Shown here: positions 1-64,000 of the stretch, piece after piece
Numbering within the stretch: position 1 is the stretch's first letter
Layout: the number at the start of each line of letters is the position of its first letter
Assembly: GCA_025350325.1 (NCBI GenBank)
Contig: JANXYB010000046.1
Span: 1-64,000 of the forward strand
Direction of reading: 5' to 3'
Length of the DNA: 64,000 bases
Source: Acidobacteriaceae bacterium
GTDB lineage: Bacteria; Acidobacteriota; Terriglobia; Terriglobales; Acidobacteriaceae
Notes under the pieces: generated by a model
What the model saw: the letters and a program-made list of their open reading frames with translations, nothing else
Told to the model about the DNA's origin: nothing
The model's database searches: none
Made by a program: the position numbers and the translations under genes

Positions 1-2346
1 CGGCGATCCAAATAGCTGATACGCGTAGTACTGCGGGTACGGCTCTGGCGTCGAGCCGGCCGAATGCAGGCAATCCATGTTGCTGTCGCGCACCCCGATC
101 ATGCAGAACCATGGGTATGCAGAACCAGCAAAGTAGACCAGCTTATTCGGAACCTTCGATGCACCGTTGTAAACGGAGTCGAGCATATCCGTCACGTAGA
201 GTGTGTTCCACAACGGAGCGAAAGTGGCGTCGTTGCGGCAACAATCCTTGAAGAAAGCCCAATTTGTATTGAACTCTGAGACGTAGACAGGCGTGTTTGC
301 TCCGCCAGGCTGTTTACCGGCCGCTACCTGGGCGAGGACCTTGACGTAGTTAGCATTGGCCCCGGTGCTTGGGTCTTGCGTGGCTTCATAGAGCGACGGT
401 ATGCCCGTGTAGGTGTTCCATTGCGCTTCAAGTTGACCGGCTCCATAAATGTACTGATGGTAGCTGACGAAATCGACATACGGCGCCGTCGATGGGTTCG
501 TGAGCAGAGTTGAAAGCCAGAGTTGCGAGTAGCCAGAAAGTACCGGCCCGCCGATGCGAATTGTCTTTCCATCTTGAGCGGCCTGATTCTTCATTGCCGG
601 TGCCGCAGATGAATAAATGTTCATATATGTAGAAAGGTGGTCTGCAGTCGAACACATACCGGTCGCGTTCGGTTCATTCCAGATTTCGTAATCCTGCACC
701 ACTCCGGGAAATGTGCTGTCCATGTGCGCAACATAGGCGGTAACAATTTGCGTCCATTGGCTCACATTGGTTGGAGCCGCGAAGGCACTACCGGCGCACA
801 GCCCCGAGGTGGGTTGGAGCCACGTGGGCGATTGGTTGAGTTGCAGCATAGCGTGTTGTCCACTGGCCTGGATGGAGGATATAAACGGATCGATCTTGGT
901 CCAGTCGGGGGTCTGCGTCGCGAATACGGGTGCAATCTGAGCCGAGATACGGGCAGTCGTGACGCCTGCATCCGTAAGCAGATTCCTTTCGTCAGCGGTA
1001 CGCAAAGATTCGCCTCGACCGTATCCAAATATCGAAGAGGGAATTGGGGCTGTGCTGTTCGCGCGCGAGTTGAAATCCGCGGAGATGGACGAAAAAACGG
1101 TTACAACGGCGCCGGAAGTCTTATTCAAAGTAGTGTCTGTGGTTCTGATGGTGTGTTTGCCGGGCGTAGCAGGGGCTGTGTAGACGCCACTCACGTTAAT
1201 AGTGCCTACGGTTCCGTTGCCTCCAGGAATATTGTCTACGGTGTAAGGAACTGTTCGACTATCGGGAACCCGGCAGATCTGCGCCTGAAAACTTTGCTGA
1301 GCCCCTGTCGGAATCGATGCGACGAAGGGATAAATCTCAAAGGTCGGGCTGGTCGTGACATTCGCTACTGCAACGCCCAAAACGCTGCTAGATGCCTGAC
1401 TGATTGCCTTGATGCGGTGTGTCCCGCCAAATGGTGGAGCGGTATAGAAACCGGATTGCGAAATCGTCCCGACAGTAGAATTTCCGGTGAGAACATTGTC
1501 GACGTACCACGACACCGCAGTGTTGCTCTCTCCCGTAACAAGCGAGCTGAATTGCTGCGTTTCAGAGGGGAGCATGCAGGGCGCGGGCGGCGTGATGGCG
1601 ACGCTCGGCGCGTGAGTGCCGGAGATTCCGGTGCCCTGGAGAGGGATTACGATCGGGCTACCCACAGCGTTCTCCGCGATGGTGAGGTTGGCAGTGCGCT
1701 TGCCTAGAGCCTGCGGATCGAACGAAACTTGAACCGTGCAGCTGGCTCCCGCTGCCAGAGTGCCAGTGCCATTACCGTTGCCGCAATTTGTAGTGTAAGG
1801 ATAATCCGCAGTGGAACTGATGGAATTGAATGTTAAAGGGACCGTCTGATTGTTGGTGATTGTTACCGGCTGAGGTGTGCTCGGCGTCATCACAATCTGA
1901 TTATTAAAATAATATCCACCTACTTTTGGGGTATAGACCACCGAGCCTGCACCGCTTCCGCTGGTAGCCGTCCCGTTCCCGGTCAGCGAAATCACCTGCG
2001 GTGAATTTGTGGCGTTGTCGCTAATCGTTAGGCTTCCAGGATAATACTTTACCGCGACGGGGCTGAACGTCACATTGACAGTACAACTCTGGTTCGGGCC
2101 AAGCGTTGCTCCACAGTTGCTCGTGTAGGCATAAGGAGACGCGGTCTGAATGCTGGACACACTCAACGTGCCAGATTGATTGTTGTCGATTGTGACGCTG
2201 AGGGGAGCGCTGGTTGTTCCTTCTGTCTGATTAGGGAATGCAAGGAGCCTTGGATGAACAGAAATATTTTGGCCTTGCACTGCCCCACCCAGCAGAAATG
2301 CGGCAAGCAGACACGGCAAGATGCGGATGAGAAGAAAAGTTCGCAA
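1..2346 (-). CDS. Secreted glycoside-hydrolase-like protein with N-terminal choice-of-anchor-D/Ig-like repeats (partial, runs off left edge)
   Basis: Open minus frame from TTG at 2346 (GGAGAG upstream) to position 1, missing from the ORF track because it has no stop in the window. Reads LRTFLLIRILPCLLAAFLLGGAVQGQNISVHP..., then Ig-like repeats, then ...QDYEIWNEPNATG...VDFVSYHQY... typical of TIM-barrel glycosidases. Confidence 0.8.
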   Translation of the reverse strand, partial: MRTFLLIRILPCLLAAFLLGGAVQGQNISVHPRLLAFPNQTEGTTSAPLSVTIDNNQSGTLSVSSIQTASPYAYTSNCGATLGPNQSCTVNVTFSPVAVKYYPGSLTISDNATNSPQVISLTGNGTATSGSGAGSVVYTPKVGGYYFNNQIVMTPSTPQPVTITNNQTVPLTFNSISSTADYPYTTNCGNGNGTGTLAAGASCTVQVSFDPQALGKRTANLTIAENAVGSPIVIPLQGTGISGTHAPSVAITPPAPCMLPSETQQFSSLVTGESNTAVSWYVDNVLTGNSTVGTISQSGFYTAPPFGGTHRIKAISQASSSVLGVAVANVTTSPTFEIYPFVASIPTGAQQSFQAQICRVPDSRTVPYTVDNIPGGNGTVGTINVSGVYTAPATPGKHTIRTTDTTLNKTSGAVVTVFSSISADFNSRANSTAPIPSSIFGYGRGESLRTADERNLLTDAGVTTARISAQIAPVFATQTPDWTKIDPFISSIQASGQHAMLQLNQSPTWLQPTSGLCAGSAFAAPTNVSQWTQIVTAYVAHMDSTFPGVVQDYEIWNEPNATGMCSTADHLSTYMNIYSSAAPAMKNQAAQDGKTIRIGGPVLSGYSQLWLSTLLTNPSTAPYVDFVSYHQYIYGAGQLEAQWNTYTGIPSLYEATQDPSTGANANYVKVLAQVAAGKQPGGANTPVYVSEFNTNWAFFKDCCRNDATFAPLWNTLYVTDMLDSVYNGASKVPNKLVYFAGSAYPWFCMIGVRDSNMDCLHSAGSTPEPYPQYYAYQLFGSP

Positions 2347-2656
2347 GAGACTCTCCAGACTGGGATGTCAATCGTTCCGATTGATCGAAAAAGTGATTAC
2401 AAATGGGCGAAGGCATTCATTCTTAAAATCGGGGACAGCTTCGAGCGTCACCGGCCTACGCACTACGCCTCACACTAATTTTCGATGCCCTGTCAGGATG
2501 CCAAGTTGGTTGGCTTACAGATCTGAAGCTGGCTCGTCCAACAAAATTGGCAGCATCCTGGCAATCCATTACGAGCAAATACGCATCCCATGTACAATCT
2601 GCCAACCTAAAATGTTAGACAGAAACATTTGATGCAAACGAAAGGCCCTTTTCAAT

Positions 2657-4921
2657 ATGCGTGTGTTCAGGCTCAGTATTTTCCCGGTTCTACTGGTTCT
2701 TTTCACACTTCTTGCAGGATGCGGAGGGTTTCACGGCGTCGTCACTCCGACGCTAACATCGATCTCTCCTGCAACGGTAGCAGCCGGCAGCGCCGGGTTC
2801 ACCCTGACTGCCACGGGCACAAATTTCACTGCGGGCACTGAAATTCTGTGGGACGGTATTGCACAACCCACTAAAGTTGTATCCCCCACGCAGCTCACTA
2901 CATCGATCTCAGCCGCACAGATTGCGAGTGCAGGCATCGTTGCGGTGCGCGTGATGAAGGCTGACACAACGACTTCAGGCGTAATCGATTTCACCATCAC
3001 AGGTACCGGAGGCGGCGGCGGCAGCACGTACAGCCTGACTTCTATATCGCCGAGTTCCATAGCGTCGGGCAGCCCGGCCTTTACGTTGACCGCCACAGGT
3101 GTTGGCTTCGTGAATGGCGACTCGATCACGCTCGATGGTGTCGCGATCACAACGAGCTTCGATTCTGCGACGCAATTGCACGCAACCATCCCCGCGACGA
3201 ATGTTGTTGCGGCGGGTACGATTAGTGTCGGCGTCATTGACGCAGCCAAAAATGCGACGAATCAACTTCCACTGACCGTCACAGGTACATCGGGAGCTAC
3301 GCCTCCCACGCTCACCTCATTAAGCCCATCGACGGCGCCTAGCATTGTGAATCCCAGCGCTTCGACTGCGCCTCTGACGCTAACAGCGAACGGGACGGGT
3401 TTTGTAAGCGGAAGCAAGGTGTTGTGGAACGGCGTGCCGATGACGACCACATTTGTGTCAAGCACGCAGTTGACTGCCAGCATTCCTGCGACAGAATTCG
3501 GGACGGCTCAGATAGGTACGTCGTTCGTCTTCGTGCTAAATCCCGACAGCACCGTCTCTGCTGAATTGCCTTTCACTATCACCGTCTCCCCATCGCAAAA
3601 CCCAACTCTTGTTTCTGCATTGAACGCCGCGCCGCCTAGCGGCACGAATCATTCGTCGGTAGGTGACCCCGCATTCACCATGTATTTGACAGGCACGCTT
3701 TTCGCGTCAGGTGCTGTAGCTAATTTCGGCACCACGGCCCTGGCGACCACGTACGTAAGCAGTACCCAATTGACTGCGCAAGTGCCGGCATCGTTGCTGA
3801 CAGCAGTCTCCCAGGTGCCTATAACCGTTAAGAACACGAGTTCCGCGGCATCCAATCCGGTCCCGTATCTGATTGGCCTCAACACTTTGTTCAACGAGGT
3901 TAGTGATGTGGTGTGGGACAGTCGGCAAAATCTGCTCTACATCACTATTCCGAGTACCGCAACCAAGACCCCTGACACGGTCATGGCCGTCAGCCCGCTT
4001 CACTTGACGGCGCCTACATGGACCTATCAGGCGCCTGCAGGCAGCAATCCTGATCGTTTGGCATTGTCGGCCGACGGAAAGTATCTCTACGTCGGACTCG
4101 ATCACAGCAGCTCGGTACAGCAGTTGATATTGCAAGGCAGTCAGAAACCTACGGCTGGCAACTCCATCTCACTGGGCACTTACTATGCGATCGATTTACA
4201 AGTCTCGCCGCAAAACTCCAGCACCATTGCGGTCGCCAGGGGCAGTTCCACTTCGATTGGCCTGGCACAGGGCGGCGTTGCGATCTACGACGGTACCGTG
4301 CAGCGGCCTCAAATAGTTGATCCGACGACACAATCGGGTGACGTGCTGATCGACTCGATTCAATGGAGCGCGGACGCCACAAAGATCTACGCGGCAAATA
4401 ACGAGAACCTGAGGGGCTTCGGTGACCTTTATGATCTCGCTGTTTCCACCACTGGAGTCACGCTGGCGACAGACTATCCGGGAGTGTTCACCAATCCCAA
4501 CCCGTACATCCACTTCGACGCCACGACCGGGCAGGTCTACGGCGACGATGGTCTGGTGGTGAATCCCACCACCGGGGTGCAAACGGGGAATTACGTTGCA
4601 GGTGGAATCATGATCCCCGATCCCACTCTTGGGCTGGCATACTTTGTAGGCCAACCTGCCACCAACGCCAATCAGGTTGCCTACGAGGTGCAGTCTTTCA
4701 ATCTGACTACCTTTGCGCCCGTCGCTACATTGCAGCTTTTCCAGGTTGAAGGCATTCCGCAGCACATAGTTCGCTGGCATTTGACTAACCAGCAACCGAT
4801 CGTGGATGGGTTGGCATTCACTACAAAGAAGCTAACGAATTGCACCTTCTCACCGTGCAGTGTGGGAGACGGTAGACTGTACGTCATCTTTGGACCGTTT
4901 GTAACGCAGACAGTGCCGTAG
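2657..4921 (+). CDS. IPT/TIG-repeat lipoprotein with C-terminal beta-propeller-like region
   Basis: Lipobox LLAGCGG; repeated 'PTLTSISPATVAAGSAGFTLTATGTNF' TIG units; C-terminal propeller-like region. Confidence 0.85.
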   Translation: MRVFRLSIFPVLLVLFTLLAGCGGFHGVVTPTLTSISPATVAAGSAGFTLTATGTNFTAGTEILWDGIAQPTKVVSPTQLTTSISAAQIASAGIVAVRVMKADTTTSGVIDFTITGTGGGGGSTYSLTSISPSSIASGSPAFTLTATGVGFVNGDSITLDGVAITTSFDSATQLHATIPATNVVAAGTISVGVIDAAKNATNQLPLTVTGTSGATPPTLTSLSPSTAPSIVNPSASTAPLTLTANGTGFVSGSKVLWNGVPMTTTFVSSTQLTASIPATEFGTAQIGTSFVFVLNPDSTVSAELPFTITVSPSQNPTLVSALNAAPPSGTNHSSVGDPAFTMYLTGTLFASGAVANFGTTALATTYVSSTQLTAQVPASLLTAVSQVPITVKNTSSAASNPVPYLIGLNTLFNEVSDVVWDSRQNLLYITIPSTATKTPDTVMAVSPLHLTAPTWTYQAPAGSNPDRLALSADGKYLYVGLDHSSSVQQLILQGSQKPTAGNSISLGTYYAIDLQVSPQNSSTIAVARGSSTSIGLAQGGVAIYDGTVQRPQIVDPTTQSGDVLIDSIQWSADATKIYAANNENLRGFGDLYDLAVSTTGVTLATDYPGVFTNPNPYIHFDATTGQVYGDDGLVVNPTTGVQTGNYVAGGIMIPDPTLGLAYFVGQPATNANQVAYEVQSFNLTTFAPVATLQLFQVEGIPQHIVRWHLTNQQPIVDGLAFTTKKLTNCTFSPCSVGDGRLYVIFGPFVTQTVP

Positions 4922-5112
4922 GCACTGCTTGGATACTTGGCACGGCAGGGTGCCGGCCCGACAGGAGTGGGGTAACTCTTTGTTGGGCTGGTGCCACTGA
5001 TTTCAGATTCATTCCGGCATGGGGTTGCCGAAGCTAGGCGATTCCGCAAACAGTAGAAATATGAGCGGATCCTCTTTGCTGGCTTTTTGCAAGATTTTCT
5101 CAGGAGTATTGC

Positions 5113-5670
5113 GTGAGACAAAGAATAGTTATCCTTGGTGCTTTTCTTCTCTCTTCAATATGCGCATTTGGGCAGGTAGTTCCCGAAGCCACAGCGGGCT
5201 CTGCACCTTTGTCAGTTGGAGTTTTCTATAGTTTCTTCGAGTCAGGTTATGCGTCGACCAAGCTTAGTGGAATCGGTACCTATGTCGATTTCTCCCCACT
5301 GATCAATGGAAATCTCGGAGTCGAAGGAGAAGCACGCTGGTTGGTGCTGGGCTCGTCGCATAATTTTAGCGAGTATCACTATCTAGTCGGACCCCGCTAT
5401 CGTATCTATCCAGGGGAGCACTACCAACCGTATGTGAAGTTTTTAGTCGGCGCAGGTGAAATCAACTTTCCCTATCAGCTTGCTCACGGTGGCTACTTCG
5501 CTATGGCGCCCGGCGGCGGGCTAGAGTATGAGAACGCGGGGCGCTGGAAGCTGCGCGTTGATTATGAATATCAGATTTGGCCAGACGGACTTGGTATCCC
5601 CGGACTTACCAAAGGCTCAGTGAAACCTAATGGAGTGAGTGCAGGAATCTCTTACCGCTTGTTTAAATAA
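5113..5670 (+). CDS. Outer-membrane beta-barrel protein
   Basis: Signal peptide MRQRIVILGAFLLSSICAFGQ; alternating aromatic strands; C-terminal SYRLFK. Confidence 0.75.
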   Translation: MRQRIVILGAFLLSSICAFGQVVPEATAGSAPLSVGVFYSFFESGYASTKLSGIGTYVDFSPLINGNLGVEGEARWLVLGSSHNFSEYHYLVGPRYRIYPGEHYQPYVKFLVGAGEINFPYQLAHGGYFAMAPGGGLEYENAGRWKLRVDYEYQIWPDGLGIPGLTKGSVKPNGVSAGISYRLFK

Positions 5671-5733
5671 CCCCGTGCTCAATATGTTTTTAACCATCGC
5701 AATGCGCGGTCTTTTCGCAGAAATATATGAGGA

Positions 5734-7158
5734 ATGACGGTGCCAAGAAAAACCCTCATCGACGTGGAACTTTCAAACCCAAGCCAGGTGAAATCCAAAG
5801 TCGCTCGTGCCGTCATCGCCGCATTGGCTAAAGAATGCAAGTCGTATTGCATGCTTTCAGGATATGAGAATCTTCCCGACTCGTTCGATACCGACATCGA
5901 TTTCATGGTCAACAACCAAGATTTCGAGCGAATGCCGCAAATTATCCAACAGGTCGCTCTCCAGACCAACACACGTCTTTTTCATTCTGTCGAGCATGAG
6001 ATTACCGCTCGGTCCTATTCGCTGGCAGCGCAATCAGGATCTCAGATGACTGTTGTACAGCCTGATTCGACGTGCGACTACCGTCACTTCGGGTCGCTTT
6101 GGCTGCGCGCCGATGAAGTGCTCGCTGCAAGGATATGGCACCCTCGTGGCTTCTACATACCTGCGCCTGCTCATGAGTTTGCCTATTATCTGATCAAGCG
6201 GCTCAACAAGCGTTCCATCAGCCCTGAACATGGCTTGAAACTTCATCGCTTGTATTTGGAAGATCAGGCAGGATGCGATCGCATGATCGCTCGCTTCTGG
6301 AAAGGAACTCAACAGAGCCGCATTCGTGAGATGGCCGTTTCGAATGACTGGACGAAAATGTCTTTGTCGCTCGAGGCGGTTCGCAGCGAGCTCACACAAA
6401 ACACTGGAGAATCGGCTTCAGAGAAGCTGGCATTCAGTTCCCGCCACGCGGTCCACTTCATGCGGCGCATGACACAGCCGACCGGGGGATGGATCGCACT
6501 TATTGGCCCCGATGGGTCGGGCAAGTCGGCGATCATCGGCGCCATCAGTCAGCAATTCACAGCCGCTTATAGAGAAGTCAAGTTGTATCACCTTCGTCCC
6601 AAGAGTCTTCGCCGAAAAACTTCTTCAGGAACTGCCGTAACTGATCCTCATGGCCGCCCGCCGCGAGGCCTGCTGGCGTCTTTGGCGAAAGTCGTAGATC
6701 TTGCTGTCGATTATTTCGTCGGATATTTCTTCCAGATCGCGCCAGCAATGCGGCGATCTCACCTCATTATTTTTGATCGCTACATCTACGATTTGATTGT
6801 CGACAGCAAGCGTATACGCTATGGTGGGCCGGCATGGCTGCTTCGCTTTGTTGGGCGCATCATACCGCGACCTGATCTGGTGATTCTGCTCGACGCTCCC
6901 GCTGAGACTCTATGGTCGCGGAAGCAGGAAGTGCCTTTTGAAGAGGTTGTGCGGCAACGTGCTGCGTACCTTGACGTGGCACGCAATCTTTCTTCGGCAG
7001 TGATCGTGAATGCGGCTCAGCCGCTTCCCGCCGTGATTCACGATGTTGACCGTGCCATCGTCGACCACTTCGCTCGCCGCGCCGCGACACGCTTGCACCT
7101 GCAACTCCCAGAGCTGCGGGCAAATGAAATTGAGGTCGACGCCGCGAGCCAATGGTGA
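5734..7158 (+). CDS. Nucleotidyltransferase-like / thymidylate-kinase-like P-loop fusion protein
   Basis: N-terminal DTDIDFMV motif; Walker A LIGPDGSGKS; DRYIYD motif as in dTMP-kinase-like proteins. Confidence 0.75.
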   Translation: MTVPRKTLIDVELSNPSQVKSKVARAVIAALAKECKSYCMLSGYENLPDSFDTDIDFMVNNQDFERMPQIIQQVALQTNTRLFHSVEHEITARSYSLAAQSGSQMTVVQPDSTCDYRHFGSLWLRADEVLAARIWHPRGFYIPAPAHEFAYYLIKRLNKRSISPEHGLKLHRLYLEDQAGCDRMIARFWKGTQQSRIREMAVSNDWTKMSLSLEAVRSELTQNTGESASEKLAFSSRHAVHFMRRMTQPTGGWIALIGPDGSGKSAIIGAISQQFTAAYREVKLYHLRPKSLRRKTSSGTAVTDPHGRPPRGLLASLAKVVDLAVDYFVGYFFQIAPAMRRSHLIIFDRYIYDLIVDSKRIRYGGPAWLLRFVGRIIPRPDLVILLDAPAETLWSRKQEVPFEEVVRQRAAYLDVARNLSSAVIVNAAQPLPAVIHDVDRAIVDHFARRAATRLHLQLPELRANEIEVDAASQW

Positions 7159-8282
7159 CATCGATTGAAGCCCCGCCTCTGCTGTCCACCGCAGATGCCT
7201 TACGAATCGCCTTTCCTGCACAGTCTGTTTCCGATGCGACGGTCGACGAGCGGCGAGTTTGCGTGATTGCGCAAGGTGTCGAGCCACGCTGGATTATCCT
7301 TGGCGATACGCGTAAAGCCTCCTCAGTACTCAGTAGTTGGAAGCCTTGGAATCTCAGTTCGCGGGTTAAGTGGAGCGCAGTGCAGATCGCTGCCTATCTC
7401 AAATTACTGCCAAATGTTCCTGGCGTACAGAGCGCTTCTTACCCTATCGACTACTCGTACTGGCTTCAGAATCTGGCGGGATTCTCGCGCGACTGGAATA
7501 CGGTCATTCATGTCGGCAACTCGTCTCATACGCGCAAAGCGATATTGTTCTTCATTGCAGAAGACGGACGCGTCAAATTTGCAGCGAAGGTCCCGATCGT
7601 TCATGGAGCCGCGGATGCAATTCTCAATGAGTCGGCAATGCTCAGGCGTTTGAGGGCCTATGAATATCTGCCAAAGGTTCTATTTGAAGACGCTGCGCGG
7701 GGTATAGCGGTCCAAACGTGGTTGGAAGGGAAGCCGGTCTCGCGAGGCTTTACACCGGCACATCTAAATCTTCTCAACAGCCTCGTCAATCCCGGCGATA
7801 CTGCGCGTGTCTCTGACTTTCAGTTTGAGAGCAAAGCCGAACTCGATGCGTTGGATCATCCCTTTGATCGTTCAGTTTTTGATCGCGCTCTGGAAATGCT
7901 TGATTACGATCAACCGCTGCAGGGCTTCATTGAACATCGCGACTTTGCGCCGTGGAATCTCAAGTGGCTCCCTACGGGCACCCTCGGCCTTCTTGATTGG
8001 GAATGGTCTGTGTCGCACAGTCTCCCGTGGCAGGACATCTGCCGAATGTTTTACCTTGATGACGTTCATTTCAACGGGCCCGGAACGGTTTGGCAGACAA
8101 TGACGAGTAACAGACTTTTGCAGGACTATTGCCGGAAGTTTGAAGTTCCTCGCGCAGCGCTGCCCCCCCTCACAATGCGATACCTGCTGCGTGCTTTCGC
8201 CATGGATTGGGCATGCGGCAATGACCGTCTCGCGCGTTACAGCTTCAGTCAGATTAAAGAGCTCTTGCAGGTGTCAACGTAA
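7152..8282 (+). CDS. Aminoglycoside-phosphotransferase-fold (APH-like) protein
   Basis: IEHRDFAPWNLKW and GLLDWEWS match the APH catalytic loop and Mg-binding motif; start overlaps the upstream stop (7152-7158). Confidence 0.75.
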   Translation: MVTSIEAPPLLSTADALRIAFPAQSVSDATVDERRVCVIAQGVEPRWIILGDTRKASSVLSSWKPWNLSSRVKWSAVQIAAYLKLLPNVPGVQSASYPIDYSYWLQNLAGFSRDWNTVIHVGNSSHTRKAILFFIAEDGRVKFAAKVPIVHGAADAILNESAMLRRLRAYEYLPKVLFEDAARGIAVQTWLEGKPVSRGFTPAHLNLLNSLVNPGDTARVSDFQFESKAELDALDHPFDRSVFDRALEMLDYDQPLQGFIEHRDFAPWNLKWLPTGTLGLLDWEWSVSHSLPWQDICRMFYLDDVHFNGPGTVWQTMTSNRLLQDYCRKFEVPRAALPPLTMRYLLRAFAMDWACGNDRLARYSFSQIKELLQVST

Positions 8283-9668
8283 TTTAGTTTGATTTATATC
8301 CTTACGGTTCTTGGTTGAGCGCCCCGACTCTTTCGCATTTGGAAAGATGTATGAGTGACGGCGTTGACGCATAGAAAGGCCTGATCTACACGAGCGTCAT
8401 GGCTAATTCGATAGGAAATTAAAGGGCATCCGACGTCACCGACAACTTCATCTACTTGCTGAATATTCCTGGCCGAGCCCAATCAGATATCCGATATCCC
8501 TGCTAGTTCAGCTATGCAGCGGACTTCGCCCAGAAAGTAGAGGCGACGATGGTTTATGGTGCGCCAGTAGGAAGTAGGTCGCGTGGGGCTAAAAAGTCTC
8601 GTAATTCGGGATTAAGTTCGAAATGAAAGGTTGCACGAAGCTCAGAAGATTTGTATGATTCTCGAAACGTTCAAAATACGGGTCACCGGAAAAATCTGGG
8701 TGACTCGGCACGAGCAATGATTGTAATCGCATTCCTGGCAGGGGTTGTTTGGCTCCTTCTGTGGCTGGTTGTTTCACATTTATAAGGACTTAATCCTAGC
8801 GGTCTCTAAGCTGAGCGTAGCCCTAGAACTGGGCGCGGCACTGTGGAAGCGCAAGAATTGCTCTTTTTAGTCGGTTTGCTGACTGTTTAGTTGTTCCCAT
8901 TTCTTGCATTGGACACGCTTCGGTGGCTGTGTTGTGCCACTCAGAAAGCAGTCCACGGCCTGGATTACCGCTTCATGCGGCCCGATTCGCGCCTACCTGC
9001 ACAGAATGCCTCGGTTAATCCAAATACCAAAGAGGCATTTTGGGCAACTCATTTATCTCGTCTTTTTCGATTCTCGCTACCTTGGCCTCGGCCCGCGCTT
9101 CCGAATGTATGGAACGCCCAAAGTCGGGTGGCATACATATAGATAGATGCGCAAAACTAGCACCCAGCGTTGCCTCAACCCAAAAAAATGTCACTTTAAT
9201 AATTTCATGGGCCTCTGGGGACCGGTTCGTTAAGCGCTCGAGTCAGCCATTGTCGCAACCCGCAGCCCCATACATTAAGCTCCATCCCCCCCGTAAACGC
9301 GATAAATCGCGTGACTTAGAAGGAACCGACGGTCGTTTGCGCGGGCAAGGAAATAGAATTGGCCCGGCACTATTCAGGTTAGTGCGCTCCGCCGGCCTCT
9401 ACGCACCGAGCAAGAGGCGGTCCCCGTTTATGCCAAGCCCAAAGGGCGTTTTGGTCAGTGCCCTTTTATCTCCATTTGCTCAATTGATCGCATTGTGTCC
9501 CAAGTGTTCACCTAAATCGCCTTGGGTTGAGCTTGCTCCAGAAGTGGAAGCGTTACAGAGCGCTCTCTGGATTGCGAATTCAACTCCGTCTTCCCTGGTC
9601 AAAACGGCCAAGGGTATTGAAAACGTTTCTCAACCGATTCCTTCAAATTTTCAACCCGCAGAGGCTCT

Positions 9669-11297
9669 TTGATGCGCTTTACGAAATCTTTCTTTACTCT
9701 TCTTCTTACGGCTCTGGCCATCGCCGGACCCCGTGCGCGCTGCCAAGCGATCCCAACCGGAACTCAGAGCGCCGACATTTTTGTGGACAGTGCCGCAGGT
9801 TCCGACATCAGTTCAAATGCGACCACCACGGGCACAAGTAGAGCGCCTCTGCAGACGATCCAGGCTGCGGTCAGCTTGGCCAACGCGAGAAACACGCAGA
9901 ATCTCGCGACCAGAATCGTAGTGAACCCCGGTGTGTATCGTGAATCGCTCGATATTACTGGAGGGCAGACGACTGCTCCTTTGACAATCGAAGCCGCCAC
10001 CACCGGTTCTACAGTCATTTCAGGGTCTGACCTGCTGACAGGTTGGAGGTATGACGGAAATGGGATCTATTCTCACTCGTGGACTTATAACTTCGGAACC
10101 TGCGCGGTGCCGAATGGCTGGCCATCGTTTGGTACCATCGGTCGCCGCACTGAAATGATTTTCGTGAACGGTACGCCCCTGACGCAGGTTTTGTCGCAGT
10201 CGGCCGTCACTACGAAAAGCTTCTACGTTAACGAATCGGGCAACGTGATTTACATGAAGCCGCCGACCGGGACAAACATGTCAACCGCGAAAGTGGAGAC
10301 TGCGGTGCGTCCGGTGATTCTCAGTATCTCGGGGCGCAGCAACGTTGTTTTGCGCGGCGTAGTGCTCGAACACGCCAGGACCTGTGTTAATAAGAGTGGG
10401 TCGATCATAACGGGTGGTTCGAATATCATGGTTGATCATGTTCAGGCTGTCTGGAATAACTGGGGTGGCTTGCTGATTTCCGGGAGCACTAATGTGACAG
10501 TTCAGAATTCCGTATTCAGCTATAACGGCGGAGTGGGTTTCCTCGGCAACAGGATTGTCAATGCGCTCTTAAGTTACGACAAGAGCGACTATAACAACTG
10601 GCGAGGTGCACAGGCTCACTTCTACAATTGGGGAATGGGCGGCACTAAGCTGATGTATAGCCGCAATACTACTGTAGAAAATCTGCACGCTTACGGAAAT
10701 CAGGCACAGGGCCTTTGGTTCGATACCGACAACAAGAACGTCACAATCAATAATGTTTCGCTTGGCGGCAATACACTGTCTGCACTACAGCTTGAGGCCA
10801 ACGAAGGACCCATAGTTCTCGAGAATAGCCACCTATGCAACAGCGGAATGGGTGTAACTGTACTCAACAACGCGAAACTCACGATTAGAAACAACGTCTT
10901 TTACGACAATGGAGCCACGGGGCAGCAGTATGACGCGCAGATATTTATCGCCGGCAGATCAGGAGGCCATGCAATCAATGACTGGCAGACTGGACAGTAT
11001 TATGACCTCTTTACCAGAGATACGGTTTTGAGCGGAAATGTCTTTGAGGATGCTCGGTCTGGACAGAAAGTGTTTGGTACTTATCTAAGCGGCGCCGACT
11101 GGGCACTCTTTGCAAACACTCTTAATTCCAGTTCTAACCACTGGCATGATCCGGTCACCTCTGCCGCGTGGAAAATGCCGATGGGAAAAAACGCGACATT
11201 TACGGGCTGGAAAAGTGCCGTTGGTACCGACTACACCTCCGTCTGGGCTTCGCCGTCAACATCGCCTGCCGCAGGCTGTGCTGTTGCTGCTCAATGA
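9669..11297 (+). CDS. Right-handed parallel beta-helix repeat secreted protein (paralog 1)
   Basis: Signal peptide; NVTVQNSVFSYNGGVGF, NNWRGAQAHFYNWGMGGTK, GLWFDTDNKNVTINN helix rungs. Confidence 0.85.
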   Translation: MMRFTKSFFTLLLTALAIAGPRARCQAIPTGTQSADIFVDSAAGSDISSNATTTGTSRAPLQTIQAAVSLANARNTQNLATRIVVNPGVYRESLDITGGQTTAPLTIEAATTGSTVISGSDLLTGWRYDGNGIYSHSWTYNFGTCAVPNGWPSFGTIGRRTEMIFVNGTPLTQVLSQSAVTTKSFYVNESGNVIYMKPPTGTNMSTAKVETAVRPVILSISGRSNVVLRGVVLEHARTCVNKSGSIITGGSNIMVDHVQAVWNNWGGLLISGSTNVTVQNSVFSYNGGVGFLGNRIVNALLSYDKSDYNNWRGAQAHFYNWGMGGTKLMYSRNTTVENLHAYGNQAQGLWFDTDNKNVTINNVSLGGNTLSALQLEANEGPIVLENSHLCNSGMGVTVLNNAKLTIRNNVFYDNGATGQQYDAQIFIAGRSGGHAINDWQTGQYYDLFTRDTVLSGNVFEDARSGQKVFGTYLSGADWALFANTLNSSSNHWHDPVTSAAWKMPMGKNATFTGWKSAVGTDYTSVWASPSTSPAAGCAVAAQ

Positions 11298-11393
11298 GAC
11301 CAATGACAAGTTCATAACTTTATTACGCGATCCGGCGGTAACTAACCGAGCACTAACATAAGTAGCAACAGACCAACTTACATAGCCACCAAG

Positions 11394-11423
11394 GATGGTA
11401 CTTACATCTTTGGTGGCTTTTTC
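11394..11423 (+). terminator. Rho-independent terminator after beta-helix gene 1
   Basis: AGCCACCAAGGATG-gtactta-CATCTTTGGTGGCT (13/14 paired) followed by TTTT. Confidence 0.8.
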
Positions 11424-11847
11424 ATTGCTGTGGCTACGACCTATAGTGCGCAATGTATAAAAGACTTAAATCGAAAAGAGTTAATTCTTCCGCTGCCTTT
11501 CCAATCAAAATCAGGTAACACAAAGGTAACTTGTAGGTGACCTAGGTAATGACCCATTTGGGTGACCTTCGTTACATCTTTTTGCTAGTATTACGTACAA
11601 GATCCTTAGAGAAACCAACAAGAAAAGGCCGACAAGTTTTGTGCGGCCTTCATAACTTCCCCGTTCTTTGGGGTTGCCGTACACCCTCGCCCGCTGTGTT
11701 GTTTTGAGCTTGCGCCAGAAGTGGGACCCGATCGGTTGCCCTCTGACATGCCAGCTTGAGACCCGGTTAACACAGGGCGTTAGCGCTCGAGATTCCGGCC
11801 ACGCAGTTAGGCGACAGATTTTTACCCGTTATTTTTTGAGGTTTGAA

Positions 11848-13761
11848 ATGCATCAAGCGAAAGTCACCGTTGCTATCTTTCTTGCGGCCCTTGCGGTTAA
11901 CGGACCGCGTGCGCACTCCCAAGCGAACGTAATTGAAAATCAGACCACCTCGGTTTATGTAGACGGGCTCAAAGGATCAGATTCAAATTCAGGCGCCATT
12001 TTATCTCCTTTTAAAACCATTCACGCGGCAGTAAGCAAGGCCAATTCAAACAATCAGAAGCGCATTGGGACCAAGGTCATTGTCAACGCCGGAGTCTATC
12101 GCGAGACCGTATATATCTATCCTGTTTCGAATCAATCCAGCGTACCAATCACAGTCCAAGCAGCCATGAACGGTACTGCCATCATTGCCGCGTCGGATGT
12201 TTTAAAAAACTGGGTAGCTGACTCTGCTAACTCTAGTGTCTATTCCACGCCTTGGACGCCGCAGGCCGGAACCTGCAGTCTGCCGGCTGGTTGGCCCTCC
12301 AATTTTGCGCCTATCGCATTGCGTACTGAAATGATCTATCTGAATGGCACTCCACTTACGCAGGTCGTGTCGTATTCGCAGCTTAAGCCAGGCACATTCT
12401 ATGCGGCCTACGGTTCGGTTCATATCTGGCCCGGGCATAGCACCGACATGCAAACGGCGGTCGTTGAAGCGGCCAATCGCTCAAAAACTTTGAGCGTTGT
12501 GGGGCGCACGAACGTTGTACTTCGCGGTCTGGTGTTTCGCCACGCTGCTAACTGCATGAATACCAGCGGGGCAACAATCTCATCGAGTTCCAATGTGCTC
12601 GTTGACTCAGTGCAGGCACTCTGGAATAACTGGGGTGGTTTAGGTATCTTCTCAAGCACTAATGTTACATTGCAAAATTCGATTGCCAGTCACAATGGCG
12701 GAGTGGGTTTCCAAGCCAATCGCGACCAATATCTGCTTCTCGATTTCAATGAAAGCGATTACAACAATTGGCGAGGGGCGCAAGCAGCATTTTACGAGTG
12801 GGGCATGGGCGGCACTAAAATGTTTCAAATGCGCACGACCATTGTGCAGAACCACTTCTCGTATAACAACCAGGCTGAGGGTCTCTGGTTCGACACGGAT
12901 AATAAAAACATCCTAATCAACAATGCGACGCTTTCAGGTAACGTAACAGCGGCACTCCAAATCGAAAGAAATGAGGGTCCAGTTACTCTTGAAAATAGCC
13001 ACCTATGCTCAAGTGGCGTGGGCGTTAACCTGCTAACAAGCGAACAAGTAAAAATCGTCAACAACAGCTTTTATAACAATGGTGGCACAAACAAATATCA
13101 AGCCCAGATATACCTCGCCGGACAGACCGGCGGTAAGTCGATAACTGATTGGCAGACAGGCCAGACCTATGACCTGGTCACCAAAGGCTTGGTCATGACA
13201 GGCAATACATTTGCAGATGCGACCATAGGTCAGAATGTTTTCGGGACTTATTTGAGTGGCAATGACTGGTCAAGCTTTGCCAACACGCTCAGTGCGAGCA
13301 GTAATCGCTGGTTCGATCCCAACACTACCAATTCGTTCAAAGTAGTGAACGGAAAATTCGTCAACCTGACCGGTTGGCAAACTGCAACCGGGACGGACTA
13401 CTCATCCACATGGTCGGCTGCCGCGTCATCGCTCGCTGCGGCATGCGCTGCGCCGGTGCCATCCTTCGCCGATTTCAACATCAACGTTAACAGTGGCAAC
13501 TACATTATGAAGTCCGGGATAGCAGTAGCGACTGTACGCGTCAATTCATTTGGAGCAGGCGCTGTATCGCTCAGTGCTACGGGCATGCCGTCTGGCGTAA
13601 GTGCATCCATTGGCAATCCAACACTGACAAGCGGAGTCGCCACATTGACGCTGTCGGCTACAAAGTATGCAGCTAATAGCATCGTCCCTATTACGCTTTG
13701 GGCCGTAAGTAATGGCCAGGTGCACAGCGTTACGTTCAGCGTTCACGTGGTTCCGCTATAA
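11848..13761 (+). CDS. Right-handed parallel beta-helix repeat secreted protein (paralog 2) with extra C-terminal Ig-like domain
   Basis: Start at MHQAKVTVAIFLAALAVNGPRAHSQ within the longer ORF 11668..13761; same motifs as paralog 1 (NNWRGAQAAFYEWGMGGTK, GLWFDTDNKNI). Confidence 0.85.
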   Translation: MHQAKVTVAIFLAALAVNGPRAHSQANVIENQTTSVYVDGLKGSDSNSGAILSPFKTIHAAVSKANSNNQKRIGTKVIVNAGVYRETVYIYPVSNQSSVPITVQAAMNGTAIIAASDVLKNWVADSANSSVYSTPWTPQAGTCSLPAGWPSNFAPIALRTEMIYLNGTPLTQVVSYSQLKPGTFYAAYGSVHIWPGHSTDMQTAVVEAANRSKTLSVVGRTNVVLRGLVFRHAANCMNTSGATISSSSNVLVDSVQALWNNWGGLGIFSSTNVTLQNSIASHNGGVGFQANRDQYLLLDFNESDYNNWRGAQAAFYEWGMGGTKMFQMRTTIVQNHFSYNNQAEGLWFDTDNKNILINNATLSGNVTAALQIERNEGPVTLENSHLCSSGVGVNLLTSEQVKIVNNSFYNNGGTNKYQAQIYLAGQTGGKSITDWQTGQTYDLVTKGLVMTGNTFADATIGQNVFGTYLSGNDWSSFANTLSASSNRWFDPNTTNSFKVVNGKFVNLTGWQTATGTDYSSTWSAAASSLAAACAAPVPSFADFNINVNSGNYIMKSGIAVATVRVNSFGAGAVSLSATGMPSGVSASIGNPTLTSGVATLTLSATKYAANSIVPITLWAVSNGQVHSVTFSVHVVPL

Positions 13762-13810
13762 ACAAAACCAGGTTGTAGCCACCACGGCAAGCAGGCAAAG
13801 AAAACAACGA

Positions 13811-13840
13811 GGGCTTCAGAGGCAATTTCCTCTGAAGCCC
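13811..13840. terminator. Perfect 12-bp inverted repeat, probable terminator
   Basis: GGGCTTCAGAGG-caattt-CCTCTGAAGCCC just after the stop at 13761; no clear T-run on the + strand. Confidence 0.5.
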
Positions 13841-13956
13841 TACCTGCTGTATGGATGGTTGGCAAATGTTATCATTTTCCGAATGATAAGGTTGATAACT
13901 TACTGCTCGCTTCGTGGGAATGCGCGATATTGTCAGTGTCGTTGGAAGGTTCGGAT

Positions 13957-15165
13957 TTGAAAGTTCTTTTATCTGCCTATGCGTGCGAACCAAACAAGGG
14001 TTCAGAGCCAGGCGTCGGCTGGAATTGGACGCAGGCTCTGCTGCGCAGAGGCTTCGCTCTTCACGTCATTACGCGGAGCAACAATCGCCAAAGCATTGAA
14101 AAGGAGTCGGCGTCTCAAGGTTCAAGCGTAACTTTTTCTTATTACGATTTGCCCGGCTGGGCACGTGCTTGGAAGTACTGGCCGGGAGGAATTTATCTGT
14201 ACTATCTGCTCTGGCAGATAGGCGCTTACCGGCTTGCGAAAAGACTTCACCGGCTACAAAACTTCGATCTTGTTCATCACGTAACGTTCGCTTCATACCG
14301 TCAACCGTCTTTTATGGGCGGTCTGGGCATACCGTTCATCTTTGGCCCGGTCGGCGGCGGCGAAACAATGCCGAAGAGTTTTCATAAAGGAATTCCGCTG
14401 AGTGGTCGTGTCGCCGAAATGGTGCGCGATTTCGGAAGCTCTCTCGTCGCGATTGATCCATTGATGAGATTAACGTTTTCGAGTGCGCGAATCATCGCTT
14501 GCACAACCAGCGATACGCTCGCAAGAATTCCGCGCCGTTATCACAATAAATGCATTGTGCAGCCTACGATTGGAATTAACGAATCGGAAATTGAGCCAGC
14601 TCGCCGCACATCTTTTCCGGTATCGCAATTTCTCTACGTCGGCCGTCTGCTCTATTGGAAGGGCCTACACTTGACCCTGCGCGCACTGGTCGAAGTGAGG
14701 CATTCCATTCCAGACGTGAAACTGAGAATTATCGGGGACGGAACTGATCGTGAATGGCTTAAGCAAGTCGCGCACGATGCAAATGTAGACGATGCGGTAG
14801 AGTGGATTCCTGCCAAGCCTCATCATGAAATTTGGCAGGAATATCGAATGAGCCTGGCCTTCGTGTTTCCTAGTTTGCACGACTCCGGAGGGATGGTTGT
14901 TTTGGAAGCCTTAGCGGCCGGTCTGCCAGTCATTTGTCTCGACCTGGGTGGGCCCGCAGCTATCGTTACGCCCAATTGCGGGGTTATTGTGCAGAGCCGA
15001 GTTGGAGATGAGGGCGCGGTAATAAAACAACTCGCGCAAGCCATGATTCATCTCGCGACCGATAGCGGCGAGAAAGAACGGCTCTCGGAAGGCGCTTTGT
15101 TGCGTGCCCGCGATACTACATGGGATCTGGCTGCGGATAGACTGTACCGCGCGCTCGGAACATGA
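13957..15165 (+). CDS. Glycosyltransferase, GT4/GT1 family
   Basis: LKVLLSAYACEPNKGSEPGVGWNW at N-terminus; FLYVGRLLYWKGLHLTLRAL and FPSLHDSGGMVVLEALAAGLPVICLDLGG. TTG at 13957 preceded by GGAAGG; the track ORF starts at 13855. Confidence 0.85.
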   Translation: MKVLLSAYACEPNKGSEPGVGWNWTQALLRRGFALHVITRSNNRQSIEKESASQGSSVTFSYYDLPGWARAWKYWPGGIYLYYLLWQIGAYRLAKRLHRLQNFDLVHHVTFASYRQPSFMGGLGIPFIFGPVGGGETMPKSFHKGIPLSGRVAEMVRDFGSSLVAIDPLMRLTFSSARIIACTTSDTLARIPRRYHNKCIVQPTIGINESEIEPARRTSFPVSQFLYVGRLLYWKGLHLTLRALVEVRHSIPDVKLRIIGDGTDREWLKQVAHDANVDDAVEWIPAKPHHEIWQEYRMSLAFVFPSLHDSGGMVVLEALAAGLPVICLDLGGPAAIVTPNCGVIVQSRVGDEGAVIKQLAQAMIHLATDSGEKERLSEGALLRARDTTWDLAADRLYRALGT

Positions 15166-15184
15166 TTAAGAATTGCGCTAAGCA

Positions 15185-15523
15185 TCACGCTACTGCGATG
15201 CACGAGCGCCCAGCTTCCGCTCCTATGGCTAATAATTGACTCATAGTGTCTTGCTTTTGGCGAGGCTGAGCCTTCAATGCCCAACGATCTTTCGGTTTGT
15301 CGGTAAGCTCCAAGCCGATGTCGTTACCGTCAGTGGTTTGCTCATGACTCCAGCCGGTCATCGAGGGCACCCACAAATCCGTATCCAGCGGATGAGGTCG
15401 CCGCTGACTTGGTCCCGCTAACGTGACCCGAAGGATGTTTGCAGCGTGCGGCTCGAGCACGATCGTTCTGCCATCCCGGGTCAGAACAAAGTTGCTGTCC
15501 TGAGCCCGAGCCGCGAAGCTCAA
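15185..15523 (-). pseudogene. Possible N-terminal fragment of a GH31-like alpha-glucosidase/xylosidase
   Basis: Minus-frame LLSFAARAQDSNFVLTRDGRTIVLEPHAANILRVTLA...SMTGWSHEQTTDGND; truncated, no catalytic domain. Confidence 0.45.
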
Positions 15524-15673
15524 GAGATGCTCGATTTCTGCGGGGCGCATAACATCACCTCCGACGTGGAAATGATTGCGATCCAACAAGTCAACGAGGC
15601 GTATGAGAGACTCCTCAAGGCCGACGTGAAATACCGCTTCTCAATCGATATGACTTCTCTCAAGTCTGAGTAA
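15509..15673 (+). pseudogene. C-terminal fragment of a zinc-dependent alcohol dehydrogenase
   Basis: SREAQEMLDFCGAHNITSDVEMIAIQQVNEAYERLLKADVKYRFSIDMTSLKSE resembles the C-terminus of YahK/CAD-type ADHs; the rest is absent. Confidence 0.7.
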
Positions 15674-16995
<1,322 letters not shown>

Positions 16996-17529
16996 TCCAA
17001 AACTTGACTTATCACTTCTTCGTTGCAGCCGATAACTTCACGACGTCAGTTATGAAGCAAATTGCCCTGTATGGCCAGATGAATCAAGACGGCCGAGATG
17101 AGTAAAGACGCAACCTGGTTCTGGCGACAGGCATAGTCTTGTCTTCACGGGTGTTACTAACTTACTTCACCGGATGGGATGAAACAGTTCCTACCTTCAA
17201 CTGCGCCAGTGTTTGCGTGAATCGAAACGCCAGGCTGGACCTGCTTCCGAGATGCCCGCCACGTAAGCATTTGGATACCTCGCGAGGTTGTAAGTATTTA
17301 ATTCGCCAAAGTAGCTTTGAGGTCATTGCCATCTCAGTTGAATTTGCGTAATGTTCATCTATACAAATCGTTGAGTAAGCGCACACGATTCGTTTTCCCC
17401 GTACCGAATGATTGTCGAAAGCATGTACCGAACGAAATGCGGGCTTGGAGGTTAGCTTAGCCGTCAGCTTAGCCGTCACCACCCGATTAGCGGCGTTCGG
17501 GATATCCCGCCCCTACAAGGAAGTCACCT

Positions 17530-17968
17530 ATGCCCACAAGAACGCGCAGCATTTTGCCGACCATTCTCATTGTGCGTTGCTTGTGCAGGCGGCGCAGTCT
17601 TGCCAAGCCGAGCCGCGACGCCAAGCCGCTCTAACCGGGCTTGGTCCGAATTCAAAGACCACTCTCGTCGTCGCTACACTGGTAACCGCCGTGGCCTTGA
17701 TTGGCTTGGGGGTCTACTTCGGCATCCGCCACGCCCACATGCTCAAAGGCTGCGTTGCCGACGCACCTGACGGTTTGGAATTGCAAACGCAAGACAGCCA
17801 GAACCTTCATCTGTTGGGAGCTACCTCTAATATAAAGCCCGGCAATCGGGTAAAGTCAGCGGATCAAAGAAGAAAACGGTTAAGGGAATCAGCGACCGGC
17901 CAAGCTTCGTCGTAGAAAAGCTCGACAAGGATTATGGTGCCTGCTCAACGGCCGGCCCGCGATCATGA
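17530..17968 (+). pseudogene. Small secreted/membrane protein remnant with a 1-nt frameshift
   Basis: LVVATLVTAVALIGLGVYFGIRHAHMLKGCVADAPDGLELQTQDSQNLHLLGATSNIKPGNRVK shifts frame near 17855 and continues KVSGSKKKTVKGISDRPSFVVEKLDKDYGAC. Confidence 0.55.
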
Positions 17969-18024
17969 GAGACCGCGGATGCAATCGATCCAATACGGCT
18001 TCATTTCAGATCTCAGGAGGGACC

Positions 18025-18414
18025 ATGCGACTTTCGCGTTTGATTCGATTTACGGCGCTCTTGTTGATTCCTGCGCTGCTGAGCAACGGTCTTGCCTTTG
18101 CGAGCAAAAAACCTGTAGATGCTTCTGTGGTGAAAGCGAAGTTGGAACAGCGCGGAGTCGGTCAAGGGGTTCGAGTCACTTTTGCAGACAATACTGAAGC
18201 AAAGGGAATGATCGTCAGCATCGGGGAGCAAAGCTTCGCACTCAGAACCAAAGGGGTCGACCTGCCGCGCGAAATTCAATATGCGCAGGTCACCGGCGTC
18301 CACAATAACAAACTCTCGACAGGCGCAAAAGTAGGCATCACGGTAGGGGTCGTCGGAGTGGCAATTCTCATCGTCGCGCTCGTTCTTCGATCCCAGATCT
18401 GGGGAAGGATCTGA
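18025..18414 (+). CDS. Small exported protein with C-terminal TM segment
   Basis: AGGAGG-gacc-ATG start; signal peptide MRLSRLIRFTALLLIPALLSNGLAFA; C-terminal VGITVGVVGVAILIVALVL. Confidence 0.6.
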   Translation: MRLSRLIRFTALLLIPALLSNGLAFASKKPVDASVVKAKLEQRGVGQGVRVTFADNTEAKGMIVSIGEQSFALRTKGVDLPREIQYAQVTGVHNNKLSTGAKVGITVGVVGVAILIVALVLRSQIWGRI

Positions 18415-18730
18415 TGTGCCTAATTTCCAGCCTCTTGCAAAGTCGCAGATGCATACAATTACCGACACATGGCGCACAATCGCTTCATCAGACTCGTGCT
18501 TCGACACTGATAGACAAGTGCAAAGGCACTGGTAACAAGTTCAAAGGACCCGTAACTTGTTTGTTTTCAGATTTCTGCGGATAACTCCTTTACTTTCAGA
18601 TTTTTGCGACGAGGCACTGCCCGCATCTCTCTCATACTAAGCCACTTCTATCCAGATACGGGGGGGAGGGGGTGGCCACGGAATCCGACCATTCCCAGTC
18701 GCCCACTGCGCCGTCACGCAGCAGGCACGC

Positions 18731-20134
18731 CTATCGCCCTAACAACGCCTCGGGCATCGGGTCTCGAACTTCACCATGTACTGAGGTCGAAGGCTCCGCC
18801 ACCTTCGCGGCGCTCTTCATCGGAAATTCGTACATCATCAGCAGCGTCGTGAACCACAGAGGGTCCATGCGCGCAAAAACTGATTCAGACAGATTGAAGA
18901 TGATAGCGGCAATCAACACCGCAAACCTCATTCGCTGAAAGCGGTCGGAATCTACCGCAGTACCAATGCGTTTCACGAAGCGCCCGCCATTCATGGTCAG
19001 CAATAAGAAGAGCAATCCCAACCCGATGAATCCCCCATCGAGATAGATATCGATGTAGCCGTTGTGGGCGTTGGGAATCACTTCATGCAAGGACTCGTTG
19101 AACGCGAGCCCACCTGGTCCACCCCAAAAATTCCAGTAACCTGAGCCGATCAGCGGGTTGACCGTGCCGAGCGTGATGTGACTCCAGATCTCCGTCCGTC
19201 CGGTAAACGTCGCATCGCGCCCCAGCGCCTCAAGCAGGGGCCCAATCACATCGCTGAACTGCTGCGAGAAGAAAAGCAGGATTGGCAGGGCTACTGCCCC
19301 GGTTAGAACAGCTCGACTGATCTTTTTCGAACTCAGCTTTTTGCCGCGCAAGAGCAGAACTGCGCTCACCATAAGGCAGAGCAAAGAAGTCTTACTCTGT
19401 GAAAGCCTTAACAGCCAAAAGCCCATCAGGAGCAGGATTACGAGATCCCAAGGGACAGATTTGATTTGCCGCAGACTGATCGAAGGCTGGCTCGCAAAAT
19501 AGTCCCACAGCAAGAAGAGAGAAAAAATCAGAACCATCTCACCCAGCGAGTTCTTCTGCGTAGTCACGCCGGTGAACATCATTTCACCGGTGCCGCTGTA
19601 TGAACGACCAAAATCCGGATAGTACCTGACGAACACAACCGATAACGGGATCAACAGGAACGCACTTCGTACGAACACGGCCCGCATCGCTCTAAGCGGA
19701 TTTTTCTCAGAAAAAATCACGCCGGCTACAAACACGAGCCCAAAATCTTTAACGATTCTTTTCGCGGAACCGCCAGGATCGGAAGACCACAAAATGCTGA
19801 TTGCAAAAAATAGGTAGAACAGCATGATCGCCGAATTGTTCGCGATGACTCTGCCCCATTTGATTGCGCGCCTGGTGGCCACGACGAACGCAGACACCAG
19901 TACAGCCAGGAAAAACAACTGATCGGCAACGCTATTCTGCAAGTCATTCGCGTTTTCGATTCCAAGGCTGACGGCATGACCTTGAAGCCAGCGCGAAGGC
20001 GGCCTCGATGCCAGGATCATCATCAGCAAAGTGGGAATCCAGATCGCCCAACTTACATCGCGTCTACGCGAGCAGTCACGGACGATTAGGTACGCGCTGA
20101 AGAGCAGCGAAAATGTAAGGGCAATAATCGGCAT
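18731..20134 (-). CDS. O-antigen ligase / Wzy-type polymerase family membrane protein
   Basis: Polytopic; FTGRTEIWSHI...PLIGSGYWNFWGG...HNGYIDIYLDGGFIGLGLLFLLL matches the Wzy_C pattern. Confidence 0.85.
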   Translation of the reverse strand: MPIIALTFSLLFSAYLIVRDCSRRRDVSWAIWIPTLLMMILASRPPSRWLQGHAVSLGIENANDLQNSVADQLFFLAVLVSAFVVATRRAIKWGRVIANNSAIMLFYLFFAISILWSSDPGGSAKRIVKDFGLVFVAGVIFSEKNPLRAMRAVFVRSAFLLIPLSVVFVRYYPDFGRSYSGTGEMMFTGVTTQKNSLGEMVLIFSLFLLWDYFASQPSISLRQIKSVPWDLVILLLMGFWLLRLSQSKTSLLCLMVSAVLLLRGKKLSSKKISRAVLTGAVALPILLFFSQQFSDVIGPLLEALGRDATFTGRTEIWSHITLGTVNPLIGSGYWNFWGGPGGLAFNESLHEVIPNAHNGYIDIYLDGGFIGLGLLFLLLTMNGGRFVKRIGTAVDSDRFQRMRFAVLIAAIIFNLSESVFARMDPLWFTTLLMMYEFPMKSAAKVAEPSTSVHGEVRDPMPEALLGR

Positions 20135-20154
20135 CGACTAATCCGAACCAGAAC

Positions 20155-21138
20155 TCAAGCGGATTTATTCCCCGGTAAATTCAGCTTCTGAAGGAATCGA
20201 GGCAGTTCTTCCCGGTCTACCCTCTTTGCCGATAGCGATTCACCCGTTTTGCTACTGATAGCGCGAGCAGGTAGGAACTCGAAACCGAGTCCATCCAACC
20301 CCCATCGCACCACCCTTGCTTCGACGCTGATTGTATCGTCAGGGCTCATTTCTTCTATGCCGGTTCTTTGTAACGTCATCAGAATTCCTGCCCCTAACGT
20401 CCACCGCTCGTCGGTAAGCAGATAAACTCCACTGATGCTTATGTCACCAACCAGGTAAGCTTGCGGAGCGCCGCCGGTCCAGTAATACCCTACTAATCCA
20501 GGCAGAGGATGCCGACTGCTGCGGCGCCTATTCTTAGGCGCATCCTCTGGGAAAATATAGTGAAACACGCGCGTTATCCACGGCCTTTTTTCGAGTTTTT
20601 GACCTTCGGCGTTTTCAGCGAGCCGTCCAATGGCAGCTTTTACTTGCTCAGGGGCAGCATTTGGATTGAAGTACGTATCATCGAGGGTGCAATAAAACTG
20701 TTCTTGCACGCTTTCAGTCAGTGACGAAACCGAATCGGCAGACGCAGGCGTTTGCCATGGTTGATGCAGGATCACTTCGGCATCGCATATTGTCAATTGG
20801 TCGCCATGCCTGAGCTGCGATGATTCGATCGAGCCACACGGCAAAGCGAGAGCGCTATCAGGCTGGCCTTTGATCGCTTCGCACTCATCCGCTGAGCAAT
20901 GAGGCACGGACTGAAGCACTCGATAGCGTTCATCGAGGTACACCAGGTCAAAGCGCGAAATACGATGATCCCTAGGGATACCCCGGAACGGACTGAGATA
21001 GAGGCCCGTGTCGGAAATGTTTGCGAGCTCGTTCACCAGCGAGGGTATGGTTTTGCTTGTGGTGTCGAACGAGATTACTCTTAATCCCACCAAAGTCTTG
21101 CGCGTCCGATTGCAGACGCAGAGCTTCGTAGTCCCCAT
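20155..21138 (-). CDS. PilZ-domain protein with DUF192-like N-terminus
   Basis: RRSSRHPLPGLVGYY (RxxxR) and VGDISISGVYLL (DxSxxG), the c-di-GMP-binding motifs of PilZ. Confidence 0.7.
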   Translation of the reverse strand: MGTTKLCVCNRTRKTLVGLRVISFDTTSKTIPSLVNELANISDTGLYLSPFRGIPRDHRISRFDLVYLDERYRVLQSVPHCSADECEAIKGQPDSALALPCGSIESSQLRHGDQLTICDAEVILHQPWQTPASADSVSSLTESVQEQFYCTLDDTYFNPNAAPEQVKAAIGRLAENAEGQKLEKRPWITRVFHYIFPEDAPKNRRRSSRHPLPGLVGYYWTGGAPQAYLVGDISISGVYLLTDERWTLGAGILMTLQRTGIEEMSPDDTISVEARVVRWGLDGLGFEFLPARAISSKTGESLSAKRVDREELPRFLQKLNLPGNKSA

Positions 21139-21634
21139 AGTCCATCCTCCTAGGAAGCTGCCCGTCGCAGGTGTAACTATTTAACTTAGGATGAGGCTAT
21201 CAGATATGGGAATTTCAAGCTATGAATGATCCTGGGACGACGGGTGAACTTTAAAACGTAAGTGCTATTGCTTTAACCGTCCAATGGAACCAACGCAATG
21301 GTCCAGCGATTACTTATCCATTGCCGATGGAGATAGTAGTCTTTAACTTCATCATAGGTGACATTAGCTCGCTCAAAAACTCTTGCCGTACGGTTTCTAT
21401 GACGAGAAAGTCGACTGCCCCTAGTAGTCGGCTCACTCCAAAGAACGCCTAGATACGAACACTCAGCAGAATGCCTCTCGTTCCGTTGATTGCGGTCGGC
21501 CACTACAGCATAGCGGCGAACGGTCGTGAAGTGCATCGGACGTCCAAGCGTCGTTCCGAGAGCGCGACGTTGAAGTCTCATGAACACCTGATGGCTCAGC
21601 TTCGACAGCGGCTTTGTGCGTCGAAGCAACTGCT

Positions 21635-21670
21635 GGAAAAAAAATGAGGAGTTGCTTTAAGCGCAACTCC
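21635..21670 (-). terminator. Rho-independent terminator for the minus-strand gene 21695..24013
   Basis: Minus strand reads GGAGTTGC-gcttaaa-GCAACTCC-TCATTTTTTTT. Confidence 0.8.
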
Positions 21671-21694
21671 CCATTCGCTTGAGTATTGAATCGT

Positions 21695-24013
21695 TTATCG
21701 AATGACGGTGCCGGATAGGCCAGAGGGTGCTGGTGGGGCTGTCGAGGTTGATCCGCCTGCATAGCAAGCGCTGCGGCTAAAGGAAAGCACGGAGGTGTTG
21801 GTTCCGTCCGGAGGCCCACCCATGGTGTTGAGATAGCAAGCCATGGCGGGAATGGCGTTAACGTGACCGGACCATGCGGCATTTAGTCCCTGACCGGCGC
21901 ACTGTGAACTTGAGGTCGCTGGGACCAGCGCATACTGGCCTTGCTGATTCGGGGTTCCTCCGCACTGACCGACATTGCCCCCTGTAACGTTAGGGCCGAT
22001 AGCGGGGAAGGGAATTGAGCCCGCCCACCATGAAGGACGCGAGGATAGAAAGAACGATGCAGGAAGGTTGGAACTCGGATTGCTCAGGCCGGGATACGTA
22101 GGAGCCGCGTCACCGCGCTGATCCTGAGGACACGCGGCGAGCGGCGATGCTATGCCGGTGCAGGCGAGTGTGGCCTTGTTGAAAGCATCCCAGTTATCCC
22201 ACCACATCGTCGAAGACAGTACGACGCGATCAATCGCGAGCGGACCACCCTGACATCCGCCGCTGGGGCTACAGCCATTTCCCGAAGCGAGATTGAAGAT
22301 ATGCCCAATGCCGGAGTTACTACTCCAGAATTGAGAGGCATTGGTGTAGGCATAGGAAAGGGTGGAGATGCCTGGGGTGCCGAGTACATTCCCAACAATA
22401 TTCCCATATCGGTTATATGCCAGTGCACTTAGTGCATCGAGGTTCGCCTGCTTTGAGGTAGCGCTTGGTGAGCAGTTACCGTTGGAGCAAGATTCCCAAC
22501 CAGTGAGGAGATTGCGGAAGTAGGTTTCCGAAAGCTTTCCGCCGTGGGTCTGATCTTGATACGCCTGTGGAGCAACGTTGCCTTCCCACAGATTGAAGTC
22601 ATCGCCGTTGGAGTGCCCATCCCAGAGACAGCCCCAAAGATCGCCATTCGACTCAAAGCAATTATTGAGGTAGTTGTACGCTATTACGTTCCCGGCTGAA
22701 GGACCGCCGGTAATGATGCCGATGCGCGTCCATTGCACGATGTTATTGGCGACTAAGATGTCCGATCCGTTGATCAGGATTCCGCTGGGGTCGCGTGGGT
22801 TGGGATCTTTGCCAACGCTGCTTTGACCAGGGTCGTATACGTAGTTGGATTCGACGTCACCGAAAAGCACATTCCACATCGTTATACCGGCGGAGTAGGT
22901 ATTAGCAACGCGGAGGCCTCTTGCCCAGAAATTGAACACGTCGTTGAAGTCAACACCGAACTGACCGTTGCTTGTACCTGCTCCATCGACAGAAAAGTCC
23001 TGCATGCCGACATTGTGGTTGGCCTGAATTGCCCACGCTTCCGGGCTTTGGCCTGAGGACCAGTTGGGATGAATAATGCCCGGTGTGATGGTAAGGGTAG
23101 TTGTGCCGGTATTGCCGCACGAGGGAGAGCAGCCTGTAACCAGAACCGTCTCTTCCTGCCAGCGATGGGCACGCCCTGCCGAACCGTCGGGGCCATTGTA
23201 TGAGCAACCCGTTCCCGAGGAGGCGTTGAAAGCATCCGCACAAGTGAAATAACCGTTGTTGTCAGCGGATGAACCAGAGATGCCGCTTCCACCGGCTGCG
23301 CTGGTATCTCCTGAATAGCCCGTATCGTCCTGGTCGAGTACAAGCATGGTCTGATTGGGAGTGATCTTTAGAGGCGACGCATTGTTAACTGTAATGGTTG
23401 TAGAGCCCTGCGAGTAGCCTGCGGTCCATTTCGCCGCGGCGCCGACTCCAGTCGGGTATTCGCCGTCGTTATCTTCAAAGCTCACCTCGCATGCAGACGC
23501 TCCGCCTGCGCACGTAGAGGTGCCACTAAAAATAAGTTTCGTTTGATCCGCGCCCATGCCGCGCAATTCAACGCTGTTGACGCCCCTCATGCGAATTCCC
23601 GCATTAAGATAGAACGTTCCGGCGCCGAGTTGCACATACTGGCTCTTGTCGCTGCAAGCATTTACGGCGTTTATGATGGCCGAAGGGCTGGCCGGCGAAC
23701 CGCTTGACCCGTAAGGACCAATCGTCGAGCCGCATTGCGCCCAAGAGCCAGAGGGAATGCCGCCTCCGCCTTGAATGCCCGCTTGCGTCCAATCAGCAGC
23801 CCGGGTGGGACTGAGCACACCCGACCATGGCTGTTGGCCACTGGCGCCTAATGAGAGGGATAGAAAAATGAGAACGAGTGAAAACTGAGAAAAACGGGTT
23901 TGCAACAAAAGTTTGCTCCTTATCTGCGACAGCTCGAGGGGCACGTCTATTCCGGATAGGAATAGATGAGTTTGTACAGCCGGCGCTGCGCCGACCCATG
24001 CATAAAGTTTCAA
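21695..24013 (-). CDS. Secreted pectate-lyase-like beta-helix protein
   Basis: Hydrophobic leader FSQFSLVLIFLSLSLGASGQ; VQLGAGTFYLNAGIRMRGVNSVELRGMGADQTKL; VANNIVQWTRIGIITGGPSAGNVIAYN. True start probably about 23.9 kb. Confidence 0.75.
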   Translation of the reverse strand: MKLYAWVGAAPAVQTHLFLSGIDVPLELSQIRSKLLLQTRFSQFSLVLIFLSLSLGASGQQPWSGVLSPTRAADWTQAGIQGGGGIPSGSWAQCGSTIGPYGSSGSPASPSAIINAVNACSDKSQYVQLGAGTFYLNAGIRMRGVNSVELRGMGADQTKLIFSGTSTCAGGASACEVSFEDNDGEYPTGVGAAAKWTAGYSQGSTTITVNNASPLKITPNQTMLVLDQDDTGYSGDTSAAGGSGISGSSADNNGYFTCADAFNASSGTGCSYNGPDGSAGRAHRWQEETVLVTGCSPSCGNTGTTTLTITPGIIHPNWSSGQSPEAWAIQANHNVGMQDFSVDGAGTSNGQFGVDFNDVFNFWARGLRVANTYSAGITMWNVLFGDVESNYVYDPGQSSVGKDPNPRDPSGILINGSDILVANNIVQWTRIGIITGGPSAGNVIAYNYLNNCFESNGDLWGCLWDGHSNGDDFNLWEGNVAPQAYQDQTHGGKLSETYFRNLLTGWESCSNGNCSPSATSKQANLDALSALAYNRYGNIVGNVLGTPGISTLSYAYTNASQFWSSNSGIGHIFNLASGNGCSPSGGCQGGPLAIDRVVLSSTMWWDNWDAFNKATLACTGIASPLAACPQDQRGDAAPTYPGLSNPSSNLPASFFLSSRPSWWAGSIPFPAIGPNVTGGNVGQCGGTPNQQGQYALVPATSSSQCAGQGLNAAWSGHVNAIPAMACYLNTMGGPPDGTNTSVLSFSRSACYAGGSTSTAPPAPSGLSGTVIR

Positions 24014-24312
24014 CCCAGAGTCTGATACTTTTGTGTGACGTCAGTCACCTGGATGGTTACTTTTGTGCAGTCATCAGGGCCAAGGCAAAAGGGGTGCATT
24101 ACGGGGAGTCTATCTCCCTAGACGGCCCCCGCGCAAAGCGGTGAACCATTAATTTATGACGTTTGTTCTTGCGCTAATTTAGCTACGGAGCAGTCAAAAC
24201 GCGAATAGGAAGCCTGCAAGGTTCTGACGCTGTTCTCATGCTAGTGTATATCAATATTTTAACACCGAAATCTGATAGTCGTTGGCCCAGAGGGCCGTCA
24301 GCGCGAGGATCA

Positions 24313-24729
24313 ATGAATTCGAACATGGACGGGTTTGCTTTTCATCATGTAGGGGTTGCGGTGCGGGAAATGCAGAGTGCAATTCCGCTCTACAAAAAAC
24401 TGTTCAATTATGGATTGGTTTCTGGTCCGTTCGATGATCCCGTTCAATGTGTGACGGTATCTTTCTTGAGTCGCGGAGTTGGGGACACTGTCATCGAGCT
24501 GGTTTCTCCGCTGGGGCCTAAGTCGCCTATCGATGGGGTCTTAAAAAAGGGCGGTGGCACCTATCACGTCTGTTACGAAGTGCCCGACTTGATACCCGCG
24601 ATTAACCACCTCACTGAGCAGGGCTGCTTGATGCTGAGTGAACCGGTGCCGGCGGTTGCATTTGAGATGCGAAAGATTGTCTGGCTGATGACCGAGACGG
24701 GCCTGCTAATTGAACTTTTGCAGGGATGA
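24313..24729 (+). CDS. VOC-family (glyoxalase / methylmalonyl-CoA-epimerase-like) protein
   Basis: FHHVGVAVREMQSAIPLYKKLFNY...GGGTYHVCYEVPDL...TGLLIELLQ. Confidence 0.8.
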   Translation: MNSNMDGFAFHHVGVAVREMQSAIPLYKKLFNYGLVSGPFDDPVQCVTVSFLSRGVGDTVIELVSPLGPKSPIDGVLKKGGGTYHVCYEVPDLIPAINHLTEQGCLMLSEPVPAVAFEMRKIVWLMTETGLLIELLQG

Positions 24730-24824
24730 AGTGGATTATCCGTCAAACGGGCGGTTGATCGTGGTGGCGTATGAGCCCTGATTCAGAGTTGGTTCGGTAC
24801 TCTTCCGCTGCTTACAACAAAATT

Positions 24825-26267
24825 TCAGAAAGCTTTGTAGACGATGTCGGGAGCGGGCTGATTGAGCAGCACAGTTATGACAAAAGCTGCGAGACCAAGC
24901 GCGGACACATAGACCACGCGGGCATAACGGCTCGTAAGCACGGGGCCAGAAGAAGTATGCAGCGACAACATCGAAGCGCGCAGGGCTTCCCAGGCTGCCA
25001 GAGCTAATGTGGCGATTAGCCAGGCCGCAAGCCAGACGGTGAGCCATTGCAGCACGGTCATGCTCGAGAAGGTTTTGCCGATGCGCTCCCAGTCGGCCCA
25101 AAACCAGAAAAGTGTGAATCCAAACCATACGAAGTTGAGGCCGCGACCAAACGCGATGTAGAGGGGTTTCCTGGCTAACTCCTTATAGCGTTTGCGTCCC
25201 ATCCCGCTTACGAGTCGCAACTGCCACAGCTTGTTGATTGAGATGCCGCCGCCGGTAAGAATTCCAAAGACCACGAATTCAGATGTGCGACCGTGCCAGA
25301 CTCCAATCAGGAAAAACGTAACGAAGAAGCATAGGACGCCAAGGTAGGGCTGCAAAGTCAAAGACGAAGCGCGGCGCATGAGGGCCAGCAGCAGGGGATT
25401 GTAGACATATATCTTGAGCCAATTGGAAAGCGTCATGTGCCAGCGGTTCCAGAAATCTAGGACCGACGAAGCTGCGAAGGGACGGTCAAAATTCTCTGGG
25501 AGGCGCAACCGCATGAGGCGAGCCAGTGCAATCACGATGTCTATATAGCCAGAGAAGTTTGCGTACAGAAACAGGGGATAGACGAGAGCCAGGCAAATCG
25601 CCGCTGAGAACTTGAGTGAAAAGGGCAGCGCTTGTGAAATTTGCGAGAGTGCATCTTGCTGTGCGGCGCGGAGAAACATGGCCAGCACATTGACTTTGAA
25701 GAATCCTACGACGATGCGTTCAAGTTGGAGGCCTATTACACTCGGTCCTAGCGCGGGCGGCACGTCGGCAAACTGGTCGCGTGCGAATTCGTCATAAAAC
25801 TGAATCGGGCCTGAAACGAGCGTAGTGAAATTGAGGGTGTAGAGAAGATAGGATCCGATGTTAATGTTGCGTTTTTCCTGACCCTCACCCGACTCGATCA
25901 GCAAATGGAGCACGCGGAAGAAAATGTACGACAGCCCAAGTGTGAAGTAGGGGAAGTGAATAAACGTTGACGCGGGCAGAAACGTGTATTTCTTGAGCCA
26001 GATGTACGCTACAACGATGGCTAGCAGGCTCCAGACCAGCGTCCGGGACCAGCCGCGCTGCAGCAGAACAAGTGCGCCGTAACCCAAGGCTAGAAATCCG
26101 ATCAATGGGATAAACGCGCGCGGGCTGTGCGAAAGCATGCCGAGAAATACCAGCGACGCAAGCAACAGCACTGTGGACCGCCAGATGCGCGAGCGGCTGA
26201 AATTCGACAGCAACGCGACGGCGAGACCAAATAAGACGAACTGGAGAGAAGCCGAGTCCATGCTCAT
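24825..26267 (-). CDS. MBOAT-family O-acyltransferase (AlgI/DltB-like)
   Basis: Polytopic; FWNRWHMTLSNWL and FFLIGVWHGRT with the MBOAT catalytic His. Confidence 0.9.
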   Translation of the reverse strand: MSMDSASLQFVLFGLAVALLSNFSRSRIWRSTVLLLASLVFLGMLSHSPRAFIPLIGFLALGYGALVLLQRGWSRTLVWSLLAIVVAYIWLKKYTFLPASTFIHFPYFTLGLSYIFFRVLHLLIESGEGQEKRNINIGSYLLYTLNFTTLVSGPIQFYDEFARDQFADVPPALGPSVIGLQLERIVVGFFKVNVLAMFLRAAQQDALSQISQALPFSLKFSAAICLALVYPLFLYANFSGYIDIVIALARLMRLRLPENFDRPFAASSVLDFWNRWHMTLSNWLKIYVYNPLLLALMRRASSLTLQPYLGVLCFFVTFFLIGVWHGRTSEFVVFGILTGGGISINKLWQLRLVSGMGRKRYKELARKPLYIAFGRGLNFVWFGFTLFWFWADWERIGKTFSSMTVLQWLTVWLAAWLIATLALAAWEALRASMLSLHTSSGPVLTSRYARVVYVSALGLAAFVITVLLNQPAPDIVYKAF

Positions 26268-27535
26268 TTCGCCGAGGCCTGTGTACCGTTTGGCGCTGCC
26301 TTCCCTTTAAGCGCCGGGACTGATCCCTCGGTGAGGTGCCGGGCAATCATTGCGGCGAGCATCGCATGGCCTGCTTCATAAGGGTGGCCGTCGACGGGCA
26401 TGAAGTTGCTTTCAGGGTTTAGAACGGTGCGGAAATCTGGAAAGATATCGATGAAGTTGCCACCGTGACTCGTGATTGAGGCGCGCACCTGATCGTCAAG
26501 CTTGTACGGATCGTAGCCTTGGGGCCACTCGCCGGCGGAAATCATGGCAGCCTGGGCACGATTGGGAATAAGGACTGCGACCAGCGGTATACCTGCGTCT
26601 TTGGCTTGTGCTACAACCTGTGCACCATAGCCATCAAATTGATTGAGGTCGTCCTTCCATTCCCGTGTCCATTCGGTCTTTAAAAATCCGATCTTGTCGT
26701 CGGGGTTCATTAAATAGGCTTTCACATAAAGGCTGCGGCTCTTATAGATGTAATGGGTGAGCAACACGCGAAATCGGAATTGCTTCAGCTCGGAATATAG
26801 CGCAGTCGCGAGCGACTCTAAGCCCATCTTTTTAGCCAGGCGATGCATGGTCGATGCGCGCAGGCTCACTGCCTCAGGCTGGCCGCCTTGCGCATTGCCG
26901 AGGGCAGCGAGGTAGTCGCTTTCCGGTTGGAGGCCGGAAGCGTGATCGATATCCCAGGGCGTCAAAATCCAGAGAATCAAATCCGGCTTTACCGCTGTAA
27001 TCTCGTTGAAGCGCAGCGAAATGCTGTGTGGCGTTCCTCCATAGGCGGCGCCGATTGAGGTGTTATATATGTCCACTTTGTGACCGGTCCTCTGCGACAA
27101 CTCCGCAGGCAGTAGCCCGGCAATCGATTTGTCGCGGGGAACGTACAAACCCATGGCGATGGAGGAGCCCGTCATAACGATTCGGTAGCTGCCTTCTGGT
27201 TTGGGTCCGCATTCTACGCCTGCACGATGACCGCAGCTATTGAACTTATATTCGGCCCATGTAGATTCGCTGCCTTTGGCCCAACAATGGGAATTCGGAA
27301 TTCCGCGAACGCCGGTGGAAATGTCATTCAGCACCAGGCATGGGGCCAGATGCGTTTCAGCATCGACGAAGTTTTTGCGTGCGAACATCTCGCTGCCGGC
27401 AATCAAAACAACAATCGTGACCAGGGCCAGAAATGGAAGCAGAATCCAGTCGCGCCGCAAAAGCTTCGGCTCTTCTGCCGCGGCATTTTCGTTTTTGTCT
27501 GTCGAGGTCATGGGCGAGGGAATTCTATCCGGCAT
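26264..27535 (-). CDS. Membrane-anchored SGNH/GDSL hydrolase-like protein (AlgJ/AlgX-like role)
   Basis: N-terminal TM; IVMTGSSIAMGL block I; PVDGHPYEAGHAMLA (D-x-H). Start overlaps the FkbH-like stop; stop overlaps the MBOAT start. Confidence 0.75.
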   Translation of the reverse strand: MPDRIPSPMTSTDKNENAAAEEPKLLRRDWILLPFLALVTIVVLIAGSEMFARKNFVDAETHLAPCLVLNDISTGVRGIPNSHCWAKGSESTWAEYKFNSCGHRAGVECGPKPEGSYRIVMTGSSIAMGLYVPRDKSIAGLLPAELSQRTGHKVDIYNTSIGAAYGGTPHSISLRFNEITAVKPDLILWILTPWDIDHASGLQPESDYLAALGNAQGGQPEAVSLRASTMHRLAKKMGLESLATALYSELKQFRFRVLLTHYIYKSRSLYVKAYLMNPDDKIGFLKTEWTREWKDDLNQFDGYGAQVVAQAKDAGIPLVAVLIPNRAQAAMISAGEWPQGYDPYKLDDQVRASITSHGGNFIDIFPDFRTVLNPESNFMPVDGHPYEAGHAMLAAMIARHLTEGSVPALKGKAAPNGTQASAK

Positions 27536-29441
27536 TAACGAATCCTTGCGAAACGACTTTCATCGGTGCGGCTTCGATCTCTGCGCCTTCGACCATCAAT
27601 TCCCAGCTCGTCAAGCCGGTCTCATCCTTCATCACCAGGTCAAAGCCGAGTTTGGGATAGTGATCGACGACGAGCTTGTTGCGCTCGGTGGGCTTGTAGA
27701 CGCCGACCAACTTGTGAATGCCGTTGGCGCGGGCGTGCTCAAGTATTTCGCGAAGCACCATGTGCTCCACTTTGCGGCCAAGCACGCGGCAACTCATCAG
27801 CCAGGTGTCGATCTGCCAGACGCCCGCGTCCGCTGGGCGGCATATGACGACGCTGACCATGCCGTTGTCGCCAAAGATATCGGCGAGGCGAATCTGGCGG
27901 GTGAAGACATGGGGATCGTTCTCAACCTCTGCCACTTCAGGATCGGTGTAGCGGCGCGTGGTGAGGTTATATTGATTCGATTTGTTGATGAGCTGAACGA
28001 TGCGAGCCCGGCCTGTGGCGTCGAATGGCTGGAAAGTTATTGTCATGTCGAGCGACGCCAGATACGCATCGAGATTTCCAACCTGCTTCTGCAGAGTGGC
28101 GCGGCGTGCATTGTCCTGATAGAAGCCAGCGCGCTTCAGATCTTCGCTGGCGAATGTGACAGCTTCGAAGTAGCCTGCGGCTGCAAGATACCGTACATAG
28201 CCAGCAGCATCATCAGGCAACTCCGGCACGGCAACCTGCGGCAACATCTGGCGTACGAGGCCGCGCTCGACTGGATTGTCATCGAGAAACACGAGAGAGT
28301 CGAGGCCCAATGAAAGTTCGTTGGCAATGGCCTGCAGGTTGGTGGCTTTGTCGTTCCAGTTGGCCTGGAAGACGGCGATGTGATCTAGCTTAAGCAGCAT
28401 TTCAGGATGCTTCTGGAAGGGTTCCCGTGCAACTTCGTCGGTATTCTTCGAAGAGACGGCCAGCACGATTCCGCGTTTGCGCAGATCAAGGGCCAGACGC
28501 TGCACGGCAAGATGAGCTTCTCCGCGCGCGTCGCCCTGTGCAATGTTGATGCCTTCAAGGCCATCGTCGCCGATCACTCCGCCCCACACGGTGTTATCGA
28601 GATCGAGCACGAGCACTTTGGCGCTTTTGCCGCGGATGGCAGCTACGATGCGCGCGACATGATCGGCGTAGAGGGGGATGAGTTCGTCGGAGAAAGGGAA
28701 CTTACCCATGTTCCACAAATGCAAGTCGTGCCAATCGGCAAGGCCCACGGTTTCGGCTAAACCGGCCACGTCAAAAAGTACGTCGCCCGATTCCAGAACC
28801 ATAACGGTGAGTTCGCGGTTGACGGCGTCGATCAGGCTGCGCAGGGTGCCGGGCAGTGCCCGGTCGAGGCTTCCAAAGAGCGGTTCAACGGGCGAAGCAA
28901 GAGATTGAAAGATACAGACAGAGTTTGAATTTGACTTGATGCCTGTGCGCAGCGCCTGCAGATAACCAACGGTCCCCTGCACGGTTGCCTGGGCGGCCTC
29001 CTGGTCTCCGAGAGAGAGTTTCAATGGCAGCGCGCGATAGTCGAGTGCGAAGAGGACTGCATCGGAATTGGAACTATTGACAGTCGAGTCCGGAGTCAGA
29101 GCTTCTTGCGCTACCTGATCGTAGGAGGGCTGAATGACCTGCAGATCGATGCCATGGCGGGCGGCACTCGCTATCAAGGCAGGCACGATCATATCGATCG
29201 TTGAGTTACTGAGCACCGCGAGCCGGAAGGGAACCAGCGGACTGAGCGAACGTTTTTGAGACCGCGCATTGGCGATGAACTTTGCCAGTTTGGTTAGCTG
29301 ATTCAGGTCGAGAGCGCCCAAGGCGAGTGAGCGGAGTTCAGCGCCGACGGGGCCTGTTTCGCTGGCCAACGCCTTGAGCTTCGATGAGAAATCGAGCTGG
29401 GCACGTGGGAGCCATTGCAATTGTGCGTAAAGGGAATTCAT
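27525..29441 (-). CDS. FkbH-like HAD-IIIC protein with C-terminal GNAT-like region
   Basis: VLVLDLDNTVWGGVIGDDG HAD-IIIC motif I; SLVFLDDNPVERGLVRQ; C-terminal IDTWLMSCRVLGRKVEHMVL as in FkbH-domain proteins. Confidence 0.9.
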   Translation of the reverse strand: MNSLYAQLQWLPRAQLDFSSKLKALASETGPVGAELRSLALGALDLNQLTKLAKFIANARSQKRSLSPLVPFRLAVLSNSTIDMIVPALIASAARHGIDLQVIQPSYDQVAQEALTPDSTVNSSNSDAVLFALDYRALPLKLSLGDQEAAQATVQGTVGYLQALRTGIKSNSNSVCIFQSLASPVEPLFGSLDRALPGTLRSLIDAVNRELTVMVLESGDVLFDVAGLAETVGLADWHDLHLWNMGKFPFSDELIPLYADHVARIVAAIRGKSAKVLVLDLDNTVWGGVIGDDGLEGINIAQGDARGEAHLAVQRLALDLRKRGIVLAVSSKNTDEVAREPFQKHPEMLLKLDHIAVFQANWNDKATNLQAIANELSLGLDSLVFLDDNPVERGLVRQMLPQVAVPELPDDAAGYVRYLAAAGYFEAVTFASEDLKRAGFYQDNARRATLQKQVGNLDAYLASLDMTITFQPFDATGRARIVQLINKSNQYNLTTRRYTDPEVAEVENDPHVFTRQIRLADIFGDNGMVSVVICRPADAGVWQIDTWLMSCRVLGRKVEHMVLREILEHARANGIHKLVGVYKPTERNKLVVDHYPKLGFDLVMKDETGLTSWELMVEGAEIEAAPMKVVSQGFVNAG

Positions 29442-29490
29442 CGATGCGACTCTCGACCAACAGGGTTGGACACCGGCACAACGCTCCGCC

Positions 29491-29727
29491 TCAACCGCGC
29501 GCTTTGATCAATGAGACCAAATCGTTGACGTTTTCCATCTTGCCGATCTCAGAAGTTGAGAATTTGATCTTGAACGCCTTCTCGATCGTAAGCATCAAGC
29601 GAATGTGGGTGAGGCTGTCCCAACCATCTACGTCTTTCGCCGATAATTCGCGTGTCACTCTTACATCATCATCAAAGACGTCGCGAAATATCTCATCGAG
29701 ACGTGTATAGATTTGTGGTTCATCCAC
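29491..29727 (-). CDS. Acyl carrier protein
   Basis: VDEPQIYTRLDEIFRDVFDDDV...VDGWDSLTHIRLMLTIEKAFKIKF with DSL phosphopantetheine site; GTG start at 29727 with GAGGAG upstream. Confidence 0.85.
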   Translation of the reverse strand: MDEPQIYTRLDEIFRDVFDDDVRVTRELSAKDVDGWDSLTHIRLMLTIEKAFKIKFSTSEIGKMENVNDLVSLIKARG

Positions 29728-30077
29728 AGTAAAATCTCCTCGCGCTACGAATCGAAAAGAAAACAAATGATGTTGGCTCAAGTGGAGACTATCACAGGCG
29801 AACTCAAGTAGGAATGTACTTGAAGTGACATCCGGGCTCGGTACTTTCTTAGGATTGACCGCTCTCGGAGACGCCTGATTTGTGCGTCGAACTCTTGAAA
29901 GGAGGATAAAGTTAAGGGAATCGCAATAGCGATGTTTTCAGCTTTCGTTTGCGAGAATTCGCACATTTTCGCCGATCCGCGGCCCAGTTTAAAACCCTGC
30001 TTCACCCTAGAACATCATACAAAGCGTAGATTGCAGCTCATTCCAATTCACTCGACATAACTGGAGCACAGTCGTAG

Positions 30078-31349
30078 ATGCTGGCACACTTTTTGCTCGC
30101 GTTGATCGTAGGTCTCAGCGTTGTGTTGATGCTCATTCGTCCTCACGGCATTGCCGAGGTTTATTGGATTGGCGGCGGAGCGGTGCTGCTCATTGTCCTG
30201 CGACTAGTACCTTTTCGCCTCGCTGGCAAGGCTGTGGCCGAGGGGACAGATGTTTACCTGTTCCTCTTTGGCATGATGTTGCTCTCGGAGTTAGCGCGGG
30301 AGCATGGCGTCTTCGACTGGCTATCTTCGGTCACAGTGCGCAGCGCGAAAGGATCGACCGCCCGATTGTTTACGCTGGTCTATGGAATCGGCACACTGGT
30401 TACGATTTTCATGTCGAACGATGCGACCGCAGTGGTACTGACCCCGGCTATCTTGAGGGCGGTGCGAAAAGCTAAAGTAGAGCCCCTTCCATATCTGTTT
30501 GCCTGCGCCTTGATCGCTAACGCGGCATCGTTCGTCCTTCCCATCTCGAATCCGGCGAATCTCGTGGTTTTTCATCAGAACATGCCGCCGTTGGGACGGT
30601 GGCTGCTCTGGTTTGGATTTCCATCGATTTTTTCGCTTGTGGGGACATATTTGGTAATGCGTGTCCTTTTCAGGAAGGGACTGATCGCGCAAATTGAAGA
30701 GACTGTGGAAGCGAAGCCATTGAAGCAGGCCGGCAAGATTGTTCTGGCTGGATTGGGCATGATGGTGGCCGTGTTGCTCACAGCGTCGGCCTTCGACAAA
30801 GATCTGGGCCTACCCACATGCCTGGTCGCTCTCGCAATCACAATCGTCGTGTCGATTAGGGCCCGCAACAATCCGGCGAAATTAGCTAGCAAAATAAGTT
30901 GGGGAACCTTGGCGCTGGTCGCGGGTCTGTTCATTATGGTCGATGCGATTGAAAGCATCGGAGCACTGCGGTATACCGAGACGGCGCTGGGATGGGCGCA
31001 AAGATTGTCACCCACAACCGGCGCATTCGTAACCAGTTTCACTGTCGGTATCGCCGACAATCTTTTTAACAATTTGCCGGTGGGCCTGATTGCGAGTGGG
31101 GCTTTGAACGCCGCTCAGGCGCACGGCCTCATCGCGAGCGCTGTACTGATCGGGGTCGATCTTGGACCGAATCTAGCCGTGACGGGGTCGCTGGCAACAA
31201 TACTCTGGCTTATAGCTCTTCGGCGGGAGGACCTCGACGTCAGTTTTTGGTACTTCCTTAAAGTTGGAGCGGTGGCGATGCCTGCTGCGATGGTGGTTTC
31301 AGTCGGGAGTGCGGCCCTCGGTCGGTTGCTGTTCACGACAATGCGCTGA
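30078..31349 (+). CDS. ArsB/NhaD-family transporter
   Basis: Polytopic; MSNDATAVVLTPAIL and VGIADNLFNNLPVGLIASG. Confidence 0.8.
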   Translation: MLAHFLLALIVGLSVVLMLIRPHGIAEVYWIGGGAVLLIVLRLVPFRLAGKAVAEGTDVYLFLFGMMLLSELAREHGVFDWLSSVTVRSAKGSTARLFTLVYGIGTLVTIFMSNDATAVVLTPAILRAVRKAKVEPLPYLFACALIANAASFVLPISNPANLVVFHQNMPPLGRWLLWFGFPSIFSLVGTYLVMRVLFRKGLIAQIEETVEAKPLKQAGKIVLAGLGMMVAVLLTASAFDKDLGLPTCLVALAITIVVSIRARNNPAKLASKISWGTLALVAGLFIMVDAIESIGALRYTETALGWAQRLSPTTGAFVTSFTVGIADNLFNNLPVGLIASGALNAAQAHGLIASAVLIGVDLGPNLAVTGSLATILWLIALRREDLDVSFWYFLKVGAVAMPAAMVVSVGSAALGRLLFTTMR

Positions 31350-31601
31350 GGATCAGCGAGAGGCGTTGGGGGAATATACCCGCTGTTTCATTAGGTGACA
31401 GATTTTTGCGTGCTCGAGCCCACTTCCCGCATCTAAACACCAGTGCATAAGAATATTCTTACCCGCACTGCTGCCCCTGGAAGATTTATTGTCAGGAACT
31501 TGATACACCTCCGTTTGGTGAAGCAATAAGATGCTGTGAGCCCAAGGGATCAACGTTAGGTGATTGAATTATTTGCGATATCAATTTTACGAAGAGGACG
31601 A

Positions 31602-31832
31602 ATGCCTACTCAAACTAAACCGTGCGATGGAAAAGTTAGTGAAGATACGCAGGTTCTGCTTCAAACCAGCCGTGACAGAGCAGGTTGGGGAATGCACACG
31701 TGCGAGACTTGCGGGCAAATGGTGGGAGTCATGTTAGTGAACGGGATTTGGGTCCCCGAACGGCATTGGCCTTCGGTGCGATATACGCCGCGCAAGGCAA
31801 GCAGTGTTCGTTATTCGCGTCAGGGCAGTTAG
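31602..31832 (+). CDS. Small CxxC protein, hypothetical
   Basis: MPTQTKPCDGK...MHTCETCGQMVGVM; CxxC pair. Confidence 0.4.
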   Translation: MPTQTKPCDGKVSEDTQVLLQTSRDRAGWGMHTCETCGQMVGVMLVNGIWVPERHWPSVRYTPRKASSVRYSRQGS

Positions 31833-31965
31833 GGACGGCGTCAGTATCTTTTCAGGTTAAGTGGGTTTCGCGCTCCGTAAATACAAGCCAAACCCTGCAC
31901 TACCTCTAACCAGACAAAAAAATAGACCTTGGAAGAGCTGTACCTGCCCGACATACAATTCGACT

Positions 31966-33377
31966 ATGAGAGTGTTGCTTGCGTTTTTTGTTGCCTCTGG
32001 GGCTGCATTGCTCTCTGTGTCAGTTACGGCGGCGGCTCTGTCTGTCGCTACCAATTCTCCTAAGCCGCTTTCTGCGCGCGTCACCTCCTACGACATCGAT
32101 GCGGACTTGAACACCGACAAGAAGTCGCTCGATGCCACCGAGGTTCTGACTTACAAAAACGTAACAGGGCAGCCGCTGTCTTCCATCCCTTTCCATCTGT
32201 ATCTCGATGCGTTTCGCCCGCAATCCACATTTACCAGTGAGACACATTTTACGGGTGGCATCCGCGACTCTGAGAGTGAGGACGATTACCCAAGTGAAAA
32301 ACTAGGCGGCATCACTGTCTCGAAAATTACGGCGGACAGTTATGGCGATTTGTCGCGTGAAATGCATTTCACCGCACCCGACGATGGTAATGCGGAAGAC
32401 CACACTGTCGCTGAGATTCACCTTCCTCATCCGCTTGCGGCCGGCGATACGATTACCTTTCACCTGGCATTCCACGACCAATTTCCACTTTCGATTGCCC
32501 ACAACGGCTACAAGCGCGACTTCATCATGGGTGGCCAGTGGTACCCGAAGCCAGGCGTGTTTTGGCACGGCGCGTGGAATTGTCACCAGTACCATTCAAC
32601 GACGGAGTTCTTTTCGGACTTCGGGACTTTCACTGTCTATCTGACCGTGCCTGATCGCTACGTTGTCGGGGCCAGTGGCGTACCGACCGGCAGTCGCACT
32701 ACGCCAACGGTACTAAAACGCTTGACTTCGTTGGCGAAGACATTGGCGACTTCGCATTTGCGGCCAGCCCTAACTTCACCATCACTGACGGCACCTTCGC
32801 CTCATCAATGGGTCCAGTCAAAGTGCACGTGCTAGCTCTCGCTGCGCACCCGGATGCCGGTCGCCGCTATCTTGACATCATGCTCAAGACGCTTGCGGAG
32901 TTCGACCGACGCTTTGGACCGTACCCGTACAAGATAATCACTGTTATTGATCAAGCGGTCTATGGAACGCAGGTTTTGGATTACGCAGTTGACAGTGTTT
33001 CTTCGAGCCCGGTGCAGTGGTGGGTGCCTGAACCCGACGATAAGAATGCCAGGAAGATGGTGCCGTACATGAACACTGTGTACCTACGCCGCCGTCAGGA
33101 TTTTGTGCTGCCGGTTACGGTCGAGGTCATTTTCGACGACGGTACGCGGGTGCGGGACCATTGGGATGGTGTGGATCGTTGGAAGAAGTTGACCTACGTT
33201 CGCAATGCGAAGGTGGTCTCCGCCGAGATTGATCCTGACCATTCCGTCCTGCTCGACGTGGACTTCTTCAACAACAGTTTCACCACCAAGGCAAATGGCA
33301 TCCCAGCCCGCAAGTTCACGACGATTTGGGTGGCAGCCCAACAATTTTTCGCTCAGATCGCGGCATGGGTCGTCTAA
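31966..33377 (+). pseudogene. M1-family metallopeptidase remnant: frameshifted, catalytic segment missing
   Basis: 31966..32835 shifts frame near 32700 and continues DFVGEDIGDFAFAASPNFTITDG...FGPYPYKIITVID; it then jumps to a C-terminal-like region (YGTQVLDYAVDS...DGTRVRDHWDGVDRWKKLTY). No HExxH found. Confidence 0.75.
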
Positions 33378-33467
33378 ACACATCCGCGCGCAGCGAAGCC
33401 TCCAATGATGTTCATTGAAATTTGTGTAGACGACATTTAACCCGTTGCTCTTCAGGAGTCTTCACTC

Positions 33468-34548
33468 ATGGAACGGAATCGCAACATCCTAACTGAGGGC
33501 TTAATGCTGACGCTGCGCAACTGGCCCGCATTTGTATGGACATATATTTTTAATCTCGGGATTTCGATCCTCTTTAGCATTCCGCTCCATGCGCAACTGG
33601 TGGCTGTCACTGCCCATTCGCTGGCCTCGCAGCGTCTTACCGGCGCTTTTGATGTGGGTACGGTCGTCGGAGTTTTCTCTAAGCTGGCGAAGGGGCCCGG
33701 ACCTGCGACTTCACCTAGTTTATTTTCTACTCCAATTTATGTAGCTATTGCTTTTCTGTTATTACCGGGAACGTTGCTTGGATCAGACGGGGGTGCGTAC
33801 CGGACTGTTCAAGTTGTTGCATGCTGGACTCGATTATTTCTGGCGTTTTTTAGGCATAACGCTTATCAGCGTCTTAATCATTGCTCCCACGCTTGCCGTG
33901 ATGATCAAGCTGCAAAAGCTTTGGGCCGCGCATGTTGATGTGCACACGGTGGGCCGCTCAGCTTTTCTTGACGAGGTGGTGGGAGTCATCCTCATCATTC
34001 TCGTGGTTGCAGCGTTGCGCGTGTATTTCGACCTTATGGAGGTCTACACAATCCAGCTTGGCTTGCTGTCGTTTCCTATAGACATCACCCGAAAGGGAAG
34101 GCCTGAGCGCCAGATTCGCCGAACTTTCAAACCTGCTTGGAAGACTTTGACGCGCAACTTCTTGCGCATGTACCTAACGTTTGTATTCCTGATGCTGCTA
34201 GGGCTAGCAGCCGTCGTGTTCAGCGCACGGATCGCGGTGCACTCGCTCGCGCAGCCGCGCATGTGGCCAATGTTCCTGGTGATTCAGCTTGGATTTTTCC
34301 TTTTGCTTGTCACGTGTTTTTGGCAACGCGGTGCAGAGACTGCGCTCGCGCTCGACAATCCGCTGGCAGTGCCGGTAGCAATTGTTCCGGCGCCTGCTGT
34401 GGTTGAGGAATCCGTCGCCACTGAATTCGTTGCGCCGCCCGCCCCCGTTATACCTATTGCCGGTGATGCTGTCGATCACAAAGCTGGAAATATTGAATCA
34501 GCCAAAGACTCATTTAGAGACGAGGACTTTCCGTCATCGTCTAGTTGA
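33468..34548 (+). pseudogene. Polytopic membrane protein with a 1-nt frameshift near 33.78 kb
   Basis: 33468..~33780 (MERNRNILTEGLMLTLRNWPAFVWTYIFNLG...LLPGTLLG) continues in the frame of 33748..34548 (TGVRTGLFKLLHAGLDYFWRFLGITL...). Confidence 0.6.
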
Positions 34549-34565
34549 ACGAGGTGGGCCGCCGA

Positions 34566-37500
34566 TTAGGCATGCAAGGCGCGCGAAGGTTGAGCTGCTT
34601 CTCGTTTGAGTAACGGCTTGACTTCCCAGTTCCACTTCCAGATCGCGAAGATGGGCGGATAGACGATCAGCTCCATGAGGAACGAAGTGATGATGCCGCC
34701 GAGCATGGGCGCTGCGATACGCTTCATGACATCCGCCCCAGATCCGGTCGACCACATGATGGGAAGCAGTCCGAAAAGCATGCACGCCACGGTCATAAGT
34801 TTCGGCCGGAGCCGTTTGACCGCACCATGGACGATGGCTTCGCGCAAATCATTCCATGAGTGAATGCCCCCGTTCTTCAGCGCTTCGTGGTAGGCCAGGT
34901 CGAGATAGAGCAGCATGAATACGGCGGTCTCGGCATCGACGCCGAGCAATGCGATGAGGCCGACCCACACGGCGATGCTCATGTTGTAGTGCAACAGATA
35001 GAGGAACCAGACGGCGCCGATGGCTGAGAAGGGCACGGCCAGCAAAATAATCATGGTCTTGATCGCCGACCCGGTATTGAAATAAAGCAACAGGAAGACG
35101 ATGAAGAGCGTGATGGGAACGACGAGTTTCAATCGCTGGGCAACGCGCTGCATGAACTCGTATTGACCGCTCCAAACAAGCTCGTAACCTGCGGGAACTT
35201 TGACTTGGTCTGTCACAGCCTTTTTAGCATCGCGCACATAGGTGCCGATGTCTCGTCCTGCGACGTCGACGTAGACATAGCCGCTGAGCCTGCCGTTCTC
35301 ATCGCGGATCATTCCGGGGCCAGTTCTCATGTGAATGTCCGCGATCTGGCCGAGCGGAATTTGTGCACCGGAGGGCGTTGCCACCAGCACGCGCTGCAGC
35401 GCGTCGACATCGCTGCGGTAATCGCGCAGATAGCGAACGTTGACTGAATACCGCTCACGCCCTTCTACGGTGGTTGAGACCTGCTCTCCGCCGACCGCGG
35501 ACATGAGAACGCTCTCGGCGTCATCGATGGTCAAGCCGTAGCGCGCAAGTTCCTCTCGCTTCAAATCGAAATCAAGGAAATATCCGCCACTGGTGCGTTC
35601 TGCAAAGACGCTGCTGGTACCAGGGATATCTTTCAATGCATTTTCAATCTGTATGCCAACTTGCTGAATTTGCGCGAGGTCGGAGCCGAGTACCTTGATG
35701 CCGAGCGGGGTACGAATGCCGGTGGTCAGCATGTCGGTGCGATTCTTGATGGGCATGGTCCAGGCATTGGAGATGCCCGGTATCTGCAATGCTTCATTCA
35801 GTCCGCCGGGACCATAGGTCAGTTCCTGGGTTGATACGTGATCAGGCCAGAACCTTCGCAGAACAGGCTGGATTTTTTGCGGCATTGATTTCGAGTACCA
35901 GCGATCTACCTTGGGCCACTGGTCCTGCGGCTTGAGCACGATCGTACTCTCCATCATGGAATACGGAGCTGGGTCGGTTGAGCTCTCGGCGCGGCCAGCC
36001 TTGCCGAAGACGCGTTCCACTTCAGGGAAGCCGCGGATGATCTTGTCCTGCGTTTCGAGTACGCGCTCGGCCTCGGTAACGGAGATGCCGGGCAGCGTGG
36101 AGGGCATGTAAAGGAGCGTGCCCTCATCGAGCGGCGGCATGAACTCCGATCCGAGTTTGAAATAGACGGGAGCACTGAGCGCCATAACCAGCAAAGCTAT
36201 GCCGATGGTCAGCCACTTATGATCGAGGACAAACTCGACCACCGGGTGATAGATCTTCATCATCGGCTTGCTGATGGGATGGTTCTCTTCGCTATGGATC
36301 TTGCCAACGAAGAGGGCATTGACGATCTTCGCCAGCCATTGGGGGCGGAAGTTGAAGCCGTCCATGCGGGAAAACAGGAAGCGCATCGCCGCCGGAGCCA
36401 AGGTGATCGCCAGGATTGCCGCGATGGCCATGGAGAAATTTTTAGTGAAAGCGAGCGGCTTAAAAAGACGGCCCTCCTGACTCTCCAAGGTGAAAACGGG
36501 AAGAAAGCCCACGGCGATGACCAGCAAGGCAAAGAAACTGGGCCCTCCAACTTCCTTCACGGCAGCGATCACGACAGCGTGCGATGGGCCGGGGCGGCCT
36601 TCAGCCTCCCAATGCTCGAGCTTCTTGTGCGTTTGCTCGACCATCACGACGGATGCGTCAACCAGGGCCCCGATGGCTACAGCAAGACCGCCGAGCGACA
36701 TGATGTTGGCCGTCATTCCCATCATCTGCATCGGAATGAAGGCCAGAATTACTGTGACGGGAATGGTGATGATGGGAACAATCGCACTGCGCAAATCCCA
36801 CAGGAAGATCATGATCACGAGACTCACGATGATCAGTTCTTCGATCAGAGTGTGGCGGAGGTTATCGACAGCACGGTCGATCAACTCAGAGCGGTCATAC
36901 GTGGTGACCAGTTTGACGCCGGGAGGAAGCGTTGACTTGAGGTCGTTCAACTTCTCCTTAGTGCGTTCGATAACCTTCTGGGCATTCTCACCGTAGCGCA
37001 TGATCACGACGCCGCCGACGACTTCGCCCTTGCCGTCTAACTCTCCGACGCCTCTGCGCATGTCGGGGCCGAATGTAACGGTGGCTACATCCCGGACTAG
37101 AACCGACGTTCCGGTTTGCGCGTTGTACATAATGACGGTCTTGCCGATGTCGTCAAGCGAACGAATGTATCCGCGGCCACGCACCATATATTCGCGTCCG
37201 GTGAATTCGACCAATCGTCCGCCGACGTCGTTGTTGGATTTCTGTACCGCATCGCTGACCGCGTTGATGGGGATTTTATATGCGAGCAGCTTGTTGGGAT
37301 CTACATTCACCTGATACTGGCGCACAAAGCCGCCGATAGGAGCGACCTCGGCGACACCGGGTACAGTCTGCAAAGCGAAGCGAAGATTCCAATCCTGGAA
37401 AGATCGTAGTTGGTCGATGCTGTACTTCCCCGTGGTGTCGACGAGGGCATACTGATAGACCCATCCAACGGAAGTAACATCTTTTGCCAGCTCAACGCTC

Positions 37501-37871
37501 ACACCTTTCGGTAGTTTTGAAGTTACGGAATTTAAGTATTCGAGCGTGCGAGATCGAGCCCAATAAATGTCCGTCCCTTCATCGAAAATAATGTAGATGT
37601 AGGAGAAGCCGAAGTCGGAAAAGGCGCGAATGTCCTTGACCTTCGGCAGTCCGAGCAGCGCGGAGGCAATCGGATAAGAGACCTGATCTTCCATGATGTC
37701 GGGACTGCGGTCCCACTTGGCGTAGACGATCACCTGGGTATCCGATAGATCAGGGATCGCGTCGAGCTTCGTGTTCCTCATCGCGTACCATCCGAGAACG
37801 ATGGCAACGGCAACGAACAGGAAGATCAGAAACCTGTTCTTGTCGCTGAAATCAATAATCCTGTTCATCAT
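34566..37871 (-). CDS. cusA: Heavy-metal efflux RND inner-membrane pump, CusA/CzcA family
   Basis: 1101-aa RND protein: DLSDTQVIVYAKWDRSPDIMEDQVSYPI, GALVDASVVMVEQTHKKLE, SEFMPPLDEGTLLYMPSTLPGIS. Confidence 0.92.
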   Translation of the reverse strand: MMNRIIDFSDKNRFLIFLFVAVAIVLGWYAMRNTKLDAIPDLSDTQVIVYAKWDRSPDIMEDQVSYPIASALLGLPKVKDIRAFSDFGFSYIYIIFDEGTDIYWARSRTLEYLNSVTSKLPKGVSVELAKDVTSVGWVYQYALVDTTGKYSIDQLRSFQDWNLRFALQTVPGVAEVAPIGGFVRQYQVNVDPNKLLAYKIPINAVSDAVQKSNNDVGGRLVEFTGREYMVRGRGYIRSLDDIGKTVIMYNAQTGTSVLVRDVATVTFGPDMRRGVGELDGKGEVVGGVVIMRYGENAQKVIERTKEKLNDLKSTLPPGVKLVTTYDRSELIDRAVDNLRHTLIEELIIVSLVIMIFLWDLRSAIVPIITIPVTVILAFIPMQMMGMTANIMSLGGLAVAIGALVDASVVMVEQTHKKLEHWEAEGRPGPSHAVVIAAVKEVGGPSFFALLVIAVGFLPVFTLESQEGRLFKPLAFTKNFSMAIAAILAITLAPAAMRFLFSRMDGFNFRPQWLAKIVNALFVGKIHSEENHPISKPMMKIYHPVVEFVLDHKWLTIGIALLVMALSAPVYFKLGSEFMPPLDEGTLLYMPSTLPGISVTEAERVLETQDKIIRGFPEVERVFGKAGRAESSTDPAPYSMMESTIVLKPQDQWPKVDRWYSKSMPQKIQPVLRRFWPDHVSTQELTYGPGGLNEALQIPGISNAWTMPIKNRTDMLTTGIRTPLGIKVLGSDLAQIQQVGIQIENALKDIPGTSSVFAERTSGGYFLDFDLKREELARYGLTIDDAESVLMSAVGGEQVSTTVEGRERYSVNVRYLRDYRSDVDALQRVLVATPSGAQIPLGQIADIHMRTGPGMIRDENGRLSGYVYVDVAGRDIGTYVRDAKKAVTDQVKVPAGYELVWSGQYEFMQRVAQRLKLVVPITLFIVFLLLYFNTGSAIKTMIILLAVPFSAIGAVWFLYLLHYNMSIAVWVGLIALLGVDAETAVFMLLYLDLAYHEALKNGGIHSWNDLREAIVHGAVKRLRPKLMTVACMLFGLLPIMWSTGSGADVMKRIAAPMLGGIITSFLMELIVYPPIFAIWKWNWEVKPLLKREAAQPSRALHA

Positions 37872-38368
37872 TGGAAGTGCGCCTCGCTCATCAGTTGCAC
37901 GAACGAAATAACAGTTCCGCCATTTGCCGCTGTAAAGTCCTGGGCCTCCAGCCTGGTCGCGAACGTCAAGGTCCCAGGGGAGCAGCGGTCGTACGCGATT
38001 TCAGACGTCGCTTTCATCTCATCCATGTGCATCCCGTTGTGTTCGCACGCCATGACGCGGCTTGCCTCGACGTACCATGCCGACTGAGGTGACATTGCCT
38101 TGGCCGTGCTGTAGTCATGCACGGTGATCAGGCGCACCGGCTTGTGCTCCTGATTGGCTTCGGTAATAGCGCAGCGAGGACAACAGACTTCTTCCCTCTT
38201 GCCATCAATCTCCGCTACTACTTTGACGTTTGCGTGCAATGGACGCAGGCAGTAGCCGCAAGTGACCGGGGTTGGATGAGCGACATTTCTGTACCAGACA
38301 TAGACGCCGGCGCCAACAATGATCAGCAGAGTGACGGTAAGAGCAATACGTCGTGAGTTCATGGTCAT
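37868..38368 (-). CDS. NosL-like / Cys-rich periplasmic protein in the metal-efflux operon
   Basis: N-terminal TM; VTCGYCLRPLH and EVCCPRCAITEANQ cysteine pairs; ATG overlaps cusA start (37868-37871). Confidence 0.6.
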   Translation of the reverse strand: MTMNSRRIALTVTLLIIVGAGVYVWYRNVAHPTPVTCGYCLRPLHANVKVVAEIDGKREEVCCPRCAITEANQEHKPVRLITVHDYSTAKAMSPQSAWYVEASRVMACEHNGMHMDEMKATSEIAYDRCSPGTLTFATRLEAQDFTAANGGTVISFVQLMSEAHFQ

Positions 38369-38372
38369 CCTC

Positions 38373-39845
38373 TCAGTGCGCCATTCCGCCCATTGCGGTT
38401 TTGAGTCCGCTTTCAGAATCGATCAGGAAGTTTCCTGAAACGACGATCGTCTCGCCAGCCTTGAGGCCTGAAAGGATCACCGCGTTGCCGTCTACCACGG
38501 GCCCAATTGAGACCTTTCGAGGCTCAAACATGCTTCCGTCGTGCACTACAAAGACATGTTGCTCGGTGCCCGAGTTAAGAACCGCTTCCTGCGGCACGAT
38601 GATCTTCGTCCCGTAGTCGACGTGCAATTGGGCGTCGGCGAACATCTGCGGCTTCAGCACAAAGCCTGGATTTGGAATCTGGATCCGGGCTTTGATGGTG
38701 CGCGTCTGCGGATCGACGGTGGGATAGATGTATGAGATGGTTCCGGTGTACGTCTTGCCGGGGTAGTAGCTCAGTGTAAGAGTGACGCGCTGGCCAAGGT
38801 GAACGAAGGGAACCTCGTACTCATAGATGTCGGCGTCGGCCCATACCGTGGACAAATCCGAAACCGTGTATAACTCTGTGTCCGGCGTAACCGAAGTCTG
38901 CGAAAACACTTTGCGATCGGTGACGAAGCCGGTGATGGGCGAATAAAACGTCAGATCCTTGCTCACCTTTCCGGTCTCATCGAGATCTTTGATCTGGGCA
39001 TCCGATATGTCCCACAGCTTGAGGCGCTGCCGGGCGGACTGCAAGAGGGATTGCGATCCCTGGGCTATCTCTTGAAATGGCGCATTACCGAGGGTCGCAT
39101 TGCCGCGCTTCGCAATGAGGTATTCCTCTTGCGTCGAAACGAGGTCGGGGCTGTAGAGCGTGAAGAGTGGCTGGCCCTTCTTGACCAGTTGACCAACAAA
39201 ATCGACAAATACCTTATCTATAAAGCCCGCGACCTTGACGTGGATATGAGCGATCCTGGTTTCGTCGGCAACGATTTGCGCGCTTGTACGAATGTCGCGG
39301 ACCAGCGATTTGCGCTCGACTACTGCCGTCCGCACCCCTGCGAGCACTTGCTTTTCTGGCGGTATCGTCACCGTGCCCATCGGCATTTTGGCCATACTTT
39401 GATCTTCAGCATACTTGGGAACGAGCGTCATGCCACAGTCGGGAGCCTTGCCAGGCTTGTCAGATTTGTAGGCCGGATGCATCGGGTCGTACCAGTAGAG
39501 GACCTTTCTATCACCGACGGCGGCGTCCTTTGAAGACATCGTCGACATGTTGGCGGCGGTCTTAGCTTGCGCGTTTGGAACCTGGTCCGCAGGAGATGCC
39601 GTCTGTTCCGCATACTGTGGAACCAGGTCCATCCCGTCTGGAGCTTTGCCGGGCTGGTTGTAATGGTGCTGCGGGTTCATTGCGTCGTACCAGTAAACAG
39701 GTTTTCGCTCGCCTTTTGTGTTTTGGGATACAGCTACGGCACTCCCTCCTTGACCAAACCAATGGTGAGTCGCGCCTGCATAAACAAGCCCAAGCATTAA
39801 CGCGAGCAAGATCCCAAGGATGATTTTCTTTGGTGAGCGGTTCAT
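38373..39845 (-). CDS. cusB: RND periplasmic adaptor, CusB-like, with two N-terminal heavy-metal-binding domains
   Basis: KPVYWYDAMNPQHHYNQPGKAPDGMDLVPQYAE and KVLYWYDPMHPAYKSDKPGKAPDCGMTLVPKYAE, then an adaptor body (GFIDKVFVDFVGQLVKKGQPLFTLYSPDL). Confidence 0.9.
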   Translation of the reverse strand: MNRSPKKIILGILLALMLGLVYAGATHHWFGQGGSAVAVSQNTKGERKPVYWYDAMNPQHHYNQPGKAPDGMDLVPQYAEQTASPADQVPNAQAKTAANMSTMSSKDAAVGDRKVLYWYDPMHPAYKSDKPGKAPDCGMTLVPKYAEDQSMAKMPMGTVTIPPEKQVLAGVRTAVVERKSLVRDIRTSAQIVADETRIAHIHVKVAGFIDKVFVDFVGQLVKKGQPLFTLYSPDLVSTQEEYLIAKRGNATLGNAPFQEIAQGSQSLLQSARQRLKLWDISDAQIKDLDETGKVSKDLTFYSPITGFVTDRKVFSQTSVTPDTELYTVSDLSTVWADADIYEYEVPFVHLGQRVTLTLSYYPGKTYTGTISYIYPTVDPQTRTIKARIQIPNPGFVLKPQMFADAQLHVDYGTKIIVPQEAVLNSGTEQHVFVVHDGSMFEPRKVSIGPVVDGNAVILSGLKAGETIVVSGNFLIDSESGLKTAMGGMAH

Positions 39846-39975
39846 AGCTTAATACTCCTCTTAGCCATGAGAAGAATGCGGTTGGTGTCAATGACCGGTA
39901 CGGCAACGGATTCCCTGCACAGCAATAGATCGTGAATTGGCAAGGACAGTGGCTCGAAGGGCGTGTGCGAGGACA

Positions 39976-41337
39976 CTAATTGACCTCCTTCGCGGGTTGA
40001 GAATCCGGGGTTGGGGCTACGGGGACGAACGGCCCTGCCACATCCGAACCGGTGAGAGTCTCAATCCGAGCTACAGCCGTTTCGTAGTCGGCCAGTTGCC
40101 GGTAATAGTCTATTTCGTAATTCAAGAGCGTAGTGAAATTGGACAGCAGCGAAAGGAAATCTACGCTACCCACCTGATAGGAAGCCATTGAAGATTCGAG
40201 AGCGAGCGAGGACTGAGGCACCACTCCTTTGGAGTAGAGAGTGAGCAGTCGTTCAGAGGCTTTGGCGGTCAGGTATTGCTGTTTCAATTCAAACTTGACT
40301 TCATTCAAGCGGTTGTCGCGCATCTTCTCGGCGCTGATCAGGTCTTCACTTGCTTCGGCCACGCCCTGACGTTGTTTGCTTTTGTAGAAGATGGGAATGC
40401 TCACGCTAAAGGTCGCGCCATTCATGTCGGGCAGCGCCGAACGCTGCTGAAACATGTAGCTCACGCCGATGTCGGGGCGATACTCCCTCTGCGCGAGAGC
40501 GACGCCCAAACGACTCCGTTCCACCATGATTTTGTTGCGGAGAACGGTAGTGTCATTGTCCGCAGCAAGAGCATACAACTCGTCAAGAGAGAATCGGATG
40601 GTCGCAGGTTCGACTTCGGCGGCGGGAGGCAACGGAGATTCCGGTGCACGAACCATGAACACATTCAGCCGTGCCTGTGCCGTCGCCCGCTGCTGTTCGA
40701 GCACCGTGAGATTTTCAATCAGCAGGGAAATCTCCACCTGAGACCGCAGCACATCTGGCTGCATCGCCTTTCCAACACGGTAACGAGCTTCGGCGATCTT
40801 CGATAGCTTTTCTAAAAGTTCCTTGTTCCTCTCCGTAGTCTGGATGGCTCGGTCGAGGTAGAAGTAGTCGAAGTACGACGCCCTCACTGCGGAGGTAATG
40901 CGGCGTCGAATGGCCTCGTAGTCGGCTTGTGCCGCTTGTGCCTCTTTACTCGCGATCTGACCGCGCAACTTCAATTTGCCAGGATAGGGAAATTGCTCTG
41001 AGACGGTGACCCCGCGGTAGCTCGAACTGTCACCCTGCATAAGACTGAATGGAGCAGGATTGCCAGCCCATCCCACGGAGACCATGGGATCGGGCAGCGA
41101 CTTTACCTGCGCCACGCGGCGTTGCAAAGCATTCACAGTGTGAAGCGCGCTTTGGGCTTCCGGATTCTTCTCTAACGCTTCCCGGACGACGTTTTCAAGC
41201 ACTAATACCTGGCGGACGGGACCCTGATCGGCCCGAACATTGGCGATGACCGCCGGCTCTGGTGCGTTGCTGTCTTGCGCAGGCAGAGCAAATGCGGGCG
41301 CGAGCAGCAGGATCGCAAAGATCCTTGTGGTTCTCAT
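39976..41337 (-). CDS. TolC/CusC-family outer-membrane efflux protein
   Basis: Signal peptide; coiled-coil repeats; VSEQFPYPGKLKLRGQIASKEAQAAQADYEA; end of the RND operon. Confidence 0.85.
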   Translation of the reverse strand: MRTTRIFAILLLAPAFALPAQDSNAPEPAVIANVRADQGPVRQVLVLENVVREALEKNPEAQSALHTVNALQRRVAQVKSLPDPMVSVGWAGNPAPFSLMQGDSSSYRGVTVSEQFPYPGKLKLRGQIASKEAQAAQADYEAIRRRITSAVRASYFDYFYLDRAIQTTERNKELLEKLSKIAEARYRVGKAMQPDVLRSQVEISLLIENLTVLEQQRATAQARLNVFMVRAPESPLPPAAEVEPATIRFSLDELYALAADNDTTVLRNKIMVERSRLGVALAQREYRPDIGVSYMFQQRSALPDMNGATFSVSIPIFYKSKQRQGVAEASEDLISAEKMRDNRLNEVKFELKQQYLTAKASERLLTLYSKGVVPQSSLALESSMASYQVGSVDFLSLLSNFTTLLNYEIDYYRQLADYETAVARIETLTGSDVAGPFVPVAPTPDSQPAKEVN

Positions 41338-41411
41338 GGCAAACTCCCTTTGTCTGAAAAAAATACACAGTGCAGACCAATCGGTCTGGGTGGTTTAGAC
41401 GAGGGAGGGGA

Positions 41412-41837
41412 TTAGACCAGGAAGGTGCAAAGAATCGCGTGAACAGGCGAATGTAGCAGCTTGATCAATCGCGGGGATTGCGAATACTTGCCGAGAACCG
41501 GCAACGGAATGGAAAGGACTTCACCGCTGGTCGCGTGGAGTTGATAAGCCCCATCCTGCGAACCACGAGACTGGAGAATTGTCTGCAAGGGAGTCGATTG
41601 GTCTGGTGCCACTTTGCAGCAAGAGGGACTTGCGGAGAACGATTGCGCCGCACCGCTATGGGAAGCTGAGACGATTGCCTGCCCCATGCAGCACCCGTGC
41701 GTTTGCGGCCCCAATGACTCTGCGCAAAGCTGGTGCACATTCCCTTGGACTCCGGCAAGAATCAGCAAGAGGGAGAGCAGCACGGCTTTGGCGAGAGCAT
41801 TCATGTTCAAATTAGAGAATACACCAACGTAAGGCAC
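41412..41837 (-). CDS. Small exported Cys/His-rich protein at the head of the metal-efflux operon
   Basis: Signal-like MNALAKAVLLSLLLILAGVQG; HQLCAESLGPQTHGCCMGQ...PSCCKVAPD. Confidence 0.6.
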   Translation of the reverse strand: MPYVGVFSNLNMNALAKAVLLSLLLILAGVQGNVHQLCAESLGPQTHGCCMGQAIVSASHSGAAQSFSASPSCCKVAPDQSTPLQTILQSRGSQDGAYQLHATSGEVLSIPLPVLGKYSQSPRLIKLLHSPVHAILCTFLV

Positions 41838-41978
41838 GACGCGACATACACCACGACGTCAGGTACGGCACCTCAGTATTAACACGCAAGCTCGTAATGA
41901 TTTGGCCCAGGCGCAGGACCACGAGACGATGAGGTTTGTGAAATCGAATCCTGTAGGCAAAGGATGGCTCAAATCATG

Positions 41979-42022
41979 CACCTGCTGGGCGATGACTTAA
42001 CCGTCTCGCTGCCCAGCAGGTG
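41979..42022. terminator. Long perfect inverted repeat between convergence-free neighbours, terminator-like
   Basis: CACCTGCTGGGC (41979-41990) / GCCCAGCAGGTG (42011-42022), 12/12 paired, 20-nt loop, no T-run. Confidence 0.5.
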
Positions 42023-42066
42023 AATTGGTCTTTGTGCACGAATGACACTGCAAGGGTCTTGTGTTG

Positions 42067-44046
42067 CTACTGCGTCCAGATGGCGGCAAATCGGTCTTGG
42101 CCCGCCACGCTGTAGCCATTGACCAACTCCAACCTGTAGCCCTCCGCCACGAGCTGGTCGAAGGCCTCCTGATACTGCACCGAAGTCAGTCCATGGCGGG
42201 CCTGCCAGGCAGGCACCCCGGGGATCTGGCGAAAGATAGCAGCGTAGCGGTCCTGCGTACCGTCGCTGTAACCGCAGACCACCACCGGCTTGTATCCCTC
42301 GGCCACGAGCTCGTCGAAGCTTGCCTGGTACTGAGTTACAGTCAATCCATGGCGGGCCTGCCAAACGGGTGCAACTGCCGGCTTGCGCCAGATCGCTGCG
42401 TAAAGATCCTGAGCGCCATTAAAATAGCCGCTCACCCAGTCGAGCAAGTAGCCGTCGCTAACAAACTGGTCAAAGGCGGCCTGATACTGCGCGGAAGTAA
42501 GGCCGTGACGCGCGATCCAAGGATCAGTCGCGCCCTGCTGGAAAATGCAGGCGAAGCGGGGACCGTCGGGCGTGGCGTAGCCGTTCACGAGGATGGGGTG
42601 ATAGCCCTCAGCAGTGAGCTGATCGAAGGTGGCTTGATAATCGGCTGCGGTTAAGCCGTGGCGAGCCTGCCAAGCGGGCGATGAGGCAGTTTTAACCCAA
42701 AGCGCTGCGTACAGTGGGAAGTTCGTGCCGTACCCGCTGACGTCCATCAACTGCATTCCGTGGTTGCCGACATAGTCATTGAATGCCTCTTGATATTGCT
42801 CGGACGTGAGGCCGTGGCGAGCGACCCAGCCGCCAATAGGAATCTCCGGCGCGATGTTATCGAGATAGATATTGGTAACGAGGTCGCGGAAGAATTGGGA
42901 TGATACGCCGATGGGAGAATTAGCGAGCACGACCAGTTCCATGTCGCGGGGCAAGAAGTATGCGAGGCTCTGCTCCGTCTGTAATGAACCGGATTGCCAG
43001 AACCCATTCTTGTTGTAAAGGGTGCCGAGGCTCGTCGGTTCAATGAGATCGATGCCAAAGCCGTTATGGAGCATGGTCCGGGCGGCAGCAGACGACATGA
43101 TCGTGCCCTCGCGCCGGAAGCATCCCATCACATCCAGCAAATCGTTTACCGACATGTGCCAGCTTGTGCCCCCGGCGTCTGCAGTTAGATCGCCGGAGTT
43201 CCAGCCTACGCCGACGGGGAAAGCGTAGGCGAGCGCGTCGGGGTCGGGGTGCGTCAGCGTCGGGCCGGAGACACCCGCGGGCTGGAACAGATTTTGCGAG
43301 ACATAGTCAGCATAGGCATTGACGGTGGCGTAGTCCCAAAAGAGGTCTTCAAATGGCGCTTGGAACGTGGTGTTTGCGGGGATAACGCCGTTCATGACCG
43401 GGAGCAGGATTCTGCACAGGCTGAAGTTCATGTTCTGGTAGGAATAGGCGCCTAGGTTGGCGTTGGTGACTCCGGCTGCGACCTGCGTCTTCATTATGTT
43501 GTAGAACGTGTCGGACCCTGCGACGCGGAAGCCCGACCTGTGTGTCATCAGCTGGGCGAATGTGATCTTGTCGATGTTCGAGCCCTTTTCCCAGTATGTG
43601 GGCAGGTAGTCTTTGATCGGCGTCGTTGCCGGCAGGTTATGCGCGGCAAGCGTGCGCGTCATGGCGATGGCGGTGATCAACTTGCTGCAACTCGCGATGT
43701 GCATGCGGACATTCTGTGCCCAGGACTCCGGTCCATCGGACGGCTCCTTGGCCCAGCCGCCCTGGGCGGAGGCGATGGGCTGGCCCCGGTGACGGAGCTG
43801 CATCACGTATCCGGCGGTGTTGTTGGCGAGTGCAGCATTCAGAGCGGCGACGAAGCCGTCTGTATTGAAGGAGAGGGTGACACCGGCCGGCACTATGCGC
43901 GTGGCGAACTTTGTCGTACCCTCTTCCAGTCCTCGTGAACTGACAACGGACTGTGTGTGAAGCGGCTGCATGACATGGGCGAGGGCGGCAGCATGGTCGA
44001 TGACAAAGCCGCTCGGCAAGGTGGTGCGTTGGGCTTCTTGGTACAT
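42067..44046 (-). CDS. Class-C beta-lactamase-fold serine hydrolase with five C-terminal BTRD1-type repeats
   Basis: SCSK (SxxK) and YQN motifs; five about 51-aa repeats xWxARHGLTxxQYQxxFDxLVxEGYxxxxVxGYxxxxxxRFAAIW. Confidence 0.85.
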   Translation of the reverse strand: MYQEAQRTTLPSGFVIDHAAALAHVMQPLHTQSVVSSRGLEEGTTKFATRIVPAGVTLSFNTDGFVAALNAALANNTAGYVMQLRHRGQPIASAQGGWAKEPSDGPESWAQNVRMHIASCSKLITAIAMTRTLAAHNLPATTPIKDYLPTYWEKGSNIDKITFAQLMTHRSGFRVAGSDTFYNIMKTQVAAGVTNANLGAYSYQNMNFSLCRILLPVMNGVIPANTTFQAPFEDLFWDYATVNAYADYVSQNLFQPAGVSGPTLTHPDPDALAYAFPVGVGWNSGDLTADAGGTSWHMSVNDLLDVMGCFRREGTIMSSAAARTMLHNGFGIDLIEPTSLGTLYNKNGFWQSGSLQTEQSLAYFLPRDMELVVLANSPIGVSSQFFRDLVTNIYLDNIAPEIPIGGWVARHGLTSEQYQEAFNDYVGNHGMQLMDVSGYGTNFPLYAALWVKTASSPAWQARHGLTAADYQATFDQLTAEGYHPILVNGYATPDGPRFACIFQQGATDPWIARHGLTSAQYQAAFDQFVSDGYLLDWVSGYFNGAQDLYAAIWRKPAVAPVWQARHGLTVTQYQASFDELVAEGYKPVVVCGYSDGTQDRYAAIFRQIPGVPAWQARHGLTSVQYQEAFDQLVAEGYRLELVNGYSVAGQDRFAAIWTQ

Positions 44047-44610
44047 AGGATCCTCCAGTTTGTTGTGAACATGGGTGAGTTAATTACTTGATTCGAGTAA
44101 AGACACTTTCCAAAATTGACCCGCTCACTAACGAAGGCTAAGATGGACGTGAGGAAAGCGTTGCAAAATACGGATCAATGCCAATCAACGTGAAACGAAC
44201 ACAGGCTCGCTCAGCAAGCTTGAAGTGCGCCGAGCCTGTGAACAGCTGAAGCGGCGGCTTGCTTAGTAGTGTGCGAGCGGCAGATTACGTTTCATTGCTT
44301 TAGGTTTCTTCGCTAGAGGTTTGAGAACCGCAAGCCAAAAAGCGACAAATGATCCGTCGCTCCGGACGTCCGGTCAGCGAAGAAATGGGTAGCTATTTAT
44401 TAGGCTTCGCGAGCTATGGAATGTAATAAAAAACATCCGCGGAGTTCCAATTAACGGTTTTGCGCCTTCACCATCTACCGACATATTTCGTCCCCAACTC
44501 AGGTACCGCGCTTTACGCTGCGGAAACCGTATCTAAACCGCGGTCATTGCAATGGGGTTACTCGCAAGCTAAGTAAGAAAACGAGTTTAATGTTCGCTTT
44601 CCCTGCAAGT

Positions 44611-44645
44611 GGAACGCTGGTTGCAACACTAGCGACCAGTGTTCC
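44611..44645. promoter_or_regulatory. Imperfect 14-bp palindrome upstream of TonB receptor
   Basis: GGAACGCTGGTTGC-aacacta-GCGACCAGTGTTCC, 12/14 paired, 80 nt before the probable start at 44725. Confidence 0.4.
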
Positions 44646-44724
44646 AAAAGAATGCATTTTGTGTTCGATCACTTTGACAGGCCGACAGTGGCCTTGTGAC
44701 ATAGGATCTGCTAAGAGGGTAAAT

Positions 44725-47700
44725 ATGTATCGGCTTACGAAATTTTCGACGGTTGTGCTCGTGACTCTGTTGCTTGTTCCAGGATTTTTGGCACAAGCCC
44801 AAACCAGTAAAGGTACCCTCACGGGCGTCATTCGCGACGCTTCCGGCGCCGTGATTGCGAATGCTGATGTTACAGTCACGAACGAGCAAACCACTGAGAC
44901 GCGGCAAACCAAGTCGAATTCACAAGGTGAATATCGCGTCGACGCCATCAGTGCGGGATCTTATTCAGTCCGCGCAGAGGCTCCGGGATTTCAAGCGATC
45001 AACATTAAAAATTTGAAGGTGAATCCCTCAGTGATCACCTCCTACGATGCGATTCTGCCGGTAGGAGCAGCCGCCACCACGGTTGAGGTGCAAGCGAACA
45101 CCAACGCGATCAATACGGATAACGGGCAGCTCTCAGCGACATTGGGAAGTGCCGAATTGGCCAATCTTCCCATTTTTACGCTGAATCCAATCGAATTAGT
45201 CGCCACCCTTCCCGGTGTGCAAATTGTCAACACGCAATTAGGTCTGGGTGGAGTAGGTGGCAACTACGAACAGATTGAAGTCAATGGCGCTCGTCCCCGC
45301 TCAAACAACTTTATGATGGACGGACAGGACATCAACGATGTAGGCATCGGCGGTCAGGCGTTCCAACCGCAGGTTCCTGACATGTTCCAGTCCGAGACGG
45401 CCCTCACCAATTCCGCGTCTGCAGAATTTGGACGATCCGGCGGCGCCGTGGTGAATCTCGTCACGAAGAGCGGAACCAACAAATTTCATGGCTCTTTGTT
45501 TGAGCTTTACCAAGGGTCGGGACTCAATGCGCTGGACGGCCAGACCCGACGCGGAACGGTGCATGGGCCGCCGCCTGCAGGCTATACTCCGCCCATCAAG
45601 GCGCGGTTCGATCAGCACAATTATGGATTCACTGTAGGCGGACCGATTTGGAAAAATAAGCTGTTTGCGTTTGGCGGGTCGCAGTGGTCGCGATTCTATG
45701 GCAAGTCGCAGTCAAGCCCGATTGAGTTGCCGGACTCTGCCGGTTACGCAACCCTTACCACGATCGGCGGACCGAACGTCGCACTGCTGCAGGGTTTGCT
45801 TAATAACGGCTCATACCTCACCCAGTACAGCAATGTCGGAGAAAGCGAAGTAATCAACGCAGGACCGCAGAACGGTTGCCCCGCCAGCGGATGCCTGATT
45901 ACGACTGCCAACTTTCAACGGCCACCGGTTTCGCAGCAACAACCGGACACACAATACTTGGTGCGGCTGGACTTCAATCCGAGTCAGCGCGATTCGTTCG
46001 CGGGCCGCTTCCTGCATGACAATTCAAATTTCACCCCGGACCTAGGCTTGAATACATCCGGCCTGCCGGGATTTGACGGTCAAGTTGGGGGTCCCGCGGC
46101 ACTCAGTATCGGGACATGGACTCACGTATTTGCGCCGACACTTCTCAACGAACTCCGTGTCTCTTCGACGCGCATCAATTTCCTCTTCGCACCCACTCCT
46201 CAGACCGTGGCGAATCCGCTGTCAAAGAACTATAACCTCAGTTTTACCGACAACAACATACCGACCCTGGGTATTTCGCAGAACATCCCGCAGGGGCGCA
46301 AGGAGAATTTCTATCAGTTCCAGGACACCGTGTCCTGGACGATCGGCAAGCAGTCGTTGAAGATTGGCGCCGATGTTGGGCGCATCTTGGAGACCGACCT
46401 TGTGGCGCAGACTGCCCTCGGAGGTTTGACAATTACCAGCGGCAATGGCCTGAGCGCTCTGGGCAACTTCCTTAGTGATCACCTTGGGCCGTCGGGAACT
46501 GCGACCAAGACCTTTGGACCGACGCGGTTCGATCCGCACATCTGGAGATCTGGATACTTCGCCCAGGACGACATCAAGCTCACCCCGGAACTCGTCGTCA
46601 ACCTTGGTTTGCGATACGACTACTTGACGGATCCATCCAATTCGCTGCCATTCCCCGCAATCGACGTGCGCAACCCGTTCGCTCCGATTACGACGGTCTA
46701 TAAGATCCAGACGAGTACCAACAATTGGGGACCGCGCGCCGGATTTGCATACTCACCGCACCAATTGGGATGGCTTGCCGATAAGACCGTCATTCACGGT
46801 GGAATCGGCATTTTCTATGACACCGACTTCAGCAACATTCCAGTGAACTCGGCGCAAGCGGCTCCTAACGCGACGTCGACGACGCTCATCTCAACGCAGG
46901 GTTCTGGTCTTGGGGATGCGCTCAACCTGCTTGGCACCATCCAGCCTGGCCCGGTCAACCCGCGGTCTTCAGTACAGAGCGCGGACAAAAACCTGGTGAA
47001 TCCGCGCACGTATCAATGGAACTTTGGAATAGAGCGCTCCCTTCCTGCGCAACTCAAGCTCACCGTGAACTACGTTGGCGCTCGGGGAAGAAAGCTGTAT
47101 GCCAACCAGCAGTACAACTACTTCGACCCCAACACAGGGGAGCGGCTGGATCCAAGCCGTGGCGCCATCAACGCGCGTGCGAATTCAGCGGCCTCACAGT
47201 ATGACAGTGTGCAGACGGAAGTTTCGCGCCAGTTCTCCCACGGACTATTCTTTCGCGGGGTTTACACGTTCGGCAAAAACATGGATGACGGCTCAGAGGT
47301 GTTCTCCACCTTCGCTTCGCCAACATCGTATACAGCAAACCTTGCCCCCAATGGTCGAGCCCAGGAGTGGGCTCCGTCGGTCTTCAACTTCCCCCACTTC
47401 TTCTCGGTTACCTATGGTTGGACACCCCGCGGATTGCACGCCGATAACTCTGCGACTAACTTAATGCTGGGCGCACTTACCCGGCACTGGACGGTGTCTG
47501 GTGTTACGCAGCTTCAGTCCGGACCACCCAGCACTTTCAACCTTTCCGGCTTGGATACGAACGGCGACGGAAGCGCATTTAACGATCGCCCACTGCTTAC
47601 GAATAAGAAGGCGCCGATCGACTCGGCAGCAATTGACGCGATCTATTTCGGCGCAAGCACTCCGGGGACGTATTACGACCTGAACCAGATTAACTCCACT

Positions 47701-48036
47701 GGAACCGAAGTGATCGTTGACCCTTCCACACAACATTGGACGATTCCATTCGGTCCTGAGTTCCTGTCCAGGGAAAATGGACGCAACAGTTTCAAAAATC
47801 CCGGAACTACGGTCTGGAATCTTGCCGTTCAGAAGGAGATTCCCGTTTCGTGGGCGCATCTTGAGGGAACTGCATTTCAACTGCGCGCAGAGGCCACAGA
47901 TGTTGGTAATCACAACGATGTGAACCCTCTCAACAACGACCTACTGCAAGTCGGCACGACCAATTTTCTGAACGTGCCAAACGCCAGGGCCAGCACCGCA
48001 AGAAATCTGCGGTTCTGGGCGAAGTTCACGTTTTAA
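44725..48036 (+). CDS. Oar-like TonB-dependent receptor with N-terminal carboxypeptidase-regulatory-like domain
   Basis: MYRLTKFSTVVLVTLLLVPGFLAQAQTSKGTLTGVIRDASGAVIANADVTVTN; plug VNGARPRSNNFMMDGQDIND; C-terminal NLRFWAKFTF. The track ORF starts at 44590. Confidence 0.92.
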   Translation: MYRLTKFSTVVLVTLLLVPGFLAQAQTSKGTLTGVIRDASGAVIANADVTVTNEQTTETRQTKSNSQGEYRVDAISAGSYSVRAEAPGFQAINIKNLKVNPSVITSYDAILPVGAAATTVEVQANTNAINTDNGQLSATLGSAELANLPIFTLNPIELVATLPGVQIVNTQLGLGGVGGNYEQIEVNGARPRSNNFMMDGQDINDVGIGGQAFQPQVPDMFQSETALTNSASAEFGRSGGAVVNLVTKSGTNKFHGSLFELYQGSGLNALDGQTRRGTVHGPPPAGYTPPIKARFDQHNYGFTVGGPIWKNKLFAFGGSQWSRFYGKSQSSPIELPDSAGYATLTTIGGPNVALLQGLLNNGSYLTQYSNVGESEVINAGPQNGCPASGCLITTANFQRPPVSQQQPDTQYLVRLDFNPSQRDSFAGRFLHDNSNFTPDLGLNTSGLPGFDGQVGGPAALSIGTWTHVFAPTLLNELRVSSTRINFLFAPTPQTVANPLSKNYNLSFTDNNIPTLGISQNIPQGRKENFYQFQDTVSWTIGKQSLKIGADVGRILETDLVAQTALGGLTITSGNGLSALGNFLSDHLGPSGTATKTFGPTRFDPHIWRSGYFAQDDIKLTPELVVNLGLRYDYLTDPSNSLPFPAIDVRNPFAPITTVYKIQTSTNNWGPRAGFAYSPHQLGWLADKTVIHGGIGIFYDTDFSNIPVNSAQAAPNATSTTLISTQGSGLGDALNLLGTIQPGPVNPRSSVQSADKNLVNPRTYQWNFGIERSLPAQLKLTVNYVGARGRKLYANQQYNYFDPNTGERLDPSRGAINARANSAASQYDSVQTEVSRQFSHGLFFRGVYTFGKNMDDGSEVFSTFASPTSYTANLAPNGRAQEWAPSVFNFPHFFSVTYGWTPRGLHADNSATNLMLGALTRHWTVSGVTQLQSGPPSTFNLSGLDTNGDGSAFNDRPLLTNKKAPIDSAAIDAIYFGASTPGTYYDLNQINSTGTEVIVDPSTQHWTIPFGPEFLSRENGRNSFKNPGTTVWNLAVQKEIPVSWAHLEGTAFQLRAEATDVGNHNDVNPLNNDLLQVGTTNFLNVPNARASTARNLRFWAKFTF

Positions 48037-48221
48037 TTTCCGACAGGCAACTGATCGCTCCGTGGTGGAGCGCCGCTCGTAGGCAGATCGAATGGACAAC
48101 CTATTGCACCATCACAAATAGGGACTATGCAGCGACACTTCAGTCGTGTGCCGGGTTAAGAGCCGGGTTGGCGCTCGTGCGTAACCTGTTCGGGTCTATA
48201 CTGCTTCGTGGAGAATCCTTC

Positions 48222-49337
48222 ATGCGCCTTGTTCTCGCTGTAATCGTAGCGGCTGTCACTACGTACGCACCGCTCGCCATAGCTCAAACAGATGGTCAAT
48301 ACAAAGTGCTCGAGACCGCACGGGTTGGCGGGGAGGGTGGCTGGGACTATATCTACGCGGACACGGACGGCCGTCGGCTCTACATTCCTCGCGGGGCCAC
48401 GCATGCAGTGCCAGCTACCGATAGTGCGGCTGAGGTGGCAGCCGTGCCTGGACGCCTGACGATTTTCGACCTCGACACGCTCAAGCCTATCGGCGAGATA
48501 TCCGGCGTCAGCGGCAATGGCACTGCGGTCGACCCAAAGATGGGCCACGGCTTCACCAGCGACCACCCTAAGGTTTCGATGTTCGACACCAAGACTAAGA
48601 CGTTGATCAAGAGCATCGATGTGGGCGCGGCACGGCCAGATGGTATTTACTTCGACCCGTTTAACGAGCGTGTTTACGTGTTCAGCCATCCGACCAAGGA
48701 CGCAACTGTCATCGACGCCAAGGACGGCACGGTGCTTGGCACCATCGATCTGGGCGGCACGCCGGAGCAGGGCGTCGGCGACGGCAAGGGCATGATGTAC
48801 GTGGTCATGCAGGACGCGGTCGGCAGCGTGACCGCCGTTGACGCGAAGACGATGAAGGCGGTCGCGCATTACTCGTTCGTGGACAAAGGCGGTTGCAACG
48901 GCCTGGCGATCGATGTCAAAAATCAGATTCTGTTCGCGGCATGCCGGTCGGGCAGTGCGCCTGGACAGCAGCCGACGATGGTGATCATGAGCGCGAAAGA
49001 CGGCAAGATTCTCACCACTCTTCCGTTGGCCGGAGGATCGGACGGTGCAGTATTTAACCCTGCAACCATGGAAGCCTTCAGTACCAACGGCAACGGCACC
49101 ATGACGATCGTGAAGGAGAAAAGCCCGACCAGCTTTGAGGTAGAGCAGAACCTGCAGACCATGAACGGGGCGCGCACGGTCACGTTCGACAGCAAGACCG
49201 GTCACCTGTTCACCATGTCGCAGGAACGTGGACCGGTGCCGGCCGGAGTTGCCGCACCGTCTCCGGGCGGACGGCCCCCGCAGGGTCCGGCGATCTTGGG
49301 CTCGTTCACCATATTGATGATCGGCAAGGCGCAGTAG
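48222..49337 (+). CDS. YncE-like beta-propeller exported protein
   Basis: Signal MRLVLAVIVAAVTTYAPLAIAQ; repeated propeller strands (VSMFDTKTKTLIKSIDVGAARPDGIYFDPFNERVYVFSH). Confidence 0.85.
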   Translation: MRLVLAVIVAAVTTYAPLAIAQTDGQYKVLETARVGGEGGWDYIYADTDGRRLYIPRGATHAVPATDSAAEVAAVPGRLTIFDLDTLKPIGEISGVSGNGTAVDPKMGHGFTSDHPKVSMFDTKTKTLIKSIDVGAARPDGIYFDPFNERVYVFSHPTKDATVIDAKDGTVLGTIDLGGTPEQGVGDGKGMMYVVMQDAVGSVTAVDAKTMKAVAHYSFVDKGGCNGLAIDVKNQILFAACRSGSAPGQQPTMVIMSAKDGKILTTLPLAGGSDGAVFNPATMEAFSTNGNGTMTIVKEKSPTSFEVEQNLQTMNGARTVTFDSKTGHLFTMSQERGPVPAGVAAPSPGGRPPQGPAILGSFTILMIGKAQ

Positions 49338-49645
49338 GCGCTGTGGGCCTGGCGAAGTGGATTGCAGGTACCCCCACCCCTACTCTGGATGGAAGTCGTT
49401 TACGTGCTTAGGTTTACGGGTTGGCGGTTGCGCTAAAGTATTCACTCAATTAGAGTTGGCCGCAGAGTCTAGATTGCAAGGGGCTTACTGTTCAGACGTG
49501 GATTTTGAAGTTTCTATGTGGAGCGGCCTGAATTGATTGTCCTCCACGGCGGGATAATTTTGTGCAACGACAAGATCTGGCAGCATTGCTCAGCGTGGTC
49601 GGGGGATGGCTGTCGTTCTAAGGGGCTGATGAGAAAGGCCTGATA

Positions 49646-49930
49646 TCAGACGTGTCGGTGCTGAGCTATTGGCTTTACGCTTTTCCTAAAGGCAACCGCA
49701 GGTCTTTCGACTTTGGTCGCCATGCGACCTTCGCTCAAGATGACAATGCATTTTTTATGCGAATCTTCGTTCAAAATGATAGCGCATCTTGCCGGAGGCA
49801 ACTTTCGATTTCAGATGTGTCGGTGCTGAGCTATTGGCTTTACGCTTTTCTTAACGGCAACCGCAGGTCTTTCGACTTCTGTCGCCATGCGACCTTCGCT
49901 CAAGATGACAATGCATTTCTTAAACGAAGA
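49646..49930. repeat. Two-copy tandem direct repeat, period 165 bp
   Basis: TCAGA[C/T]GTGTCGGTGCTGAGCTATTGGCTTTACGCTTTTC... at 49646 and 49811; both carry CGCCATGCGACCTTCGCTCAAGATGACAATGCATTT. Confidence 0.9.
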
Positions 49931-50088
49931 CCTGTTCGTGGGGACGCCGACGCTATGCGACCTTCGCTCAAGAGGACAGCGGTGAGATGAAGATTGGAGG
50001 TCTCCCACCCTTGCCGCGATGAGGCTGCGTCAAGGATGGGGCACCCGGCTCGAGCGACTCGCGATGGGGCTGCGGAAGGATGGGGCAC

Positions 50089-50793
50089 CTAAAGGGTTGT
50101 GTTGTGGGGGAGCGGTAGGGAATCTGCGAGGCCCGTGACGACCAGTTCTTCGCGGAGGCGGTCGACGTCGGTGAACTCGATGGCCCGCATGCCGAGAGCG
50201 CGCGCGGCTTCGATGTTTTCATGCTTGTCGTCGATAAAGAGGGTTTCTTCGGGACGGGTGCCGAGCTCTTTGAGCACATGACGATAGATGGCAGGGTCGG
50301 GCTTAGCCATGTTGAGTTGATAGCTCCAAACGAGGACGTCGAAGCGGGCAAGGTAGTCGAATTCACGCTGAATGTTCTCAAAAACAGAGTCACCCATGTT
50401 GGAGAGGATGGCGGTGAGCAGGCCATGCTGCTTGAGCTGTTGTTGCCAGGCAACCATGGCGAGATTCTGTGTGGTCCACATCCGGGCGTCCCAAAGGTTG
50501 AGTTCCCGGACGGCAGGGTCGTCGAGATCGAGGCCCGCTTCGCGGATCAGCTTTTGCCAGAAGGTAATGCCGGTGAGCTTTCCTTGGTCGTAAGCGTGAC
50601 GGTCAGCCCAGTAGAGGGTCTCGAAGCGCTCGAGAGGCAGGCCGGTGATGCGGAGCAGTGCGTTATGTGCCTCGGGATCCTGCGGACCCGTCAAAACCAT
50701 TCCATAGTCAAAAACCACTGCGCGCAGAGCCAATTTTCCTCCCGTTGAAAGCGCCGTGTATGGTTTTGAAAGACGCCCTACTCTATTGTGCAT
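50089..50793 (-). CDS. HAD-superfamily hydrolase
   Basis: AVVFDYGMVLTGP motif I; ILSNMGDS; AKPDPAIYRHVLKELGTRPEETLFIDDKHENIEAA. Start trimmed to ATG at 50793. Confidence 0.85.
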   Translation of the reverse strand: MHNRVGRLSKPYTALSTGGKLALRAVVFDYGMVLTGPQDPEAHNALLRITGLPLERFETLYWADRHAYDQGKLTGITFWQKLIREAGLDLDDPAVRELNLWDARMWTTQNLAMVAWQQQLKQHGLLTAILSNMGDSVFENIQREFDYLARFDVLVWSYQLNMAKPDPAIYRHVLKELGTRPEETLFIDDKHENIEAARALGMRAIEFTDVDRLREELVVTGLADSLPLPHNTTL

Positions 50794-50861
50794 GACGAGT
50801 GTGCAGAACGGAGTTGGAAGGCGGCTCTGGCTCGGGCAGGCGGGTTGCTGAAGGACGACAG

Positions 50862-52043
50862 ATGAGTTTCGCTGAGAGAACGCAATGGAACACCGAAGAG
50901 AGCGACCTTGCGCGGGCGCATCGCGTGCGAGCAGCGGCGGGGCTGCCGATCGCGGATTTGACGGCTTCGAATCCGACTCGGTGCGGGTTTGGATATGCGC
51001 CGGACGTGCTGGATGTGCTGAAGGCGGCGGAGGCGCTCGATTACGATCCGCAGCCAAAAGGATTGTTGCGCGCGCGAGAGGCGGTCTGCAAATACTATGC
51101 CGATCATGGCGTCGCGGTCGAGCCCGATCAGGTTGTGCTCACGACGAGCACCAGTGAGGCGTACAGCTTCTTGTTTCGCCTGCTGTGCGATGTGGATAGC
51201 GAGATTGTGGTTCCGGTGCCGGGCTATCCGCTGTTTGATTTTTTAGCAGGGCTGAGCGATGTGCGGCTGAAGACAGCACCGCTGGTGTACGACTTCGGCT
51301 GGCAGATCGATCCCCAGGGCTTTCGCCTTGCGATCACGGAGCGGACGCGAGCAATTGTTTTAGTACACCCGAACAATCCGACAGGGCACTATACGAAAGA
51401 GTGGGAGGCTGCGGAACTGGGCCGCATCTGTCGAGAGCGCGGAATCGCGCTGGTTGTCGACGAGGTTTTCCTGGATTACGCATTCGGAGCGGCCGAGGGA
51501 ACTTTCGCCGCGGGCCTGGAAGGCGTCGCAGTTTACGTGGTGAGCGGGTTGAGCAAGATTGCCGGGCTTCCGCAAATGAAGGCGGCATGGATTGTGGCTA
51601 CCGGGCCGCAAAAGCATGAAGCGCTGGCGCGGCTTGAGGTGGTTGCAGACACGTTTCTCTCGATGAATGCGCCGGTGCAGGCAGCGATGCCGGCTTGGCT
51701 TGCGGGCCGCGGCGGGATTCAAAGGCAGATACGGGACCGGGTACGGGGCAACCTGACAGAGCTTGACCGCCAACTCCACGGACAAGGAGCGACGGTGCGG
51801 TTGGAGGTTGAAGGCGGGTGGTACGCGGTGCTGCGGATTCCTGCGCTGCAGCGAGATGAGTTGACCGTGCTGGAGTTGCTGAAGCAGGGAGTTTGGGCGC
51901 ACCCGGGGTATTTTTTCGGCATGAGCGAGGAGGGTTGGCTGGTGGTCAGTTTGCTCAGCAGGCCTGACGAGTTCAGCAAGGGAACTGAGGTGCTTGCTGC
52001 TTATTTAAGAACGCAGGAGAGTGGTAATAATCGGCGGTCTTAG
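50862..52043 (+). CDS. PLP-dependent class I/II aminotransferase
   Basis: MSFAERTQWNTEESDLARAHRVRAAAGLPIADLTASNPTRCGF; HPNNPTGHY; VVSGLSKIAGLPQMKAAW. Confidence 0.88.
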   Translation: MSFAERTQWNTEESDLARAHRVRAAAGLPIADLTASNPTRCGFGYAPDVLDVLKAAEALDYDPQPKGLLRAREAVCKYYADHGVAVEPDQVVLTTSTSEAYSFLFRLLCDVDSEIVVPVPGYPLFDFLAGLSDVRLKTAPLVYDFGWQIDPQGFRLAITERTRAIVLVHPNNPTGHYTKEWEAAELGRICRERGIALVVDEVFLDYAFGAAEGTFAAGLEGVAVYVVSGLSKIAGLPQMKAAWIVATGPQKHEALARLEVVADTFLSMNAPVQAAMPAWLAGRGGIQRQIRDRVRGNLTELDRQLHGQGATVRLEVEGGWYAVLRIPALQRDELTVLELLKQGVWAHPGYFFGMSEEGWLVVSLLSRPDEFSKGTEVLAAYLRTQESGNNRRS

Positions 52044-52117
52044 ATGTAAGTGTTTGTTTAGCTATTGCCCCTATCTGCTTCAACTAAACGCATTAAATAT
52101 ACTGGATTATTTGAGGC

Positions 52118-52759
52118 CTAATACGGTCGCAGGAATGGATTTGTTTTCCTCTCGGCTCCGATCGTTGTTGAGGGGCCATGGCCGGGGAGCACTCTGGTTT
52201 CATCGGGCAAGGTGAGCAAGCGGGTTTGGATTGACTCGATGATCTGTTCAGAATTGCCGCCGGGGAGGTCTGTCCGACCGATGCTGCCGGCAAAAAGCGT
52301 GTCGCCGGCTATCACCATTTTTAAAGGTGCGAAATGGAGACAAACGGAGCCCTCGGTGTGGCCCGGGGTGTGGAGGACGGTAGCCGGGTAGGAGGAGAGC
52401 CCAACCTGACGGCCGTCGCTTAGATTTTCGTCGGGCGGAGCGACCTCCGGGGGCTGGATGCCGAGCCACGCTGCCTGGGTGGCCATCATCTGCAGTAGCA
52501 GCATGTCGTCTTCGTTGAGGAAGATGGGAGCGCCGGTAAGCTTGCGTAGTTTGAGCGCTCCACCAACGTGGTCGATGTGGGCGTGGGTGATGAGAATTTG
52601 TTTCAGCTTGAGTCCGAGGTCGGCGAGGCGGCGATGAATGCGGTCCACTTCATCGCCGGGATCGATGACGATGGCTTCGCCGTTGGTCTGATCGCCCATG
52701 ATGGTGCAATTGCATTGCAGTGGGCCAACGGGGAAGGTCTCGAGGATCAGGCTGGATGT
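52118..52759 (-). CDS. MBL-fold metallo-hydrolase (glyoxalase-II-like)
   Basis: ILITHAHIDHVGGA (HxHxDH); VLHTPGHTEGSVCLH; FAGSIGRTDLPGG; VLPGHGPSTTIGAER. Confidence 0.9.
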   Translation of the reverse strand, partial: TSSLILETFPVGPLQCNCTIMGDQTNGEAIVIDPGDEVDRIHRRLADLGLKLKQILITHAHIDHVGGALKLRKLTGAPIFLNEDDMLLLQMMATQAAWLGIQPPEVAPPDENLSDGRQVGLSSYPATVLHTPGHTEGSVCLHFAPLKMVIAGDTLFAGSIGRTDLPGGNSEQIIESIQTRLLTLPDETRVLPGHGPSTTIGAERKTNPFLRPY

Positions 52760-52889
52760 CATCGAATCACAGTCTAATTGAGAGCGCACATGTGCATCTA
52801 TCGAGCGCCGGCGTTTGATGTCCTGGTGGTGCGACATGAGGGCGGCGTACCCACCTCTGAGTCACACCACCGTGGAGCGGTGCGACGAA

Positions 52890-53195
52890 CTATTTTCCGG
52901 ACTTGGCAGGTGCAGAGACAGGCTTGTTGTCGTCGAGTACGGAATGCGAGTGGCTCGAACGCGTAAACAAGATCGTCAGCGACAGCGAGGTGATCATGAA
53001 GATGATTGCCGACCAGGCAGTGAGCTTTGTCAGCACATTGGCCGCGGCGCGAGGGCCAAAGGCGGTTTGCGAACCCTGGCCACCAAAGGCGCCGGCGAGG
53101 TCAGCCGAACGGCCCTGTTGCAGGAGGACGACTCCAATGAGAAAGAGGCTCACGATGACGTGGACGAAGATGACGAAGTAGAAGGCGATCTGCAT
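52890..53195 (-). CDS. secG: Preprotein translocase subunit SecG
   Basis: MQIAFYFVIFVHVIVSLFLIGVVLLQQGRSADLAGAFGGQGSQTAFGPRAAANVLTKLT; true ATG at 53195, shorter than the track ORF. Confidence 0.92.
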   Translation of the reverse strand: MQIAFYFVIFVHVIVSLFLIGVVLLQQGRSADLAGAFGGQGSQTAFGPRAAANVLTKLTAWSAIIFMITSLSLTILFTRSSHSHSVLDDNKPVSAPAKSGK

Positions 53196-53246
53196 TTGTA
53201 AAGCTGCTTTCCGTGCCCTGGCGGGTAACCCACGCAGGAGAGATTT

Positions 53247-53332
53247 TGGTGCGGAGGAGGGGACTTGAACCCCTATGCCTTTTGAGCGCCAGCACCTCAA
53301 GCTGGTGCGTCTGCCAATTTCGCCACCTCCGC
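53247..53332 (-). tRNA. tRNA-Leu(GAG), CCA encoded
   Basis: Minus strand GCGGAGGTGGCGAAATTGGCAGACGCACCAGCTTGAGGTGCTGGCGCTCAAAAGGCATAGGGGTTCAAGTCCCCTCCTCCGCACCA; 7-bp acceptor, long variable arm, GTTCAAGTC T-arm, anticodon loop TTGAGGT. Confidence 0.95.
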
Positions 53333-53443
53333 ATGAAGTGAACCTACTGAGTATACCAAAAGCGGCGCATGCGAGGTCGTGGTCACAGGAGCCAGGTCGT
53401 GAGCGGTTAAGCGAGGGCTCCTTTGATCAAGCTCCGATTCAGG

Positions 53444-54658
53444 CTACTGAATTCTCTCGAAGCGGAAGCCGGCTTCGCGGAGTGCGTGGCTGATGGCAGT
53501 AATGTGCGTGGCTCCGCGGGTCTCAAGGGTGACATCGATAACCGTCTCGCTAAGACTCACGCCGTAGTAAGCGCGATTGTGAATTGTCTCAACGATGTTG
53601 GCGCGTTCGCGCGCAAGTATCTCGGTGAGATGAAGCAGGGCGCCGGGGCGGTCTTGCAGGTAGACGCGCACGCGCAACAGGCGACCATCTTTCACTAAGC
53701 CGCGCTCGATGATTTTAGCGAGCAGCGAAACGTCGATATTTCCGCCGCAGACGAGAACGACAGTGCGGCGATGACGCAAATTTGTTTTTGACTGTACGAC
53801 GGCAGCGAGCGCCGCCGCGCCGGCGCCTTCGGCCAAGGTCTTTTCCTGCTCAAGAAGCATGAGGATGGCGCTGGCAATTTCTTCGTCATCGACGGTAACG
53901 ATCTCATCGACGTAGCGCGACACCAGGGGCAGGGTGAGGTTGCCGGCGCGGCGAACGGCGATGCCGTCGGCGATGGTAGCTTCTGCGGCAATGGTCACCG
54001 GTGCACCTGCTTCGCGGGCGCGCAGCATGGAGGGCAGCTTTTCTGGCTCGACGCCGACGACGCGAATCTTGGGATTTGTTTCTTTGAGCGCGCAGGCGAT
54101 GCCGCTGATGAGGCCGCCACCGCCGATGGGAACAACGACCGCCTCAATATCGGGTACCTGCTCGAGGAGCTCAAGGCCGATTGTGCCTTGGCCGGAAATG
54201 ACTTCAGTGTCGTCAAAGGGGTGAATGAACGTGCGGCCTTCCAACGCGCGGCGGCGCAGTGCCTCTTCGCAGGCTTCGTCATAGCTCGCGCCGTGCAATA
54301 TGACTTCGGCTCCGTAGGAACGAGTGGCGGCAACTTTGATTTGCGGTGTCGCGAGGGGCATGACGATCTGCGCACGAATGCCGCGCGCAGCAGCGTGAAA
54401 GGCTACGCCCTGGGCGTGATTGCCGGCGCTGGCTGCGATCACTCCGCACTTGCGTTCTGTCTCGCTGAGCGTGAGCAGCTTATTGAGCGCCCCGCGCTCT
54501 TTGAATGAGCCGGTGCGCTGCAGGTTTTCTAGCTTCAAATGCAGAGGCAGGCCGGTAAGTTCGGAAAGGTGATGCGAAAACTGGCAGGGCGAGACGTGAA
54601 TCGATTCGCCGATGCGTGCGCGCGCTGCCTGAATGCTGGTAAGCGATACGGGTTCCAA
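53444..54658 (-). CDS. ilvA: Threonine ammonia-lyase with C-terminal ACT domain
   Basis: LENLQRTGSFKERGALNKL (PLP Lys motif); IAASAGNHAQGVAFHA; PIGGGGLISGIA; C-terminal ACT-like region. TTG start at 54658 with GGAGAG upstream. Confidence 0.9.
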   Translation of the reverse strand: MEPVSLTSIQAARARIGESIHVSPCQFSHHLSELTGLPLHLKLENLQRTGSFKERGALNKLLTLSETERKCGVIAASAGNHAQGVAFHAAARGIRAQIVMPLATPQIKVAATRSYGAEVILHGASYDEACEEALRRRALEGRTFIHPFDDTEVISGQGTIGLELLEQVPDIEAVVVPIGGGGLISGIACALKETNPKIRVVGVEPEKLPSMLRAREAGAPVTIAAEATIADGIAVRRAGNLTLPLVSRYVDEIVTVDDEEIASAILMLLEQEKTLAEGAGAAALAAVVQSKTNLRHRRTVVLVCGGNIDVSLLAKIIERGLVKDGRLLRVRVYLQDRPGALLHLTEILARERANIVETIHNRAYYGVSLSETVIDVTLETRGATHITAISHALREAGFRFERIQ

Positions 54659-54696
54659 GGGGATCTCTCCTGGTTAGTAAAAAGTCTGCTGAAAAT

Positions 54697-54728
54697 GAAA
54701 AACCACCAACCGCGATTGCGGGTGGTGG
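54697..54728 (-). terminator. Attenuator-type terminator in the ilvA leader
   Basis: Minus strand CCACCACCCGC-aatc-GCGGTTGGTGG-TTTTTC, 10/11 paired plus T-run, about 40 nt before the ilvA start. Confidence 0.8.
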
Positions 54729-54761
54729 CCTGGGTTTTGATGAACTACTGAATTCGGTTCG

Positions 54762-54869
54762 TCAGGCACTCTTCCCGCGCGCATTGGGCGTGCTAATTCG
54801 AATGGCGGCGATCGACACGAATGCTTGTACGGCGGGTGAGGCATTCGCGGAGATGACAAATATCTGCAT
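54762..54869 (-). CDS. Putative Ile/Val-rich leader peptide of ilvA (35 aa)
   Basis: ATG CAG ATA TTT GTC ATC ... TGA = MQIFVISANASPAVQAFVSIAAIRISTPNARGKSA; upstream of and on the same strand as the terminator and ilvA. Confidence 0.6.
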   Translation of the reverse strand: MQIFVISANASPAVQAFVSIAAIRISTPNARGKSA

Positions 54870-54925
54870 GACAGTAAGAGAAGTAAAGCAGAGGGCAACG
54901 GGGCGCGTCAAGCAATCTGTGACTT

Positions 54926-55390
54926 CTATCGCGCTGAAATCAAGTCGGCGTTGACCTGCTCTTTTTCGCGGGTGATCTGGTTGAGCTTGAACTGAAAATA
55001 AAAGACCGAAAACAAAATTGTCAGGAACAGATTGAGACGCAGTCCGATGGATTCTCGGCGGTTGTAATGCTCGAGTAGCTCTTCGCGAATTTCAAAGATG
55101 ACGACAATCCAAAGCAGCCATGAGAATACGAGTCCGGTAACCAGCGACGCGAGGGCCCAGTAAAGAGAAGTGGAACGCGAATCGATCTTTCTAATCCAAA
55201 TGCATAAGTAGATAGGCCAGATAGATGCGACCAAATTCATTGCTAGTTCGCGGTATCGATGGTGAAAGAATTTGTAGGCGAGTGCCTCGGCGATCAAAAA
55301 TATGACAAAGACAACGGCCCAATGGACACGGGGCGGTGGAGGATACAGGGGACTGTATGGAGCGGGGGGCTCGGTGGAGAGTTTGTCCAT
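54926..55390 (-). CDS. Membrane protein, hypothetical
   Basis: 154 aa with several hydrophobic segments (VHWAVVFVIFLIAEALAY; LVTGLVFSWLLWIVVIFEI). Confidence 0.6.
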   Translation of the reverse strand: MDKLSTEPPAPYSPLYPPPPRVHWAVVFVIFLIAEALAYKFFHHRYRELAMNLVASIWPIYLCIWIRKIDSRSTSLYWALASLVTGLVFSWLLWIVVIFEIREELLEHYNRRESIGLRLNLFLTILFSVFYFQFKLNQITREKEQVNADLISAR

Positions 55391-55407
55391 AATCCGCGTT
55401 CAGCGAA

Positions 55408-56112
55408 CTAAAAGAAGTCGCGTAGTTTGCTGATCGAATCCAACTCTATCAGATGTTGGCCGTGCGGGGCAGGGTCAAGGGCCGCGTGCTCAAGTACCCA
55501 TGTGTCTTTGTGAAAAAGGAAGACTGCGTGAAGGCCGGCAGCGAGCGCCGGGTTGATATCGCTTCGAGGACTGTTGCCAATCATCCAAGTCGTATGAGGT
55601 TTAAGCTCATGGCGCGCGAGGACATTGCGGTATGTGGAAGGGTCTTTTTCGGTGACGATCTCGACAGCGGAAAAGTGACGAGCGAGACCGGAGCGCGTTA
55701 ATTTATCAGCTTGCTCGGCCTGGTTTCCCTTAGTCATGAGGATGAGCTTGTGGCGGGTAGACAACTGAGCGAGAGTTTCGGCAACCTGCGGCAGCAATTC
55801 AATTTCCTGATCGGAAATGGCCCGGGCAAAGCCGAGGATGCGTTCAATTTTTTCTTCAGTGGGCGGCTCGGGGCTGAGGCGTTCAAAACAGGTTATGAGG
55901 GAGCGGGTGAAGCTGGTCAATCCATATCCGTGAGCGAGGATGGTTTCGCGTTCGACGGAATTGAGGGTTGCGCGTACCTGGGCGGGATTGTAGTCGTGAT
56001 GGTCTAGATAGCTGATAAACGCAGCGATCGCGCGCTCGAAATATATGTTGTTTTCCCAAAGCGTATCGTCGGCATCGAAGAGCAAGCTTTGGCCAGGGGG
56101 AAATTGCAACAT
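55408..56112 (-). CDS. HAD-family hydrolase
   Basis: SLLFDADDTLWENNIYFERAI; LILMTKGNQ; TWMIGNSPRSDINPALAAGLHAVFL. Confidence 0.85.
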   Translation of the reverse strand: MLQFPPGQSLLFDADDTLWENNIYFERAIAAFISYLDHHDYNPAQVRATLNSVERETILAHGYGLTSFTRSLITCFERLSPEPPTEEKIERILGFARAISDQEIELLPQVAETLAQLSTRHKLILMTKGNQAEQADKLTRSGLARHFSAVEIVTEKDPSTYRNVLARHELKPHTTWMIGNSPRSDINPALAAGLHAVFLFHKDTWVLEHAALDPAPHGQHLIELDSISKLRDFF

Positions 56113-56250
56113 GCTTCGATGGTACGGTGGCGGGCGGGGTGGGTTCAACCGAGGCTTGAGGCTCACAGTTTGTAGGAAGGCCGAAAGGAAGTTGAGCAAA
56201 AGACGGCAGATGCTGTGCTAGACTCGGGTTTCATTTGAGGAGAGAGCCGG

Positions 56251-56952
56251 ATGAAGAAGTTTTTGCTGATCGCAGGTCTTTTGGGGATTTTGTGGGCGGT
56301 GCCGAGTGCCAACGCCGCGGATATGAACGGAACTTGGAAAGGAGCTTTTGACTTCAACGGCAACAGCGTCCCGTTGACATTGACCCTGCACGTTACTGGT
56401 ACCACGGTTGAGGGCACGGTTGAGGGCATGCCGACTACGCCGGCAGAGATTCACGACGGTAAAGTGGACGGGGACACTATTACCTTCTGGGTGAACACGG
56501 ACTACCAAGGACAAACCTATAAGATCACTTACAAAGGCAAGGCGTCAGCCGATCAAATCGATTTTAATTTTGGCACGGAAGACGGAAGCTTCGCTGCGTC
56601 AATGGTCGCGAAGAAGGGCGGGGCTCAAGAGCCTGCAGCCAGCGCCATGGATGTGACCGGAATCTACAAGGGCTCACTGGATGTGAATGGAACCACCGTG
56701 CCGCTGACCTTCAACCTGAAGAGTGCGGGCCTCGCTGTGACGGGCACGATGGAAGGCACGGGAGCGACACCGATTGAGATTCACGATGGGAAGCTGGATG
56801 GCGATACGCTGACCTTCTGGCTCGATTCGCCGTACCAAGGGCAGACCTACCACCTTGAGTATAAGGGTAAAGTCACGCCGGGACAGATTGATTTCTCGCT
56901 GGGCATTCCCGATGGCAGTTGGAGTGCGACGGTTACGGTAAAGAAGACCTAA
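56251..56952 (+). CDS. Exported protein with an internal about 100-aa duplication
   Basis: Signal MKKFLLIAGLLGILWAVPSANA; two copies of [M/D]xxGxxKGxxDxNGxxVPLTxxLxxxG...EIHDGKxDGDTxTFWxxxxYQGQTY. Confidence 0.75.
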   Translation: MKKFLLIAGLLGILWAVPSANAADMNGTWKGAFDFNGNSVPLTLTLHVTGTTVEGTVEGMPTTPAEIHDGKVDGDTITFWVNTDYQGQTYKITYKGKASADQIDFNFGTEDGSFAASMVAKKGGAQEPAASAMDVTGIYKGSLDVNGTTVPLTFNLKSAGLAVTGTMEGTGATPIEIHDGKLDGDTLTFWLDSPYQGQTYHLEYKGKVTPGQIDFSLGIPDGSWSATVTVKKT

Positions 56953-56978
56953 GCAGTCCCGACCGCGATTTGGGCCTA

Positions 56979-57504
56979 CTAAGGTGCAGCTGGCAACGTG
57001 TAGGCGAATTTGTACGAGTGCTTGCCGGCAGTAATGACGATCGTCATGGTTCCCGGAGATGCCAACGAGATCTCCGGTGCCAGACCCCGGGACCACTTTA
57101 ACGGCGAGATCGAAGTTGCCATGGTCCATGGTGCCACTGTGCTGTAGCGCGAACGAGCCGCTATGGCCGCCCAGTTTGCCGGTGACCTGTTCAATGGCAA
57201 CATAGCCAGCCGCACCTTTCGACGGGTCGCCCGCCCCGAGCATTTCCCCTTTGCTTCCCGCTTCAAGATCCCCATGAAACTGTTTGTCGAGCAGGGTGCG
57301 ACCAATGCCTGTGCCGGTGGTGGCATCGTCAGGAGCCAGAGGAGATGTCTTCACTACGAAAGTGCCTTCTGCGTGTTTGGTCATCACCGAATCCTTTTGG
57401 GGAGATGTTGAGGCGACGGCCTGAGCATCGAGGTGAACGCAAGGGACGAGAAAAGCAACGAAGCAAAGGGCTGTCAGGCGCAACACAATCGGCACACTCC
57501 CCAA
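56979..57504 (-). pseudogene. DUF3224-like protein with a 1-nt frameshift near its C-terminus
   Basis: MTKHAEGTFVVKTSPLAPDD...VKVVPGSGTGDLVGISG then, in the next frame, TMTIVITAGKHSYKFAYTLPAAP*; likely extra base near 57050. Confidence 0.65.
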
Positions 57505-57596
57505 GCATGAGATGCGAGTTTAATGTTGGGCGGCCGGGTTCAAAGATGAAATCGTGGCTGCGCGAATTTACTCTGTGCTAAAGATCCTGACCAGCA

Positions 57597-58928
57597 CTAC
57601 TTCACATGGATTACAGGGTTGCGTTCTGGATGAGCCGGATCTTTGACGATGTGTCCGCCTTGCATGACAAAGACTACGTGCTCCATCACAGTGATGTCGG
57701 CAAGCGGGTTGCCCTGCACTGCGACGACGTCGGCGAATTGTCCAGGCTCGAGTGTGCCGACGTCTTTGTCTTTGCCGAGCATGGTGGCGGCGTTGATTGT
57801 CGCGGCTTGGAGAGCGCCGAGCGGCGAGAGGCCACCGCGCACCAAGGCACCGAATTCCTTTGAAACGGACTGGTCGACGTCGGCATCGTCTACGCCGTAG
57901 ACGATGCGAATGTGGTGGGCGAGCGCGAGCTTGAATGCGGGGCCTTGTGCGGCCATGATTTCAACGCCCTTGGCATAGGAATCGGGGTCGCGGCCTTTGC
58001 TGAGGCCGGTTTCCATGTCGTGTTGAAAGCAGTAGAGGGTCGGCACGAGCCAGGTATGATGCTGCTCCATGAGCTGCGCGCCATCCTCGTCGAGCATGGT
58101 GCCGTGTTCGATGGAGTCAACGCCGGCGCGGACGGCGGCCTTGATGCCGACAGCTCCTTCGGCGTGGGCCATAACTTTTTTGCCTGCACGATGGGCCACT
58201 TCAACAGCCTCGGCCATCTGCGGTTCGCTTAATTCCTGTACATGAAAATCGGAGATGGCATCCATGACGCCGCCCGTCGCCATGAGCTTGATCCAGTCGG
58301 CTCCATACTTGATGTCGCGACGGACCACGTGCGCGACGTCGTCAACAGTGTCGGCGGTGTTGCGGCCGCGAGGTAATTCAATGTCAGGAGAAAAGGGAGC
58401 GCCGTCGCCATGGCCGCCGGTGATTGAAATGCAACTGCCAGCCGCGGTGATGCGAGGGCCGAGAATGAGGCCACGCTTGACGGAATCGCGCAGGGCGAAC
58501 TGCGGATAGTCGGGCGGTCCCTCGCAGGCGTCGCGCACCGAGGTGAATCCGTGGTCGAGCCACAGTCGCAGGTTGTAAATGCCCCACACGGTGGCCTGCG
58601 GGATGGAAGTGCGCAAGTGGGCAGCGAAGTTTTGCGTGGTGGGGTCGGAGAGAATGTGTCCGTGGGCATCGATGAGACCCGGAAGCACGGTGTACGCGGA
58701 GAGGTCCGTGATGGGGATGCCGGCCGGTGTGGCTTGAGCGATGGATTGAATGCGATCGCCGGCAATAAGAATGTAGACGTGCGAGCGCACTTCCCCCGAC
58801 CGCACGTCGACGAGCTTCCCGGCTAAGACGGCCTGGGTCACGGCAGGCTGTTGAACTTGCTGAGCGGCGGACGTGAATGCAATCAGGAGAGCGGCGGCGG
58901 AGAGCAAAAGAAGTCGGCTGCGCATCAT
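57597..58928 (-). CDS. Amidohydrolase-family exported protein
   Basis: Signal peptide; VLPGLIDAHGHI; VMAHAEGAVGIKAAVRAGVDSIEHGTMLDEDG; VGTLEPGQFADVVAVQGNPL. Confidence 0.9.
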   Translation of the reverse strand: MMRSRLLLLSAAALLIAFTSAAQQVQQPAVTQAVLAGKLVDVRSGEVRSHVYILIAGDRIQSIAQATPAGIPITDLSAYTVLPGLIDAHGHILSDPTTQNFAAHLRTSIPQATVWGIYNLRLWLDHGFTSVRDACEGPPDYPQFALRDSVKRGLILGPRITAAGSCISITGGHGDGAPFSPDIELPRGRNTADTVDDVAHVVRRDIKYGADWIKLMATGGVMDAISDFHVQELSEPQMAEAVEVAHRAGKKVMAHAEGAVGIKAAVRAGVDSIEHGTMLDEDGAQLMEQHHTWLVPTLYCFQHDMETGLSKGRDPDSYAKGVEIMAAQGPAFKLALAHHIRIVYGVDDADVDQSVSKEFGALVRGGLSPLGALQAATINAATMLGKDKDVGTLEPGQFADVVAVQGNPLADITVMEHVVFVMQGGHIVKDPAHPERNPVIHVK

Positions 58929-59129
58929 GTTTGATTGAAGGTATCACCGCTTGTGTACGCCACCAAAGAAAATTGCGTCGTGGATGGGAAGCATGTCATG
59001 AACGTGTGTGAGATATGAGGGGTTTGAATTAGACGCGGGCAGTGACAGAGCAAGCGGGGTTTTTCTGGTGAAAATAGAGGACCATGATGGGATGCGGCAT
59101 GGTCCTCTGTGATTTGCGATTGATGCGGA

Positions 59130-61757
59130 TTATTGGCCGGTTCGCGTTTCAAGCCACTGCTTCAAGTTTGGCTCCTGCAGCGAACGAAACTCGATGCAGC
59201 CATTGATGCGTTCGATGGAATGCTTGAGCGCCTGATCAGACGCTGCGACTTTGTGCGCGGAGAAAAATGTCTGCACATCATCCCGACCGGACTCGGAGCA
59301 GAAGGCTGCTGCGGAACCAACCAGAATGCTGCCGGAGTTTGTGGTCAATTGCGTTTTGACTTTGTCCCAATGGCCCTGGATGTACTTCCAAGTCAGATCG
59401 CGGGTCTCATCGGACTGCAGTGGAATCGCAAGTTGGATGGTTGCGTCCTGGTTGCGCACTTTGCCTGAGAGCGCATAGTCAAGCGAACGTTCGGCGAGCG
59501 CTGGATCTTCGAATTCTGCAAGCAGATGCAGCGCGCCGATCTGGGCCTCAGGATTGGTGGATGTTTCGTACACCTTTTGAAGCTGCTCAAACAATTCCGC
59601 GTTGCCATTGCGAGCCGCGACCGCCAGGGCGGTGCGTGCAAATGTTGCATCGACCGACGCGGGGTCGGCGATGTACTTTGCTGCGACTTGCCGCGACTCA
59701 GCGAGCACGGCAGGGTCTTTGGCAAGCCCAAGCGTGCCGAAGAGTTCAGCGCGCAATTCGCGTTTGTTCGGCGAATCGTTGTCGGATGGTGGTCCGAGCT
59801 TCGCGTACTCGGGCGCAAAGGTAGTGCGCACCCACGACTCGAGTGCTGCTTTCTCCTTAGGCGTGGCTGCGATGCGCGCATACACGGTTTCAAAGCCACC
59901 GAGGGCTGCGGAAATCACTTCGGTATTTGGATCGGCTTTAACCGCTGCGACCAGGTCGAGGTAAGCGCCGATGGGGGATTTGTTGACGCGCACCTGGGCC
60001 CACTCGTCGCCGATCAACCTGATGCGCTCCGGGGGTGTGAGTACGGTTTCGATGCGGGATACGAGACCAGCATAGACATTCGCTGAATACGCGGTGCGGT
60101 AGTATCCCTTGCCGCCTGCGTTCGCAAAGAACACCTTATCTGTTGGGACCTTGAGTTCAGTGTCTGTCGGCGTGAAAACCTGGCAATCTTGATTGGAACC
60201 GCTGGTCTTGAAGCAGACCGGCACCATCCATTTTTGTGAAGCATCGGGTTGGATGGCGGGGCTGAGGTAGAAGCGCCTCTGCGCGACTGTGACGCGGCCC
60301 CCTGTGGGTTCTCCCAACGTGATGAGGGGCTCGCCAGGTTGGGCGACCAGGCTCTGCATGATCTTGTCTACCGGTTTGTGGCTGTTGGCGGTTTGCGCGC
60401 CCCAGAAATCCTCAGCGGTGGCATTTGAATAAAGGTGGGCCGCAAGGTAGTTATGCACACCTTTGCGGAAGGTTTCGGGACCGAGATAATTTTCAACGCT
60501 TAGCAGCACGGCGCCGGCTTTACCGTAGGCGATGCCGTCGAACATCTGGTTGATCTCGTCGGGCGTTTCGGCCTTGGCGCGAATGGCACGGGTGGTGGGT
60601 TGCGAGTCGAGATTCAGTGTGTTTTCCATATCTGAAATCACAGCTTCATCAATATTCCATTCTGGATGCATGGCTTCGAGCGGCTTGTTCTCCATCCACG
60701 TCGCGAAGCCTTCATTGAGCCAGATGTTGTCCCACCACTGCATGGTGACGAGATCCCCAAACCACTGATGCGCCATTTCGTGTGCCACAACCAGGGCGAC
60801 TAGTTTTTTCGCGCCGACTGAGGCGTTTTTTTCGTCCAGGAGCAAAGCAGTTTCGCGGTAGGTGATAGCGCCGAAGTTCTCCATTGCGCCGGCTTCAAAG
60901 TCGGGCAGGGCTATGAGGTCAAGCTTCTTGAGGGGGTAGGGAATTCCGAAATAGGTGTTGTAGTAGTGCAGGATGTATTTCGCCACATCGACGCTGTAGG
61001 GTGTGAGGGCGACCTTGTCGGGGGTAGAGCAGGAGCGGATGGTTACGCCATCCTGTTCACCGGTGGAGCATTTGAAATCGCCAACGAGGAATGCGACGAG
61101 ATACGTCGACATTTTTGGCGTGGGGAGAAATTTGAGCGTGTGTTTCCCTGCTAATGGGCCGGGCGTGTCGGTCGCGATAGGGCTATTCGAAATCGCGGTG
61201 TCGTTGGCATCGATGACGAGAGACACATCGTAGGTGGCCTTAAAGGCCGGCTCGTCAAACGACGGAAACGCGCGGCGGGCATCGGTCGGCTCAAACTGGG
61301 TGACAGCGTAGTTGCGGTGTTCCGTTTTGGATAGATAAAAGCCGCGCAGTTCGTTATTCAGGATTCCCGTGTAGTTGATTGCAAGAGTCGCTTTGCCGGC
61401 GGGCAGCTTTTGGGGCAAGGTGAAAGTAGCCTGCTGCTTTTGCTCATCAAGTGTGACTGTGGCCTTCTGCTGTTTGCCGCCAGCGGAGACGGTCACGGAT
61501 TGAAACGCAATTTCGGCGGCGTTGAGAGTGATCGCGTTGACTGGCTCAGTCAGGGATAATTCGATCGACTCGACGCCTGAAAATGTTGCTGCCTTAAGAT
61601 CGGGAGTCAGCGTGAGCGTATAGCTCTCCGGCCGCACAGTGGATGGAAGGCGCTGGGCATGCAGGGAGCAGACCGGAGCCATAATCAAGCCAGCGATTGC
61701 GACGAAAAGAAAAGGGCGTGTCTTTGACATGGGAAGGATGAAGAAACGAATTTTCAT
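59130..61757 (-). CDS. M1-family aminopeptidase (PepN-like), intact
   Basis: PDFEAGAMENFGAITYRE; VVAHEMAHQWFGDLVTMQWWDNIWLNEGFATWME (HExxH...E). Confidence 0.93.
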   Translation of the reverse strand: MKIRFFILPMSKTRPFLFVAIAGLIMAPVCSLHAQRLPSTVRPESYTLTLTPDLKAATFSGVESIELSLTEPVNAITLNAAEIAFQSVTVSAGGKQQKATVTLDEQKQQATFTLPQKLPAGKATLAINYTGILNNELRGFYLSKTEHRNYAVTQFEPTDARRAFPSFDEPAFKATYDVSLVIDANDTAISNSPIATDTPGPLAGKHTLKFLPTPKMSTYLVAFLVGDFKCSTGEQDGVTIRSCSTPDKVALTPYSVDVAKYILHYYNTYFGIPYPLKKLDLIALPDFEAGAMENFGAITYRETALLLDEKNASVGAKKLVALVVAHEMAHQWFGDLVTMQWWDNIWLNEGFATWMENKPLEAMHPEWNIDEAVISDMENTLNLDSQPTTRAIRAKAETPDEINQMFDGIAYGKAGAVLLSVENYLGPETFRKGVHNYLAAHLYSNATAEDFWGAQTANSHKPVDKIMQSLVAQPGEPLITLGEPTGGRVTVAQRRFYLSPAIQPDASQKWMVPVCFKTSGSNQDCQVFTPTDTELKVPTDKVFFANAGGKGYYRTAYSANVYAGLVSRIETVLTPPERIRLIGDEWAQVRVNKSPIGAYLDLVAAVKADPNTEVISAALGGFETVYARIAATPKEKAALESWVRTTFAPEYAKLGPPSDNDSPNKRELRAELFGTLGLAKDPAVLAESRQVAAKYIADPASVDATFARTALAVAARNGNAELFEQLQKVYETSTNPEAQIGALHLLAEFEDPALAERSLDYALSGKVRNQDATIQLAIPLQSDETRDLTWKYIQGHWDKVKTQLTTNSGSILVGSAAAFCSESGRDDVQTFFSAHKVAASDQALKHSIERINGCIEFRSLQEPNLKQWLETRTGQ

Positions 61758-61966
61758 GTGGTCCTCGTTGGGGTTAGTTAGTCAATGCGCTCGCGCCGCA
61801 AATTGTTGAGGTCTGGGATTGCACCCACGGTTGCAATGTTGAGGTAATTCAGCGCGGCGATCGTGCCCCAATTATTGTAGGTGAAATTGCCAAGCAGATA
61901 TACGCCGCCGCGGGCAGGGGAGTTCCTCGGGAACTAAAGTTAAGCGTTGCACTGGTTTGGTGACGA

Positions 61967-62491
61967 TCAAATTTGTGGCGCCGGGGTGGCCGGAGCTATA
62001 GCTTTTTTCGTAAGCAGCGATTCGAGCACGAGAAGGCACGCACCAATCACGATGGAGCTATCGGCGATATTGAAGTCGGGCCAGTGATAGCTGAAAATTT
62101 GGACTTCGATAAAGTCGACGACTGAGCCATAAACGATGCGGTCGTGAAGGTTGCCGAGGGCTCCGGCAAAGATCAGGGCCAAGGCAACGGTGGTGATGGT
62201 GAGCCGGTCGCCGAGGCGGATCATGGCGATGAGTACCGCCAGTGCCGCCACCATTGAAAAAGCAATCAAAGCCCAACGCACCGTGTGCGGGGAGGCCGTG
62301 TCGGCGAAGAGGGAGAAGGCTGCGCCTTCGTTGAGCCAATGACTGATCCGCAGGAAATGGGGGATCACGGGAATCGCATCGCCGAGGGGAATGCGCGCGG
62401 CCACCAGCGTCTTGGTAAGGCGATCGGCGAAGATGATGATCGCCGAGATCGTCAGCAGCCACGGAAGGCGGCGTGGTGCCTTGAATCTCAC
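61967..62491 (-). CDS. lspA: Lipoprotein signal peptidase (signal peptidase II)
   Basis: FADRLTKTLV; LNEGAAFSLFAD; FAGALGNLHDRIVYGSVVDFIEV; FNIADSSIVIG. GTG start at 62491 overlaps the ileS stop; the track ORF is over-extended. Confidence 0.92.
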   Translation of the reverse strand: MRFKAPRRLPWLLTISAIIIFADRLTKTLVAARIPLGDAIPVIPHFLRISHWLNEGAAFSLFADTASPHTVRWALIAFSMVAALAVLIAMIRLGDRLTITTVALALIFAGALGNLHDRIVYGSVVDFIEVQIFSYHWPDFNIADSSIVIGACLLVLESLLTKKAIAPATPAPQI

Positions 62492-64000
62492 TGTGCTGCC
62501 TCCGTTAGCTGCGGCGGCTGGACGCCCATTTCGGTCAGCGCGTCGTGGCAGCGCGTGCATACGTTTTGCCAAATGCCGTAGTCTGCGACTGCGGGCATGA
62601 AGTTCCAGCAGCGGGCGCATTTGTGGCCGGAGGCGGGCACGGCGGTGACGTTGAGTTCCGCGCCTTCGATTACGGTGACTGCTGACACGTTGATGATTTC
62701 CTTGAGGCCAGCGGCATGGCGCCGCAGCAGGGCAAGTTGGTCGCCGCTTGCGGTGATACGCAATTCTGCTTCGAGGGCCTTGCCGATAATCTTGGCCTGC
62801 CGGGCTTCTTCGAGCTTGCGCAGCGCGGCGTCGCGAACCGCGAAGATCTGTTTCCATTCTTCGAGTAGAGTCTCGGGGTCTTCTGAGAAGACGTCTGCCG
62901 GCGCCGGAAACTGCGCGAGATGCACGCTGGCTTCGCGGCCTGCTATCGCGGGCAGGTATTCCCACACTTCGTCGGCGGTAAAGCTGAGGATAGGCGCGGT
63001 AAGCCGTACCAATGCTTCAGTAATTTTCCAGAGCACGGTCTGGGCGGAACGGCGCGCGTGACTGGTGGGCGCAAAGGTGTACATGCGGTCTTTGAGTGCG
63101 TCGAGATAGAAAGAACTCAGGTCGACGATAGCGAATTCATTGACCGCTTGATAGATGCGATGAAATTCGAACGCCTGGTACCAAGCGAGGATTTTCTCAG
63201 TGAGGTCGCGAGTGCGGGCGAGCATGTAGCGATCAAGCGGCAGCAGGGCAGTCTCTTTGATCTGGTCGCGGTCGTGAACGAAGCCGCTGAGATTGCCAAG
63301 CAAAAATCGGAAGGTATTGCGCAACTTGCGGTAGAGTTCGGCGCAGCGTTGCATCAGGTTTTCGCTCGCGGCCATGTCTTCGCGGAAATCAATTGAAGCA
63401 ACCCAGAGGCGAACGATTTCGCCGCCCATGCGGTTGGCGATGTCTACGGGATCGACGCCGTTGCCCAGCGACTTCGACATGGCGCGGCCTTGTTCGTCGA
63501 GTGTCCAACCCGCAGTGACAACGTGAGAATAAGGCGCGTGACCGCGCAGAGCTACCGACGTGAGCAGCGAGGAGTGGAACCAGCCGCGATGCTGATCGCC
63601 GCCCTCAAGATAGAGGCACTCGGTACCTTTATTTTCCTGGAACGACTTGTAGGCCTGCCTAAGATCGGGGTCGGACTCGCAGACTGCGAACCAACTCGTA
63701 CCAGAGTCGAACCATACGTCGAGGATGTCCGTTTCTTTGCGGAATGTTTTGCTGCCGCAGTGGGCGCAGGTTGGATTCGCCGGGAGCAGCTTTTCGACCG
63801 TGGTGGTATGCCAGGCTTCCGCTCCGTGCTGATCGAAAAGCTCGATGATTTTGCGATTCAATGCAGGATCGAGGATTGGTTTCTCGCAGCTTTCGCAGAG
63901 GAAAACTGCGATGGGTACGCCCCAGATGCGCTGGCGGCTGATGCACCAGTCAGGGCGGGTAGCGATCATGTTGGTGATGCGTTCCTTGCCCCATGCCGGA
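62488..64000 (-). CDS. ileS: Isoleucine-tRNA ligase, C-terminal part (5' end beyond window)
   Basis: PAWGKERITNMIATRPDWCISRQRIWGVPIAVF reads through to the window edge; GRAMSKSLGN (KMSKS); C-terminal Zn motif CARCWNF...CTRCHDAL. Confidence 0.95.
   Translation of the reverse strand, partial: PAWGKERITNMIATRPDWCISRQRIWGVPIAVFLCESCEKPILDPALNRKIIELFDQHGAEAWHTTTVEKLLPANPTCAHCGSKTFRKETDILDVWFDSGTSWFAVCESDPDLRQAYKSFQENKGTECLYLEGGDQHRGWFHSSLLTSVALRGHAPYSHVVTAGWTLDEQGRAMSKSLGNGVDPVDIANRMGGEIVRLWVASIDFREDMAASENLMQRCAELYRKLRNTFRFLLGNLSGFVHDRDQIKETALLPLDRYMLARTRDLTEKILAWYQAFEFHRIYQAVNEFAIVDLSSFYLDALKDRMYTFAPTSHARRSAQTVLWKITEALVRLTAPILSFTADEVWEYLPAIAGREASVHLAQFPAPADVFSEDPETLLEEWKQIFAVRDAALRKLEEARQAKIIGKALEAELRITASGDQLALLRRHAAGLKEIINVSAVTVIEGAELNVTAVPASGHKCARCWNFMPAVADYGIWQNVCTRCHDALTEMGVQPPQLTEAAQ

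Follow-up and report, generated by a model that had tools for sequence, protein, structure and literature searches.

The window, a 64,000-nucleotide stretch of an Acidobacteriaceae genome, carries four genes in a tight minus-strand operon, together with an adjoining fifth enzyme gene:

29491-29727 (-): ACP, 78 aa, with the phosphopantetheine site GWDSL
27525-29441 (-): FkbH-like protein, putative ACP loader, 638 aa; FkbH_N, HAD-IIIC phosphatase and C-terminal transferase domains, with DLDNTVWGG
26264-27535 (-): SGNH protein, 423 aa, with GSS and DGH; one N-terminal TM helix, membrane-anchored
24825-26267 (-): MBOAT-family membrane acyltransferase, 480 aa, with GVWHG and the conserved WHG histidine; AlgI GGNR motif absent
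24238-24729 (+): VOC-superfamily protein of the methylmalonyl-CoA-epimerase type, with PF13669 and metmalonyl_epim matches; putative acyl-ACP epimerase

An earlier, sequence-only reading had described the order ACP-FkbH-SGNH-MBOAT, and all four open reading frames were confirmed at these positions with the motifs given, as were the overlapping stop and start pairs at 27525-27535 (FkbH/SGNH, 11 nt) and 26264-26267 (SGNH/MBOAT, 4 nt, ATGA). The fifth gene, a member of the VOC family, was absent from that reading. The ACP gene might instead begin at an upstream TTG, with its start then at 29781, which leaves its start codon uncertain. A carrier protein, an MBOAT and an SGNH protein are encoded within one operon, which is the Dlt-type arrangement. 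In the Pfam search, PF13813 scored over its cut-off among the operon proteins.

Sequence comparisons support a putative role for the FkbH-like protein as the loader of glyceryl from 1,3-bisphosphoglycerate onto the ACP. The protein scores 285.1 bits against the TIGR01686 FkbH domain model (cut-off 146.65) and matches PF21211 (FkbH_N) over cut-off, and its closest PDB entry is 3slr. The HAD residues D280, D282, S331, D387 and D388 are invariant across 31 aligned relatives, as is the C-terminal C551, which lies in SCRV; among the FkbH proteins checked, all untruncated ones have the SCR motif, and the only two loci without it are truncated. Presumably, C551 is equivalent to the C-terminal cysteine to which the acyl group is attached in homologues of FkbH. 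The ACP scores just under its Pfam cut-off (19.9 vs 20.8), yet it matches 11 NCBIfam ACP models, and by its sequence it is a divergent carrier protein with an intact GWDSL. The phosphopantetheine serine of this motif is found in 74/74 cassette ACPs. Formation of glyceryl-ACP by FkbH homologues has been reported (PMC7489565).

A different acyl group could be carried by the ACP if FkbH used another phospho-acyl substrate, or if another enzyme charged the ACP and FkbH only dephosphorylated the product. Consistent with this alternative, no characterised protein is among the FkbH relatives, which share 35-80% identity with that of the window, and the genome does encode other adenylate-forming enzymes. 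However, the FkbH-family catalytic motifs are kept, C-terminal cysteine included, and ACP and FkbH are neighbours in most of the loci described below, such that a non-glyceryl acyl group is unlikely. A DltA elsewhere in the genome was also considered as the loader and ruled out, since no protein in the genome scores over the DltA cut-off (TIGR01734), the best reaching 209 bits against 559.85.

Conservation of the cassette was examined in a first sample of 80 loci, gathered by FkbH similarity alone and scored for the other components using profiles derived from these loci. Adding the window and a second locus of the same genome brings the total to 82 loci anchored on FkbH. Their hosts belong to the Acidobacteriota, the alpha-, beta- and gammaproteobacteria, and the Myxococcota. 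A survey for FkbH, ACP and MBOAT genes in the absence of polyketide genes had been proposed in the sequence-only reading, and its outcome bears out the association: ACP was found in 74 loci, MBOAT in 70 and an SGNH-type protein in 61, with several of the loci that miss a component being short contigs. The SGNH slot in 24 loci is occupied by proteins of unproven homology, for which the hhalign match is weak (E 0.018-0.026). Gene order varies between loci while membership is constant, and median gaps are 53.5 nt for ACP-FkbH, -4 nt for FkbH-SGNH and 2 nt for SGNH-MBOAT. Given that an MBOAT of any kind occurs in only 66 of 199 Acidobacteriota genomes, the frequency of MBOAT genes at FkbH loci indicates that the operon arrangement is not due to chance. 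A second sample, of 586 alphaproteobacterial and Sphingomonas genomes, yielded 40 further FkbH loci, and an MBOAT was present in 26 of the 34 scoring above 440 bits.

A ketosynthase partner for the cassette was ruled out by a motif search of 83 loci, none of which carries the ketosynthase motif. Likewise, the operon has no genes for the FkbG-K partners of the methoxymalonyl pathway (acyl-CoA and hydroxyacyl dehydrogenases, PKS), and the earlier statement that no ketosynthase or FkbG/I/K partner was recognised holds. Two loci depart from the usual composition. At L150 (5021-9881), FkbH follows an AT3-SGNH fusion, an OafA-type acyltransferase, in place of the MBOAT, and L161 (5322-9915), from a Sphingomonas-group genome, has two tandem FkbH genes amid methyltransferases and glycosyltransferases. 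A search of the open-access literature, with most subscription journals outside its coverage, found no relevant paper joining FkbH or HAD-IIIC with MBOAT.

The window MBOAT matches PF03062 over cut-off, and a sequence search for solved MBOAT relatives found only DltB structures (8jem/6bug, E 7.6e-31). Against the TIGR04091 DltB model it scores 162.7, under the cut-off of 375. The residues of Lactobacillus plantarum DltB that bind DltC are M298, V301, F302, M305 and R313 (PMC9338922); these were placed by spacing at M302, V305, I306, M309 and R317 of the 6bug sequence. At the equivalent positions, the residues of the cassette MBOATs are hydrophobic, in an NPLLLALM-like stretch. The AlgI-type motif PLGG[NS]R, which follows FWxRWH, was found at the aligned position in 0/66 cassette MBOATs and in 28/33 control MBOATs, the controls being ordinary MBOATs of the phylum; eight controls are listed as lacking the motif, three of them cassette-type proteins. 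One weak MBOAT of the second sample (L145) has IPLGGYR. These comparisons support a carrier-binding region that would be DltB-like rather than AlgI-like. Descent of the MBOAT from DltB was considered and is unsupported: in an MBOAT tree with a long branch, the cassette proteins do not group reliably with DltB and split into two or more lineages within the AlgI-type proteins. Because they fall outside DltB in at least two lineages, the resemblance to DltB is one of function only and not of family membership.

AlgI/AlgJ-type MBOAT/SGNH pairs acetylate polysaccharides, and the window MBOAT and SGNH proteins might accordingly be an ordinary acetyl-CoA-dependent O-acetyltransferase for EPS, with the ACP and FkbH belonging to an unrelated small-molecule pathway that shares the operon. 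The same genome does have a GGNR-type MBOAT elsewhere. Nevertheless, FkbH, ACP and MBOAT stay linked across phyla in varied gene orders, GGxR is absent from cassette MBOATs of separate lineages, and no ketosynthase or other small-molecule partner accompanies them in the 83 loci searched by motif. Taken together, these data make an ordinary O-acetyltransferase very improbable.

The SGNH protein is matched by sequence only to AlgX, weakly (17.8 bits). Its AlphaFold model (pLDDT 85.6), which has one N-terminal helix (H27-55), was matched by Foldseek to SGNH/GDSL esterases and Campylobacter jejuni PatB with a probability of 1.00. Residues G123-x-S125 and H384 are invariant in 26 relatives. These features are consistent with a putative extracytoplasmic acyl acceptor or transferase, in a role like that of DltD, AlgX or PatB.

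The VOC gene is convergent with the operon, tail to tail, and ends 95 bp from the MBOAT gene; the first 27 residues of its open reading frame are low-confidence and may be untranslated. The model of the protein is nearest to 2qh0/3hdp and many methylmalonyl-CoA epimerases (MMCEs). Residues H37, D67, E87, H110 and E159 are invariant; of these, H37, E87, H110 and E159 align with the residues that bind the metal in MMCE and glyoxalase. The gene could be an unrelated neighbour, that is, a housekeeping MMCE or glyoxalase, as might be suggested by its strand, opposite to that of the operon in the window, and by how common generic MMCE relatives are. However, the genome has no methylmalonyl-CoA mutase, which rules out a housekeeping MMCE role, and it has no further copy of the VOC gene. 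Moreover, among 385 alphaproteobacterial genomes each of the four best matches to the VOC protein (124-201 bits) is found at an FkbH locus, and the next match, at 77 bits, is at the level of an ordinary MMCE. The VOC gene is also within the operon in many loci, and L009 and L010 place it as in the window. An unrelated neighbour is thus a poor explanation, and the natural reading is a dedicated enzyme performing MMCE-type alpha-carbon chemistry on acyl-ACP. Based on context and chemistry, the VOC protein may be a glyceryl epimerase, an assignment that is tentative.

The VOC gene is one of several that accompany the core. A VOC gene is present in 22 of the 82 loci and a MaoC dehydratase gene in 26, of which 13 encode a MaoC-SDR fusion and ten have a separate SDR; a methyltransferase gene occurs in seven of the 82 loci. 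The MaoC catalytic motif is found in 22/26 proteins, and YxxxK in all SDRs checked. VOC and MaoC never occur together, whether in the 70 MBOAT-bearing loci (p 1e-5), the 40 loci of the second sample (p 0.098 alone) or the pooled 110 loci (p 2e-6). After dereplication, the exclusivity has p 0.0096 at 75% and p 0.067 at 65%, and phylogenetically independent pairs, which are few and underpowered, give a median p of 0.25. The exclusivity is strong by plain counts and weakened by relatedness.

The window genome itself has the alternative set, at a second cassette:

L086 (contig C131), 3705-10013 (-): FkbH, ACP, MaoC-SDR fusion, MBOAT and SGNH-type genes

Its FkbH is only 38% identical to that of the window and its MBOAT 28%, and the gene in its SGNH slot has no Pfam match and was assigned by position and motif only. 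A single organism with both the VOC and the MaoC-SDR variants offers a clean internal test.

From these genes we infer a tailoring step before export, in which the acyl group on the carrier becomes an epimerised glyceryl or a lactyl group. In other cassettes, MaoC/SDR or the methyltransferase should alter the acyl group while it is bound to the carrier. Elimination of the 3-OH from glyceryl-ACP by MaoC would give 2-hydroxyacrylyl/pyruvyl-ACP, which the SDR could reduce to lactyl-ACP. Glyceryl had been named in the sequence-only reading as a possible transferred group; the intact catalytic residues of FkbH agree with this, but the tailoring genes (VOC, MaoC/SDR, methyltransferase) mean that the group need not be plain glyceryl. 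It is conceivable, if rather speculative, that the system is a modular workshop: FkbH would supply D-glyceryl-ACP, interchangeable enzymes would decide which acyl group is finally made, and export would fall to a DltB-like MBOAT together with an SGNH protein; VOC would then give L-glyceryl, MaoC with SDR lactyl, and the SAM methyltransferase an O-methyl group. The glycerate of gellan has the L stereochemistry. If correct, the modular model would account for the glyceryl and lactyl esters found on Gram-negative polysaccharides, among them perhaps the L-glycerate of gellan, and the tailoring gene present would predict the final acyl group. Glycerate is a known substituent of gellan; in a review from 2015, an acetyltransferase alone is named for this polymer (PMC4443731). 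The open-access literature on gellan glyceryl genes and on FkbH with glycans yielded nothing on point.

The identity of the acceptor is suggested by gene context. Three genes near the window cassette are relevant:

18731-20134 (-): Wzy_C / O-antigen-ligase-type membrane protein (PF04932, 54 bits)
20155-21138 (-): PilZ-domain protein (PF07238), with a homologue beside the genome's second cassette
13855-15165 (+): GT4-family glycosyltransferase (PF00534, 112 bits)

This context favours EPS as the candidate acceptor. EPS-type genes (Wzz, Wzx, sugar-transferase, GT, polymerase-type) lie near at least 34 of the 82 loci, counted by cluster and without a background rate, which is fewer than half of the loci within the stretch examined. 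The same transfer machinery might thus serve an acceptor other than EPS, such as LPS, a protein glycan, a lipid or a periplasmic small glycan, and isolated cassettes do exist, with the genome's second cassette among them. Against such an acceptor are the Wzy, PilZ and GT genes near the window cassette, the Wzz, Wzx, sugar-transferase and GT genes at many other loci, and the glycan acyltransferase that precedes FkbH at L150, so that a non-EPS acceptor is somewhat unlikely. The PilZ protein of the window and that at 10611-13256 of L086 match by BLASTP (8e-23), with 45% identity over the PilZ part, and with one such protein near each cassette, the polymer might be under the control of c-di-GMP.

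Two neighbouring genes at 9669-13761 (+), upstream of that for the GT4 protein, encode paralogous secreted proteins of beta-helix-like type; these may be enzymes belonging to the same EPS locus that degrade polymers. Elsewhere in the window, 31861-33377 (+) is an apparent single gene present as two overlapping open reading frames, with a frameshift near 32808-32835, and resembles an M1-type peptidase gene that is either broken or misassembled. A likely heavy-metal RND efflux operon of the CusA/CusB/outer-membrane-factor type lies at 34566-41337 (-). The region 42067-44046 (-) encodes a serine-hydrolase-like protein whose C-terminal half has about five repeats of a unit of about 50 residues (WxARHGLTxxQYQxxFDQLV...).

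The gene content, its conservation, the intact catalytic residues, the motif swap in the MBOAT and the dedicated VOC clade are observed directly, and from them the following route can be proposed. FkbH would take the 3-phosphoglyceryl group of 1,3-bisphosphoglycerate, dephosphorylate it at the HAD site and load glyceryl onto holo-ACP. In the window cassette, the probable target of VOC would be C2 of the glyceryl group on the ACP, and epimerisation to L-glyceryl is the simplest such reaction. The MBOAT would receive the acyl group from the ACP at the cytoplasmic face and move it across the membrane, and the anchored SGNH protein would place it on EPS or another envelope glycan. The VOC step and the acceptor are inferred from context and chemistry only. 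The conserved cassette, the FkbH residues, and MBOATs without PLGGNR and with hydrophobic residues at the positions that bind the carrier in DltB support a Dlt-like route. By analogy with known families, the core, comprising FkbH loading, MBOAT transfer and SGNH placement, probably serves to acylate an exported polysaccharide by way of a carrier protein, in a Dlt-like manner. In the sequence-only reading, such a route had been proposed with FkbH in the place of DltA; its architecture, with FkbH, ACP, MBOAT and SGNH corresponding to DltA, DltC, DltB and DltD, is well supported by conservation, by DltB as the nearest solved relative and by the lack of a DltA, whereas its chemistry is supported only in part.

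If this is correct, envelope acylation that depends on a carrier protein would exist in a second form beside D-alanylation, one that takes a glycolytic intermediate directly as its substrate and is widespread among Gram-negative bacteria of soil and water. It would also provide candidate genes for the glyceryl and lactyl esters of EPS, which affect gel properties and charge, and would make the origin of these groups directly testable.

There are clear parallels with several known systems. As in FkbH/OzmB/RkD polyketide loading, an FkbH-domain protein is encoded beside a standalone ACP, with the HAD residues and the cysteine conserved; unlike in those pathways, there is no ketosynthase, FkbG/I/K or FabH-like partner, and the partner is instead an MBOAT/SGNH export pair. 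The neighbouring VOC protein shares its fold and metal ligands (H/E/H/E) with methylmalonyl-CoA epimerase, but it belongs to a separate clade tied to FkbH cassettes, in a genome without the mutase. O-acetylation by AlgI/AlgJ/AlgX-type and PatA/PatB systems similarly involves an MBOAT and an SGNH protein acting on a periplasmic polysaccharide, whereas the cassette has a dedicated ACP and loader, and its MBOAT lacks GG[NS]R. The Dlt system likewise combines a carrier protein, an MBOAT with hydrophobic residues at the carrier-binding positions and an anchored SGNH-type protein in one operon. One important difference is that Dlt uses the adenylating ligase DltA, in whose place the window cassette has an FkbH-like enzyme; others are the putative carrier-tailoring enzymes, the didermal hosts and an MBOAT under the cut-off of the DltB model. 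Exchangeable acyl-tailoring enzymes on a Dlt-like system with a different loader are newly seen here. The product that the window cassette would make, a glyceryl ester on EPS, has its counterpart in the gellan of Sphingomonas elodea.
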